Of a DNA stretch of 64,000 nt, positions 1-64,000 are shown in pieces. This stretch comes from Acholoe squamosa (lineage: Eukaryota > Annelida > Polychaeta > Phyllodocida > Polynoidae): assembly GCA_949317995.1 (NCBI GenBank), contig OX439041.1, positions 3,288,501-3,352,500 of the forward strand. The letters run 5' to 3'. The first letter of the stretch is position 1. Every line of letters starts with the position of its first letter. The notes under the pieces were generated by a model. It ran no database searches and had not been told where the DNA came from. It saw nothing but the letters and a program-made list of their open reading frames with translations. Both the position numbers and the translations under genes were made by a program.

Positions 1-800
1 TTGGCTTGTAGAAGATAGCCTCTGGCCACTAGAGGGGTGTAGTCCTATGCCTGTCTGGCAAAGTCTAACCCAGCATAGTGCAGAGCTATAGCAGGTAGCA
101 GGAGAGCTGGACTGGAGATGTTACTGCAATGGTGGTTCTGGTGATTCTGATTTCAAGAGGTGCCTTCCAGGGGTATAAGTACCCATACCCTGGCTTGGCC
201 CTCCAGACTGACTGTAGCAAGTGGCATCAGCCTTCGTCTCTGGTTGTTAGAGGGGAGTCTTTCATGCCTCAGTAGGCACACAAAGGACCACTATAGATGC
301 CACCGCGCCCCCAAGTGTCTCGGCCAGTTTGGCATGTTCAGACCCTCATATCTCAGCTGTTTCTGCTTCTACAATCTTCATATTGCGCATGCACAGAGTT
401 GAATATGTCAGATTTTCACTTCCTGCTTTCAGGGCGCATAACTTGCGTCAGTTTGTCTGTGGCACATTAAAAGGTTAAAATAGTCCCGATTGCATAACTT
501 CCTAGTAATGAGAGTTGGGCCTTGATCTTGGGATCATTTTGACCGTCTTATTATGGCAATTACACAACTGCTTTCATATTTGACCTGGGTTTCTCTGGAG
601 GGACGCTAGAGCAACCGGAAGGTTATGGCATTGTTACTTATGTAACCTATTTTTAAGTCTTTGGTGCTCAGATACAGTTGCATTGACTTTAGAACATTAT
701 ATACACTATTGTTTGTCCTCAGTGAACCATTAGGTCAGTCTACTTTGACCATTAAATCATTATATTGTGCAGTGGACCATAAGGTTGGTTCCTTTAGTCT
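1..800 (-). repeat. 3' LTR of H, outer part, interrupted by G1
   Basis: This stretch is a diverged reverse complement of the LTRs of P (28281-29611 and 48485-49814). Matching landmarks include the block around 200-420 (the CGCATGCGC-like region of P at 28870) and the block 720-790 (the paired 'primed' segments at 28450-28530). The LTR resumes at 10995 after G1. About 350-400 nt of its end should lie left of the window. Small ORFs inside it are not convincing genes. Confidence 0.8.
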
Positions 801-1189
801 TGTAGAGGTATACATATATTATATATATTACGTTATGGTCCTTTGGCGCGGTGGGTGAGTCAGCCACCCGGGCTTTGCCCTCCACTTCCCAGCTAGGTGG
901 CAGCATCTGTTCGGGTGGTGTGAGAGAGGCACGGGGGGGCGCCACTGTCCCTACCTATAAGAGGAGGACAGGGCTCAGTCGCCGCGTCAGAGCAGTGAGA
1001 CCATAGCCGTACGAAGCTCTCCAACCTAGCACAGAGAATCCGGCATCTCATACAATCTCTCCGAGCTACCTCCGGGTAGCCGTGCCTGTGTTATTCGAAC
1101 TGAAATAAAACCCTGTTCGCATACACCCGAATCCTCCTCTTGTTGACTTGTCTATCCAATCGAATAGAGGAGAGAGGAACCCGTTACAC
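801..1189 (+). repeat. G1 5' LTR
   Basis: Direct repeat of 10612-10994, with TG...CA ends. A TATA-like TATAAGA lies at 955-961 and a polyadenylation signal AATAAA at 1104-1109, in the expected order for U3-R-U5. The copies differ by small indels in the TA-rich start and by scattered substitutions. Confidence 0.93.
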
Positions 1190-1190
1190 T

Positions 1191-1206
1191 GGTGCCGTGA
1201 CCAGTG
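1191..1206 (+). other. G1 primer binding site
   Basis: TGGTGCCGTGACCAGT starts 1 nt after the 5' LTR. The TGG start fits the CCA end of a tRNA. Which tRNA it matches was not determined. Confidence 0.65.
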
Positions 1207-1342
1207 GGTTTGGCAAAAATGTATTGCCCGGACACATAGTGTCCGAACAGGATGAGACCCGGGAGGAACCAGCGCGTTTAATGCGCCCTCCAGGGACCAG
1301 CAATGGAGGGACATGATACCTCACTACGCGGATAGTGAGGAA

Positions 1343-3538
1343 AATGTTTGAAAATGAAAAACAAACTCTGAAGCAGCGACTGCATGAAGAAGAAACCCAA
1401 TTTCTGAGTGCAAAAGAATCGCCTGAAAGAATGTTGTGTTAAGCAGGCCGAAGATAAACTGTCCAAATAGGTATCCTCCGATATAACGAACAATTAATGA
1501 ATGATCGGGATGAATATCTACTCGAACTGCAGGATTTACAAAATACTGCAGCGGCATTGGGTGACTATGTAGAACAAACCCAACAAGAAATTGGCCCATT
1601 AGAGGATACAATAATCGTACAATTAGCTAGTCGTTTACAGGCAGGAACTACAGTAAATAATAATGATGCTGTAGGATCGCAATGTGCGACACCTGTTGCC
1701 GGCCCCACTCGGTATAATCCTTTCGTAACAGATGGGGCTGATAAACATGTGGCAGGCGGTATTTATAATCCCAATAAACCGCCGAATGGAGTGGATTCCA
1801 CAACTAAAAGAACAGGATCACCCACTAAAGGTGATTCCCATACTACTCCACCCGGAAATAATGTGAGAGCCCCACCAGTACCTCAGTTACCTTTCTTGAC
1901 GAATACAAAGACAGCCGCTGGTGGAGTAGGTGATCCTTCGGATTCAAATAACAATGGTTCGTGTAAACAAGACGGGAATCGGAATACTAACCCGAAACAA
2001 CCTGACCCGCCGAAACCCACCCCTGGTCCCGGAGCAAGTACACCACGTCCTCCCACAAGGAATACAATGCCTGATGGTCATTATCGGAATGCTCCATCTC
2101 GTCCAACTTATGTAGGTATGCAAAATGCACAAAGCCCACATACAGGAACGTATGCCGATGGTGGTCAACCTTCGGCCGGTGACTCCCATGGCTTCAGGAG
2201 ACACCAAGCGAATAGCTACGGCTATGACGGTAATAATACCGGTTATACCAATACCCAAAATTTTAATTATTTTGGGCAAGGACGCAGCCAAGGCTATGAC
2301 GGAGGTGGAGGATATCCACCGGGAGGATCCGGAGGTGGAGGATATCCACCGGGAGGATCCGGAGGTGGAAGATATCCATCAGGAGGATCCGGAGGTGGAA
2401 GATATCCACCGGGAGGATCCGGTGGTGGAGGATATCCATCAGGAGGATCCGAAGGTGGAAGATATCCATCAGGAGGATCCAGAGGTGGAGGATATCCACC
2501 GGGAAGACCAGGAGGAGGGGGTAATACCCCTTATGGTGCTAATCAAGGAGATCGAGGAAAGCCTAAGAGAATGAACAGGCGTTCTTCTATGTCTCCCGGA
2601 ATGCAAGAAATTTTTGATAATAGTAAATGCATTCAAGGATTGGGAATCGACTGCTATCGTAAAGGAGCCGATGTTGTCGAAGTAATGGCTTGGAGCCTAA
2701 AGGAAGCCAATCGGCTTAGGGGTTGTTCTAACCCTGCGCGTCGTATGGGACGGATACCTCCACCATACGATCCGAATGAACCTTGGAAAGATAGCTACCA
2801 AATCTTTGTAGACGAGGTAAATTGTAGCAGATGGACTAAAGACGAAGCATTACCGTATTTAGTCTGCTGGCTTAGTAAGGGAGGTAAAGTGGCCCTGAAC
2901 AGATGGAGAAAAGAATATGGGATAGAAGGTACCTACGACGAATTGTTGGAGTGTGCCTGCTACCTATTTGGTTCTTTTGTCCGAGAAGATCCTTGGATCA
3001 CATTTAAGAGACGGACACAGAAACCCAAGGAATCACATAACGTCTTTGGGCTGGAACTACAGGACCTGCTCAGTAAAACTAGGCCTAATTGGGCTCAATG
3101 GACTCCGATTATGAATATATCTCTGATGATGATGGAGAATATATCGGATCTGTAAAAATTGCCGGTAAATATTATCGGCAGAAAAGGTACCGAAAGGGAG
3201 GTTTCAAGAAGAAATCAAACTTCCATAAATCCTTAGGGGATGCATTACCCGTAGCACCCAAACTAGAGGTGCCGCAGAAACCGGTAGCGCAATTACCGGT
3301 ACCACAGTTACCCACATTCTCTACTCCTCAGATGGCAGTGTCAACTGCTCAGGGGGATTTTATGGAGAATCTGGTTACCCGATTGACCAACGCTCTGCGA
3401 CGCCCAAGGGTAGATAAGTCCCAGAGAAGGTGCTACAGGTGCCAAGAATTAGGCCATTTCGCTGCCGAATGTGTGGCAGAGAAACCGGTGTATAGAGCAC
3501 GAATGAGTTTTTCCACAGTAGAGGATAAGGAAAACTGA
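1343..3538 (+). pseudogene. G1 gag (frameshifted)
   Basis: Structural Gag polyprotein, which would coat the RNA in cytoplasmic particles. The pieces are: a short N-terminal frame from the ATG at 1343 ending in stops near 1440; a 1497-3155 frame opening with a heptad-like segment, then a Pro/Asn/Gly-rich linker, a tandem Gly-rich repeat and a capsid-like region (2600-3100); then, in another frame from about 3089, a basic tail and a CCHC zinc knuckle (C-X2-C-X4-H-X4-C, CYRCQELGHFAAEC, about 3432-3473). The frame changes near 1480 and 3100 look like disabling indels, since they lie outside the gag-pol junction. The gag stop is the TGA at 3536-3538, inside the predicted frameshift signal. Confidence 0.8.
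2301..2510 (+). repeat. 30-bp coding minisatellite in G1 gag
   Basis: Seven tandem 30-bp units, with period exact from 2301 to 2510, each encode a decapeptide of the form GGGGYPPGGS or a variant. The units differ mainly at purine positions in the glycine codons and at CCA/TCA. This is a low-complexity Gly-rich spacer of Gag. Confidence 0.93.
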
Positions 3539-3573
3539 GGGGGGATTCTGTTATGGGCAAGCAACAGGATCCC
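3529..3573 (+). promoter_or_regulatory. G1 predicted -1 frameshift signal
   Basis: The heptamer GGAAAAC (3529-3535) abuts the gag stop TGA in the gag frame (G GAA AAC TGA). After a 6-nt spacer, GGGATTCTGTT (3542-3552) can pair with AACAGGATCCC (3563-3573), an 11-bp stem with one G-U pair and a 10-nt loop. The pol frame is the -1 frame and is open across the junction. Use in vivo is inferred. Confidence 0.6.
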
Positions 3574-6500
3574 AGAATAGACACTTGCCATGATACCACC
3601 AGCAGTGGTGCAGATCTGAATGGAGTAACACATTCGCCCAATACTGAGGTGGTAGAGCAGCCCACTCAGGAGATTGGGGAATCCGGTATAACAAGTGCCC
3701 AGGGAGCACAGGGGAAACCCGGTACCGGATTGGAGGTAGGAGGTGAATTTTTGGCCAGAGTTGGTAGTGCTCACCTACCCCCGGGCCATCCTTGTCTGGA
3801 ATACTTAAAAGGATGTGGACGGGACCCGGGTGTGAATAATGAGGATTCTGCAATAACTGATGTACCTTCCATGTTGCATGGAAGGCGGTAGTATGTTTCG
3901 CTTAATATCAATGGAAGACCCGCTGAATTCCTAGTTGATCTCGGAAAATAGCGGATCTTATACCGGATGTGCGCGATACTCTCCTATTGGGAGGAAACGC
4001 CCAAACGGCCGACGGTAGTAAGATGCAAACATATGGTAGGATGTGTGTGAAATTGCAATTCGAGGGTATTCACGAATACGTGATAACTACCACGATTGCC
4101 GGAATAGCGGATGAGGGGATATTAGGATTAGACTTTGCGGCCCTGTATGGAGCAGTCTTGGACCCGAGAACTGGTGAGCTGAGTGTAGAGCATCCTTATC
4201 CTGTGAAAGTACAATGTGTATTGAGACAAGTTAGCAGTGTGGCGTCCGTCGCTCAGACTGTAAAAATTCCTCTGGGAGTGGCCTGTGATGTTCTGGTTCG
4301 GAGTAATTCCGAGTTAAGGAACCAGGATGCAGTAGTTGAGCCGGATATGATTATGCTGGCTGGTCTAGGATTGGAATCGGTTGACACGATAGTAGCCAAT
4401 GGGGCTTGGTCAGTCATACCGGTTTCCAACACCGGTAATAGGACCTTATATTTGAAAAAAGGAGCCAATTTTGGTACCGTTACATTGGCTGAGACAGTGA
4501 CTAGTTGTTCCCTGAACCTTCCGGTTGAGATGGTTGAACAAGAATGGACCGAAGATCTGAAGACAATGTATGAAGATACGAGTCTAGAAGATCCTTCGCA
4601 GAAAGATACACTCAAAGAGTTGTTGATTACGTATCAGAGGTCGTTTGCCGCTCCAGGTGAACCACTCGGGAAGACTTCAAAGGTATTACATACCATTGAT
4701 ACAGGGGAGGCGCTGCCCTTTAAGATCCCGTATCGGAGGCTACCCCTACCTAAGAAAAGGGTAGCGGAAGCAGAAATAGCTAAGATGTTAGAACAGAATG
4801 TAATAGTTCCATCTAGCAGTCCTTGGAGTAGTCCGGTGTGTATGGTGACAAAAAAGGATGGGTCTATTCGGTTCTGTATAGACTATAGGAAACTATATGG
4901 TTTAACGAAGAAAAATTCGTACCCATTGCCAAGAATTGATGAGACAATCGATTCTTTGGGGGGTAATAAATGGTTTTGTACCCTGGACTTGCAGTCCGGA
5001 TACTGGCAAGTAGGAATGAACCCGGATGATATGGAAAAGACTGCTTTTTCAAGTCATATAGGTTTATTCCAGTATAATGTTATGCCTTTTGGCTTATGTA
5101 ATGCTCCGGCAACCTTTGAAGCCATGATGGAGACACTTCTGAGTGATCTGTTATGGAAAAGGTGCCTCGTTTACCTTGATGACGTTATAGTATTCGGTAA
5201 AGCATTTGACGAATGCTTACACAACCTCAAGTTAGTATTAGAAAGAATAATATCTAACGGTTTAAAACTTAAACCTAAGAAATGTAACTTGTTTAAAAAG
5301 TCCATAAATTATTTGGGCCGGATAATATCTGAAGAAGGAATAAAAGCTGATCCTGAAAAAATCAAGGCAGTAACGGACTGGGGAGTACCGAAAAGTCCAA
5401 AGGAAGTAAGGTCATTTTTAGGATTCTGTTCCTATTACAGAGACTTTATACCGAATTATTCTTGGGTAAGTTATCCCTTACAAATAATAACAACATGGAC
5501 CCCCGGTAGTAGGAAGGAGAAGTTCCCATGGGGAACCGAGCAGGAACAAGCTTTCCAACAATTGAAAGCCTTGTTAACGAGTACTCCAGTACTGCAATAC
5601 CCATCTGAGGATGGGCATTTCATACTGGAAATGGATAAGCAATGAAAGTATCAGAGCAGCCCTATCCCAAGTCCAAGATGGAGTGGAGGTTCCGATTGCA
5701 TTCGCTAGCAATACACTGAGTAAAACACAGCGAAATTATTGCACAACTAAACGTGAATTACTAGCTGTCGTGGTGTATACCAAAAGGTTTAAACACTTCT
5801 TGTGGGGTACTAACTTTACATTACGTACAGATCATTCCTCCTTAAGATGGTTTTTAAACTTTCGGGATGCCGAAGGAATGATAGGGAGATGGCTAGCCCA
5901 TCTGTCAGAATTCAGACTAGAAAATAGTCAGATACAGCATCGTGCCGGAAATAAGCACGTGAATGCTGATGCCTTATCCTGAATACCAATTCGGAAATGT
6001 GACAATCCTAATTGTACTGATTGTGGGATCCATAAAGCAGTAGCAGCCTCGATTCGAATTCCTTTCGAAACACGTATCGGCAGTGTCCTGGATTGGTCCT
6101 TAGAAACCATAAGGAACTTCCAGGAAGCTGACTCGGTTACTGCTAGGCTTCTACAATTGGTACCAAAGGGTATATGTCCAGCTAGGACTATAGCCTCGCT
6201 GGAGAATAGGGAAATGAGAAGATTTCTAGCTCAATGGACAGAGCTGGAAGTCAAGAGAGGAATACTGTACCGCTGGAAACCATGAAACAATGGTGGAAAG
6301 CAGATACAAGTTGTCATTCCATCTGCTATGCGTAGAGACATCATGTACTATTGTCATGGACACAGAACAAGTGGTCACTTCGGGAAGAAACGATCTTTAG
6401 CTCGTCTCTCAAAAAGATACTACTGGCCGGGTATGTCGCAGGACTTACTCCGATGGGTGGCTAGTTGCCCGGATTGTTGTAAAAAGCTTTTGTGAAGGGT

Positions 6501-7199
6501 TGGGTACTAACTTTTGGAGTGCCCTTATTGCTTCACAGTGACCAGGGAAGGGAATTAGAATCCAATCTCTGGCAAAGTATGTGTGAATATCACGCCATCT
6601 GTAAAACCAGGACCAATCCGTATAGTCCACAAAGTGACGGGCTAGTAGAAAGGTTCAATAGAACCCTTATACAAGTCCTAAAGTCACTTGTAAATGACAA
6701 TATGGATAATTGGGATGAACAATGCGACTTTGTAACACACGCTTACAATGGCACTGTTCATTCGAGTACTAACTGCTCCCCAAATTTGTTAGTATTTGGA
6801 GAAGATTTAATAATGCCAGCAGATCTGGTATTTGGTGTCGTCGGAATGAATCCGGAATTACCTTGTCAGGTAGTTTTTGTGGAAGCATTACGAGACCGGT
6901 TTAAAAAGGCATATGAAGTGGTTCGTCTAGAATTACATAAAAGTGCCCCCTGGCAAAAGGCCAGATATGACACAGGTTTAAAGATAAGACACTTTAAACC
7001 CGGAGATCGTGTTTTACGCTTACATGAACCCCTCAGGCATGTTAATCTGGCATCCAATTGGGATGGTCCGTTTACAGTAACTACTGTGATCAGCGATTGT
7101 ATGGTACTAATACAATCCGATATAGGAAGGGTGTACAAATCCAATATAGATAGGCTACGTCCTTGGTTAGGAAGAGAGAATTCCAACAAGAAATATTGA
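3553..7199 (+). pseudogene. G1 pol: protease, RT, RNase H, integrase (broken)
   Basis: Ty3/gypsy Pol in canonical order. Around 3895-4150 the protease keeps its second half (ILGLDF), but the active site reads D-L-G and is followed by a stop, so it is dead. The reverse transcriptase in 3969-5645 is well preserved, with the polymerase motif YLDD at 5172-5183. A short deletion near 5640 shifts frame at the first RNase H aspartate; RNase H continues in 5611-5982 (RTDHSSLRW). Integrase has the zinc HHCC region (about 6350-6480) and D17 and E53 of the 6492-7199 frame with the expected 35-residue spacing. The segment holding the first catalytic Asp is deleted at about 6485. Stops at 5980 and 6283 occur as TGA. 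The post-integrase region is basic. Confidence 0.88.
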
Positions 7200-7745
7200 G
7201 AAGGCTCCAAATCCATATCTAATATGGATAGGGTACCCCGGTTAAAGAAATTACCAAGTAGAGGTCCCGGGAGACCTAGAAAGGTACCGTGTAAAACCGT
7301 AATGCCAGCGCCAACACCATCTCGGCGCGCTTTAGTAAAAAAAGTCTCGAGGGGTGCAGGCTGACTGAAGAGGAAAGGGAAATTTTTGGCTACGAAATCC
7401 CTAGAGAAGGCTCGGAAGTCTGCCAGGTTGAATAAGGGAGCTGGAGATGGTGTAGTGCTTCGTCGCAGTCCACGACTTGCCAGGGCTGCAGTTACAAAAC
7501 CCGTTACACAACGAGTGTATCTTCCTGTAATCCGTTATATGTTGTCTTTTGTTTAACGGTTCGCTATAGGTTGCTGTTATAACCTCCGGGAGACGTACCA
7601 GTTGGTATTGGACGAAAAATTCAATGGGTACGTAAAGACTATCCATAAAGGCTCCATATGAATCCCTCGAGAGTCTCCTGAAGACGAGCGATAATGGCAG
7701 AACTGTACGGATTGTTATTTGTTTATATGTATCGCACGTGTTGTG

Positions 7746-8002
7746 TGACGTCACGTTGGCTACTCGCGTATGACCTCTCGTGACCCCGCCGGACCGCGGG
7801 TAAGTGACGTCAACCGCGAGAATTCGGCCATATTGGATTGAACGGGCGGAGGAGACAGACCGTGCTTCTTGTGTGTCTCTTTAAATTGTTCCGTTAGTGC
7901 CACATAACAAGCGAAACCCTCTGGCGCAGGAGAGGATGAACACCAAGTAGGTGAGTGTTCGGCGGGGAAAGACCTAACCTACCCCTGAAGTTGTCTTCTC
8001 AG
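7746..8002 (+). promoter_or_regulatory. Possible internal promoter and mini-intron before G1 ORF3
   Basis: Two perfect CRE palindromes TGACGTCA lie at 7746-7753 and 7805-7812 in a CpG-rich stretch. Downstream, AG|GTGAGT (cut after 7950), a CTAAC branch-like motif (7974-7978) and a pyrimidine-rich acceptor ending TTGTCTTCTCAG (8002) outline a 52-nt intron ending 4 nt before the ORF3 ATG. The motifs are seen; promoter and splicing function are inferred. The acceptor could instead join a distant donor in the G1 leader. Confidence 0.4.
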
Positions 8003-8006
8003 CATA

Positions 8007-9603
8007 ATGGCTGAAAAAACCGTGGTGGAGTCGAAGCGGTCCGGCGAGCCGGGTCACTTGACTCCCGATAGCGTCCTTCCGGATGCCGACATTGAGCAAG
8101 GCCCACAGCCTTTGTCCCCGGTTACCACGCGGGAGGAAGAGATGATGGAGTTCGACGATGATCTCGAGAACTTCAACTTGGGGAAGAACAGTAGACCGGT
8201 TTCACCGCTACCGTCTTCTCCAGGCATATGGATAAGAGTGACATGGAACAGGAACGCGTCTGGGATACCCAGATCCGGTTCCAGCGCCACCACCCCGAGT
8301 ACTCGTGTAACCCAGACGAGGGCAAGAAGAGTGCTAAATGCACTAAACACGTGAGCTACAAACGCCGGGGAGACTTATGTCATCACGGTAAGTCAGCTCA
8401 CGCTGACGGACTCAATAAAGCCTGTGACCAAGTTATGGCCCTGCACAAAGAGCTCATGGCCGAGTTCCGGAAGATGGACAACGAGCGTTGGGCGAACGTG
8501 AAGCCGAGTGATCAATCATTCGGCACCACAGACACCACGCACGGGAAAAAGCTCGTGGCGAGGTTTGTGCTCACCGAAGGTTGGTGTAAGCTGGACCTCC
8601 ACGACCAAGAGTGGAATGAGTGCTGCAACTCCGGGAGGAAGCCACTTCAAACCGGATGCAGCAGAAAAGATGTTAGGCGGGAGGGATCCCCAAGACTTCC
8701 GGATGGTACCCACAGCCGGATGGACCGATCAAGGTCACCGCTGGACCACCGTGATGCGGAGAAATCTTCGAAAGAAGTGACCTTCAAACACTCGTCACAG
8801 GTGTTAAGGGGCGCTTCCGGCAGGCCTAGTTCTTATAAGGCCACTGCTGAAGCCATACCCGGCAAGCTTGACTCCAGCCAATTTCCCGACTTGGGAGCAC
8901 ATGGCCCGGAGAGTCAAGTTTTGACACCCGGTAACAAGGGTAAACTGCGCCGGAAGCCGTCTGCGGCTGCAGGCAGTCCTATCGCTGGAGGGTACTGGAG
9001 GGTACCCCTCACCAGCGATGAACAAATTCAGACCAATCCGGGCCTGCTCCCATTCCGAAAGCTGTGGTTAGTACTGAAAAGACTAACCCAACCGCTCCAC
9101 CAGCACCGGCTAAAGTGGAGAAGGAACCGCCCAAAGCGCCGAAAGACAAAATTGTTGTTCGTTGCGGAAGGGCGGAGACCTGGTTTGACAGTTGCGAACC
9201 AGGTAAGGCTGAAGTCCAAAGCACCATCTATCAGGCGTGGGAAGGACTTCAACGTCAGAGGGCCATAGCATTCCATCAAGGGATGATTAATGACACTCTG
9301 ATGTGTTTCCGGGAGCTGCACGAAGCTGAAAAGGATCGTGTGGAGAAACAGGTCAAGGATGATGTTAAATATCAGGAAGACCTGGCGGAAAAAGCACAAC
9401 AGAAATCGGATTGTGCCGTCCACGTCCTGAAAAAGAAATTGGACGCGGAAGAGATGAAGAATGTCCAACTTCATAGTAAGTTTATGACAGTCTTCGGTGT
9501 CGATCTCGATGAGTGGGATGGCACAAAGGAACATGCCTTGCGGTTGCTAAAAGACAAATATGGCAAAAAGGGATCGGATAAGTCTATTAGTGTAATCCGA
9601 TAG
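8007..9603 (+). pseudogene. G1 third ORF, unknown function (frameshifted)
   Basis: This lies where env would be in an errantivirus but does not look like an envelope: no signal peptide or membrane helix was seen. It starts with a good ATG context at 8007 (acidic, Ser/Pro-rich, 8007-8220) and continues in another frame from about 8228 with a Cys/His-containing segment (about 8310-8400) and a helical stretch. It ends in a third frame, 9064-9603, as a Lys/Glu-rich, probably coiled-coil domain of about 170 residues. The middle (about 8560-9060) is ambiguous between frames. Three frames mean at least two disabling indels, or real introns that were not resolved. G2 also has a charged, coiled-coil third ORF in the same place, but no clear sequence match was seen. 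Confidence 0.55.
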
Positions 9604-10600
9604 ACCGTACAGTATTCTTCATCCATTCGGACTAGGATACCGGATGACCCGCCAGGAATGATTCCCGAGGCCCCGACTGGACTACTAACCCATCCGGGTC
9701 CAATGTTCACCATATGACATCTACAACCTAGTTGTAAAAAGGAACTGCAGCACACGGATGTACCCGATATTCAAGCGGAACTATACATCTGTGAGGAGAC
9801 ACACGGCACACTCGTGGATGGTGCCGTTGTGTTATCCTATGATTATTACATTCCTGATATATTTTCTGATACACTCGGACTATTCAATATAACGGATATA
9901 GGAACATATAACGCAATCGTGGATAGCGTCATTATGTTTCCATATATTATTATATTAATAGACAAGACTTTAGCACACCATAGAGGATTAGGGTAGCTGC
10001 CCTATCATCTTACATACTATAGACACATGGATTAATTACACAAGTTCCACATCACAGGAATGGACACTGCTCTATTATCAGAGCAAACATATCAATATAT
10101 ATATGTGGATCAACAAGGTAAAAGGTACGCCCGCGAGGGGGTGCCTGGGCATACCTTTTACCGTGTTGATCCACATATCTTATCATTTGGACTGTTCCAC
10201 CACCTGGATTAACAGGACTGTGTTCATCCGTATTCATTTTTTGATCTCTGCTGGATAGTGATTACGGATCTGCGATCCGAATGAATATATGATATCCATA
10301 TACTATAATGACTATGTCATTCTTGTTGATAACTATTCATAGTATGTTTGTAAAAAGAAAAAAAAAACTCAAAGGGTGTATGACGATTAAATATTGTATT
10401 GTAATGTATTTTCTCATTCCGGATGTAAACCTATTGTTACGATTTAATATCACTTCTATCCGGTTATATATATGTTCACATATTGTCGTCTAAAGACACA
10501 TATGCATAACGTTAATAACCTCTATTATTATAAGGTAGATATAACTATAACATAACCCCATTGTCGGTTAAATAGTTTATTTATCCCCCGAGTTTTATCT
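9604..10600 (+). other. G1 3' noncoding region
   Basis: AT-rich DNA with no convincing ORF. It contains the hairpin repeat at 10101-10178. Otherwise no structure was recognised. Confidence 0.6.
10101..10178. repeat. Hairpin repeat, copy 1
   Basis: A 33-nt left arm (10101-10133) pairs with a right arm (10146-10178) with about three mismatches around a 12-nt loop. A second copy with the same arms and loop is at 59481-59566, so this is a dispersed short inverted-repeat element, either MITE-like or a structured RNA unit. Confidence 0.8.
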
Positions 10601-10611
10601 AGTGGGGGTAG
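10601..10611 (+). other. G1 polypurine tract
   Basis: AGTGGGGGTAG lies immediately before the 3' LTR, where plus-strand DNA synthesis would be primed. Confidence 0.7.
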
Positions 10612-10994
10612 TGTAGAGGTATACATATATATATTACGTTATGGTCCTTTGGCGCAGTAGGTGAGTCAGCCACCCGAGCTTCGCCCTCCACTTCCCGGAT
10701 AGGTGGCAGCATCTGTTCGGGTGGTGTGAGAGAGGCACGGGGGGGCGCCACTGTCCCTACCTATAAGAGGAGGACAGGGCTCAGTCGCCGCGTCAGAGCA
10801 GTGAGACCATCGCCGTACGAAGCTCTCCAACCTAGCACAGAGAATCCGTCATCTCATACAATCTCTCCGAGCTACCTCCGGGTAGCCGTGCCTGTGTTAT
10901 TCGAACTGAAATAAAACCCTGTTCGCATACACCCGAATCCTCCTTTTGTTGACTTGTCTATCCAATCGAATAGAGGAGAAAGGAACCCGTTACA
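10612..10994 (+). repeat. G1 3' LTR
   Basis: 383-bp direct repeat of 801-1189. It is followed by GTCT, the second copy of the target duplication, and then by H LTR sequence. Confidence 0.93.
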
Positions 10995-11142
10995 GTCTTA
11001 TACCTTATGTATATTTGACATAGCTGTTGTTCAGTGGAGCATGAACGCTCATATGGACATTCAATATATTAATTTCTTATATATTCTTTGATTAATACAG
11101 TAATATGTTAAGATTATTGGAATAATAAAATGGTATGTCATA
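10995..11142 (-). repeat. 3' LTR of H, inner part
   Basis: Continuation of the H LTR after G1. It matches the reverse complement of 48485-48625 (start of P LTR B), including the AT-rich opening and the 'gcatgaacgctc' segment. The LTR start is at 11142, next to the purine tract of H. Confidence 0.8.
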
Positions 11143-12558
11143 GAATACTCCCCCTCCCCCAAAGGAGAGGTGAAACTCCGTCATTTCGCAGAGGGAACAT
11201 ACAATATATTTTTACCTTATTTGTAATTACATACCGTATGTAAGAGGATTTGAAGTAATAGGGAGTGCTTCAAATACATTTTTTGTGGTAGAGCTTTGCC
11301 AGTATATATAACATCCTTTTTTTTTCTTTTGGGTAAAAATACATTTCCTTAATTCTAGTTATTTGACCATAAATTGTGCAACTATCTGGTTTGGATGCGA
11401 AACAGACCTAAGTATGCTTTATTTTCAACATTGAAGTTGCCTTATTCCTTATGTAAATTAGTGTATCTGTCTATACATTTTCAATTTTGGGGTACAAAAA
11501 TACAAATTTGTGTACAAACATACAATTTAGCGTGTAATTGGGTACAATCGTACAATTTAGTATGCAAACATACAATTTAGTGTGCAATTGGGTACAAACA
11601 TACAATTTAGTACGCAAACATACAATTTTGCGTGTAATTGAGTACAAATGTACAATTTAGTGTGCAAAAATACAATTTAGTGTGCAACTGAGTACAAATG
11701 TACAATTTAGTGTGCAAACATACAATTTCTCGTGTAATTGAGTCCAAATGTACAATTTTGGTACACGAAATACAATTTTTTGGGATTTTTCTTGAGACAA
11801 TTTTTTCCGAGGGCTGGAAAAATGGAGTACTTTATGTACAATAGACTTGTTTGTCTCTGAGTTACTCTGTAATTTTGCTATATGGGTGTATTAATTTGCA
11901 ATTTTGACAGTGGGCCGCTGCTTTAATTGACTTTACCCTAGCATTTAAGGAGCACACCGCCGGTATGCTTCTTGAGTACCTGTCTCTGAAAAAGATTATT
12001 TGGTGAGTATTTGAAGTAATTACTTTACATTTCAACATTTTAACGCAAGTCATTTTGAATATATTCTTTTTCTTTTGTGTGTAAGATTTTTCTAATACAT
12101 TTCTATATTTCACACATTTCATTTTCAACAATTTTTCGGTTACCTAATGCGTGTTGCTTTTAAGCAGACCTTGGTATAGTATACAAGTGGTAATGTGGTA
12201 CAAAAACAGTCTTTGCATTCATGAATAATATTTTTAGATTTGTACAATTCCTAAATCACTTAGTACAATTTTGCGCGTGCATGTGCGCATTAATCATCAA
12301 GATTTTGTGAGAATGCCATAGATTTTCATATTATGCATCAACAAGTGGCTGTGTATATATCTTTTCTCTAAATCAATTTTAAAACTTAGATAATTTATTG
12401 ACAGTGGAGGTGTGTGTGTCAGGTGTGAGATGTCTAATCTCGCCTTGATGTACTCATGCAGTGGTGGCACCTTGAGGTGTTAGGTGCCAGATTTTGACAT
12501 GTGGCTGTGGCAGTGCCCAGCCTGGTGTCAGTGGACAGTTCAGGGTGGTGGGTCGGTC
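11143..12558 (-). other. H 3' noncoding region with AT-rich minisatellite
   Basis: On the minus strand the purine tract GGGGGAGGGGGAG (about 11147-11160) borders the LTR. From 11490 to 11775 an AT-rich repeat is built on TACAATTTAGTGTGCAA with GTACAAA spacers, paralleling the minisatellites of P at 42170-42960. The block 11230-11310 matches P at 48326-48420. No ORF here is supported. Confidence 0.7.
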
Positions 12559-12595
12559 CATAAAAGGAGGGAGTGGCTGGTTTTGGGTATCAGTA
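12559..12595 (+). promoter_or_regulatory. Core promoter of the antisense gene in H
   Basis: A TATA-like CATAAAAGG (from 12559) lies about 31 nt before the A of an initiator-like TATCAGT (12588-12594). The antisense ATG follows at 12624. The same arrangement is seen in P (41411-41450, minus strand). The motifs are seen; activity is inferred. Confidence 0.55.
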
Positions 12596-12623
12596 GTTCA
12601 CTGTAGTTTTTACCTAGTACAAC

Positions 12624-13097
12624 ATGGCTCATCATCAAGCACTTTTTGACCTGCCCGTGCCTGAGGTGATGTTTGTCGGCAGTTTGGCCAGGTCCAGGGT
12701 GGAGGCCTGCCAAGCCCTACATCTTGGTTATCTCATTAGGAACTACCGGCAGATCTGTGGCCATGGCGATGTTATTGTCAGCATGTACCATTGTCGGTAC
12801 TTCTTAGGCTCAACCTTGCGCCGGAGGGCCACTTTGGCCCTTTTGGCTAGGTCCCTTTCAAACTTAGGGTCCTGGCCCATGGATCTCAACCTCGGGCCGT
12901 GTGGGCCCGTCATGTGAAATTATCTCATGTCCGTCTGTCTACTTGATTTCACCATTTCTGGGGACCCCTTTGCCGCATCAGAGTATGCCTTGGGATCGCT
13001 GGAGGCCCGCTTGATTGAGTGGGATCAAGATCACGGTCATCTCTTTGGATCAAGTCCCCCTCTTGTTGCTGTCGTGGAGCCCGAGGCTCTCTGGTGA
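12624..13097 (+). pseudogene. Antisense accessory ORF of H (one nonsense codon)
   Basis: This frame runs opposite to H's gag-pol-env, between env and the 3' LTR. From ATG 12624 the frame reaches the stop TGA at 13095-13097 with no frameshift and a single internal stop, the TGA at 12915-12917, where P has TGG (Trp). Apart from one two-codon length difference it aligns end to end with P's antisense ORF (40902-41381). Identity is about 60% by eye, with mostly conservative changes (I/L, V/I, F/Y, E/D) and identical ends (MAH... and VEPEALW). H's other genes are full of frameshifts, so keeping this frame is notable. No signal peptide, membrane helix or known domain was recognised. Conserved landmarks are HGDV, FLGS, LLAR, LSNLG, WPMD and EAR. 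Confidence 0.72.
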
Positions 13098-13186
13098 ATC
13101 GTGCTACCTGACCCTGGGTGTTAAAACCCAATACCAAAAATGGCCCTTTTCAGGGCCAGCCAATTGGAGTCTAGGCTGTGGGCAGT

Positions 13187-14786
13187 CTAGGCTGTTTCCA
13201 CAGTCACCTGGGAGGGCTGGTGGTTTAGAAAATTAGCAATGGTCTGCATGTTTGACCTTGTCGTCTCCTCCTGTTGTTCATCAATAATTATATCTGTTGT
13301 ATTTTCCAGTGCTGTCATGGTCACGGGGCTGGTGCCACAATCATTCTGGAGAAGCATGGAGTAGTACAGTCCTTTGTTTTTAAGGGCTGGTATGGTGCTG
13401 AACCTAATGTGCCAAGGTAGGTGTATCACCTGAGGGAGGTGATAAGCAAATTCTCATTCTGTGTTGTTGTAACTGCTGGTCCATTCCAGGTAAATATAGC
13501 CTTTTTAACCACCATATCCTTATAGGTTGGGGCAGCTGCTGATTTAATCTCATTAAATTCATGTGGTATTGGCCTAAAGGGTAGCGCAAAGTTTGAGTCT
13601 CCACAATATATTTTAAGATATATTGTGGGATTTGTGCGCTTGGCCATGTTTTTCTTACCACAGTGTGTCTGTGCAAATTTCTTAAGGTACTTCATTATTC
13701 TGTAGGCTGAGTAGATGGTCTGGGTGAATAATATAGCAATTATCAGGGTGTGGGTTTCCTGAATTGTGAGGAAGGGGTGTGGGTTTCCTCGGTAGGGGTA
13801 AATTTCGAAGGATTCTTATCTGGGAGCAATTTGTGTAGGGGCAGCTCGGTGACTAGTCTGAATGCTTTGGCTGTAGGCAGGTAGGCTACAGTCCCTCCTA
13901 GTCTGTAAAGTTTGAGGAGTATGTATACTATAAAAATGTGAGCTGATATCCCTAAGATGAGTCCTAGGCTTTGGAAAATTGGATGCTCTGTAACTCTACG
14001 TAGGTTTGTTTCCATTGCCTGATCAAGGTTGGAAGCATCATTTGATACTGTTTTGGCAAAGGGCTCTAGATTTAGTTGAGTAATATCATCCATGATTGGA
14101 TTTTCCTGTAGTTTGCCTAAGGTCCTAGAAAGGCTTAATACAGGGAAATTTGGAAGATTCACTCTTTCATCTGGTTTGGTTTCAGAAATCTGGTTAAGTA
14201 CTGCCATGAATGGTAAATTAATTGTCTCAAGAATGTAATGAAATGATAAGGTTGAGTTACAGGGCAACCTTGTGTTTGGAAGAGAAAATTCTCCTACTCT
14301 GATTGTGCACCCACAGGGTACACCTATGATTGAGTAGGACTGGGCTTTTCGAGTTTCAGACATTTTACCATGGCAGTTGATAAAGTAGTGGGGTTCATTA
14401 GTAGTGACCAGATACTCATCTTAAGAAATGGAAATAGCATGGGTGGTGGGTGCTTGCAGTGGTGAAACTGTAAACTTGCAATGTTCCTTAATCTGTTGAG
14501 CTGTTGGTTAGTAAAAATGGCTACAGGGCATGTAGGCCTGTGCTTATAAATTATACCATTTACATCTCTGCATACCTTTACTGTAGTACCTTCACATGCC
14601 TGCATATCAGCTGAGTCCAATTGGATGAATAATGATTAGTCGTAAGATATTGCTAAGAACTCAGTTGTGGTTTGCAATCTGGTGACTCCTCTGGTGGGGG
14701 TCTCCTGTGTGTCTATAGGCATGGGTGATGTTATCATTTGGTATAGTTTGAAGGTAGAGGTAGTAGATTGAATTCTAATGTCCAGA

Positions 14787-14788
<2 letters not shown>
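13187..14788 (-). pseudogene. H env, 3' half
   Basis: The C-terminal part of the envelope-like protein, continuing from 24948-25834 across the G2 insertion. Reading down from 14788, the Cys-containing ectodomain is in frames around 14620-14324 and 14363-13743. A membrane helix follows at about 13900-13960, then a second hydrophobic segment near 13700, then a long cytoplasmic tail ending at 13187. Frame changes near 14330-14420, 13740 and 13440 break it. The tail runs on in the env frame past the place where P has lost 4 nt, which shows that the tail belongs to env in this family. Confidence 0.8.

Positions 14789-14835
<47 letters not shown>
14789..14835. repeat. (AT)n run, left of G2
   Basis: Pure AT dinucleotide run inside H env at the place where P has a short ATATATAT. 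G2 inserted into it, so its target duplication cannot be told from the repeat. Confidence 0.95.
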
Positions 14836-14838
<3 letters not shown>

Positions 14839-15212
14839 GGCGGAGACGGAGGGGCCGTTGGCGGAGCCGAAACCATCCTGGTGTGGGGGCGGCGAGGCCA
14901 GCGGTCCTGAAGTAACGCGGTTACGTCGGCAATAGTAGTCGGCGGAGGAGATCCTCCGACGCTGGCCTGCCGTAAAGCGGGCCGGGGTCGGAGTATCTGC
15001 CTATGTATAAATAAGGGAGTTGTTACTCCGATTAGTTAGTTCCGAGTTGCAGACAGAGAGGAGCAGAACTCTAAAAGGCTTATCTCCGGATTAATATATA
15101 TGATATAAGACTTAGATGGTGTGGCGAGGACTGCCAGGAAATAAAAGACACTGAAGTCAAGCTGTCGGAGTTGTGTAATTCTTTATTAACCATAGAGTCG
15201 GAAAACGCTACA
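14836..15212 (+). repeat. G2 5' LTR
   Basis: Matches 24512-24888. TATAAATA lies at 15006-15013 and AATAAA at 15140-15145, giving a clear U3-R-U5 layout. Confidence 0.95.
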
Positions 15213-15213
15213 T

Positions 15214-15227
15214 TGGTGACAGCGGTG
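15214..15227 (+). other. G2 primer binding site
   Basis: TGGTGACAGCGGTG-like sequence one to two nt after the LTR. The primer tRNA was not identified. Confidence 0.6.
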
Positions 15228-15252
15228 TTTGAAGACCCACGAGAGAAAGAAG

Positions 15253-16608
15253 ATGGCGGAGGCTTCAGAAACGATAAACTTACCTGTGGAGAAGAGGGAT
15301 ACGGAGGAGATTAAGCGGGAAAAAGGGGTTTTGCTGGAAGTGGTGGACGAGGAAGTGACGCTACGGCAGAGAGGGGCGGTGAGGCCGGAAGAGATGAATC
15401 CGGAGAGACAAGCAGAACCCGCCGATAGAGCATCCCGGGAGGAGGTAACGGACACGGGGAATGAGGAACCACGCGTTAAAGAAAAGGAGCCCTACCTGTG
15501 GCCATGGGAGAGGGAGGAGAAACCGGCGGCCTGGAGGTTGAGGCACCCTAAAGGAAAACTGGGTGATGCAAATGCCTGGCTGGGGTTCAACCCGGGAAGG
15601 GACGATGGCGGAAAGGTGCTTTGGTGGCCGGAGGAGCAGGCGGAGATGAATAACCCAAGGAAGGGGAGCAAGCGGGCACCGGCAGAGGTTCGCCCCGAAA
15701 CCGGGAGACGTGCGGAGGAGGCGGATAAGGACGAAGTAGGGGAAGGTGGAGATCTCCGGCAGGGTAGAGGAGTTATGGGTCGTCCGGAGGACGGCTGGAG
15801 AGGAGGTGCCGATGGGGAGAAGGAGGCAAAGGGTAAGCCAGTGGTGAAACCCGCTAAATATGATGGCACCACAGACCTATCTGACTACCTCAACCACTTC
15901 GACCTGTGCGTCAAAGTAAACGGATGGAAGCCAGAGGAGGCGGGTATGTTCCTAGGTCTGAGTCTGTCGGGGGCAGCCCGGAGATTGTTGACGGGAAGGA
16001 AACCAGCCACGCCGGAGGGGTATGAGGAGTTAAGAAGGGCACTCGTGGAAAGGTTTGAGCCTACTAATCAGGAAGAGATCTACAAAGCGTTCCTCCGCAC
16101 TAGGGTCCGGCGAAAGGGGGAGGGACTGCAAGAGTTACAGGAAGAACTGAAAAAGTACACTAAGTTAGCATATCCGGAGGCAGACGCCCGGACGACAGAC
16201 ACCTTAGCGCTCGATAGATTCCTATTGTGCCTCGACAATCCACTCAGGCAGTGGGTGTATCAGTCAACACCGAAAGATTTACAATCCGCAGTAATGACGG
16301 CGGTGGGAGCGGAGGCGTACTTACAAGTGGAGCAGGAGAATATCCACAAAGTGCGGGCGGCGGATGCGTCAGTAAATGAACACCTCAAGTCCAACAAGGA
16401 GGAAATGAGCAAAATGGCGGAGTTGATGGAGCGGTTAGTTCAAAGGCTGGATGATCCGGCGGTGTTGGGGAGGAAGAAAAAGCCAAGCAGTGGTGCTTGC
16501 TTCGGATGCGGACAGGAAGGCCATTTCAAGCGAGAATGCCCAAATATCAAGGCCAAGGAGGCATCCAGGCCGGTGAGCGAACAGGCTAGTCTGGCGGCGG
16601 GAAACTAG
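15253..16608 (+). CDS. gag: G2 Gag
   Basis: Intact Gag of 451 residues from the ATG at 15253; the frame is open slightly further upstream but without an ATG. The first 190 residues are charged and likely disordered. Residues of about 195-380 form a capsid-like retrotransposon Gag domain (YDGTTDLSDYLNHF, then a helical region ending near the LDNPLRQW motif). A CCHC zinc knuckle, CFGCGQEGHFKREC, lies at about residues 416-429 and would bind element RNA. It ends at TAG 16606-16608, directly after the slippery heptamer GGGAAAC. It would assemble cytoplasmic particles and deliver Gag-Pol into them. There is no sign of decay, consistent with the near-identical LTRs. Confidence 0.92.
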   Translation: MAEASETINLPVEKRDTEEIKREKGVLLEVVDEEVTLRQRGAVRPEEMNPERQAEPADRASREEVTDTGNEEPRVKEKEPYLWPWEREEKPAAWRLRHPKGKLGDANAWLGFNPGRDDGGKVLWWPEEQAEMNNPRKGSKRAPAEVRPETGRRAEEADKDEVGEGGDLRQGRGVMGRPEDGWRGGADGEKEAKGKPVVKPAKYDGTTDLSDYLNHFDLCVKVNGWKPEEAGMFLGLSLSGAARRLLTGRKPATPEGYEELRRALVERFEPTNQEEIYKAFLRTRVRRKGEGLQELQEELKKYTKLAYPEADARTTDTLALDRFLLCLDNPLRQWVYQSTPKDLQSAVMTAVGAEAYLQVEQENIHKVRAADASVNEHLKSNKEEMSKMAELMERLVQRLDDPAVLGRKKKPSSGACFGCGQEGHFKRECPNIKAKEASRPVSEQASLAAGN

Positions 16609-19600
16609 AATCGACCTATACTAAAGGCCAAGTACAGGTCGAGGGAAGTGGGCCTATCAATGTGATACAGGGCCGCCGAGAGAGGGGCGGAGGAGGATTG
16701 ATAGTAGAGGGTCGGCTGGCAGGGGCCCCCATCCAATTGCTGGTGGACACTGGTGCGTCGCTTAATCTGGTCTCCGAAGGATGGTGGAGCAGGTGGGGCG
16801 GACGGGGACGCCTGGGGGAAACGGCGGAGAAGATCTACTCCGTCGACGGGCGGCCTATGGACATAAAAGGGGAAGTGTACACAGAGCTGGAAATCGGGAG
16901 GCGCACTATCAATGTGCGTTTCGTAGTCAGCGACACCGGGACGGAGGGAATCCTGGGGGCGGAGTTCCTCCGCACCAACAAACTAATGGTCGACGTAGCA
17001 AAAGGGCGCCTAGTGTGGACAGAGGAGGATTCTGTGTGCCGAATCGTCAGCACCCGAGCGGCGGTGCTGGGATCCGGACAGGAGGCCATGCTAGAGGGAA
17101 CTCTAGCCGGACCCTGGCAACAGGGGGACGACGGGATGATTGAAGGGATGGCCGGACACAAGGGTGAACCGAGCTTCCTGGTGGGGCGGGGGCTGGTATG
17201 CCCCGAGGGGAGGGCAACTTGGGTCAGGGTGCTCAATCCCGGTCCTGAGCCAGTGGTGATATATAGAGACATGACTCTAGGGGCCATTCAACGAGTGGAG
17301 TGCAGAGGCGGAGGCGAGACAGTGGCCGGAGAGGGATGGTGCCGGATGGTGGAGAGAGGTGAGCCGGAGGAGCTAAAGCGTTTGGTGGACGGGTTAGTGA
17401 GCGGGACGGAGGCTCACCGTAGAAAGGAGCTTGCACGGCTTATAAGGAAACACCTGGGGGCATTTCAGAGGCATAAGGGCGACAAAGGGCACACTCAATT
17501 GGCCAAGCATAGGATTGATACGGGGGTACATCCACCTATCAAACAACCGCCGAGGCGATTGGCACCCCATAGACGAGAGGTGGTAGAAGAGGAGGTGGAG
17601 AAGATGTTGGAAGCCGGAGTGATTGAGCCATCCACTAGCCCGTGGGCTTCTCCGGTGGTCCTAGTAAGAAAAAAAGATGGTACCACTCGCTTCTGCGTGG
17701 ACTACCGGAGGCTCAACGCCGCCACCGTGAAGGATGCTTATCCCCTGCCTAGAGTGGAAGATTGTCTCGATACCATGGCGGGGGCCGCGTGGTTTTCGTC
17801 AGTGGATCTGGCCAGCGGCTACTGGCAGTTGGATATAGAGGAGGGGGATAAAGAGAAAACAGCATTCACGACACACCGGGGGCTGTTCCAATTCCGGAGA
17901 ATGCCCTTCGGTTTGTGCAATGCGCCAGGCACCTTCGAGAGGGTGATGGAAGTGGCCATGAGGGGACTACAGTGGAAAACTTGTTTGGTCTATCTAGACG
18001 ACATAGTCGTATTCTCCGCCACCTTCGAGGAGCATCTTGGCCGGCTTGGGGAGGTACTTCAAAGGCTGGAGGATGCTGGGCTTAAGATCAAGCCCTCCAA
18101 ATGCCAGTTGGCTCGCCGCAGAGTGTTATTCCTGGGCCACCAAGTGAGTGAGGCGGGGGTAGAGACGGATCCGGAAAAGATAGAGGCGGTGCAGTCGTGG
18201 CCCACTCCGACCACGGTGACGGAGGTCCGGAGTTTTCTGGGGCTAGCCGGCTACTACAGGACCTTCGTTCCTGAGTTCTCTACGAGGGCTAAGCCACTGA
18301 GCGCGCTGGCCGAGAAAGGGAGGACGTTCCGGTGGTCGGAGGAATGCGAGGCCTCATTCCAAGACCTAAAAAAGAGACTAACCGAGGCCCCTATCCTGGC
18401 TTTCCCCCAGGCGGAGGGACAGCTTACCTTAGACATCGACGCCAGTGACACAGGCCTCGGAGTGGTACTGTCCCAGGAGCAGACGGGGGTAGAGAGGGTC
18501 CTAGCCTATGGCAGCCGCACTCTCAGCAGGCCGGAGCGTAACTATTGCGTTACAAGGAGGGAGCTGCTGGCTATAGTCTTTGGCCTCAGGAAATTCAAGC
18601 ATTACCTAATAGGGAGGAGGGTGGTAGTCCGAACAGATCATGCCTCCCTGCGGTGGCTGTTGGAGTTCAAGGAGCCGGAGGGCCAGCTGGCTCGATGGCT
18701 GCAGATTATAAGTACTTACGACATAGTGGTGCAGCATAGGCCGGGAAAACTACATGGGAATGCGGATGGGCTGTCCAGGAAGCCCTGCAAGCAATGTGGG
18801 CGAGAGGATGAGGAGGAGCTACTGCATTGCCGGGTTTTCACAAGGTCTCAACGCCAGGAAATGGTTCGGGGGGCGCCTCCGGCGGCGGGGGACTCCACTC
18901 CGCCGGCAGGGAGAGAGTGGGGCACACTCCAAGCGGAGGACGCTGTGCTGACTCGGGTCAGAGCATGGGTGAACGGGGAGGCGACCACCACAGAGGAGGA
19001 AAGAAGGACCTGGGGCTATGAGCTGAGAGCCTGGCATGCCCAATTGGGGCGCATGAGTATAGAAAAAGGGATACTGGGCCGGTCGTGGGAAGGTGCGGCG
19101 GGGGAACGATGCTTCCAAATTGCTGTACCCACCCTGAGCAGGAATGATGTGCTCAGGGAGGTCCACGGAGAACCCTTGGCGGGGCATCTGGGCCGCAATA
19201 AAACCATCCGGCGCCTCCAGACAGGTTACTACTGGCCTGACTTCAGGAGGGAGGTGACCCTGTGGTGCGCCAGCTGTGAACCCTGTCTCCGGAGGAAGGC
19301 GGCTCCACCTCCGCACCGGGCACCAATGGGACATGTGGGTGCCGGACTACCCCTACAGAGGATAGCTCTAGACGTGATGGGTCCATTGCCCTTGTCCTCC
19401 GCCGGGAACCAATATATTTTAGTGGCGGCGGACTACTTCACTAAATGGACGGAAGCGTACGCTTTACCCAACCAGGAGGCACCCACGGTGGCCAGGGCTG
19501 TGGTGGAGGAGTTCATCTGTAGATTTGGAGCCCCGGCGGAGGTGCACACAGATCAGGGCAAGAACTTCCAGTCGGGACTATTCAGGGAAATGGTGGCCTT

Positions 19601-22559
19601 ACTGGAAGTCAGGCAGACCAGAACCTGTTCCTTTAGGCCCCAAAGCGATGGGATGGTGGAGCGGGCCAACCGAACAATTGAAATGCTGCTGGCGACTGTG
19701 GTGGCGGAGGACCAACGGGACTGGGACCGGCGGCTGCCATTTGTAATGGCCGCGTATCGCTCCTCCGCACACGCCTCCACGGGATTGTCCCCCAATCTTC
19801 TGATGTTGGGGCGGGAAACGGTCATCCCCCTGGATTTGGTTTACCCGCTGGAGCCCAATGTAGGGGGAGGAGTCGGTTATGTGGCCGAATTACAAACCAC
19901 CATGGCAAAAGCATACTCCGTCGCTAGGGAGGCCCTTGGAAGGTCCCTCTGCAGGCAACAGAGGAACTATGATGCAAGAGCCTCGGCAGGCGAATTCGCT
20001 GTTGGGGGCAGGGTCTTCTACTACCACCTTCTCCGGAAGAGGGGACTGACACCTAAACTCCAGAGTTATTGGACAGGCCCATGGGAGATAGTGGGGCGCT
20101 TAGGGGAGGCGGTGTATAAAATTAAAAAGGGTAAAACTACCAGGGTAGTCCATTACGACGCCCTAAAACTGGCCCCGGCGCGGGCCACGGCGGAGGATGT
20201 TCCCATGGAGGATGAAACAAGGGAGGCCGAGCCCCTATCTTCGGACAATTCAGACGAGGAGGAAGGAGGATCCGGAGGGGGCACCATCCGGCTGGTTCAG
20301 GTGACCCCGGGGACTGGAGCTGACCGGGAGGCGAAACTGCTTACCTGCAAAGAGAAAAAGAGACATCAAATAACTGAAACCTGTAAGGGAGGGGCAGCGG
20401 ATAATGGAAATCGGAAAGAAGGTCTGCGGAGGAGTGCACCGAAGCCTGCCGGAACCAGCGCAGCCCGGGCCGTCAGACTGGCGCCTCAACTGGATACTTA
20501 CCTTGGGGCGGAGTGGAGGAGCTGCAAAAGCAAGATGAGTCAAGAAGGCCGCGACTGGTGCGATGTATGGCTGGAAAATGAAAAAAGGTTGAAGGAAGAA
20601 GCCGAAATGTCACATTGGAGGGGGGTAGAACCAGAGGAGGACCCTCCCTACGAGGAATGGTCCCTCCCCGAGATGGGCGAGTCGGATGAAGAGGGGGTGA
20701 GTGATGAGAGTGAGTTGGCCCACAGAAGGCGGAACCATGGCCAAAACGAGGAAATCAGGGCAGAAAGGTTAAGGAGGGCGGCGGATCCTGGCCGGAGGAG
20801 AATCAGGGAGAAGCATAGGGAAAGATGGTTTATTTACGAAATGATCGAGGAAGCCATCTACAACAACCATGAAAATGAAGAGAGGGAAGCCAGGAGGGTT
20901 GGACGCTGCAGAACAGCCATGACGAAGGGGAGGTCGGGAGGCCAGGCTCCAAATTCCTCGACGGCGGGCGGTGAGGCCGGCCGGCCGGCGGCCGGAGCGC
21001 CGCCTAGCGGAGCAGGGCCGGAGAGGCGGGAGTCACTAAGCAACCCTCATAACAGGTTCTCCCCAATAAAAGGCGGGGGAGGGACCGTTAACGGTCAGTC
21101 TACAATGCAGGCCGGAGATGACACGCGGTTGGTGGTTCTAAGAGGGACAAGGTCCGAGGGTGAATCGAGTCGGGGTAGAAATGCTGGTGGAGGGTCAAAG
21201 AAAGTGTCTTCCACAGTGTCCATCCACTCCCGGGAGGGCTCCACACGCTCAAGACACAGGGAGAGTCGGCGGAGGAGGAGGGAGAGAGAAAGATCTTCCG
21301 GCCACTCCTCCTCTAGCCGCTCCACTAGTGGCCACAGAAGGGACGGAGTGTCTGCCCGGAAGGAGGCAGCCAGACATGGGAGGAGGGACTCGGAGAGCCG
21401 GAGTCGGAGTGGGAGCTATCGTAGGCGGAGGTCCTCGGCTGACCGTGGATCACGTTCCCACGGCTCACAGCAGGCACGTGAGAGCGGAGGCGCCAATGGC
21501 GACAACGGTGTCCGGAGTAAGGCTATGATGCAATCGGGGGTTTCCCACGGCGTGGTGACGGAGGGTGGCCTGACCCAGGGGACGGTGATTGGAGGAGTAG
21601 GAAGAGGGGGCGTGACCACCGGGGGGAATATAAGGGAGCGCTATCCGCCTCACCCTTCAATTCCTGTTAGCCTATGGACAACGCCACAACTAGTAATGCC
21701 TGTCTTCAAAAACAGAGACCAGAAGCCGGTCCCCACGGAGTGGGTGGACGGGGTGGAGCTGCCGAAGTATCAGTGCGAGATCTGCCGGAAAAGGGGGGAC
21801 TCCAAGCAGTGGTACTTCATGAGATCCGATGGGATGAACCGCCATCTCCGCACTCACGACGAGATGCAAGAGGGCTACCAGTGCCCTAAGTGTGAGTACA
21901 TGGTAGCCAAGATCCGGGTGGATGATCTCCGGCGACACATCACGCGTATCCACCTAGAGCTGGAGGACTGGCAGCCGCCGGAGGAGTGCAGGATGCTACC
22001 GGTGGGCCGGGCAACGGAGGCGGGAGGATCCTCGGCGGACAGTAGCCTCGTGGCTGCCCCAGCTAGCCCGGAGGAAGCTGTCAGGCTCACCACCACAAAG
22101 AGGAAGAGGGGGAGTGCGGTGGCCAAGAAAAAGAAACCGGTAAACGCCGCCTCCAAGCCCGGGGTCCCCCCGCCGCAGCAGGGCACCTCGGCGGGTGAAG
22201 GGGGTGCGGGGGACAGCCCCAGCGGATCTACATTCAGCGGCATGGCGTCGCCGGGAATAACGTTGGAGGAGGAGACGGAGGCTGCTGTCGCCTCCAAATA
22301 CTTGGAGCAATTGCTGGGATTCCGCGTGGAGGGGACCAGCACACCCCAGAGCTGTCTCTCCGTCAGGTCCACCCGGAGTATGTCAGGGAAGGGGGTCAAG
22401 AGGGCCTTCGAGCCGGAGGGGGGGGAGGAATCGGCGGAAAAGAGGAAGAGACAATCCCCACGGGGTAAGGAGCGGCAGGCGGAGGAGGAAGCGGGACCCT
22501 CCACCCCGCCACTGGCCACGGGGATACCCGACCTGACACCTCTACTGAGGTGGAAATAG
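16590..22559 (+). CDS. pol: G2 Pol with C-terminal RS domain and zinc fingers
   Basis: Frame -1 to gag, open from 16590 and probably entered by frameshifting at 16599. Residue numbers count from 16662. Retropepsin active site D29-T-G; RT with YLDD at 444-447; RNase H (DIDASDTGLG, RTDHASLRW); integrase with an HHCC zinc region (from about 835) and a D904, D964, E1000 triad with the canonical 35-residue D-E spacing; then a GPY/F-like module (YWTGPWEIV, near 1136). About 780 further residues follow: acidic and charged stretches, an Arg/Ser-rich domain (about 1522-1610), two C2H2-like fingers starting at Y1703 (C-X2-C-X19-H-X3-H and C-X2-C-X14-H-X4-H) and a KRKR/KKKK nuclear-signal-like region. 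A normal Pol ends soon after GPY/F. The extension could guide integration or bind nuclear RNA or DNA; that is inference. Confidence 0.9.
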   Translation, partial: SGGGKLESTYTKGQVQVEGSGPINVIQGRRERGGGGLIVEGRLAGAPIQLLVDTGASLNLVSEGWWSRWGGRGRLGETAEKIYSVDGRPMDIKGEVYTELEIGRRTINVRFVVSDTGTEGILGAEFLRTNKLMVDVAKGRLVWTEEDSVCRIVSTRAAVLGSGQEAMLEGTLAGPWQQGDDGMIEGMAGHKGEPSFLVGRGLVCPEGRATWVRVLNPGPEPVVIYRDMTLGAIQRVECRGGGETVAGEGWCRMVERGEPEELKRLVDGLVSGTEAHRRKELARLIRKHLGAFQRHKGDKGHTQLAKHRIDTGVHPPIKQPPRRLAPHRREVVEEEVEKMLEAGVIEPSTSPWASPVVLVRKKDGTTRFCVDYRRLNAATVKDAYPLPRVEDCLDTMAGAAWFSSVDLASGYWQLDIEEGDKEKTAFTTHRGLFQFRRMPFGLCNAPGTFERVMEVAMRGLQWKTCLVYLDDIVVFSATFEEHLGRLGEVLQRLEDAGLKIKPSKCQLARRRVLFLGHQVSEAGVETDPEKIEAVQSWPTPTTVTEVRSFLGLAGYYRTFVPEFSTRAKPLSALAEKGRTFRWSEECEASFQDLKKRLTEAPILAFPQAEGQLTLDIDASDTGLGVVLSQEQTGVERVLAYGSRTLSRPERNYCVTRRELLAIVFGLRKFKHYLIGRRVVVRTDHASLRWLLEFKEPEGQLARWLQIISTYDIVVQHRPGKLHGNADGLSRKPCKQCGREDEEELLHCRVFTRSQRQEMVRGAPPAAGDSTPPAGREWGTLQAEDAVLTRVRAWVNGEATTTEEERRTWGYELRAWHAQLGRMSIEKGILGRSWEGAAGERCFQIAVPTLSRNDVLREVHGEPLAGHLGRNKTIRRLQTGYYWPDFRREVTLWCASCEPCLRRKAAPPPHRAPMGHVGAGLPLQRIALDVMGPLPLSSAGNQYILVAADYFTKWTEAYALPNQEAPTVARAVVEEFICRFGAPAEVHTDQGKNFQSGLFREMVALLEVRQTRTCSFRPQSDGMVERANRTIEMLLATVVAEDQRDWDRRLPFVMAAYRSSAHASTGLSPNLLMLGRETVIPLDLVYPLEPNVGGGVGYVAELQTTMAKAYSVAREALGRSLCRQQRNYDARASAGEFAVGGRVFYYHLLRKRGLTPKLQSYWTGPWEIVGRLGEAVYKIKKGKTTRVVHYDALKLAPARATAEDVPMEDETREAEPLSSDNSDEEEGGSGGGTIRLVQVTPGTGADREAKLLTCKEKKRHQITETCKGGAADNGNRKEGLRRSAPKPAGTSAARAVRLAPQLDTYLGAEWRSCKSKMSQEGRDWCDVWLENEKRLKEEAEMSHWRGVEPEEDPPYEEWSLPEMGESDEEGVSDESELAHRRRNHGQNEEIRAERLRRAADPGRRRIREKHRERWFIYEMIEEAIYNNHENEEREARRVGRCRTAMTKGRSGGQAPNSSTAGGEAGRPAAGAPPSGAGPERRESLSNPHNRFSPIKGGGGTVNGQSTMQAGDDTRLVVLRGTRSEGESSRGRNAGGGSKKVSSTVSIHSREGSTRSRHRESRRRRRERERSSGHSSSSRSTSGHRRDGVSARKEAARHGRRDSESRSRSGSYRRRRSSADRGSRSHGSQQARESGGANGDNGVRSKAMMQSGVSHGVVTEGGLTQGTVIGGVGRGGVTTGGNIRERYPPHPSIPVSLWTTPQLVMPVFKNRDQKPVPTEWVDGVELPKYQCEICRKRGDSKQWYFMRSDGMNRHLRTHDEMQEGYQCPKCEYMVAKIRVDDLRRHITRIHLELEDWQPPEECRMLPVGRATEAGGSSADSSLVAAPASPEEAVRLTTTKRKRGSAVAKKKKPVNAASKPGVPPPQQGTSAGEGGAGDSPSGSTFSGMASPGITLEEETEAAVASKYLEQLLGFRVEGTSTPQSCLSVRSTRSMSGKGVKRAFEPEGGEESAEKRKRQSPRGKERQAEEEAGPSTPPLATGIPDLTPLLRWK
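16599..16655 (+). promoter_or_regulatory. G2 predicted -1 frameshift signal with pseudoknot
   Basis: The textbook slippery heptamer GGGAAAC (16599-16605) is in the gag frame (G GGA AAC) and is followed at once by the gag stop TAG. After 5 nt, stem 1 pairs TCGACCT (16611-16617) with AGGTCGA (16636-16642), extended by three more pairs past one mismatch. Loop bases AGGCC (16625-16629) can pair with GGCCT (16651-16655), giving an H-type pseudoknot. The geometry fits known -1 frameshift sites. Confidence 0.78.
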
Positions 22560-22567
22560 ACGAGGAA

Positions 22568-24214
22568 ATGGCGGGGAAACTGAAGTTCGTCATAGGATTA
22601 CTGGTAGAGAGATATGGACAGGCGGGGGAGACCCCCACCAAGACTCTGTTACAAATGCAACAGGAGGTGCCTCTAGGGGAAGTCAATGTGAGAGCCCTGG
22701 AGGCGGAGTACGAGGAAACCAAGAAAGACACTCCGACCTCCCGAACCTCCATAAAGTCGGCTGCCTACGAGGACATCTCCGCCACGAGTGGGGAGGACGG
22801 AGAGAGCTTGGGACTAGGGGGAAATGGGCTGGACTCTAGCCCCGAGAAGCAGCCCCCTTACGAACTAGTTAACAAGCCCAAACCCACCCTCTCCGGTGCC
22901 AGTCCCGAGACATTGCCCTCCTATGAGGATATGAGTAAACCTTCCCCTAGCAAACCGAAACCCATCCTGAAGACAGTTACAATCGTGACGCCTGAGCCGC
23001 CGGAGAAGGGTGAGGCGGGGGAGGTGGAAGGGGAGGATGAAACCAGCGAGGAGTCGGAGGAGGTGGCCATCCCGGCATACGTCCAATCCTGCCCTAAACT
23101 GAAAGCCCAGTTCCTGGCCGTACTCAGCAATGCCAAGGAGGAGGAGCGAAAGAAGAAAAGAGAAATTAAACGGAAAGAGAGAGAGGAGGCGGAGAGGAAG
23201 GCCAGAGAGGCTGAGGAGCGCCGGAAGGCGGAATAGGAACAGCGGAGAAAGGAGGAGGAGGAGAGGAAGGCCAAAGAGGCGGAGAAAGAAAGACTGAGGA
23301 AAGAGATGGAAACTAAAAGTAAAAGCCCTAAAGGAAAAGGGGCGGGAAAGTCTACGAGGAAGTTCAGCCTGGAGGGAGTGTTAAAAGAGGCGGAGGAGGA
23401 GGCCATACAGAACCGATCCATGGATGAGGGTACCGCCCAATTAATGAGTAAATTTCAATCGTGTTCCGTAGGGACACCGGTGAAGGAGAAAGGACAGGCG
23501 GAGAAGAAGGTACCGAAGACCCCCCTCGTAGAGCCGGGGACCTTATTTGCTCTACCCAAGTTGGATAGGTACCCCCGATCCGTGACTGTGGGGTTGGACG
23601 GGTTAGTCCTTTGCTCGCCCAAGGGGGAACTCTTGCTGCAAGTAGAAGTGGGGGAGGAGAGTGGACGGGCGGAGACTATGGTGATGGTGCCGGAGGGGGT
23701 CGAGACGGTGGTCGGAGGGCCTGGGGATCCGGAGCCCCTACCCAACACTGAGACAGACCGAGTGATTGTAATAACCGGATTACCTATAGGAGATATGGGG
23801 GAAGGGTGAATAGCCAGCACTGAGGGGTTGGCGGGGGTAGAGGAGGTGCACCGCCTGCTGCTAGATCAACAAGGAGATAAAGCGGGTGACAATAGGGACG
23901 AGGAGGCGGAGGAGGATGGGGCTATGCCATGGCATTCGGATTTTACCGGGCCGGAGGCCCTCAAGGAACACTCTAGACGACTGGGGCAGCCTCGGACCCT
24001 AGGACCTGAGATGAGGGTTATACCCGGGGGACTGCAATCTTCCTCCATTCACACTCTCCCCAATGGGGATATTGAACTGGTCCATGTTACCCGGACCCGT
24101 TATGGCCGTGATCAGAAGGGATGCTGCAGCCGCTGCGGACAGCGGTGGCCAAAGACGTCGGCGGCGCGGACGACCAAGGCTGGAACCAATGAGGGCGGCG
24201 ACAAGACAGCCTGA
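22568..24214 (+). pseudogene. G2 third ORF, charged coiled-coil protein (two stops)
   Basis: It starts at the ATG at 22568, just after the pol stop (22557-22559) and in the -1 frame to pol; the frame is open from 22550. One reading frame runs to 24214 with only two interruptions: TAG at 23234-23236 and TGA at 23807-23809. The N-terminal 180 residues are Pro/Glu/Ser-rich. A strongly Lys/Glu/Arg-rich segment (about 23130-23320) looks like a long charged helix or coiled coil. After it comes a more ordered region with a beta-like segment (about 23560-23700), then a Cys-rich end (CCSRCG). The element is otherwise young, so the stops may be recent, or the first could be read through. No known family was recognised. 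Confidence 0.6.
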
Positions 24215-24511
24215 GGCGAACGGGCGGAGAATGTCTGCCGGATCCAGACGAAATGACGTCGTATTATTGTGTAAAAGTTGTTGTCATGGTTATACTCCGC
24301 ATAGGGGACGGCGGATTCGGTTTACTTAGTAGTTAATGCCGCCTACAGAGGAGGTTTAAGTAGGATTTACTGTGTGTATGTTATGTGTAGCTATTTACTT
24401 AAACGCCCAGGGGCCATGGCGTGGCAGGATTATTCAAAATTGGAAACCCATCTGCAGGAGGGTAATATCACACTCTTTCTCCCGGTAAGGCTATAGATTA
24501 GTTGGGGAGAG
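24215..24511 (+). other. G2 3' noncoding region and polypurine tract
   Basis: Short 3' untranslated region without a supported gene. The purine tract GGGGAGAG (24504-24511) ends at the 3' LTR. Confidence 0.7.
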
Positions 24512-24885
24512 TGTGGCGGAGACGGAGGGGCCGTTGGCGGAGCCGAAACCATCCTGGTGTGGGGGCGGCGAGGCCAGCGGTCCTGAAGTAACGCGGTTAC
24601 GTCGGCAATAGTAGTCGGCGGAGGAGATCCTCCGACGCTGGCCTGCCGTAAAGCGGGCCGGGGTCGGAGTATCTGCCTATGTATAAATAAGGGAGTTGTT
24701 ACTCCGATTAGTTAGTTCCGAGTTGCAGACAGAGAGGAGCAGAACTCTAAAAGGCTTATCTCCGGATTAATATATACGATATAAGACTTAGATGGTGTGG
24801 CGAGGACTGCCAGGAAATAAAAGACACTGAAGTCAAGCTGTCGGAGTTGTGTAATTCTTTATTAACCATAGAGTCGGAAAACGCT

Positions 24886-24888
<3 letters not shown>
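24512..24888 (+). repeat. G2 3' LTR
   Basis: 377-bp direct repeat of 14836-15212, differing at one base by eye. Confidence 0.95.

Positions 24889-24947
<59 letters not shown>
24889..24947. repeat. (AT)n run, right of G2
   Basis: AT dinucleotide run that resumes H env after G2. Together with 14789-14835 it is the expanded target site. Confidence 0.95.
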
Positions 24948-24952
<5 letters not shown>

Positions 24953-25834
24953 AGCTGAGTAGGTGTATGAGGTCAGCTTCTGAGAATAATAGAAATCTAA
25001 GTCATTAATTGCAAGTTGTGCTCCAGGGTGTGTAACCCTAAGTTTGTTGTTAATGTCAATTTAATATCTAGGAAGGTCTGAGGGTGGTACTATATCAGGG
25101 GTTAGGATTCCTGATGATAGCATCCTCAGGGCTGCATTGGTTCTTTGCAGTGATTGAACTGTATTCATTCTTGCTGCTATGATGATTAATGCATCATTTA
25201 ATACTTGCATTTTCTCACTTTGAGTTTTCTCGTGCCTTGAATATGAGTCAAGAGACCTGGACATGTTAGAGGCCCCAAGGTTGATGGTGTCACCTATGGT
25301 GTTGATGGTACTGTCCAGTACCTTTTTATCTTGGATGTATGCTTTAACAAACTTATCTTGTCTGTCTGTGATCTTTTCAATGAGATTAGCTGCTTCATGA
25401 TCTTGTTTAGCAAATTTCCTTAATATGTCATCTATGTTCTTAAGCTAGACCTAGCACACCACGAATAAGGGGTGCTAGAAAACCCAGTATGGCCTCTCTT
25501 TTGGCCATGTCCAATGTGTTTATGGGGTTGGATACAAACAATTAGATGGAAGCTAAGGTTTCATTTATTTCCTTGTCTGCAATTTCCAGCAAGGTATCAA
25601 GCTCCTTGGCTTGTTAGATAACTATGGATCCTTGGGTAACGGGTGCCCAAGGTATCTTGTAGTGGTGGTATGTCCATTGACCAAAGGTTGAGGGCTAGGT
25701 TTGAATACTACTCCTATGTTTTGTCTCACCACAGGGGTGTAGTCTGCAGCAAGTGGTTCTATGATATATAATAACAGTATAGTTAGCAGTATGGGTGCAA
25801 CTATCAATCTCCCCATGGTGCTTGTGTAAAGCAA
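24948..25834 (-). pseudogene. H env, 5' half
   Basis: N-terminal part of the envelope-like protein, reading down from the start-like ATG near 25816. It has a hydrophobic signal-like segment, then the heptad-rich region that matches P env. Stops and frameshifts near 25620, 25510 and 25440 break it. The frame 25264-25061 is nearly identical to P's helical region. It is cut at 24948 by the (AT)n run and G2 and resumes at 14788. Between 25835 and 26008 only about 170 nt separate env from integrase, where P has about 1.5 kb, so H has a large deletion. Confidence 0.8.
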
Positions 25835-26008
25835 TAATGAATTTGCTGTTTAAAGTTTTGTCAAATTTGTAGTATTTTGGTGCTGGTAAAGTCTAAGTGT
25901 ATGGTGTAACACTTTAAATGAAGTGGTTCAAACTGTACCTTTGCCAGATTGTGCTGTCTTCGCAATATGTTCAGTGAGTCTATAGAGATTGACTAATAAA
26001 TGGTAAGG

Positions 26009-27148
26009 TCAGGTTGAAGGTGAAGTAGGTGTGTACGGTGAGGAGAATAAATGTTTGATCTTGAGGTGTTTAGTTAATTTTGTAAACTTTGCACCTGTAT
26101 AACATGTTCCATTGTCTGTTTGGAGAGTGGCTGGTGTTCCATGATGACAAATTATATTCTTATAGAACTCTGCTGCTGTTGTTTCAGCTTTTAAGTCAGT
26201 AGTAGCCCAAGCTGTTGCATACCTGGTAGCATAATCTATGCAGACTTGTATATGTTTGTTTCCCCTGACCGTTGTGGGAAGTGGCCCCACTGCATCAAGA
26301 TTCAGGAACTTCATTGGTGAAGCCATGTAATCTCTAACCATCATTGGTGTTTTATGTGAGTGTTCTTGCCTTTATGCAGTGAGGCAAGTGTGGCAGGTGG
26401 AAATATATTTGGTTGTGTCTGCTAGCATAGACTTCCAATATACCCTAGGTTGGAGTGCTGACATCATCCTACTTGAGCCAAGATGGCCACCAGTAAGTGA
26501 GTCATAGAAATACTGTAGTGTACTTGTTACCCATTGCTGTGGTATAACAATTTAAAGTGGTACAGTATTGGTTTTCCTCCAATTTATGGGGCATATATAT
26601 ATATGGACTAATGTACCATTTACCAAGGTGTATGTCTGGCCTTGGTTGATGATTGTATTCCCTTGTGTTTTTTGTGCAGGCAAGGTCCCATCCTCAAGAT
26701 ATTGTATGAGGGGCAATAGTTCCTTGTCCTTCCTTTGTTCCAAGCCAAGGTTTGTACCTGAAATGGATGTGTCGGGAATCTGATCCAGCAACTGATTTAT
26801 ATCTAGCACATGTTGTTTTATTCTGTCTCTTTCTTTTTCTTTTTCATCGACTATTGGCCTATCTCGTGCCTTTTGTTGTGGGGTGGCAACCTTCTTCTTT
26901 AAAGGCACATTTTGCTTATTGTCATTCTTCTGTCTCTCAGAGTTCTTTGATTTATTAGATGCAGTGTCTTTTGTGACATTTTTCCTGGCAGGTGGGGTTT
27001 TGGTAGGTTTGTTTCCTGTGACCTTTTTCTCATTTAGAATAGTTTGTGATTGTGTGGGGGGCTTTGGTGTGCCCTCCTGAATAATTTCTTTAGTCTTTGA
27101 GCGCGTGGTCATAGGACACAAATGGTTTGATGTTTCCTCTCCCTGCAT
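26009..27148 (-). pseudogene. H integrase (C-terminal part deleted)
   Basis: Reading down from 27148: a Lys-rich linker after RNase H, a zinc-binding HHCC-like region (around 26480-26390, disrupted), then a catalytic core in 26344-26009 with the first Asp (LDAVGPLP) and second Asp (TDNGTCYTG). The frame stops just after the SSPY motif. Sequence then jumps to DNA matching P near 37935, so the catalytic Glu, the C-terminal domain and part of the env leader (about 1.4 kb in P) are deleted. A frameshift near 26550 also separates the N-terminal domain from the core. Confidence 0.83.
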
Positions 27149-28280
27149 TGGTTCAAAGAATACAATGTGTCTTCTAAATCTTCATCATGTGAGTCAGGTG
27201 TAGGCTCGAAGTCATTATCTGGAAAGAGTTGTGAGTATTCTCTCTCACAATGGCAAAACACATAGTGTGTAGATTGTTTCAAGATACCCTTAATGGGTGT
27301 CTCTGGTCTTTCAATGGTGTTGGGTGGATCATCCCTTTTGAATGGTACTTTCTTTGTTACTTTTGCAAACTTGGTTCTACTGGTTGCTCTAACTCTCCTT
27401 GGTGTGGGTGGACATAGCATCACCCTTCACATGTTGAATGGTGAATGAGAATTGTTGTATGTCTAGAGCCCATCTGTCCCATCTATGTGTGAGTCCTGTA
27501 TTGGTTAATAGTGGAATTAGGGCTGCATGGTCTGTGTATAATTGGAAGTGCCTAGTTTCTAGGTAGTGTCTGAAGTGTAATACTCTATATACTACTCCCA
27601 GTAGTTCTCTCTCTGTGGTATTGTAATTTCTCTTATGTTTGGAGAGGGTTCTACCTGCAAAGGCTACTGGTCTGAGCACTCCTTCATTATCCCTCTGTGA
27701 GAGTACATCTCCTAAGCTCACATTGGAAGCATCAGTTGCCAAACTGAACTCTCTCCCATAGTTTGGATATCTGAGAAGAGCATTGGTATAGAGGGCATGC
27801 TTTAATGCTTTAAAAGCATTATCTGCATCCTCTGATTTTGGTGTTGGGAAAGTTTTGATTGATTCCACCTTTGTGGGAGATGGTTGTAGTCCCATGGGTG
27901 TGACTCTCATTCCCAAGAAGTCTATTCTGTCTATGAAGTATTCACATTTTGATTTCTTCAATTTGAGTTTACCATCTCTTAAGCTGTTGAAAACGTCATC
28001 CAGGTCATGGAAGTGTTGTTCGATGGATGGTGATAGGACCAATATGTCATCTAGGTATGGTAGGGCACATTTGTATTTGAGTTTGTTCAAAATCAATGTT
28101 ACTAGATGGCAGAATCCCGCAGGGGCCGTAGCAAGTCCCATCAGCATCCTTTGGTAGACAAATTTTTTGTCATTTGCTATGAATGCAGTTTTGTGCTGGT
28201 CCTCCTCTTCTATAGGAATTTGAAAAAAATCCCTGTTGGGCATCTAGCTTACTGAATACTCTTGGTCTGAGTGACCCTAT
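27149..28280 (-). pseudogene. H reverse transcriptase and RNase H, 3' part
   Basis: Reading down from 28280, directly after the P insertion. The RT palm is kept, with YLDD at 28046-28057 (minus strand). RNase H has FSLATDASN, RTLSKH and LYTDHAAL. Compared with P, about 41 codons joining RT to RNase H are deleted in frame (near 27825), frames are disturbed at 28243-28200, and the end of RNase H near 27420 is altered by another deletion. The upstream part of this gene is at 49815-51258. Confidence 0.88.
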
Positions 28281-29611
28281 TATGATATACCATTTTATTA
28301 TTCCATAAATTCTAACATATTTTGTATTAATCAAAGAATATCTATGAAATTAATACATAGGTTGCTTCTAAGAACTTTGTATAAGAGTGTCATGCCCCAC
28401 TGCACACCAGCCAGGTCAGTTACAACACACTTTATGACATCAAAGGCTCCGACCTAATGGTTCACTGCACAATATAATAAAAATGAGGGTCTCAGTGTGC
28501 GACCTCATGGTTCAGTGCACAAACTAATAAGTTGTAAGTGAATGCAACTGGCAGTCACGGGTGCCTGAGCACCGCTGACGCCGTCATGAGTGTCTGAGCA
28601 CTCTAATAACTGAACAATGGGTTACATAAGCACGACGCCATAACCGTCCGGTCGCCCTAGCGTCGCTCCTGAGCAAGCTAGGTCAAATATCAAAGCATTT
28701 ATGGAAAGCCCATAATTAGACGGTCAAAATGAGCCCAAGATCAAGGCGGAACTCCTATTATTAGGAAGTTACGCCATGGAGACTGAATCAACCTCTGAGT
28801 GCACTACAGACAAACCGGCGCAAGTTACGCGCCTATCCAGCGGGCATTAAAAACTTGGCATATTCAACTCCGCGCATGCGCAAAATGGCGGTCATAGCTG
28901 CGTAAACGACCGAGATATGAGGGTCTGAAGTTACAGAACCGACCAAGACAATGGGGGACACAGCGGCGCCCATGGGGGTCCTTTGTGCACCCAGTGACAC
29001 ATGAAAGACTCCCCTCTAACAATTGCAGAGTTAGGCAGATGCCACTGGCCCCAGTCAGTCTGGAGGTGCTTTTCCAAGATTTGCTACAAATAGCCTGTCT
29101 GCACCTCCAAGAGGACAGAACACCAAGAACCGCTCTAGAGGTAACATCTCCAGTCATCTCCTGCCACCTGCTATACCACTGCACTATGGTGAAACTATGC
29201 TAGACAGGCATTGGTTTCTATCATTAGTGGCCAGAGGGTATCTTCCTCAAGACTTCCACCAGAGGGTAAAGTTATTCATTATTACATTATTCCTCTAAGC
29301 AGCAGGTCAGGAGCTAGGTGTGGGAACCCACCTAGAACTATGCTGGACATTGTATTATTATTACCTCACAGGTGGAGTGGAACAGAACATTATACTTTAT
29401 AAATTACTGTATATTTACTGTATGTACAAATTACCTACATACTAACTACTGTATGATTGATATTTCTTACATGTTGCCTAAAGCTGAATAAACCAGTGAC
29501 AACTGGAAATAACACTATTTTATGAGAGCTTAATGTATTTACACTATATACCACTAGTCTTATGATATTTCTCATATGACAACTTGATCATGCACAATTA
29601 CTAGTATGACA
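28281..29611 (+). repeat. P 5' LTR (A)
   Basis: 1331 bp, starting TATGATAT and ending TAGTATGACA. AATAAA lies at 29487-29492. It differs from LTR B by scattered substitutions and a few indels (for example near 28735-28765), a few percent at most. The TATG start is not the usual TG, but the 4-bp target duplication places the boundary here. Confidence 0.9.
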
Positions 29612-29614
29612 AAG

Positions 29615-29632
29615 TGGTGGAGAACCTCCTAC
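29615..29632 (+). other. P primer binding site (probable)
   Basis: TGGTGGAGAACCTCCTAC begins 3 nt after the LTR. The TGG start fits a tRNA CCA end; the tRNA was not identified. Confidence 0.5.
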
Positions 29633-29756
29633 TAAGATCCCAAACTACCCAATGCTCTCATAAAAATTAAGCTGGCAACATTACTAAAAACAATCATACA
29701 CACAGTGAACCCCACTCCACCCACCCAGTGACCTTGACACCATGCCCACAAAGGTC

Positions 29757-30560
29757 ACCAGTGAGATCTCCCACATACCAGTGAGATCTCCCACATACCA
29801 GTGAGATCTCCCACACATCAATGAGATCTCCCACACATCAATGAGATCTCTCACACAACAGTAAGATCTCCCACACATCAATGAGATCTCCCACACGATC
29901 AGTGAGATCTCCCACATACCAGTGAGACCTCCCACACATCGATGAGATCTCCCACACATCAATGAGATCTCTCAACCAACAGTAAGATCTCCCACACATC
30001 AATGAGATCTCCCACACGATCAGTGAGATCTCCCACATACCAGTGAGATCTCCCACACATCAATGAGATCTCCCACACATCAATGAGATCTCCCACACAT
30101 CAATGAGATCTCTCACACAACAGTAAGATCTCCCACACATCAATGAGATCTCCCACACGATCAGTGAGATCTCCCACATACCAGTGAGACCTCCCACACA
30201 TCGATGAGATCTCCCACACATCAATGAGATCTCTCACACAACAGTAAGATCTCCCACACATCAGTGAGATCTCCCCACACGTCAGTGAGGTCTCCCAAAC
30301 GTCAGTGAGGTCTCCCACACATCAGTGAGGTCTCCCACACGTCAGTGAGGTCTCCCACACGTCAGTGAGGTCTCCCACACGTCAGTGAAGTCTCCCACAC
30401 GTCAGTGAGGTCTCCCAAACGTCAGTGAGGTCTCCTACATGTCAGTGAGATCTCCCCACACGTCAGTGAGGTCTCCCACACGTCAGAGAGGTCTCCCACA
30501 CGTCAGAGAGGTCTCCCCACACGTCAGTGAGGTCTCCCACTAGTCAGTGAGGTCTACCCC
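29757..30560 (+). repeat. 20-bp leader minisatellite of P
   Basis: About 40 tandem units of roughly 20 bp, typically CAGTGAGATCTCCCACACAT or CAATGAGATCTCCCACACAT in the first two thirds and CAGTGAGGTCTCCCACACGT towards gag. Each early unit carries the 8-bp palindrome GAGATCTC. H has a shorter array (52866-53172). Long antisense frames here are by-products of the repeat. Confidence 0.93.
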
Positions 30561-30930
30561 ACACATCAAGGCCTTATCAGTCAAGCTGGCAGAACAACAC
30601 ACAAAGACCTTACGTAGTCAGGGGCCTGTTGAAGAGGTCTCCCTCCCACCTAGATCTAGGAGACCCACAGGGGGCAAAACAGCCTCCAATACAACAGACC
30701 CACACTCAGGAGACCCCACACCACTCACCCTGTCTACTCAGGGAACAACCAGTTCTCAGGGATCCAACATTTCCCAGGGATCTCTACAGAACGCTCAACT
30801 CACGCTATCTACCTCAGGGGAAGAAGGATCTGCCTCAGGGGGTGGATCCACACCCTCATCTAGATCCTCCACCCCAGCTCCAGCTTTTGACAGCCACTCC
30901 TCCAGAGACACTTCTCCCACACCCTCCATC

Positions 30931-32560
30931 ATGGACACCGATGAAGGCCCCCAACCTAATCAGACAGCTGAGAAGATAAGGGCCTATGAGAAGGCCATCC
31001 AAGATGCAGTTACTGCCCTAGAGACCAACAAGTCCCAGCAGGAGGAAAGGGAGAAGATCCTCAACCAACAACTGGCAGAGAGGAATGCAGCAATAGATGC
31101 CCATCAGAAGGCCATGGAAGATCAACGGAAGTCCCTAGAGAGACAACAACAACAGATAGCAGATCTCATGAAGATGGTATCATCCCAGACCCCACAACCT
31201 CCCACACCAGCCTGTTGTCACACCATCTGCCTCTGGATCCAAGGATGACATCATAATCTCTATGGTGTCCAACATGACCAAACTCATAGACAGAAAACAA
31301 CAGGACGACAGAAAGATCAGGCTACATGAGGTAACAAAACCCAAAACCTTTTCACACCCATCACCACTCATGTCAACAGCATTATTTATTGATCACAAAT
31401 TCCCAGAATATCTGAAGGATAAGTACAAAGTAACAGACAGTGACACCATGGTAACATATTTACCCAAGTACCTTGAAGGTCAAGCACTAGCTTGGTTTGA
31501 ATCCTTCAGGGAAAGTGCCACACCTGATATGTTGACATGGACCAATGTAGTGAATAAATTAAAAGAGTATTTTGCTACTCGAGACAATATCATCTCAAGG
31601 ACAGCACTCCGTGCACAAAAGGTAGATGAACCTGTCCTAGACTATGCATGCCATCTCAGGAAAGTGTGTAATGCCCAACGCCAAAGCGATGAAATCCTAA
31701 GCAAGGCATTTACCCGAGGCATGAGGCCCTGGATCTCTGTGGCTCTTGAAAACAAGAAAATAGACTCTTTTGACCAAGCCCTAGACCTAGCCTTAGAGGT
31801 TGAGACCCAAGAAAGATCTAGGAAGATAAGGGAGGCAGAGTCTAACCCACAGCCTACTAAGAAAAAGGTCCAGGAAATCAGCACTAGTGCAGATGAAGAT
31901 GTTAACCTAATGTCTAGTGCCCATGTAAGGCAACAGGAGGCTAAGGTTACATCAAAAGACCCTACCGGTAGATATAGAGGAAATAACTATGACCCCAACT
32001 ACCAATCCAATAGAGGTAGAGGTAGGGGGGGCAACAACAACAACCGGGGGGGTCACAACAGTAGGAAAGACAACAGCTCTTCCAACTCCAACAATGGTAA
32101 CTCTTCATACAGTGATAGGAGAGACAGAACCCCAAGTAATGGCAGATCCTATAATAATCAAGGATCCAACAGTAGGAGCCATAGTCCACATAGGAACTAC
32201 AACTCTGGATCCTACAACAACTCTGGATCCGACAACAAAAGCCAGGGTTCAAACAACTCTGGATCCTATAACCAAGGATCCAACAGTAGAAGCCATAGTC
32301 CACATAGGAACTACAACAGTGGATCCTACAACAACAATGGTGCCTACAACAACCAGAGATCCAACAACTCTGGTCAATACAGCAACTCTGGTCAATATAA
32401 CCAGGGTTCCAACTCACGCCAGGAGGATTACAAACCTGACACAAGAGGTTACCAGGGGAACCAACACAGTAACCCCCAAATACCACCTCATGTGATGGAT
32501 CAAATCTCCAAGCTCCTGGTGGCGACCATCTCAACCACCCCACAGAACCAGGAAAACTAG
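30931..32560 (+). pseudogene. P gag (one frameshift)
   Basis: The start at ATG 30931 is chosen because H's gag begins at the equivalent MDT...PQPNQ segment; the frame is open upstream to 30547 with a Ser/Thr/Pro-rich stretch that H lacks. A coiled-coil segment (about 30970-31180) is followed by a frame change near 31200-31262, where P is shorter than H. A capsid-like retrotransposon Gag domain (about 31375-31800) and an Asn/Gly/Ser/Arg-rich tail with repeated SRSHSPHRNYNSGSY blocks follow. There is no CCHC knuckle; the basic tail may take over RNA binding. The stop TAG at 32558-32560 follows the slippery heptamer. Confidence 0.85.
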
Positions 32561-32596
32561 GATGTCACAGTGCCGATGGGCCAGTGCACTGTGACA
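32551..32596 (+). promoter_or_regulatory. P predicted -1 frameshift signal
   Basis: The heptamer GGAAAAC (32551-32557) in the gag frame (G GAA AAC) abuts the gag TAG. Five nt later TGTCACAGTGC (32563-32573) pairs perfectly with GCACTGTGACA (32586-32596), 11 bp with a 12-nt loop. The pol frame is -1 and open across the junction. The same site is unchanged in H (51201-51246). Confidence 0.7.
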
Positions 32597-35364
32597 CCCC
32601 AAAAACAAACAATCAATCAGGATCAACAAGGATCCAACCAGAGACAATTGCTAGTGCCAATCTACCATCTAACAGACAGAGACGTCCATCAGTGATACAC
32701 ATCACCCCACCAGATTCATCATCAAAGGATACAGGTGAGAGTACCAAGCTTTCTATTGTACTTCTTCAAAATGGCTGTATCAATGCAAATCTATATGATG
32801 TTTCAGATGTACAATGTTTGGTTGATACAGGTGCTACTATCACCTGTGTCAGACAATCATTCCTCATGGATCTCCAAAAGAGATTCCATATCCAACTGAG
32901 GAAATCTAAAATCAACATCCATTTGGCAGATGGATCGGTGTGTCATGTTAGACATTCAGCTATGCTGAACTTTAGAATCCAAGGTGTCAGATTCCAATAC
33001 CAATTTGCTGTAATACCCAACCTCACACAGCCCGTTGTACTCGGCACAGATTTCTTAAGCACTACAAAGTCTCAGATTGAATTTAATGTTGATCCTGAAC
33101 AAATTCTCAAACCCATTAGGGCAGTGAGGGATTTTACCATCCCTCCATTCTCTGAACTTGCAGTATTGGGTAAGGTCACATCTACTCAATCACTGCAAGG
33201 CAAAACTGGAGTAGTAGATAACCTCCAAAGAAATAACAATGCCCCATATCTAGTTCAAAGGGCAGCAGTAACCCCCAGGGAAAATAACAAACATCCCCTA
33301 GTGTTACTCAACACCAGCAGGCGCCCACATAAAATCAAAAAGGGTGCCATCATAGCTCTATTTCAGGAAGTCAAGGAATCTGATTTAGAAAAACCTCAAC
33401 AGGTGTCAGACACTACCACACACACTGATCAACCCATCTCAGCCATACGGCCTGAGGATGTAACTCAATTCAGTGACACAGACTCAGACTGTGAGTCCAC
33501 ATATGCTGACCCTGAACCCAACTCAATCAGACTCTCTGAAATAGCTGCTGTACATAGTGAGGCACATGACCTCGAGCCAGAATTGGAAGAGAATGTTTCA
33601 CCAAAATCTGTGCTCACATCCAAAGATCAGCATGATAGATTAGAATCACTGCTGACCAAGTATGATGATATATTTGTAGGAAAAGATGGAGACATTGGTG
33701 CCACACACCTGTATACACACTCAATACATGTAAAACCTGAGGCAGTACCATGTCATTTCCTACCATATAGACAAACACCAGAAAAACAGGCCGCAATAGG
33801 GGAATAGTGTGAAAGGCTAGTACAACAGGGCATTCTGAGAGAATGTGCTGAGGGCCCCTGGGCTTCCAGATCCTTTTTAGTACAAAAATCATCGGGAGGC
33901 CATAGGCTCGTCACAGATTTTCGTTATCTGAACCAGAACACGATAAATCAAGCCTTATCTACACCCCGGGCCGATGACACTCTAGACATGATAGGGTCAC
34001 TCAGACCAAGAGTATTCAGTAAGCTAGATGCCCAACAGGGATTTTTTCAAATCCCTATAAGACAGGAAGACCAGCATAAAACCGCATTCATAGCAAATGA
34101 CAAAAAATATGTCTACGAAAGGATGCCGATGGGTTTAGCGACCGCACCTGCGGGATTCTGCTATCTAGTCACATTAATTCTGAACAAACTCAAATACAAA
34201 TGTGCCCTACCATACCTAGATGACATATTGGTATTATCACCATCAATCGAACAACACTTCCATGACCTAGAAGATGTGTTCAACAGCCTAAGAGTTGGTA
34301 AACTCAAACTGAAGAAATCAAAATGTGAATACTTCATAGACAGAATAGACTTCTTGGGAATGAGAGTCACACCCAAGGGACTGCAACCATCTCCCACAAA
34401 GGTGGAATCAATCAAAACCTTCCCAACACCAAAATCAGTCAAAAATGTCAGATCCTTCACAGGCCTATGCCAATACTTCAAAAAGTTTATCAAAGGTTAT
34501 GCCCAAATTGCTAGACCATTGTATGATCTACAGACACATCTCAAAGCATTTGTCTGGACAGAGGATGCAGATAATGCTTTCAAAACACTAAAGCATGCCC
34601 TCTGTACCAATGCTCTTCTCAGATATCCAAACTATGAGAAAGAGTTCAGTTTGGCAACTGATGCTTCCAATGTGAGTTTAGGAGCTGTACTCTCACAGAG
34701 AGATAATGAAGGAGTGCTCAGACCAGTAGCCTTTGCAGGTAGAACCCTCTCCAAACATGAGAGAAATTACAATACCACAGAGAGAGAACTACTGGGAGTA
34801 GTTTACGGAGTATTACACTTCAGACACTATCTAGAGACTAGACACTTACAATTATACACAGACCATGCAGCCCTAATCCCACTATTAACCAATACAGGAC
34901 TCACACATAGATGGGCCAGATGGGCTCTAGACATACAGCAATTTTCATTCACCATCCAACATGTGAAAGGTGATGATAACATACCTCCAGATGCTATGTC
35001 TAGAAGAGAATACCCAGACTCTGGACCCATGACTAACCCTCCACCCCCACCAAGGAGAGTTAGAGCAGCCAGTAGAACCAAGTTTGCAAAAGTAACAAAG
35101 AAAGTACCATTCAAAAGGGATGATCCACCCAACACCATTGAAAGGCCAGCGACACCCATTAGGGGTATCTTAAAGCAATCTACACATTATGTGTTTTGCC
35201 ACTGTGAGAGAGAATACTCACAACTCTTTCCAGATAATGACTTCGAGCCTATTGAATTCTCATCACTCAATCAGATGCTGAAGGCAACTCCTAAGGAGCC
35301 ACCCTTCACCCCACCTGACTCAGATGATGAAGATTCAGAAGACACAATATATGCTATTACGTAA
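32584..35364 (+). pseudogene. P protease, RT and RNase H (one stop codon)
   Basis: One frame, -1 to gag, interrupted by a single TAG at 33805-33807 where H has a sense codon. The retropepsin motif LVDTGAT has its Asp at 32824-32826, and the matching VLGTDFL is near 33040. The RT spans about 33640-34520 with YLDD at 34213-34224. RNase H follows (FSLATDASN, RTLSKHERNYNTTERELL, LYTDHAAL) and ends near 35000, then a Lys-rich linker to 35364. It would copy genomic RNA into DNA in the particle. Only the stop prevents a full-length product, unless it is read through. Confidence 0.9.
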
Positions 35365-37303
35365 GCAACTTCTAAATCAGTCAGATTCTTTGAACCAATG
35401 CAGGAAAAGGAAACATCAAACCATTTGTGTCCTATGACCACACGCTCAAAGACTAGAGAAATGATTCAGGAGGGCACACCAAAACCCCCCACACAATAAC
35501 AAACTATTCTAAATGAGAAAAAGGTCACAGGAAACAAACCTACCAAAACCCCACCTGCCAGGAAAAATGTCACAAAAGACACTGCATCTACTAAATCAAA
35601 GAACTCTGAGACAAAGAAGAATGACAAAAAGCAAATTGTGCCTTTAAAGAAAAAGGTTGCCACTCCCATCAAGGCGTGAATAGGCCCTCCAGAGGAGCCT
35701 ACACACCAAAACAAGAGTGACACACCCCAACAAAAGGCCAATAGTCGATGAAAAAGAAAAAGAAAGAGACAGAATAAAACAATATGTGCTAGATATAAAT
35801 CAACTACTGGATCAGATTCCCGACACATCCATCTCAGGTACAAACCTTGGCTTGGAACAAAGGAAGGACAAGGACCTGTTGCCCCTCATACAATATCTTG
35901 AGGATGGGACCTTGCCTGCACCAAAAGCACAAGGAAATAGAATCATCAACCAAGGCCAGACATACACCTTGGTAAATGGTACATTAGTCCATATATGCCC
36001 CATAATTTGGAGAAAAAACAATACTGTACCACTTCAAATTGTTATACCACAGCAATGGGTAACAAGTACACTACAGTATTTCCATGACTCACCTACCGGC
36101 GGCCATCTTGGTTCAAGTAGGATGCTGTCAGCACTCCGACCTAGGGTATATTGGAAGTCTATGCTAGCAGACACAACAAAATATGTTTCCACCTGCCACA
36201 CATGCCTCACAGCAAAAAGGCAAGTACACTCACACAAAACACCAATGACAGTGAGAGAGTACATGGCTTCACCAATGAAGTTCCTAAACCTCGACGCGGT
36301 GGGACCACTTCCCACAACTGCCAGGGGAAACAAACATATACAAGTCTGCATAGATTATGCTACCAGATATGCAACAGCTTGGGCTACTACTGACTTAAAA
36401 GCTGAAACAACAGCAGCAGAGTTCTACAAGAATATAATTTGTCATCATGGAACACCAGCCACTCTTCAAACAGACAATGGAACATGTTATACAGGTGCAA
36501 AGTTCACAAAGTTGACCAAACACTTCAAGATCAAACATAAATTCTCCTCACCATACAGGCCACAATCAAATGGGCTTGTAGAGAGATTCAATGCTAGCAT
36601 CGGCACAGCGCTCAGAGCATTCTGCTCAAAGCACCAAAACAATTGGGATTCATTTATTGAACCCATAACCTTTGCATTAAAGAACACTGAATCCCAAACT
36701 ACAGGATTCACCCCTTTCTTCCTACTCCATGAAAGAAACCCAGCCACCCCAATGGACTTAGGGCTGGGAATACAGGAAGACATATCCACCGTAGCAGACC
36801 ATGTAGCTAACATGATAACAAATCAAGATACCTCTAGGAGGAAAGCTATAGAAAGGGTCGCCAAGCTACAAAAGGAAAGAAAGGATAGATATAATAAGAA
36901 ACTTACACCACAGGAAATCAAGGTCACCGACATGGTGTACCTAAACATACCAAGAATCCTGACCAACACAGAGTGTAAGAAACTCCAACCCCTTTTTATG
37001 GGACCATATGTTGTAGTAGATAGACCTAGTTTGACAAGTGCCAAACTCAAAAACTTGGACACCAATCTATTGGTGGCCAGACCAGTGCACATAGACAGGC
37101 TGAAAAAGGTTGTGGCTGTCAGAAACAATGAATTTGCACACAGGCTTATTCCACATGATGCCAAATACTACAACAAAATTGTAAGGAACAAAAATGACAT
37201 CACCCTTACAAGAGAAACCACAGGCATAGGCCCTATCAAGCCTAGGCCTGCACACCACATACTAAGAAAAACATCTAGGTGTGGTGCAGTTTCAAGAAAT
37301 TAG
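35365..37303 (+). pseudogene. P linker and integrase (frame-shifted from RT)
   Basis: The linker 35365-35716 has stop codons and a short insertion (about 35670-35715) not in H, which puts integrase in a different frame from RNase H. The 35717-37303 frame is intact: HHCC zinc region (about 36090-36220), catalytic D193, D253 and E289 counted from 35717 (59- and 35-residue spacing), then a C-terminal DNA-binding part ending KTSRCGAVSRN. It would cut and join the element's ends; the 4-bp CTAT duplication fits this family. Confidence 0.9.
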
Positions 37304-38132
37304 AAACAGATTGAGATACCAAAAGAACATAAGATTTTCAAAATATATTACAAATTCTCTTCATCCACACATAAGACATGTGTGACTGATAATGAATTAC
37401 TTATATGTATATAAAGCCAAACAAATTTGTAAATATATCAGTAGGTTATTGCCTCTGAATGGTCAAAGACTGGGACCCTCCAAGTAAAGCAGACATGAAG
37501 TCTAAGAAGAGTAAGGGTAACACAATGGAGTGTCTAAAGCCTAATCCCCACATGAAAGAGTGCGCTATGCCAACACAGCAGTCTATAGAGATCAATTGAC
37601 CTTATAAGCTACACTCAGACAACTGTCTAGACGGTCATGAATGGCTGTCCTGGATGACAGGAGGAGCTAATTACCAGTACACAGATTACACAATAGAACC
37701 CCACAGGTGCAGACACTGGAGATCAAAGGCCTTGACTCCAGAGACACAATACCAGGCCCACAATGGATGTGGGTAAGGTAGGCTACATAAGAAGCACTGT
37801 GGACCATAGCCCACCATCAGTCTTCATCCAGCTGCAGTCTGGAACACCAGTCTACAGGACCCCACTTGGGAATTAGCCAGCCCACTTCTCCATTAGGAGC
37901 GACTGCACTAGGATAAAGAATACACCTACTTCACCTTCAACCTGATCTTACCAACTACTGGTCAATCTCTATAGACTCACCGGACATATTGCCAAGACAG
38001 CTCAATCTTGCAAAGGTACAGTTTGAACCACTTCATTTAAAGTGTTACACCATACACTTAGACTTTACCAGCACCAAATTACTACAAATTTGACAAGACT
38101 TTAAAACAGCAAACTTGCTTTACACAAGCACC
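37304..38132 (+). other. P region between integrase and env
   Basis: About 830 nt without a supported gene. By position it may hold the splice acceptor of a subgenomic env mRNA; several pyrimidine-AG sites are present but none stands out. The segment 37935-38115 is the one kept next to env in H. Confidence 0.5.
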
Positions 38133-40752
38133 ATGGGGAGACTGAGAGTTGCACCCATACTGCTAACTATGCTGTTATTATATACTATAGAACCACTTAC
38201 TGCAGGTTATACATCTGTGGTGAGACAAAACATAGGAGTAGTATTCAAACCTAGCCCTCAACCATTGGTCAATGGACATACAACCACAACACTGTTGTTA
38301 GCTATCCCCTACAAGATACCTCGGGCACCCGTTACCCAAGGATCCATAAGGGATAGAATACTCCATTTGACCACTCCTACTCTACAAGATCATACCTCTG
38401 GTCAAATTATCCAACAAGCCAAAGAGCTTGACACCTTGCTGGAAATTGCAGACAAGGAGATAAATGAAACATTAGCCTCCATCAAATTGTTCCTATCCAA
38501 CCCCATAAACACATTGGACAAGGCCAAAAGGGAGGCCATACTGGGTTTTCTAGCACCCCTGTTTCGCGGTGTGCTAGGTCTAGCCACAGTGGAAGATGTG
38601 AACCAAGTAATGGGACAGCTCAAGAACATAGATGAAATACTAAGAAAATTTGCTAAACAAGATCAGGAAGCAGCTAGTCTCATTGAAAAGATCACAGACA
38701 GACAAGATAAGTTTGTTAAAGCATACATCCAAGATAAGAAGGTACTGGACAGCACAATCAACACCATAGGTGACACCGTCAACCTGTGGGCCTCTAACAT
38801 GTCCAGGTCACTTGACTCATATTCAAGGCACGAGAAAACTCAAAGGGAAAAAATGCAAGTATTAAATGATGCATTAATTATCATAGCAGCAAGAATGAAT
38901 ACAGTTCAATCACTGCAAAGGACAAATGCAGCCCTGAGGATGCTATCATCAGGAATCCTAACCCCTGATATAGTACCACCCTCAGACCTTGCTAGATACT
39001 TAATTGACATTAATAACAAACTTACGATTACACACCCTGGAGCACAAGTCGCAATTAATGACTTAGATTTCTATTATTCACAGAAGCTGACCTCATACAC
39101 TTACTCAGCTCACCATATATATATTCATCTGGTCATTATAATTCAATCTACCACCTCTACCTTCAAACTGTACCAAATGATTACATCACCCATGCCTATA
39201 GACACACAGGAGACCCCCACCAGAGGAGTCACCAAATTGCAAACCACAACTGAGTTTCTAGCAGTATCTTACGACGAATCATTATTCATCGAATTGGACT
39301 CAGCAGATATGCAGGCATGTGAAGGTACTACAGTAAAGGTATGCAGAGATGTAAATGGTAGAATTTATAAACACAGGCCTACATGCCCTGTAGCCATTTT
39401 TACTAACCAGGCTCACCAGATTAAGGAACATTGCAAGTTTACAGTTTCACCACTGCAAGCACCTACCACCCATGCTATTTCCATTTCTGAAGATGAGTAT
39501 CTGGTCACTACTAATGAACCCCATTACTTTATCAACTGCCATGGTAAAACGTCTGAAACTCGAAAAGCCCAGTCCTACTCAATCATAGGTGTACCCTGTG
39601 GGTGCACAATCAGTGTAGGAGAATTTTCTCTTCCAAACACGAGGTTGCCCTGTAACTCAACCTTATCATTTCACTACATTCTCAAGACAATTAATTTACC
39701 ATTCATGGCAGCACTTAACCAAATTTCTGAAACCAAACCAGATGAAAGAGAGAATCTTCCAAATTTCCCAGTAGTAAACCTCTCTAAAACCTTAGAAAAA
39801 CTACAGGAAAATCCAATCATGGATGATATTACTCAACTAAATTTAGAGCCCTTTGCCAAAACATTATTAAAAGATGCCTCCAACCTTGATAAGGCAATGG
39901 AAACGCGCTACGTAGAATCATACCTACGTCGAGTTACAGAGCATCCAATCTTCCGAAGCTTAGGACTCATCCTAGGGATATCAGCTCATATTTTTATAGT
40001 ATACATACTACTCAAACTATACAGACTAGGAGGGACGGTAGCCTACCTGCCTACAGCCAAAGCATTCAAACTAGTCACCGAGCTGCCCCTACACAAATTG
40101 CTCCCAGATAAGAATCCTACCAAATTTACCCCTACAGAGGAAACCCACACCCCTTTCCTCACAATTCAGGAAACCTACACCCTGATAATTGCTATATTAT
40201 TCACCCTGACCATCTACTCAGCCTACAGAATAATGAAGTACCTTAAGAAATTTGCACAGACACACTGTGGCAAGAAAAAGGTGGCCAAGCGCACAAATCC
40301 CACAATATATTTTAAAATATATTGTGGAGACTCAAACTTCGCGCTACCCCTGAGGCCAATACCACATGAATTTGATGAGATCAGCAGCTGCCCCGACCTA
40401 TAAGGATATAGTGGTTAAAACCTTCCCACTACCTAAGGCTATATTTACCTGGAATGGACCAGCAGTTATAACAACACAGAGAGGAGAATTTGCTCATCAC
40501 CTCCCTCAGGTGATACACCTACCTTGGCGCACTAGGTTCAGTACCATACCAGCCCTTAAAAACAAAGGACTGTACTACTCCATGCTTCTCCAGAATGATT
40601 GTGGCACCAGCCCGGTGACCATGACAGCACTGGAAAATACAACAGATATAATTATTGACGAACAACAGGAGGAGACCGCAAGGTCAAACATGCAGACTAT
40701 TGCTAATTTTCTAAACCACCAGCCCTCCCCGGTGACTGTGGAAACAGCCTAG
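38133..40752 (+). pseudogene. env: P Env, baculovirus-F/errantivirus-like (tail frameshift)
   Basis: Envelope-like glycoprotein. The ATG at 38133 has a strong context and is followed by a hydrophobic signal peptide (residues about 1-25). A basic KAKR at residues 130-133 resembles a furin site. It is followed by a hydrophobic Gly-containing stretch and a D-V motif, the layout of the fusion-peptide region of baculovirus F and insect errantivirus Env. Long helical heptads come next, then a Cys-containing ectodomain, a membrane helix (about residues 608-632) and a second hydrophobic segment (about 680-700). The frame ends at 40403. Compared with H, 4 nt are missing near 40377, and the cytoplasmic tail continues in another frame to 40752. 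Family assignment rests on layout and short motifs. Confidence 0.72.
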
Positions 40753-40901
40753 ACTGCCCACAGCGTAGACTGCCCCCAGTCCACCACCAGGAGACAACAT
40801 ATCAGAGACAGTATTCAGAACTTTTCGGACAATTTGCCGGCCCTGAAAAGGGCCTTTGGGATGACGGGTTTTTACACCCTAGGTTTCAGTCAGTCGGGAT
40901 T

Positions 40902-41381
40902 CTACCACAGAGCCTCGGGTTCAACATCAACGGGAGAGTGGGAGTCGGAGTCCGATCCATACATGTGGCCGTGGTCATGTTCCCACTCAACAAGTCGGGC
41001 CTCCATCGATCCCAGTCCATACTCGGCTGCCATAGATGGGTCCCCGGATGGCGCAAGATCGATGAAGGACACTGCCAACAAATAATCCCACAACACTCGC
41101 TCCCGCGGTCCGAAGTTAGAGTCCATGGGCCAGAACCCTAGATTACTCAAGGCCCTAGCCAAAAGGGCCACAGTGGCCCCCCGACGCAAGGCTGAGCCCA
41201 AGAAATAGTGGCAGGAATACATGTCGACCAACACATCACCATGCTCACTGATCTCTCTGAAATTCCCCACTATGTAGCCATAGTGTATGGTCTGGTTGGC
41301 CTCCACCAGGGCCCTAGCCGGACTCCCCACCGCCATCACCTGGGAGACAGGCAAAGCAAAGATAGCTTGAAGGTGAGCCAT
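40902..41381 (-). CDS. Antisense accessory ORF of P, unknown function
   Basis: Intact 159-codon frame on the strand opposite to P's genes, between env and the 3' repeats. It ends 150 nt from the end of env, in convergent orientation. The ATG at 41381 is chosen because H begins at the same MAH; the frame is open 30 codons upstream, but that part covers the putative promoter and is not conserved as protein. It is about 60% identical by eye to the H copy (12624-13097), mostly with conservative changes. Length and ends are conserved (VEPEALW then stop). No known domain, signal peptide or membrane helix was recognised. It has a central hydrophobic/Arg segment (FLGSALRRGATVALLARAL) and an acidic, His-rich end. 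An antisense regulator is conceivable by analogy with antisense genes of some retroviruses. Confidence 0.72.
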   Translation of the reverse strand: MAHLQAIFALPVSQVMAVGSPARALVEANQTIHYGYIVGNFREISEHGDVLVDMYSCHYFLGSALRRGATVALLARALSNLGFWPMDSNFGPRERVLWDYLLAVSFIDLAPSGDPSMAAEYGLGSMEARLVEWEHDHGHMYGSDSDSHSPVDVEPEALW

Positions 41382-41410
41382 GGTGTTGCAGCAGAGGTTT
41401 CCAGAGAGGA

Positions 41411-41450
41411 ACTGATACTCCAATACCAGCCACCCACTCCTTAAATGGAC
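41411..41450 (-). promoter_or_regulatory. Core promoter of the antisense gene in P
   Basis: On the minus strand a TATA-like ATTTAAGG (about 41447-41440) lies roughly 30 nt before an initiator-like TATCAGT (41417-41411). The ATG is about 30 nt further on. H has the same layout with a stronger CATAAAAGG. The spacing suits a TATA-Inr promoter; activity is inferred. Confidence 0.5.
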
Positions 41451-43057
41451 ACACACACACCCCCCCCCCACCCTGAACTGTCCACTGAAACCAAGCTAGG
41501 CACTGCCACAGACACATGCCAGAATCTGGCACCTAACACCTCAAGTGCCACCACTGCATGAGCACATCAGGGAGGAGACTTACATCTCACTCCTGACACA
41601 CCTCCACTGTCAATGAAATTATCAAAGTATTAGAAAAAAAAAATTTAGAAAATATACGCAGCCACTTGTTGATGTATAATATGAAAATCTATGGTATTCT
41701 CACAAAATCGATGATTAATGCGCGCATATACGCGCAAAATTGCGAAATTGCAAATTACACATTGTAAATTGTACAAATCTAACATTAATATACATGAATG
41801 CAGGTAGATAACTAAGACAGCTAGCACTTGTATACTATAACAAGGTTTACTTAAAGTAACACACTTTAGGTATCCAAGAAAATTGTTGGAAAAATGAATG
41901 AAAAAAAAAAAAAAAAATTGTTGAGGAAAATTGTTGACATGAAAAATGTTTACTTAAGATACTCACCAAATAATCTCTTTCAGGGACACTTACTCAAGAA
42001 AGCTAGGGGAAAGTCATTTAAAAGCAGCGGCCCACTGCCGAAATTGCCAATCAGTACACCCATATAGCAAAATCAAAGAGTAACTCAGAGACAAACAAGC
42101 CTATTGTACATGAAGTACTTTGTTTTTCCGGTCCTCGGAAAAAATTGTCTCAAATCCCAAAAATTGTATAGTGTAAACTAGATTGTACGTTTGTACCCAA
42201 TTTGCACACTAAAATTGTATGTTTGCACATCAGATTGTACGTTTGTACCCAATTTGCACACTAAAATTGTATGTTTGCACATCAGATTGTACGCTTGTAC
42301 CCAATTTGCACACTAAAATTGTTTGTTGCACACTAGATTGTAAGTTTGTACCCAATTTGCACACTTAAATTGTATGTTGCACATTATACTGTATGTCTGT
42401 ACCCAATTCATACACTAAAATCAGGGTTTTCACAAAAATCAACATTTTTATGTGTAACCAAGCTGTACGCAAAATTATACATGTGCATACAGAAATTATC
42501 AATTGAACGCAAAATTATATATTGGCATACTAAAATTGTGAATTGAACGTGAAATTGTATATTTGCATACTAAAATTGCCAAATGTACGCGAAATTATAT
42601 ATTTGCATACTAAAATTGCCAAATGTACGCGAAATTATATATTTGCATACTAAAATTGCCAAATGTACGCGAAATTATATATTTGCATACTAAAATTGCC
42701 AAATGTACGCGAAATTATATATTTACATACTAAAATTGCCAAATGTATGCGAAAATTATATATTTGCATACTGAAATTGCCAAATGCACGCGAAAATTAT
42801 ATATTTGCATACTAAAATTGTCAATTGAACGCAATTACACGCGAAATTGTAAATTTGCACATTAAATTGTCATTTATGTTCAATTTGCATGCTAAATTGA
42901 ACATTGAATGCCAAAATTGCACACTATTTGCCAAATTGTATGTTGCACATAAAAATGGAAAATTGTACCCAAAATTGATGTTACATAAGCAAATACGCTC
43001 AGGTATGGTAAGATATAGAAACTCGGAAATGTACTTATACCCAGGAGAAAATTATTT
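41451..43057 (+). other. P 3' noncoding region with two AT-rich minisatellites
   Basis: It contains a 52-bp repeat (units from 42181, 42233, 42285) built on TTGTACCCAATTTGCACACT, and a 40-bp repeat (units from 42591, 42631, 42671, 42711; array about 42471-42830) built on TTTGCATACTAAAATTGCC. H has a related array at 11490-11775. No ORF is supported. Confidence 0.85.
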
Positions 43058-43276
43058 ATTGATTCTGGAACAGTAATGAAGGACGAGTAGCTGCGGTCTG
43101 GGCTAAACTGAGTCCAAATGACCCGGCCCTATTTATTAACAAGTAATAACATATTAATACAGAGAAATTACATAAAAAAAAAATTGAAGCAGTGGAAGAG
43201 TCCCATGTGTGTGTGCCCTTAGGCTGGCAGGCTGCAGTAGTGGGTCACTGCCCACAGGTATGTTCAGGGAGGAGTA

Positions 43277-43311
<35 letters not shown>

Positions 43312-43453
43312 GAGTAGCAGGTGGGTGAGTAGTAGTGGTACTGACCGTATCAATACATAGACCAATCAGGATTGGTCTCACCCATTGATTCTGGAACAGT
43401 AATGAAGGACGAGTAGCTGCGGTCTGGGCTAAACTGAGTCCAAATGACCCGGC
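43058..43453 (-). repeat. D terminal repeat block (B2, A2, B1)
   Basis: A 70-bp repeat starts ATTGATTCTGGAACAG at 43058-43127 and again at 43384-43453. Between them is a copy (about 43160-43384) of the other terminal repeat found at 48110-48325, including a (GT)n run at 43281-43309. Confidence 0.9.
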
Positions 43454-43500
43454 AACACCAGAACAATGATATAGTCCTGATACTCTACACATTAGTATGT

Positions 43501-44466
43501 CTAAAAAGTAGCTTTCAGTGCCGTGGCGACTATATTGTCTATATCTATCCTGGTACCAAGTGGTTTGGCTAAGTACAAAAGAGCAGACAAGCTTGTCCAG
43601 TCACCGGTGTATCTGATGTCCTCTAGTGGGATACCGCACAGGTGCATAAAGGCAGCGCCTGAACGTCTCAGAGAATGTATTCCGGCCCTGTTTGTATCTA
43701 TCCCAATAGTACTTAGTAGGTGTTTCAGGAACTTAAGTAGTGCTGAGTATTGTAATGGGACCAGCGAATTCCCTTTGCGCACTAGGAAGGCGGGTGCTTC
43801 AGGGTCTGTCGTGGGGGTACTGTCAAAGTGTCTCTTGAGTAAAGATACTGCACAAAGTGGTGAGTTAGGGACTCCTACGACCGGGATGTGGTGGACTCTC
43901 TGTCCAAATTGGATTGTTTTTGAGCTTGAAACCGTGACAATCATACCCCAGCTGGTGAATGATACAGACTTTCTTCTTAGAAAGTGTGGTGATGCTTTTG
44001 CTGCGTTGTCTACTACTAGGTTGCTCTTCCTGAGAAGGGTCCTGAAGCTAGTAACGATGCATGCCCACATAGCTAAATGGTCAGGTACTGCTAGATTCAC
44101 CCTTGTAGACATGTCCAAGAGTTGCGAAACTGACAGTGTGACTCTAGTGGGTATAGGGTCACCGAGGATCCTGCGCAGACCTGACATAGTACACTTAAAC
44201 ATAAAATTTGTCCTTATCCAAGCTACGTCGTAGCCATAATGTGCATTTAAACTTATCACTGCACTCACGTAATTGTCTATAGTGCTATACTTCAAGTCCG
44301 AAGACAGGTACACTGAATATCGACACATGGTCTGAACCGAAGTGGGTACGACTGTAGAGGCAGAGATGGTACAGAACACAATAAATCTTTTCCATTGGCT
44401 GCATTTAGTTTTCCAGGTGGAAACGCTCCAAGCATGCGCTCTCGCTATTGCCGCTTTCATGTCCAA
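43501..44466 (-). CDS. D tyrosine recombinase
   Basis: 321-residue intact frame. It carries the tyrosine recombinase signature: a first Arg in TSFRTLLRKSNL, the H-X-X-R box HSLRRSG, and a nucleophile Tyr in ALLYLAKPLG near the C-terminus. In DIRS-order elements this enzyme inserts a circular DNA intermediate, replacing the DDE integrase. The N-terminal part (AWSVSTWKTKCSQWKRF and following) looks like the SAM-like core-binding domain. It lies directly downstream of the RNase H frame with a 13-nt gap, and ends just before the terminal repeat block. The frame shows no defect. Confidence 0.88.
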   Translation of the reverse strand: MDMKAAIARAHAWSVSTWKTKCSQWKRFIVFCTISASTVVPTSVQTMCRYSVYLSSDLKYSTIDNYVSAVISLNAHYGYDVAWIRTNFMFKCTMSGLRRILGDPIPTRVTLSVSQLLDMSTRVNLAVPDHLAMWACIVTSFRTLLRKSNLVVDNAAKASPHFLRRKSVSFTSWGMIVTVSSSKTIQFGQRVHHIPVVGVPNSPLCAVSLLKRHFDSTPTTDPEAPAFLVRKGNSLVPLQYSALLKFLKHLLSTIGIDTNRAGIHSLRRSGAAFMHLCGIPLEDIRYTGDWTSLSALLYLAKPLGTRIDIDNIVATALKATF

Positions 44467-44479
44467 ATCTTCGCATAGC

Positions 44480-46120
44480 TTAGCCGCCGCTACAACATAG
44501 ATACATAGGAAGGTTATGCGGGTAATATAACACTCTTGACAAAGCGTCGCTCTTGTATTTTATACTTTTGCCCTTATTCAGTGCGCTTACTACATGGGTG
44601 TTATCCGTGTAACAGACAATTTTCCTATTGCGCCACAAAGGTCCCCACCTATTAATGGCCATTAAGATGGGGTATAGCTCCCTGATGTTTATGTTTTCAG
44701 GCACGAATTGACTAGGTGGCGGGAGGCAGTGTCCATGACTGTCTATGTTCAGACTGATCCTGCATCCCCAACCTGCACATATCCAGTCCTTGCCGTACCT
44801 GACACCGTAACCCCTGTCTGATGCGTCCATGTATAAGTCACTTTTTGTGGACGGTAGAGTGCTGACAATTTTTGCTTCGCCATTAAACCACTTTGCGAAT
44901 CTTAGCCACCAGTCTAGGTCCTTGAAGAACCCGGTAGAGAGGGTTATGTACCTTTTAGTGCTCGTGAACGCAGATAACATGCCTATGACTCTGTGAGAGA
45001 ATGTCCTGCCCCCCCTGACTAAAGTAGAGCAGTGTGCTAAGATCCCGCATAAACGGCGCAGCTATTTCTTGGTTGCCCTTCGGCGACCTACAAAGAAACG
45101 TAGCTCACTGTGCAATTTATTGATCTTGCTCTCTGGTAGTCTGAGGCACATTTGTAGTGAGTCAATTTCTATCCCTAGATAAATTTGAACTTGTGCAGGT
45201 GAAAGAACCTTCTTATAGGATAAGAAAAAACCCAACGAGTGGAGTGTGCTATGTAGAAACAACTGTGCTTTTTGGCACTCCGCATATGAGTTACCCATAG
45301 TAAGTAAGTCATCGAGATAATTAAAGCAATAATAACCGTTAGCTCTCATATAACGAGCTATGCTGTCAGTAATCCTATTAAAGAGGAATGCAGCCATTCT
45401 AGTGCCGAATGACACAAAGTTGTCCACTAAATACACTTTCTGTGAGTCGAATGTCCACTGTAGGCCCTGGAATTGCCTATCGCTTGGCCTAATCATAATA
45501 GAGCGGTACGCTGCGGAAATGTCTGTGACTGCCATGAACATACCGGGTCGGAGCACCTTGGTCACATCATCGATGCTAGTGTAACTAAAGTGGTGGAATG
45601 TCTCGTTCATGTGTGAATTAATAGATAGACCTTCTGTTCTACTGGCGTCCGTTACCGGTCTATAACCGCCATCTCTTTTCTCAACCGCACCTAAGGCGTG
45701 GATGCAAGTAGGTGCTGCTGTGACTATAGACAATTTGCCTTGGTCTACTTCTGTCTTTAGCAGGTTATCAATGAAGTTCCTTGCTTCTTGGGGTACATAG
45801 TTCTTAGTGCTATACTCACTAATATGTGTGTTTGGGTCCACTACTTTAAACCCGTGCATTATGCCGTCCATTAGGAATGCAGCGTCATCATCCCAACCAT
45901 TTGTACCATAAACTGAATTAGGGCCTCCACTAAGCATTGATAACCAGCCTGCGGGTTTCATTTGAGATCTGACCCCTTTTAGGATATGGGTGGAGTTAAT
46001 ATCCCACAATGGAGCATAGCTTACATAAATTGACAATAATTCTGATATGTCCGAAGTACACACAAGCGAGTCTCTATCACAATAAATGTCTGGTAAATTG
46101 TCGGTTGTTACATTGACCAT
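44480..46120 (-). pseudogene. D reverse transcriptase and RNase H (one TAG)
   Basis: One frame from 46120 to 44480, broken only by TAG at 45064-45062. RT: a conserved EKRDGGYRPVTDASR segment, AVTDISAAYRSI with a catalytic Asp, and YLDD at 45308-45319 (minus strand). After the stop come the RT-RNase H connection (RRLCGILAHC) and RNase H (LYMDASDRGYG, NIRELYPI, CYTDNTHVV). The DIRS-type affiliation is from the sequence style and from the recombinase next door. The stop is probably a recent nonsense change. Confidence 0.86.
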
Positions 46121-46171
46121 GGAACCGTAGGAATCCGGAATATCATGGGCACCGTCAATATTATTTGTACA

Positions 46172-48106
46172 TCAAGATACGCGGGAGTGGATCGGTGGTG
46201 CGAAAAAGGTTGACCCCCCTCCCGCATTATTGTTTGCTCCACTGCTTGTGGTTGTTGGTTGATTTTTGCACCCCCCTTTTGCTGGGTGGGGGCCCTTACA
46301 CACCGCGCATACGTGTTGCCTGTTACATGGGTTATACCAACATCTAGTGAAATTGAACAAAGCACAAACATCCGTAGGGCAATGGATTCTGTTTTGAGTA
46401 GAGGGGCCTTTACCTTTAGTGCCATGTTTGTTACCTGCTTTTAATCTGGCTAATTCAGCCTTCAAATCCTGTACCACCTGTAGGTTATCGGAGCCCAAAT
46501 TATCAGAAACTGATGCGTGCTCAGCTGTCTGAAATCCGGGTAACTCCCCTGAAATCACTCTAGTAGTGAGATCGTGCTCATATTTAGCTAGTGCACTCGA
46601 GGTATAAGTGGCATTGAGGCCCTTCCTAGCTACGAATCTCATATGGTCACCATAACTTTTTGCAGACCACTGTGGTAAATTAGCAATAGCTAACTTCTCC
46701 TGGACACATGTCATACCATATATTAGCTCTCTGTATGTCATATCAGAGTAGACTTTGTCAGTGGGAATGTGGTAATCTGGCCTTAACCAGTGTTGTGACC
46801 TCTTTTTCTTAGAAGCTTCACCTATCTTAAATAAAGTGGATAACAAGTCACCTTGGTCCTTTGCATCCAGGTAGCCGGCAAGGTCCCCCTCCACGCCCAT
46901 ATTCTCAGCTGTCAGGCCTGCAGTTGATAATCCAGCCTGGATGGTAGCAGAGGGGGGAAGCTTGGGTGGTGTGATCCTGTGTTGTTGATGTTGTATGTCA
47001 GGCAAAGACCCAGTGTATGGTGCCCCATCCAAGTAATACAGCTGTGGTACCTCCTGTGCTGCTGTGGTTGGGACTGGAGCACTGACTACTGGGTTCTGCT
47101 TGGCCTGATTGAGCAATTTTTGCTGTTTTCCAGCCAAAAAAAGCATAAACTCCTGCTGTAAATTGTCTCCCTCGGCGAAAGCGGAAGGAACGCCATCTTG
47201 CACTCCCGAGCGTTCACGAACATTGCCGAGCTTGCCCGAGCCGACGTAATCCGAAAGTTTCCGACCTAGGCTGTCGGCAGCGCTCGGTATATCCTCGTTG
47301 GTTAATATGCCGCTTGCGTTTGCTCTCTGGTGGGTATCGTAATCCAAGCCGTGACCATTCTTTTTCAATCCGCTGTAAGAGTTTACGTCGCCGAAGAAAC
47401 CCGAAGTGGCGTTCGGTATTCTCCGTACATCTGCCGACCGTCCCCGACTCTCTCCGAGCCCGTTTTCGGCGGCGTTCGGGTATCTCCGTATGTGTCCGGC
47501 CGTGTTCGGGTTGGATATGCCTTCGGAGGCGCTCGGCAAGGTCCGGGCGTCCTCGGCTTTGGCGCTGCTGGCTGCGTTCGTAAATGTTGTGTACTCCGCT
47601 CGGTCGTCGGCATATCTGCTGCTGCTCCTGGGTGCGTTCGTAAACGTTTCTCCCTGGTAATAGCTGCTGTTAGGTGCAGTCAAATCATGAAAATTTACGA
47701 ATGCACCCCTCCTCTTGTGTGCAGCACTCTGCTGCTTCTGCTGTATGTCTTTGAGGGATTTTTTGTAATCCTCCTCCAGTTCTGCATTCTCTAAGTCAAT
47801 TAAGGCTAGCCTTTCTTCTAATGCTAAGAGGTCACCTTTTTTTCTGAGTAGTCCTGCCTTCTCTTCTGCTATAGCAATCTTCTCCTGGAGAATAGCTTCT
47901 GGTGACTTTGGGGGCTGTGTATTACTCTGCCTTCTCTCTCCCAAGGGGGTGGCCATATTGGAAGCTCCTTGGTCTCCCCCTTCTTCCTCATGAAAAACTG
48001 CATTACTCCTGGTCTCCTCCGTGAGTTTGTGGTTTAGCACCCCACAGTTGGGACAGTGCTTTTTGTTGCCATGGTATGACTGTTGGCATACCAAACAAAC
48101 CACCAT
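46172..48106 (-). CDS. D Gag-like ORF1
   Basis: Intact frame of about 644 residues from the ATG at 48106. The N-terminus holds a C-X2-C...C-X2-C zinc-ribbon-like segment (CLVCQQ...CPNC). A Glu/Lys-rich helix follows (about 47700-47900), then a long variable Ser/Asn/Gly-rich region, then a helical domain. Near the C-terminus is a Cys/His cluster (ALFNFTRCWYNPCNRQHVC followed by CKGPHPAKGGC), typical of DIRS-order Gag proteins and likely to bind RNA. It ends 51 nt before the RT frame. Confidence 0.82.
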   Translation of the reverse strand: MVVCLVCQQSYHGNKKHCPNCGVLNHKLTEETRSNAVFHEEEGGDQGASNMATPLGERRQSNTQPPKSPEAILQEKIAIAEEKAGLLRKKGDLLALEERLALIDLENAELEEDYKKSLKDIQQKQQSAAHKRRGAFVNFHDLTAPNSSYYQGETFTNAPRSSSRYADDRAEYTTFTNAASSAKAEDARTLPSASEGISNPNTAGHIRRYPNAAENGLGESRGRSADVRRIPNATSGFFGDVNSYSGLKKNGHGLDYDTHQRANASGILTNEDIPSAADSLGRKLSDYVGSGKLGNVRERSGVQDGVPSAFAEGDNLQQEFMLFLAGKQQKLLNQAKQNPVVSAPVPTTAAQEVPQLYYLDGAPYTGSLPDIQHQQHRITPPKLPPSATIQAGLSTAGLTAENMGVEGDLAGYLDAKDQGDLLSTLFKIGEASKKKRSQHWLRPDYHIPTDKVYSDMTYRELIYGMTCVQEKLAIANLPQWSAKSYGDHMRFVARKGLNATYTSSALAKYEHDLTTRVISGELPGFQTAEHASVSDNLGSDNLQVVQDLKAELARLKAGNKHGTKGKGPSTQNRIHCPTDVCALFNFTRCWYNPCNRQHVCAVCKGPHPAKGGCKNQPTTTSSGANNNAGGGSTFFAPPIHSRVS

Positions 48107-48109
48107 GAT

Positions 48110-48325
48110 GCATAAAAAAAACAAAAAATTGAAGCAGTGGAAGAGTCCCATGTGTGTGTGCCCTTAGGCTGGCAGGCTGCAGTAGTGGGTCACTGCCCAC
48201 AGGTATTTTCAGGGAGGAGTAGCAGTGTGTGTGTGTGTGTGTGTGTGTAGGAGTAGCAGGTGGGTGAGTAGTAGTGGTACTGACCGTATCAATACATAGA
48301 CCAATCAGGATTGGTCTCACCCATA
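48110..48325 (-). repeat. D terminal repeat A1
   Basis: Direct repeat of about 43160-43384, with a shorter (GT)n run (48224-48248). It marks the 5' end of D. Confidence 0.9.
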
Positions 48326-48484
48326 CTGACAAAGCTCTACCACAAAAATTGCATTTGAAGCACTCCCCATTACTTCAAATCCTCTTACAAACAGTATATA
48401 ACTCCAAAATAAGGTAAAAATATATATACATTCCCTCGGCGAAATGACAGAGTTTCGCATTCTCTCGGGGGAGAGGGAGTATTC
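48326..48484 (+). other. P sequence between D and LTR B, with polypurine tract
   Basis: Resumes P after D and matches the reverse complement of H 11142-11310. The purine tract CGGGGGAGAGGGAG (about 48466-48479) lies 5 nt before LTR B. Confidence 0.8.
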
Positions 48485-49814
48485 TATGATATATCATTTT
48501 ATTATTCCATAAATTCTAACATATTTTGTATTAATCAAAGAATATCTATGAAATTAATACATAGGGTGGTTCTAAGAGCTATAAGAGCGCTCAAACTTTG
48601 TATAAGAGCGTTCATGCCCCACTGCACACCAGCCAGGTCAGTTACAACACACTTTATGACATCAAAGGCTCCGACCTAATGGTTCACTGCACAATATGAT
48701 AAAAAAGAGGGTCTCAGTGTGCGACCTCATGGTTCAGTGCACAAACTAATAAGTTGTAAGTGAATGCAAACGGCCGTCACGGGTGCCTGAGCACCGCTGA
48801 CGCCGTCATGAGTGTCTGAGCACTCTAATAACTGAACAATGGGTTACATAAGCACGACGCCATAACCGTCCGGTCGCTCTAGCGTCGCTCCTGAGCAAGC
48901 TAGGTCAAATATCAAAGCATTTATGGAAAGCCCATAATTAGACGGTCAAAATGGTCCCATTATTAAGGAAGTTACGCTATGGAGACTGAATCAACCTCCG
49001 AGTGCACTACAGACAAACCGGCGCGAGTTACGCGCCTATCCAGCGGGCAGTAAAAAATTGGCATATTCAACTCCGCGCATGCGCAAAATGGCGGTCATAG
49101 CGGCGTAAACGACCGAGATATGAGGGTCTGAAGTTACAGAACCGACCAAGACAATGGGGGACACAGCGTCGCCCATGGGGGTCCTTTGTGCACCCAGTGA
49201 CACATGAAAGACTCCCCTCTAACAATTGCAGAGTTAGGCAGATGCCACTGTCCCCAGTCAGTCTGGAGGTGCTTTTCCAAGATTTGCTACAAATAGCCTG
49301 TCTGCACCTCCAAGAGGACAGAACACCAAGAACCGCTCTAGAGGTAACATCTCCAGTCATCTCCTGCCACCTGCTATACCACTGCACTATGGTGAAACTA
49401 TGCTAGACAGGCATTGGTTTCTATCATTAGTGACCAGAGGGTATCTTCCTCAAGACTTCCACCAGAGGGTAAAGTTATTCATTATTACATTATTCCTCTA
49501 AGCAGCAGGTCAGGAGCTAGGTGTGGGAACCCACCTAGAACTATGCTGGACATTGTATTATTATTACCTCACAGGTGGAGTGGAACAGAACATTATACTT
49601 TATAAATTACTGTATATTTACTGTATGTACAAATTACCTACATACTAACTACTGTATGATTGATATTTGTTACATGTTGCCTAAAGCTGAATAAACCAGT
49701 GACAACTGGAAATAACACTATTTTATGAGAGCTTAATGTATTTACACTATATACCACTAGTCTTATGATATTTCTCATATGACAACTTGATCATGCACAA
49801 TTACTAGTATGACA
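48485..49814 (+). repeat. P 3' LTR (B)
   Basis: 1330-bp direct repeat of 28281-29611, with AATAAA at 49690-49695. It is followed by CTAT and then H RT sequence. Confidence 0.9.
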
Positions 49815-51258
49815 CTATCATGTCTAGAGTGTCATCAGCCCAGGGTGTAGATAAGGCTTGATTGATTGTATTCTGGTTCAGATGACGAAAATCTGTTACG
49901 AGCCTATGGCCTTCCTATGTTTTTTGTACTAAAAAGGATCTGGATGCCCAGGGGCCCTCAGCACATTCTCTGAGAATGCCCTGCTGTACTAGCCTTTCAC
50001 ATTCTTCCCCTATTGCGGCCTGTTTTTCTGGTGTTTGTCTATACGGTAGGAAATGACGTGGTACTGCTTCAGGTTTTACATGTATAGAGTGGGTATACAA
50101 GTATGTAGCACCAATGTCTCCATCTTTTCCTACAAATATATCATCATATTTGGTCAGCATTGATTCTAACCTATCATGCTAATCTTTTGATGTGAGCACA
50201 GATTTTGGTGGAACATTCTGTTCCAATTCTGGCTCGAGGTCATGTGCCTCACTATGTATAGCTGCTATTTCAGAGAGTCTGACTGAGTTAGGTTCAGGGT
50301 CAGCATATGTAGACTCACAGTCTGAGTCTGTGTCACTGAATGGAGGTTCATTCTCAGGCTGTATGGCTGAGCTGGATTGATCAGTGTGTGGGGTAGTGTC
50401 TGACACCTGTTTGGGTTTTTCTAAATCAGATTCTTTGACTTCCTGAAATAGAGCTATGATGGCACCCTTTTTGATTTTATGTGGGCGCCTGCTGGTGTTG
50501 AGTAACACTAGGGGGTGTTTGTTATTTTCCCTGGGGGTTACTGCTGCCCTTTGAACTAGATATGGGGCATTGTTTTTTTCTCTGGAGGTTATCTACTACT
50601 CCAGTTTTGCCTTGCAGTGATTGAGTAGATGTGACTTTACCCAATACTGCAAGTTCAGAGAATGGAGGGATGGTAAAATCCCTCACTGCCCTAATGGGTT
50701 TGAGAATTTTTGTTCAGGATCAATATTGAATTCAATTTGGGATTTTGTAGTGCTTAAGAAATCTGTGCTGAGAACAATGGGCTGTGTGAGGTTGGGAATT
50801 ACAGCAAATTGGTATTGGAATCTGACACCTTGCATAGCTGAATGTCTAACATGACACACTGATCCATCTGCCAAATGGATGTTGATTTTTGACTTCCTTA
50901 GTTGGATATGGAATCTTTTTTGGAGATCCATCAGGAATGCTTGTCTGACACAGGTGATGGTAGCACCTGTATCAACCAAACATTGTACATCTGAAATATC
51001 ATAAAGATTTGCATTGATACAGCCATTTTGAAGAAGTACAACAGAAAGCTTGGTACTCTCGCCTGTATCCTTTGATGATGAATCTGGTGGGATGATGTGT
51101 ATCACTGATGGATGTCTCTGTCTGTTTGATGGTAGATTGGCACTAGCAATTGTCTCTGGTTGAATGTTTGTTAATCCTGAGTGATTGTTTGTATTTGGGG
51201 TGTCACAGTGCACTGGCCCATCGGCACTGTGACATCCTAGTTTTCCTGGTTCTGGCAA
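49815..51258 (-). pseudogene. H protease and N-terminal RT
   Basis: Reading down from 51258, in the -1 frame to H gag. The protease motif LVDTGAT (about 50970) and its second half are intact up to 50683, where the frame breaks. Pieces 50508-50179 and 50160-49915 continue the protease-RT spacer and the start of RT (EKQAAIGEECERLV). A stop follows FLVQKT, then the frame is cut by P at 49815 and resumes at 28280. Between 50750 and 50880 H lacks about four codons that P has. Confidence 0.85.
51201..51246 (-). promoter_or_regulatory. H predicted -1 frameshift signal
   Basis: On the minus strand the heptamer GGAAAAC (51246-51240), gag stop TAG, a 5-nt spacer and an 11-bp perfect stem (51234-51224 with 51211-51201) are the same as in P, although nearby gag and pol have diverged. 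Confidence 0.68.
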
Positions 51259-52823
51259 GTGGCTGTGATGTTTGCCACTAGAAGTTTGGAGATTTGATCC
51301 ATCACGTGAGGTGGTATGTGGGGGTTACTCTGCTGGTTCCCACCTCTTGTGTTGGGCTTGTAATCCTCCTGATGTAATCTGGAACCCTGGTTGTATTGAC
51401 CAGAGTTGTTGTACCGACCACAGTTGTTGGAACCCTGGTTGTTGTAGGAACCATTGTTGTTGTAGGATCCACTGTTGTAGTTCCTATGTGGACTATGGCT
51501 CCTGCTGTTGGATCCTTGGTTATATGATCTACTGTTACTTCTATCTCTCCTATCACTGTGTGAAGAATTACCACTGTTGTGTCCCCCCAGTTGTTGTTGT
51601 TGCCCCCCCACCCTACCTCTATCTCTATTGGAGCGGTAGTTGTGGTCATAGTTATTTCCTCTATATCTGCCGGTGGGGTCTTTGGAGACAACCTTAGCTT
51701 CCTGTTGCCTTACATGGGCACTAGACATTAGGTTGACATCTTCTTCCTCTGAACTAGTGGTGACTTTCTGGACCTTTCTCTGTGGGTTAGATTCCTCATC
51801 TCTTACTTTCCTAGATTTATCTTGGGTTTCAGCTTCTAAGGCTAGTTCTAAGGCTTGGTCAAAAGAGTTTTACTTCTTACTCTGAAGAGCTACAGAGATC
51901 CAGGGCCTCATGCCTTGGGTAAATGTTCTGAGAAGGGTTTCATCTTTTAGGCATTGGGCATTACACACTTTTCTGAGATAGATTGCATAATCAGATACAG
52001 GTTCATCTATCTCTTGTGCACAGAGTGCAGTCCTGGAGATAATATGTGACACGATCTGCGAAAATGGGGCTTAGTGCAGGGGTTCCTAAGACCCCTTTTC
52101 CCAGTACATGTCACATATTGTCTTGAGTAGCAAAATACTCTTTTACTTCATGTACTACATTGGACCATGTCAACTTATCAGGTGTGGCACTTTCCTTGAA
52201 GGTTTCAAACCAATCCAATGCTTGCCTTTCAAGGTACTTGGGTAGATATGTCACCATAGTGTCACTGTCTATTACTTTGTATTTGTCCTTCAGGAACTCT
52301 GGCAATTTGTGGTCAATAAATAGTGCTGTTGACATGAGTGGTAGTGTGTGAGAAAAAGTTTTGGGTTTGGTTACCTCATGTTGCCTGATCTTCCTGTCTA
52401 ATTTTGTTGACTGTCTAGGAGCCTGGTCATGTTGGACATCATGGAGATCATGACTTCATCTTTGGATCCAGAGGCAGATGGTGTGACAATAGGTGTGGTT
52501 GAGGGTGTGGGAGGCTGGGAGGCTTGAGTTGATATCAGTTTCATGAGGTCTGCTATCTGTTGTTGCTGCTTATCGAGGGCCTTTCGCTGGTCCTCCATGG
52601 CCTTCCGCTGGTCCTCCATGGCCTTCTGTTGGGTGTCTATTGCTGCGTTTCTCTCTGTCAACTGTTGACTGAGGATCCTCTCCCTTTCCTTTGAGGCAAG
52701 GGCGTGAGCATCATGTTCGGCCTTGTTTGCTTCTAGGGCAGTAACTGCATCTTGGGTGGTCTTCTCATAAGCCCTTATCTTCTCAGCTGCCTGATTGGGT
52801 TGGGGGCTTTCATTGGTGTCCAT
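51237..52823 (-). pseudogene. H gag
   Basis: Starts at ATG 52823 (MDTNESPQPNQ). Pieces are 52823-52398 (coiled coil with a duplicated AMEDQRK unit), 52335-52111 and 52052-51870 (capsid-like domain, split by the 69-bp palindrome at 52046-52114), and 51728-51237 (basic Asn/Gly/Ser-rich tail with an SRSHSPHRNYNSGSY block). Frames are lost near 52400 and 51870-51730. It ends at TAG 51239-51237 inside the frameshift signal. H lacks the Ser/Thr-rich upstream extension present in P. Confidence 0.85.
52046..52114. repeat. 69-bp palindromic insertion in H gag
   Basis: Ends GTGACA...TGTCAC, with an imperfect inverted repeat inward (AAAATGGGGCTTAG versus CTAAGACCCCTTTT). It is flanked by the target duplication ATAT (52042-52045 and 52115-52118). 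P lacks it at the homologous site (31585 area), so it is a clean insertion of a very small MITE-like element. Confidence 0.8.
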
Positions 52824-52865
52824 GGTGGAGGGTGTGGGGTCACTGGTGTGTTGTAGGTATCACTG

Positions 52866-53172
52866 ACATGTTGGAGATCACACTTAGAATGACATTGGGG
52901 AGACCTCACTGATGTTTGGGAGTCCTCACGGATGTGTGGGAGACCTCACTGGCATGTGGGAGACCTCACTGGCGTATGGAGGACCTCACTGATGTGTAGG
53001 AGACCTTACTGACATGTGGGAGACCTCACTGACATGTGGGAGACCTCACTGACGTGTGGGAGACCTCAATGATGTGTGGGAGACTTCACTGACGTGTGGG
53101 AGACCTCACTGACATGTGGGAGACCTCACTGACGTGTTGGAGACCTTACTGACGTGTGGGAGATCTCACTGG
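52866..53172 (-). repeat. 20-bp leader minisatellite of H
   Basis: About 15 units of the same 20-bp repeat as P (minus strand AGTGAGGTCTCCCACACGTC and variants). Homology to P's leader continues to about 53235 and then stops. Confidence 0.88.
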
Positions 53173-53235
53173 TGACCTTTTGAACATAGTTGCAAGGTCA
53201 CTGGGTGGGTGGAGTGGATTTTACTGTTTGTGTGT

Positions 53236-54479
53236 TTTTTTGGGTAAAAAGTGTAAGCACCAACTGCACCAGGGGATCTTCGTGTCTGTTAGAACATTGC
53301 ACAAAATACACTGGCCTTGTGTAACAAGGGAAATCTAAGCAAAACTGGCTGAAAGGGGAACATGGTCTTTTTCGATGACGGTGTTGTTGGCTTCCTGTAA
53401 TTGAACATGGTGCTTCACAAAAAAAAACTTTCCAAGTCAAAGACTATTTCATATGGGTATATTTTTAACTCTGAGGTTTTTTTTATACCCAACTCCTCCA
53501 AGAATTGAAAAAAAAAGATCTGGCGGGTTTGTAGATGCCCCTTTGTACCTGAAAGTCACACTGGTGAAATTTTTTTTCACACCCCTGTGCCTCTTGAGAG
53601 AGTAAACGCTAGGGAACGGCTTATGACATAGCTCGCAGGGGTAAATTTGATTGTGTTGACACATGTTCATTATGAGGCTGATGTGAGAATTGCAGAGATT
53701 GAGGTTCATGACGTTTCTCCTGTAACAAAGTTTGCTTCTCTCCACTCGGACGGTTCTCTTTTTTCTCTTTCCCGACCATCTGAGAAAAAAAAATTCTTAG
53801 GTTGAAAAGATCCTTTACTTTGTCCAAGTCCTGTAAGCTTACGCCTTTGAAGGTTTTCACATTTGCCTCTGGATAGGCTTGGTGGGAAAGTGTCTCAGAG
53901 AATGGTACTTGTGATAGGAGAGGTATCCAAAAAAACACAAATGAACGTCACAAGGTCTTTTACTCTTTGGCTCTCTGTGAAAGTGTATCATGCCTCTCTG
54001 TCTTAAAACTTTATGCTATAACTTTTTTGTTTGGGCTGCACATGCCTTCCTAAAGCACAAAAAAAAGTTGTTCACTGCCAACTTGCATACTAAGTAGTTC
54101 ACCACTCCAGGTGATAGAGAAAAAGTAGCAACTTCAGTAGATTCAATTTTATTAGAAATATTTAAATTAAGGCTGTAATGATTTGATTTGACTTAGGATT
54201 ATCGTTATTCAGAAGGGATCACAAATACACCGATATCAGGTTCTGAAGGCAAAAAGTTTTATTACAGTATTGTTCCAAATATTGACATGTTGTAAGGGCG
54301 GAAGAGTTGAAATTCAAACTGAATGCTAGAGCTGCTGAAATCCATGCCTTTGCCTGGGCACCAACTACTTGGCAATTCAAGTCCTCACAATGGAAAAAAC
54401 ACGGAGCAAAAAGCTTGTCAAGTTTTTGACTCAGTGAGAAAAAACCTCCCAGCGGAGAAACGGTGAAAAAGAAACTCAC
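53236..54479. other. Unassigned AT-rich DNA with a zinc-finger-like ORF
   Basis: It lies beyond the truncated end of H. On the minus strand, frame 53745-53449 contains one C2H2-like motif (YPCELCHKPFPSVYSLKRHRG), and frame 53938-53621 reads into it with a frameshift, so this is probably the scrap of a gene or transposon. The rest has no recognisable gene; 54150-54479 may be more of the polymerase remnant that follows, but is too decayed to say. Confidence 0.35.
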
Positions 54480-54775
54480 TTACATTGAAAAGGTGCCAGT
54501 CATTGGATTCAATTTAGGAAGATACGACCTGGACTCAATAAAGAAAGAGTTTCACTCTTTTCCGTAAAAGGACAAACAGCAAGTGAAAACCATCAAAAAG
54601 TAAAACCAGTACATATCAGTTTACACTGAAAACCTGTTGTTCCTATATCTCTTCAATTACCTGGCTCCAGGCTATTCTAACAGCAACTACCCGAAAGCCT
54701 TCCTCAAAGGGAAAATGGCCAAAGGCTTTTTTTCCACTATGAGTGGATGGATGACATGCAAAATTTGGAAATCAA
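54480..54775 (+). pseudogene. Family-B DNA polymerase remnant, Polinton-like
   Basis: Broken frames on the plus strand contain PVIGFNLGRYDLDSIKKEF, which matches the exonuclease motif (N-x-x-x-Y-D) of protein-primed polymerases of Polinton/Maverick elements. A NYLAPGYS-like block and a YEWMDD block follow at the expected spacing. Stops and small frameshifts separate them. The fragment ends abruptly where LINE sequence begins. Identification is from remembered family motifs only. Confidence 0.5.
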
Positions 54776-55985
54776 ACAACTGCTGACCAATACACTCCAA
54801 GATGATTTAAAGGCTCTAAAAAATTGGTTTAAAAAAATCAATTAACCTTAAATGCTAAAAAAACAAATTATATGATTTTTGGGTTGAGACCATGGCTGAA
54901 AAAAATTGAAAATCACAGACTACTATTTGATAATATCCAATTAGAGAGGGTACTGAGTTTCAGATATCTTGGAGTCTATCTAGACCCAGTGTTAAACTTT
55001 AATAAGCATGCCGAAGAAATGTGTCGAAAAATGCTGCATAAGGTACTGATGTTGTCCAAGCTTCGACTTTTTTTGGATAATGAATCATTATTAAGAATTT
55101 ATAAAACGATGGTACTGCCCTATGCTGACTACGGAGACATATTGTATGATGTGGCTGGTTCGTACATACTTGACAAACTGCAGGTTACACAGAATAAGGC
55201 CCTAAGAAAGGCAATGGGTCTGGATAACAGGTACCCTACTGATTTAACACATCAGCAAGCAATGATATTCCCATTAGCCCCTCGTAGAGAAATGCATTTA
55301 TTGAATTTTATGTATAAACAACAAGATAATGTCTCCCTATTAAATAATAGAGAAATAAGAACTAGTACCCATGATGCGAATGTTTTCCTCACTATCAAAC
55401 CAAAATATGAAACTACTAAGAAAAGTGTTATATATAGGGGTGCAATGGCTTGGAATGCACTTCCCACAGTTATAAGAAATATAGCATTATACGAAGAATT
55501 TCAATTAAACCAGAAGAAAAACTGGGGAAGATCACTCTTTGCCTAATATACCACTATAATTTATATCTCCCACTCATCCCATGTGATTTCTATATAATTT
55601 TATTAATGTCAAGATATCGAGAATATGGGACTACATATGTTTAGAATTGCTAAGGGGTGCCCGCCCCATAGTCTCATATACTGGCTATGCTTAATGATAT
55701 TATCTATCGAAAGGTTAAGTACACCTTTTGGCAGAGATTGTAATGTCTAAGTGGTTTAATGTAACAAATTATTTAAGTGAATCTTGTCGAGAATACTATG
55801 TACTGTATGAATATAGCATATCATGATTTACTTTATTGTTATATACATATACTACTTGAAATTATGAAGATAGGCTGGTTACAATGAATATTTTTCAAGC
55901 TGAACAAGCTTTTTTCTATTGTAACCAGGGTAATATAAAATAAACGGGCTGGTGCGTTGCATCACTACCCATACACAAAAAAAAA
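54776..55985 (+). pseudogene. 5'-truncated LINE, C-terminal RT region
   Basis: The intact frame 54872-55546, preceded by a shifted piece (LQDDLKALKNWFKK), encodes the end of a non-LTR reverse transcriptase: LNAKKTNYMIFG, then the thumb-like FRYLGVYLDPVLNFNKHAEE and a segment YKTMVLPYADYGDILYD common in Jockey/CR1/I-like LINEs. The catalytic palm is missing. A 3' untranslated region of about 430 nt ends in an A-run at 55977-55985. The shape is that of a typical 5'-truncated LINE insertion. Confidence 0.75.
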
Positions 55986-56153
55986 GAACGGCTTTCTACT
56001 TTACTCTGACGGGCATGTGTATATTGCGCGAGGAGTATGAAACTTGCCAACACGCGTGGTCATGTTACTAAGGCTTATTTATCTAGACATAATATTCAGG
56101 ACCTTCCTTATAGCATTTGGCAAAGACCAACATTTCTGTTTATGCATACACAG

Positions 56154-56267
56154 TTAACACTGACGAGTGCAGCTCAGACCCATGTCAGAATGGAGGTAGC
56201 TGTACTGATGGAGTCAACTCTTACACTTGTACATGTGCATCAGGCTTCACAGACTCTGAATGTGAAA
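56154..56267 (+). CDS. EGF-like exon X1
   Basis: 114-bp exon after acceptor ...ACACAG and before donor GTAAGT, with phase-1 introns on both sides. It encodes one six-cysteine EGF domain starting NTDEC, a calcium-binding type (N/D-x-D/N-E-C). It belongs to a secreted or cell-surface protein with EGF repeats, of which the gene start lies elsewhere. It has no counterpart in unit 2, where a deletion removed it. Confidence 0.85.
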
Positions 56268-56600
56268 GTAAGTAAGGCCTGAAAAACTAATAGAACTGTA
56301 AAGGATCTGCAGTTACTCTTTATTTTCCATCCCCCCAAAAAAAGTTTTCTTTAACAAAAGCTCCATGGATATTGTAGGGTAGTCAAAACGATAGAGTAAG
56401 CTGCATTACCTGAAAAAGACGATCTTTCTCTTCTATACTTTATGCATTTGTTTGTATGTTGTAGTTAAAGTCTGTTTTGTTACAGCAATAACCTAACTGA
56501 TCTTTCTAATAACTATGGTTGCTGACTAATATCTAATGTATAATTTTACTTTGTATAATCAAGGAAAGACAAATGATTTCATTATAATTTTCTCACACAG

Positions 56601-56714
56601 CCAATATAGATGACTGTAGGTCAGACTCATGTCAGAATGGAGGAACGTGTGTTGATGGCATTAATTCTTGGACATGTCAATGTGTACCCGGCTTCACAGG
56701 AACCAATTGTGACA
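56601..56714 (+). CDS. EGF-like exon X2
   Basis: 114-bp phase 1-1 exon (acceptor TCTCACACAG, donor GTAAGT). It encodes [16 protein letters not shown]... with six cysteines and the GFTGTNC ending. The calcium-binding start NIDDC is present. It is nearly identical to X3. Confidence 0.9.
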
Positions 56715-57259
56715 GTAAGTTAAGCCTACACAAATTTCCTCCAGGGCAAAATCTTTTTCAAGGTAAAAACAAACTTTCTCAAAGTTAGTAGGTTCTTTAC
56801 CATGCACCCTGACTCAGAAGGCCCTCAGTCGTATTGAGCATATCAATTGACATGCACATTGGTTCATACCCTTCAATGCCTTTACCCCGTCATGAAATGT
56901 ATTTGCTTGTATTAATGTCAGGTATTTGAATAAGCACTGGTGTTGAATATGCAAGAGGGATGCAGGGGTATTTGAATTCGAAAATTTACTTTAATTTAAG
57001 TCTTGGACAGGTTTCTATCTAGAATAACAGCTTGGGGCAAAGCATGATTGGAATCAAAGGGTGCCTCAGCACTAATACAGGCCAATATGATATGTGTGTT
57101 TGTGGGTGTGCCATGCTATGTGACTACTGTCCTGCTTTGACTTAAATTGTAAAAGCTGTTTTTTAGATGGTCAGGATTTCTTTGCCAATCTTTGTGAAAC
57201 TAAGTCATAGTTCAAGAAAGCACAAAAACACATAATTAATCTTGCTGTGAGTCGGAAGT

Positions 57260-57580
57260 GTGTCTAAAAAAGGCCAAAGATCATTTTCAGCAAGGGCCTT
57301 CCTGAGGATCGATATTTACCAAATTTTACACCTCGCACTATATAACACAATACCTGCAATTCCAAGACTTGATCCTTGGTTTTTGATTTTTGGTACACAT
57401 AAACTACTTAATTGTATTATTATTGAGACAAAATTTGGTGGCAATCCAAGCATTACTCAGTGTAGTTTTGATGTTATATTTAAAAACATGGCCAACGCTG
57501 AAGAAGTTTTAAAGGGTTTTACGCCACGGGCTATAAAAACTGACCCGTTTAGAGTTGGTGACTTGAATAAACCTTTTTGA
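57260..57580 (+). pseudogene. Repeated ORF fragment, LINE-tail-like (unit 1)
   Basis: Frame with ILHLALYNTIPAI...GTHKLLNCIIIETKF and ending DLNKPF, shared with 58831-59142. The HKLLNCIIIETKF part resembles the C-terminal tail of some LINE ORF2 proteins, but only loosely. It lies in an intron of the EGF gene. Confidence 0.3.
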
Positions 57581-58057
57581 ATAGCCAAGATATAGGGATT
57601 CAAATAAAATAAAGTGTTATTAAGTAATATTAAGTTTCCTGTATGTATACATTGCCATTCAATGCATAATATGGAATATTCTAAATGACCATATGGTAAA
57701 ATCTTGTGATAAACATCTCAGAAATGAGCCTAGAACCCCTTATTTACTAAGGCTTATTTATCTAGACATAATATTCCTTCCTTATTGCATTTGGCATATT
57801 GCTTTCTTTAACAAAAGCTCCATGGAATTTGTAGGGTAGACAAAATGATAGAGTGAGCTGCATTACCTGAAAAGGACGATCTTTCTCTTCTATACTTTAT
57901 GCATTAGTTTGTATGTTGTAGTTGAAGGCCGTTTTGTTACAGCAATAACCTAACTGATCCTTCTTATAACTATGGTTGCTGACTAATATCTAATGTATAA
58001 TTTTAATTTGTATAATCTAGGAAAGACAAATGATTTCATTATAATTTTCTCACACAG

Positions 58058-58171
58058 CCAATATAGATGACTGTAGGTTAGACTCATGTCAGAATGGAGG
58101 AACGTGTGTTGATGGCATTGATTCTTGGACATGTCAATGTGTACCCGGCTTCACAGGAACCAATTGTGACA
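58058..58171 (+). CDS. EGF-like exon X3
   Basis: 114-bp phase 1-1 exon, a copy of X2 with only a few changes (RSDS to RLDS, GINS to GIDS). Splice sites are intact (CACACAG, GTAAGT). Confidence 0.9.
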
Positions 58172-58830
58172 GTAAGTTAAGCCTACACAAATTTCCTCCA
58201 GGGCAAAATCTTTTTCAAAGTAAAAACAAACTTTCTCAAAGTTAGTAGGTTCTTTGCCATGCACCCTGCCTCAGAAGGCCCTCAGTCGTATCGAGCATTT
58301 TAACTGATATGCACATTGGTTCATACCCTTCAATGCTTTTACCCCGTCATATAATGTATTTGCTTGTATAAATGTCAGGTATTTGAAGAAGCACTGGTCT
58401 TGAATATGCAAGAGGGATGCAGGGGTATTTGAATTCGAAAATTTACTTTAATTTAAGTCTTGGACAGGTTTCTATCTAGAATAACAGCTTGGGGCAAAGC
58501 ATGATTGGAATCAAAGAGTGCCTCAGCACTTATAAAGGCCGATAGGATGTGTGGGTGTGCCATGCTATGTGACTACTGTCCCGCTTTGACTAAAATTTTA
58601 AAAGCTGTTTTTTAGAGGGTAAGCATTTCCTTGCCAAGATTTGTGAAAGTAAGCCATCGTTCATGAAAGCACAAATACACATACTTAATCTTGCTGTGAG
58701 TCGGAAGTATTTCTAAAAAAGGCCAAAGATCATTTTCAGCAAGGGCCTTCCTGAGCTTCTTAAATAACTTGTAGGTGGCAGAGGGTAACTAGAGACACTG
58801 TAGGAAAGGTATAGTTATTTTTAAGAGTAA

Positions 58831-59142
58831 ATGATGTTTTTTGATGAACTAAAATTAAAATTGTGGATCGATATTTACCAAATTTTACACCTCGCACTAT
58901 ATAACACAATACCTGCAATTCCAAAAGACTTGATCCTTGGTTTTTTGATTTTTGGTACACATAAACTACTTAATTGTATTATTATTGAGACAAAATTTGG
59001 TGGCAATCCAAGCATTACTCAGTGTAGTTTTGATGTTATATCTAAAAATGTGACCAACGCTGAAGAAGTTTTGAAGTGTTTTACGCCACGGGCTATAAAA
59101 ACTGACCCGTTTAGATTTTGTGACTTGAATAAACCTTTTTGA
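58831..59142 (+). pseudogene. Repeated ORF fragment, LINE-tail-like (unit 2)
   Basis: The longer version of the unit 1 fragment, with a substitution pattern that keeps the frame open. No complete domain. Intronic. Confidence 0.3.
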
Positions 59143-59235
59143 ATAGCCAAGATATAGGGATTCAAATAAAATAAAGTGTTATTAAGTAATACTAATTTTC
59201 CTGTATGTATACATTGCCATTCAATGCATAACTCA

Positions 59236-59715
59236 GGATCAAGCGAATAATTCAAAAATCTTAAAGAACAGCTAAAAGAAATGAGGCTAAAGAGCTTGAG
59301 GACATGATTGAAAAAGAAAACAGTCAAAGATTTTGGAAATCTCTCCTTCACTCCCCAATTACTATAAATGAACTTGAATTTGCCCTCAAAGCCTTAAAAA
59401 CTAAAAAGATAACCAGAACTGATGGCTTTTCCCTCCTTCGTTTCTTGAAGAAGGAGGGAAAACTTTCACAGAGGTGTTATATATGGATCAACACAAATAA
59501 ACAAGGTAAAAGGTACGCCTGCGAGGGGGTGCACAGGCGTACCTTTTACCGTGTTGATCGACATATGTTGTATTCAGCTGTGTGTGGGAGACAGGGACAT
59601 TCCCCATGAAATAGGTAAAGGCATTATTAGTGCTCTACACAAGAAAGTTGACACAGGCAATCCTAATAATTATAGGAAAATTACCATTATGAACAGCACC
59701 ATTCTTAATTTGTAA
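59236..59715 (+). pseudogene. LINE reverse transcriptase fragment, N-terminal motifs
   Basis: Before the hairpin, frame 59304-59457 holds INELEFALKALKTKKITRTDGFS, the RT motif usually seen as 'i..A...lk..kapG.Dg'. After the hairpin, about 59600-59700 reads GKGIISALHKKVDTGNPNNYRK, the next RT motif (K..d...NYR). The hairpin at 59481-59566 therefore interrupts one LINE fragment. Frameshifted and truncated. Confidence 0.6.
59481..59566. repeat. Hairpin repeat, copy 2
   Basis: The same arms and loop as 10101-10178. The left arm carries a 10-nt insertion (AAATAAACAA). The inner stem is perfectly paired here, with base changes relative to copy 1 that keep pairing. Confidence 0.8.
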
Positions 59716-59719
59716 ACAG

Positions 59720-59833
59720 CGAACATAAATGAATGCGCCAGTAACCCGTGTGAAAATGATGGATCCTGCGATGACATGGTCAATGGCTATGCGTGTAACT
59801 GTGTAGCTGGAGATACAGATGAGCATTGTGAAA
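59720..59833 (+). CDS. EGF-like exon X4, donor lost
   Basis: 114-bp open EGF domain (NINECASNPCENDGSC..., six cysteines) after acceptor GTAAACAG. At the expected donor (59834) the sequence is GAAAGT instead of GTAAGT. Splicing at the next GT (59838) would add 4 nt and break the phase. The exon is probably skipped or dead. Confidence 0.7.
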
Positions 59834-60112
59834 GAAAGTACTAGGATTAATGCAAATATTTCAGTTAATTGAAAACTAAAATGGTAAAACTTCACTTGTA
59901 AGGAATTGACTTACTGCTATCCAAAGAGGCTCTTAGTCTTTGGGGTGTTTCACAAGCCAAAGATAATAATCGTCATAAAATATCCATTTCTAAAATCAAA
60001 TTATGACTGTTTTAAAGTTGCAACCACTCCTATCTTGGCATGGTCATACAGAGAAACACATTAGAACATACTGATGACTTTTATAGAAAAACCTGCCATT
60101 GCAAGCTTACAA
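59834..60112 (+). other. Intronic DNA between X4 and the 919-bp array
   Basis: AT-rich intron-like sequence with no supported feature. Confidence 0.5.
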
Positions 60113-60712
60113 CCAATCTTAAAACTGCTATCCCATCTAGTTATGACCGGTTGTAAATATTGCCAACTTGTGAAACACCACACTGGTGAGATATCCGACA
60201 GTCACACTGATTTGACTGGAAATTGTTATTTTTCTCAAAGAGATGTGTTCAAATTTCCATTTATTTGGCACAGAAAATGTGAGTTGTCTATTTGGGATGC
60301 CACATGTGTGAAGTATGAGGTAGGGTTATTAGATGGGGGTATGCAGTAAAGCCTCTCTTATGTCATGCATGCATGGAGCAATAATTCATCAATTGGGAAG
60401 TAATACAAGTAGCAGGTATGAGTAATATGTTAATATGCAGTCAGTAAATGCTACAATAGATCAAATGACCAATGCACTAGCAATGCTACAATTCCTTTAT
60501 GATTGGTTGTACATAGGCCTTGTGAAATAGCTCAGTGACGTCTTGGGTATGTGTTTTTTCCCATGCATTTCCTATGTGAAAATCAGTCAGACAAGCAGAA
60601 AAGGGACTTGACCGATGCAGTGGAGGCAGCCTTATACAAGGTGCATTTGTAGAAAATCTGTTCAAGGCAAACAATTAAATGTAACACATTTTGATTTTTA
60701 TCACATAAACAG

Positions 60713-60826
60713 CGGACATTGATGATTGTGCTATGAACCCCTGCCAGAATGGAGGAACATGTACTGATGCTGTGGATGGCTACAGCTGTGGCTGCGTAGA
60801 GGGATATACAGGTACCCGCTGTGAAA
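60713..60826 (+). CDS. EGF-like exon X5 (array unit 1)
   Basis: 114-bp phase 1-1 exon. [16 protein letters not shown]... with six cysteines and a calcium-binding start; ends GYTGTRCE. Acceptor CATAAACAG, donor GTAAGT. Confidence 0.92.
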
Positions 60827-61631
60827 GTAAGTGCAATCAATATATGTGATGATCTAATTAACTTATTTGACGCAATTAATGCAAAATACCCTTCTAATTG
60901 CAAACTCTCTATCCTTAGTCACATTTTAGAGTAGAAATGGACAAAAAATTGACCCATGTGTGAATGATTTTTTGAGCATCATGGCGACCCTTCGGGAGTT
61001 CACGTATCATCCCCATAGAGTAGTCAATGGCTTAATCTTAAAACTGCTATCCCATCTAGTTATGACCGGTTGTAAATATTGCCAACTTGTGAAACACCAC
61101 ACTGGTGAGATATCCGACAGTCACACTGATTTGACTGGAAATTGTTATTTTTCTCAAAGAGATGTGTTCAAATTTCCATTTATTTGGCACAGAAAATGTG
61201 AGTTGTCTATTTGGGATGCCACATGTGTGAAGTATGAGGTAGGGTTATTAGATGGGGGTATGCAGTAAAGCCTCTCTTATGTCATGCATGCATGGAGCAA
61301 TAATTCATCAATTGGGAAGTAATACAAGTAGCAGGTATGAGTAATATGTTAATATGCAGTCAGTAAATGCTACAATCGATCAAATGACCAATGCACTAGC
61401 AATGCTACAATTTCTTTATGATTGGTCGTACATAGGCCTTGTGAAATAGCTCACTGACGTCTTGGGTATGTGTTTTTTCCCATGCATTTCCTATGTGAAA
61501 ATCAGTCAGACAAGCAGAAAAGGGACTTGACCGATGCAGTGGAGGCAGCCTTATACAAGGTGCATTTGTAGAAAATCTGTTCAAGGCAAACAATTAAATG
61601 TAACACATTTTGATTTTTATCACATAAACAG

Positions 61632-61745
61632 TGGACATTGATGATTGTGCTATGAACCCCTGCCAGAATGGAGGAACATGTACTGATGCTGTGGATGGCT
61701 ACAGCTGTGGCTGCGTAGAGGGATATACAGGTACCCGCTGTGAAA
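61632..61745 (+). CDS. EGF-like exon X6 (array unit 2)
   Basis: Same domain as X5. The first base differs (TG instead of CG), so the codon split by the intron changes from Thr to Met when joined to a preceding exon ending in A. Splice sites intact. Confidence 0.92.
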
Positions 61746-62550
61746 GTAAGTGCAATCAATATATGTGATGATCTAATTAACTTATTTGACGCAATAAATG
61801 CAAAATACCCTTCTAATTGCAAACTCTCTATCCTTAGTCACATTTTAGAGTAGAAATGGACAAAAAATTGACCCATGTGTGAATGATTTTTTGAGCATCA
61901 TGCCGACCCTTCAGGAGTTCACGTATCATTCCCATAGAGTAGTCAATGGCTTAATCTTAAAACTGCTATCCCATCTAGTTATGACCGGTTGTAAATATTG
62001 CCAACTTGTGAAACACCACACTGGTGAGATATCCAACAGTCACACTGATTTGACTGGAAATTGTTATTTTTCTCAAAGAGATGTGTTCAAATTTCCATTT
62101 ATTTGGCACAGAAAATGTGAGTTGTCTATTTGGGATGCCACATGTGTGAAGTATGAGGTAGGGTTATTAGATGGGGGTATGCAGTAAAGCCTCTCTTATG
62201 TCATGCATGCATGGAGCAATAATTCATCAATTGGGAAGTAATATAAGTAGCAGGTATGAGTAATATGTTAATATGCAGTCAGTAAATGCTACAATCGATC
62301 AAATGACCAATGCACTAGCAATGCTACAATTTCTTTATGATTGGTCGTACATAGGCCTTGTGAAATAGCTCACTGACGTCTTGGGTATGTGTTTTTTCCC
62401 ATGCATTTCCTATGTGAAAATCAGTCAGACAAGCAGAAAAGGGACTTGACCGATGCAGTGGAGGCAGCCTTATACAAGGTGCATTTGTAGAAAATCTGTT
62501 CAAGGCAAACAATTAAATGTAACACATTTTGATTTTTATCACATAAACAG

Positions 62551-62664
62551 TGGACATTGATGATTGTGCTATGAACCCCTGCCAGAATGGAGGAACATGT
62601 ACTGATGCTGTGGATGGCTACAGCTGTGGCTGCGTAGAGGGATATACAGGTACCCGCTGTGAAA
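62551..62664 (+). CDS. EGF-like exon X7 (array unit 3)
   Basis: Identical to X6 in coding sequence as far as read. Splice sites intact. Confidence 0.92.
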
Positions 62665-63469
62665 GTAAGTGCAATCAATATATGTGATGATCTAATTAAC
62701 TTATTTGACGCAATAAATGCAAAATACCCTTCTAATTGCAAACTCTCTATCCTTAGTCACATTTTAGAGTAGAAATGGACAAAAAATTGACCCATGTGTG
62801 AATGATTTTTTGAGCATCATGCCGACCCTTCAGGAGTTCACGTATCATTCCCATAGAGTAGTCAATGGCTTAATCTTAAAACTGCTATCCCATCTAGTTA
62901 TGACCGGTTGTAAATATTGCCAACTTGTGAAACACAACACTGGTGAGATATCCAACAGTCACACTGATTTGACTGGAAATTGTTATTTTTCTCAAAGAGA
63001 TGTGTTCAAATTTCCATTTATTTGGCACAGAAAATGTGAGTTGTCTATTTGGGATGCCACATGTGTGAAGTATGAGGTAGGGTTATTACATTGGGGTATG
63101 CAGTAAAGCCTCTCTTATGTCATGCATGCATGGAGCAATAATTCATCAAATGGGAAGTAATACAAGTAGCAGGTATGAGTAATATGTTAATATGCAGTCA
63201 GTAAATGCTACAATCGATCAAATGACCAATGCACTAGCAATGCTACAATTCCTTTATGATTGGTTGTACATAGGCCTTGTGAAATAGCTCAGTGACATCT
63301 TGGGTATGTGTTTTTTCCCATGCATTTCCTATGTGAAAATCAGTCAGACAAGCAGAAAAGGGACTTGACCGATGCAGTGGAGGCAGCCTTATACAAGGTG
63401 CATTTGTAGAAAATCTGTTCAAGGCAAACAATTAAATGTAACACATTTTGATTTTTATCACATAAACAG

Positions 63470-63583
63470 CGGACATTGATGATTGTGCTATGAACCCCTG
63501 CCAGAATGGAGGAACATGTACTGATGCTGTGGATGGCTACAGCTGTGGCTGCGTAGAGGGATATACAGGTACCCGCTGTGAAA
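63470..63583 (+). CDS. EGF-like exon X8 (array unit 4)
   Basis: Identical to X5 in coding sequence as far as read. Splice sites intact. Confidence 0.92.
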
Positions 63584-63941
63584 GTAAGTGCAATCAATAT
63601 ATGTGATGATCTAATTAACTTATTTGACGCAATAAATGCAAAATACCCTTCTAATTGCAAACTATCTATCCTTAGTCACATTTTAGAGTAGAAATGGACA
63701 AAAAATTGACCCATGTGTGAATGATTTTTTGAGCATCATGCCGACCCTTCGGGAGTTCACGTATCATCCCCATAGAGTAGTCATGATGCTCTAATAAAGT
63801 GCTGGCGAGCAGTCATGCCACCATTTCATGATGACCAATGGGCTTGATGCAATCCTGCAACAGTGGCCTTTACAGGATTAAACCTATGAGGCTCTCATAT
63901 CCAACTTGAAATAAATGCTTAATGTCCATGTGTGTGTGTAG
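63584..63941 (+). other. Intron before X9
   Basis: The end of array unit 4 followed by unique DNA. A 10-bp inverted repeat, GAGCATCATG (63731-63740) with CATGATGCTC (about 63783-63792), sits at the array edge. Nothing else recognised. Confidence 0.5.
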
Positions 63942-63992
63942 ACGACTTCTCCTGTAACTGTAACCTAGGATTCGCTGGGGATATGTGTCAGA
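63942..63992 (+). CDS. Partial EGF-like exon X9
   Basis: 51-bp phase 1-1 exon after TGTGTGTGTAG and before GTGAGTAC. It encodes only the second half of an EGF domain (DFSCNCNLGFAGDMCQ, three cysteines). The first half must come from another exon outside what can be seen, or has been lost. Short, so less certain. Confidence 0.55.
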
Positions 63993-64000
63993 GTGAGTAC

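What the first reader, a model, noticed from the sequence alone, without database searches (positions are those of the whole stretch)
40902..41381. Conserved antisense gene in an env-bearing Ty3/gypsy element
P has an intact 159-codon frame on the strand opposite to gag-pol-env. Its diverged relative H has the same frame (12624-13097) with no frameshift and one nonsense codon, although H's gag, pol and env are riddled with frameshifts and deletions. Identity is about 60% by eye and most changes are conservative, with the same start, end and length within two codons. This pattern suggests past selection on the protein. Antisense genes are known from a few retroviruses (HTLV-1 HBZ, HIV-1 ASP); I know of none for this kind of element.
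Basis: partly seen in the sequence, partly recalled or inferred. Interest (0 to 1): 0.92.

Follow-up and report, generated by a model that had tools for sequence, protein, structure and literature searches.

The report
Antisense gene in an envelope-bearing retroelement
A retrovirus-like mobile element carries a small protein gene written on the opposite strand to its other genes, and comparison of two copies shows that natural selection preserved that protein; such genes are known from plant and fungal elements, but I found none described for this envelope-bearing kind.

Summary
The minus-strand frame 40902-41381 (159 codons) is intact; its relative at 12624-13097 has one nonsense codon and no frameshift. 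Of 153 comparable residues 97 match, dN/dS is 0.19-0.29 by four methods, and differences fall 49/26/67 over codon positions 1/2/3. None of 5000 column shuffles reached either value. The other five frames carry stops in both copies. So this was a selected protein gene, as constrained as gag, pol and env.

The divergent block runs from the env end to just upstream of the antisense start, as if the gene were an exchangeable cassette.

Antisense genes before the 3' LTR are known in plant and fungal Ty3/gypsy elements; ten paper searches showed none for an env-bearing animal-type element. Function is unknown; a trans-acting regulator is my best guess. Only two copies could be examined, because the host-genome search did not complete (16 calls).

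The parts
40902..41381 (-). antisense gene of element P, 159 codons, ATG to TAG
   Evidence: codon-level selection
12624..13097 (+). same gene in the older copy H (H lies on the minus strand), 157 codons with one internal TGA
40772..41451 (.). divergent block of P: gap after env, antisense frame and its leader, 57-68% identical to H while env before it is 93-100% and 41452-41620 after it is 88%
41410..41447 (-). candidate TATA-like site (41447-41440) and TCAGTT initiator-like site (41415-41410); matched in H at 12559-12566 and 12590-12595; chance pairs are common
38115..40752 (+). env of P, in two frames (38115-40403 and 40366-40752); Baculo_F-type by its relatives
30547..37303 (+). gag and pol frames of P, with RT, RNase H and integrase domains in that order
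28281..29611 (+). 5' LTR of P; CTAT target duplication at 28277-28280
48485..49814 (+). 3' LTR of P; CTAT at 49815-49818
42160..42976 (.). tandem-repeat array (about 40-base units in part) between the antisense gene and the 3' LTR
11016..14799 (-). 3' part of H: env end, antisense gene region and LTR piece
24939..28284 (-). middle part of H (pol, env), ending where P is inserted
49810..53241 (-). 5' part of H (leader repeats, gag, pol), on the other side of P; that the parts are one element is inferred from joined coordinates

Best explanation
A protein-coding accessory gene of an env-bearing Ty3/gypsy-type element, placed convergently to env in the space before the 3' LTR and read on the antisense strand. 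SHOWN: the frame was kept by purifying selection on the protein between two element lineages, about as strongly as gag, pol and env; and the block that holds it is far more diverged than the neighbouring env, so it has a different history. INFERRED: a short transcript starts just upstream of the ATG (candidate TATA/initiator pair, leader of about 32 bases), so the gene can be expressed without the 5' LTR. INFERRED, weaker (about 0.35): the small acidic protein acts in trans on the element's own expression or on a host factor, as suggested for HBZ and Grande gene 23, and the gene passes between element lineages by recombination.
For: dN/dS 0.19-0.29 by four methods; 0 of 5000 shuffles as low; the other five frames give 0.50-2.56 with 2-10 stops in each copy; ratio 0.11-0.30 in five overlapping windows; gag pieces 0.22-0.31 and eight of nine pol-env pieces 0.11-0.32. 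One in-frame indel in 474 aligned bases of the frame against 14 in 758 in the 3' flank, 13 not multiples of three, P(0) = 0.0003 at that rate. dS 1.21 against 0.12-0.33 in eight pol-env pieces. Same start and stop, strong start context, and in H a TAG three codons upstream.
Against: Only two copies, one broken. No expression data. No homologue (0 of 465 and 0 of 5438 candidates at E<=1), domain, solved relative or usable fold (pLDDT 41.6). Absence of a frameshift in H is not significant alone. Promoter motif pairs are frequent by chance, and no AATAAA or ATTAAA was found downstream in P. The ninth pol-env piece (35390-35660, stops in both copies) has a ratio of 3.0 on few changes.
Confidence: 0.75

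Rival explanations
1. Host gene origin: the cassette was taken from, or exchanged with, a host gene family, and the selection seen acted on the host paralogues before capture, not on the element.
For: The block is much more diverged than its flanks, with GC3 0.60-0.65 against 0.35-0.51 and CpG ratio 0.49-0.54 against 0.11-0.28 in gag, pol and env.
Against: Same place, orientation, start and end in both copies, which two separate captures would hardly give; no homologue in the protein database, though that database may hold few animal genomes.
Confidence: 0.14
2. The antisense RNA, not the protein, is what matters (double-strand formation, silencing or interference); the frame is a passenger.
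For: Antisense non-coding RNAs are known in retroelements (PMC7264820, passages). The stretch upstream of the gene (41452-41620) is more conserved (88%) than the frame (68%).
Against: The conservation is codon-shaped, which an RNA role would not give.
Confidence: 0.05
3. A chance open frame, or an effect of base composition or of a sense-strand function.
For: Stop count and lack of frameshift in H fit neutrality (826 of 5000 runs; P(0) 0.17). The strand is A-poor, which favours open frames.
Against: Shuffles that keep composition never reach the observed ratio or codon pattern (0 of 5000); the three opposite frames have 2-9 stops in each copy; 97 identical residues against at most 88 in 5000 neutral runs.
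Confidence: 0.04

Closest known systems
Antisense additional ORFs of plant Ty3/gypsy elements (Grande gene 23, RIRE2, Retand, PvRetro13) and fungal Boty brtn
   Same: Single conserved gene on the antisense strand before the 3' LTR; in Retand also tandem arrays in the same region; Grande gene 23 is read from its own promoter (PMC7264820, PMC11963269, passages; original papers not read).
   Different: Here an env gene precedes it; no TRP28 or other Pfam domain; the protein is far shorter than the 600-base cut-off used for Retand ORFs.
HTLV-1 HBZ and HIV-1 ASP
   Same: Antisense protein gene in the 3' half of an env-bearing retroelement (PMC10186651, passages).
   Different: ASP maps within env, while this gene overlaps no sense gene; no bZIP or other domain; no promoter in the 3' LTR was tested.
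Errantivirus-like env-bearing Metaviridae
   Same: LTRs, RT-RNase H-integrase order, Baculo_F-type env through relative P0002.
   Different: The antisense gene, 1.3 kb LTRs, and tandem arrays in both leader and 3' region. The passages read of an insect ERV study mention no antisense gene (PMC12992720).

Membership tests
Ty3/gypsy (Metaviridae) | RT, RNase H, integrase order between LTRs with target duplication | tested here: met
   RVT_1 and RNase H at 33988-35364, integrase at 35717-37303; LTRs and CTAT duplication. No tree was built, so the lineage within the family is open.
Env-bearing (errantivirus-like) element | Baculo_F-type env | tested here: inconclusive
   P's own env has no Baculo_F hit at E<=1; relative P0002 (61% identical) scores 25.6 against a cut-off of 24.1, and three other relatives scanned do not match.
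Antisense aORF of the plant and fungal type | Conserved antisense frame between the last sense gene and the 3' LTR | tested here: met
   Position; conservation in two of two copies.
Antisense aORF of the Retand type | TRP28 (PF04195) domain | tested here: not met
   No Pfam family at E<=10 for P0001 or the two H pieces.
Antisense aORF of the Grande type | Own promoter; nuclear protein | not testable with these tools
   Only a weak candidate motif pair; no expression or localisation data.
HBZ-type antisense protein | bZIP domain | tested here: not met
   No Pfam match; that HBZ is a bZIP protein is from PMC10186651.

The most novel reading that the evidence does not exclude
The antisense gene is an exchangeable, multi-allelic module: element lineages share nearly the same pol and env but carry anciently diverged versions of this one protein, swapped by recombination together with its own leader. 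Type-specific functions, such as exclusion of rival elements or evasion of a host factor, would produce that pattern, and I know of no such case in an env-bearing retroelement.
Probability: 0.25. Interest if true: 0.85.

Novelty: new variant of a known kind. Interest (0 to 1): 0.66.

Why it matters
Well-supported antisense protein genes in retroelements are few, and overlap with a sense gene often makes selection hard to read. Here the frame overlaps no sense gene, so codon-level selection can be read directly. If confirmed, it would extend a plant and fungal pattern (antisense gene, with tandem repeats, before the 3' LTR) to an env-bearing element of animal type, suggesting that the arrangement arose more than once. 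The excess divergence of this gene over its neighbours makes a cassette hypothesis directly testable with any genome that holds more copies.

Tried and rejected
CpG decay as the cause of the high divergence: rejected (72 transitions and 70 transversions; outside CpG contexts 122 of 408 columns still differ). Sense-strand coding: rejected. Lysine-free protein as a selected trait: 0 of 159 and 0 of 156 residues are lysine, but base composition alone predicts about 2-3, P(0) 0.05-0.15, and 4 of 37 ATG-started frames of 120 or more codons in the window are lysine-free, so this stays a curiosity. Antisense core promoter: a motif pair is matched in both copies, but such pairs occur 6.4 and 6.6 per kb on the two strands of the window. 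Poly(A) signal: no AATAAA or ATTAAA on the minus strand of P 38115-40902; one ATTAAA at 13552 in H (13097-14830 scanned). Troyka lineage: set aside; Troyka has 3-base target duplications, LTRs of 100-400 bp and no env (PMC12440569, abstract and passages). Structure: one AlphaFold job, mean pLDDT 41.6, so no fold search was made. Relatives by DNA: P0001 in viral contigs (no pattern match) and genome contigs (25 stretches matched, none a relative); integrase piece in viral contigs (8 stretches, none); env alignment in viral contigs (130 stretches, none); P0003 in viral contigs (no match) and genome contigs (10 stretches, none). tblastn of P0001 on the window: beyond P and H nothing below E 0.78. 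Rfam: no match in the window at gathering scores. Papers: ten searches answered; none listed an antisense gene in an env-bearing animal Ty3/gypsy element, judged from titles and abstract starts of the rows shown (several lists were cut) and from passages of seven papers (PMC8220671, PMC7264820, PMC5408684, PMC12440569, PMC10186651, PMC12992720, PMC11963269); an eighth (PMC10169902, passages) was read on lysine-free proteins. Library papers only; most subscription journals are not held.

Full report
WHAT IS THERE. Element P (plus strand) has LTRs at 28281-29611 and 48485-49814 (1287 of 1312 aligned bases equal, gaps left out) and a CTAT target duplication. Between them lie gag and pol frames, with RT, RNase H and integrase domains in that order, env in two frames (38115-40403 and 40366-40752), the antisense frame 40902-41381, a tandem-repeat array (42160-42976) and a nested element (43174-48324) with an RT domain and a weak tyrosine-recombinase match below its cut-off, which I call DIRS-type from recall. 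P sits in the pol of an older copy, H, on the minus strand, which is also split by other elements: 53241-49810, 28284-24939, 14799-11016, and an LTR piece at 675-5. That these are parts of one element is my reading of the coordinates. H's antisense frame is 12624-13097.

IS THE FRAME A GENE. The codon alignment has 153 comparable codons, of which 97 encode the same residue. NG86 gives dN 0.257, dS 1.21, ratio 0.21; LWL85 0.29, YN00 0.19, ML 0.21. The other five frames give 0.56, 1.97, 0.88, 0.50 and 2.56, each with 2 to 10 stops in each copy. Differences by codon position are 49, 26, 67. Of 5000 shuffles of alignment columns none reached the chi2 (17.8) or the ratio; the lowest shuffled ratio was 0.38. 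The ratio is 0.11 to 0.30 in five overlapping windows. In the nucleotide alignment the frame has one indel, six bases, in 474 aligned bases (the protein alignment draws it as two in-frame gaps), while the 3' flank has 14 in 758, 13 of them not multiples of three; at that rate 8.1 out-of-frame indels would be expected, P(0) = 0.0003. Against: the lack of a frameshift and the single stop in H are unremarkable in themselves. Twenty out-of-frame indels in 5376 aligned bases of nine pol-env pieces predict 1.8, P(0) = 0.17, and 826 of 5000 neutral runs had one stop or none.

WHEN DID SELECTION ACT. dN in the nine pol-env pieces is 0.026-0.057, which roughly caps the decay of both copies since insertion (inference). 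The antisense gene differs at 142 of 462 bases, so most of its divergence, with its codon pattern, dates from when the lineages were active.

THE MOSAIC. dS between H and P is 0.37-0.44 in four gag pieces, 0.12-0.33 in eight pol-env pieces, 0.02 in a ninth (35390-35660, with stops in both copies), and 1.21 in the antisense gene. dN/dS is 0.22-0.31 in gag and 0.11-0.32 in the eight pol-env pieces (3.0 in the ninth, on few changes). Identity by stretch: 40753-40901 57%, frame 68%, 41382-41451 68%, 41452-41620 88%, 41621-41760 78%, 41761-41940 72%, 41941-42160 85%; an LTR piece 490/660 = 74%. The end of env is 93-100% identical per 60-column block up to 40771. Selection on the protein does not raise dS in this way, and CpG decay does not explain it. 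The simplest account is recombination: the two copies carry long-separated versions of this block beside recently shared pol and env. The most diverged block spans the env end to the leader of the antisense gene, which is why I call it a cassette; with two copies this is a hypothesis, and patches of 72-78% further downstream show that its 3' edge is not clean.

COMPOSITION. GC3 is 0.65 (P) and 0.60 (H) in the gene against 0.35-0.51 in gag, pol and env of P, and CpG observed/expected is 0.54 and 0.49 against 0.11-0.28. This fits a separate origin but does not prove it; the LTR (0.52) and 3' flank (0.70) are not CpG-poor either.

EXPRESSION. H has an in-frame TAG three codons before the ATG; P's frame could begin further up at a GTG. 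The start context has A at -3 and G at +4 in both copies (the Kozak rule is recalled). A TATA-like site and a TCAGT initiator-like site lie 66 and 34 bases upstream in P and at matching places in H, but chance gives such pairs about 6 per kb. No poly(A) signal was found in P. Expression is therefore inferred only.

FUNCTION. The protein is small (17.5 kDa), acidic (pI 4.8), without an obvious transmembrane stretch (highest 19-residue hydropathy mean 1.34), and lysine-free in both copies; base composition nearly explains the last. No domain, homologue, solved relative or usable fold was found. By analogy with Grande gene 23 (nuclear, own promoter; PMC7264820) and HBZ (PMC10186651) I put a trans-acting regulator first, at about 0.35, with counter-defence or exclusion of related elements next; these are guesses.

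KNOWN OR NEW. Antisense genes before the 3' LTR are established in plant Ty3/gypsy elements and reported in a fungal one (passages only, original papers not read). In Retand they come with tandem arrays in about half of the elements, in the same region, as here. An annelid survey repeats the general statement (PMC8220671, passages). Ten paper searches showed none for an env-bearing animal-type element, within the limits given under Tried and rejected. Env here has seven database matches (P0002-P0008; two carry PF12259 in the listing); of four relatives scanned, Baculo_F passed its cut-off in one, P0002. Hence: new variant of a known kind.

LIMITS. Two copies, one locus, no expression data, and no host-genome search (16 unanswered calls).

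Noticed in passing
60115-63171: Tandem 919-base units; the 300-base reference stretch is 98-100% identical in four copies.
   Followed up: no
14836-24888: Nested element with 377-base terminal repeats 99.7% identical and a 1965-codon frame, so probably a recent insertion in H.
   Followed up: no
30547-40752: gag, pol and env of P are strongly CpG-poor (observed/expected 0.11-0.28) while the antisense gene (0.54), LTR (0.52) and 3' flank (0.70) are not. Unexplained.
   Followed up: partly
40902-41381 and 12624-13097: The antisense protein has no lysine in either copy; composition predicts 2-3, so this is suggestive only.
   Followed up: yes
29638-30584 and 52870-53209: Arrays of 20-base repeats in the 5' leaders of P and H.
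   Followed up: no
9028-9534: Another nested element (repeats 801-1188 and 10612-10994) has overlapping long frames on both strands near its 3' end; not tested for coding.
   Followed up: no
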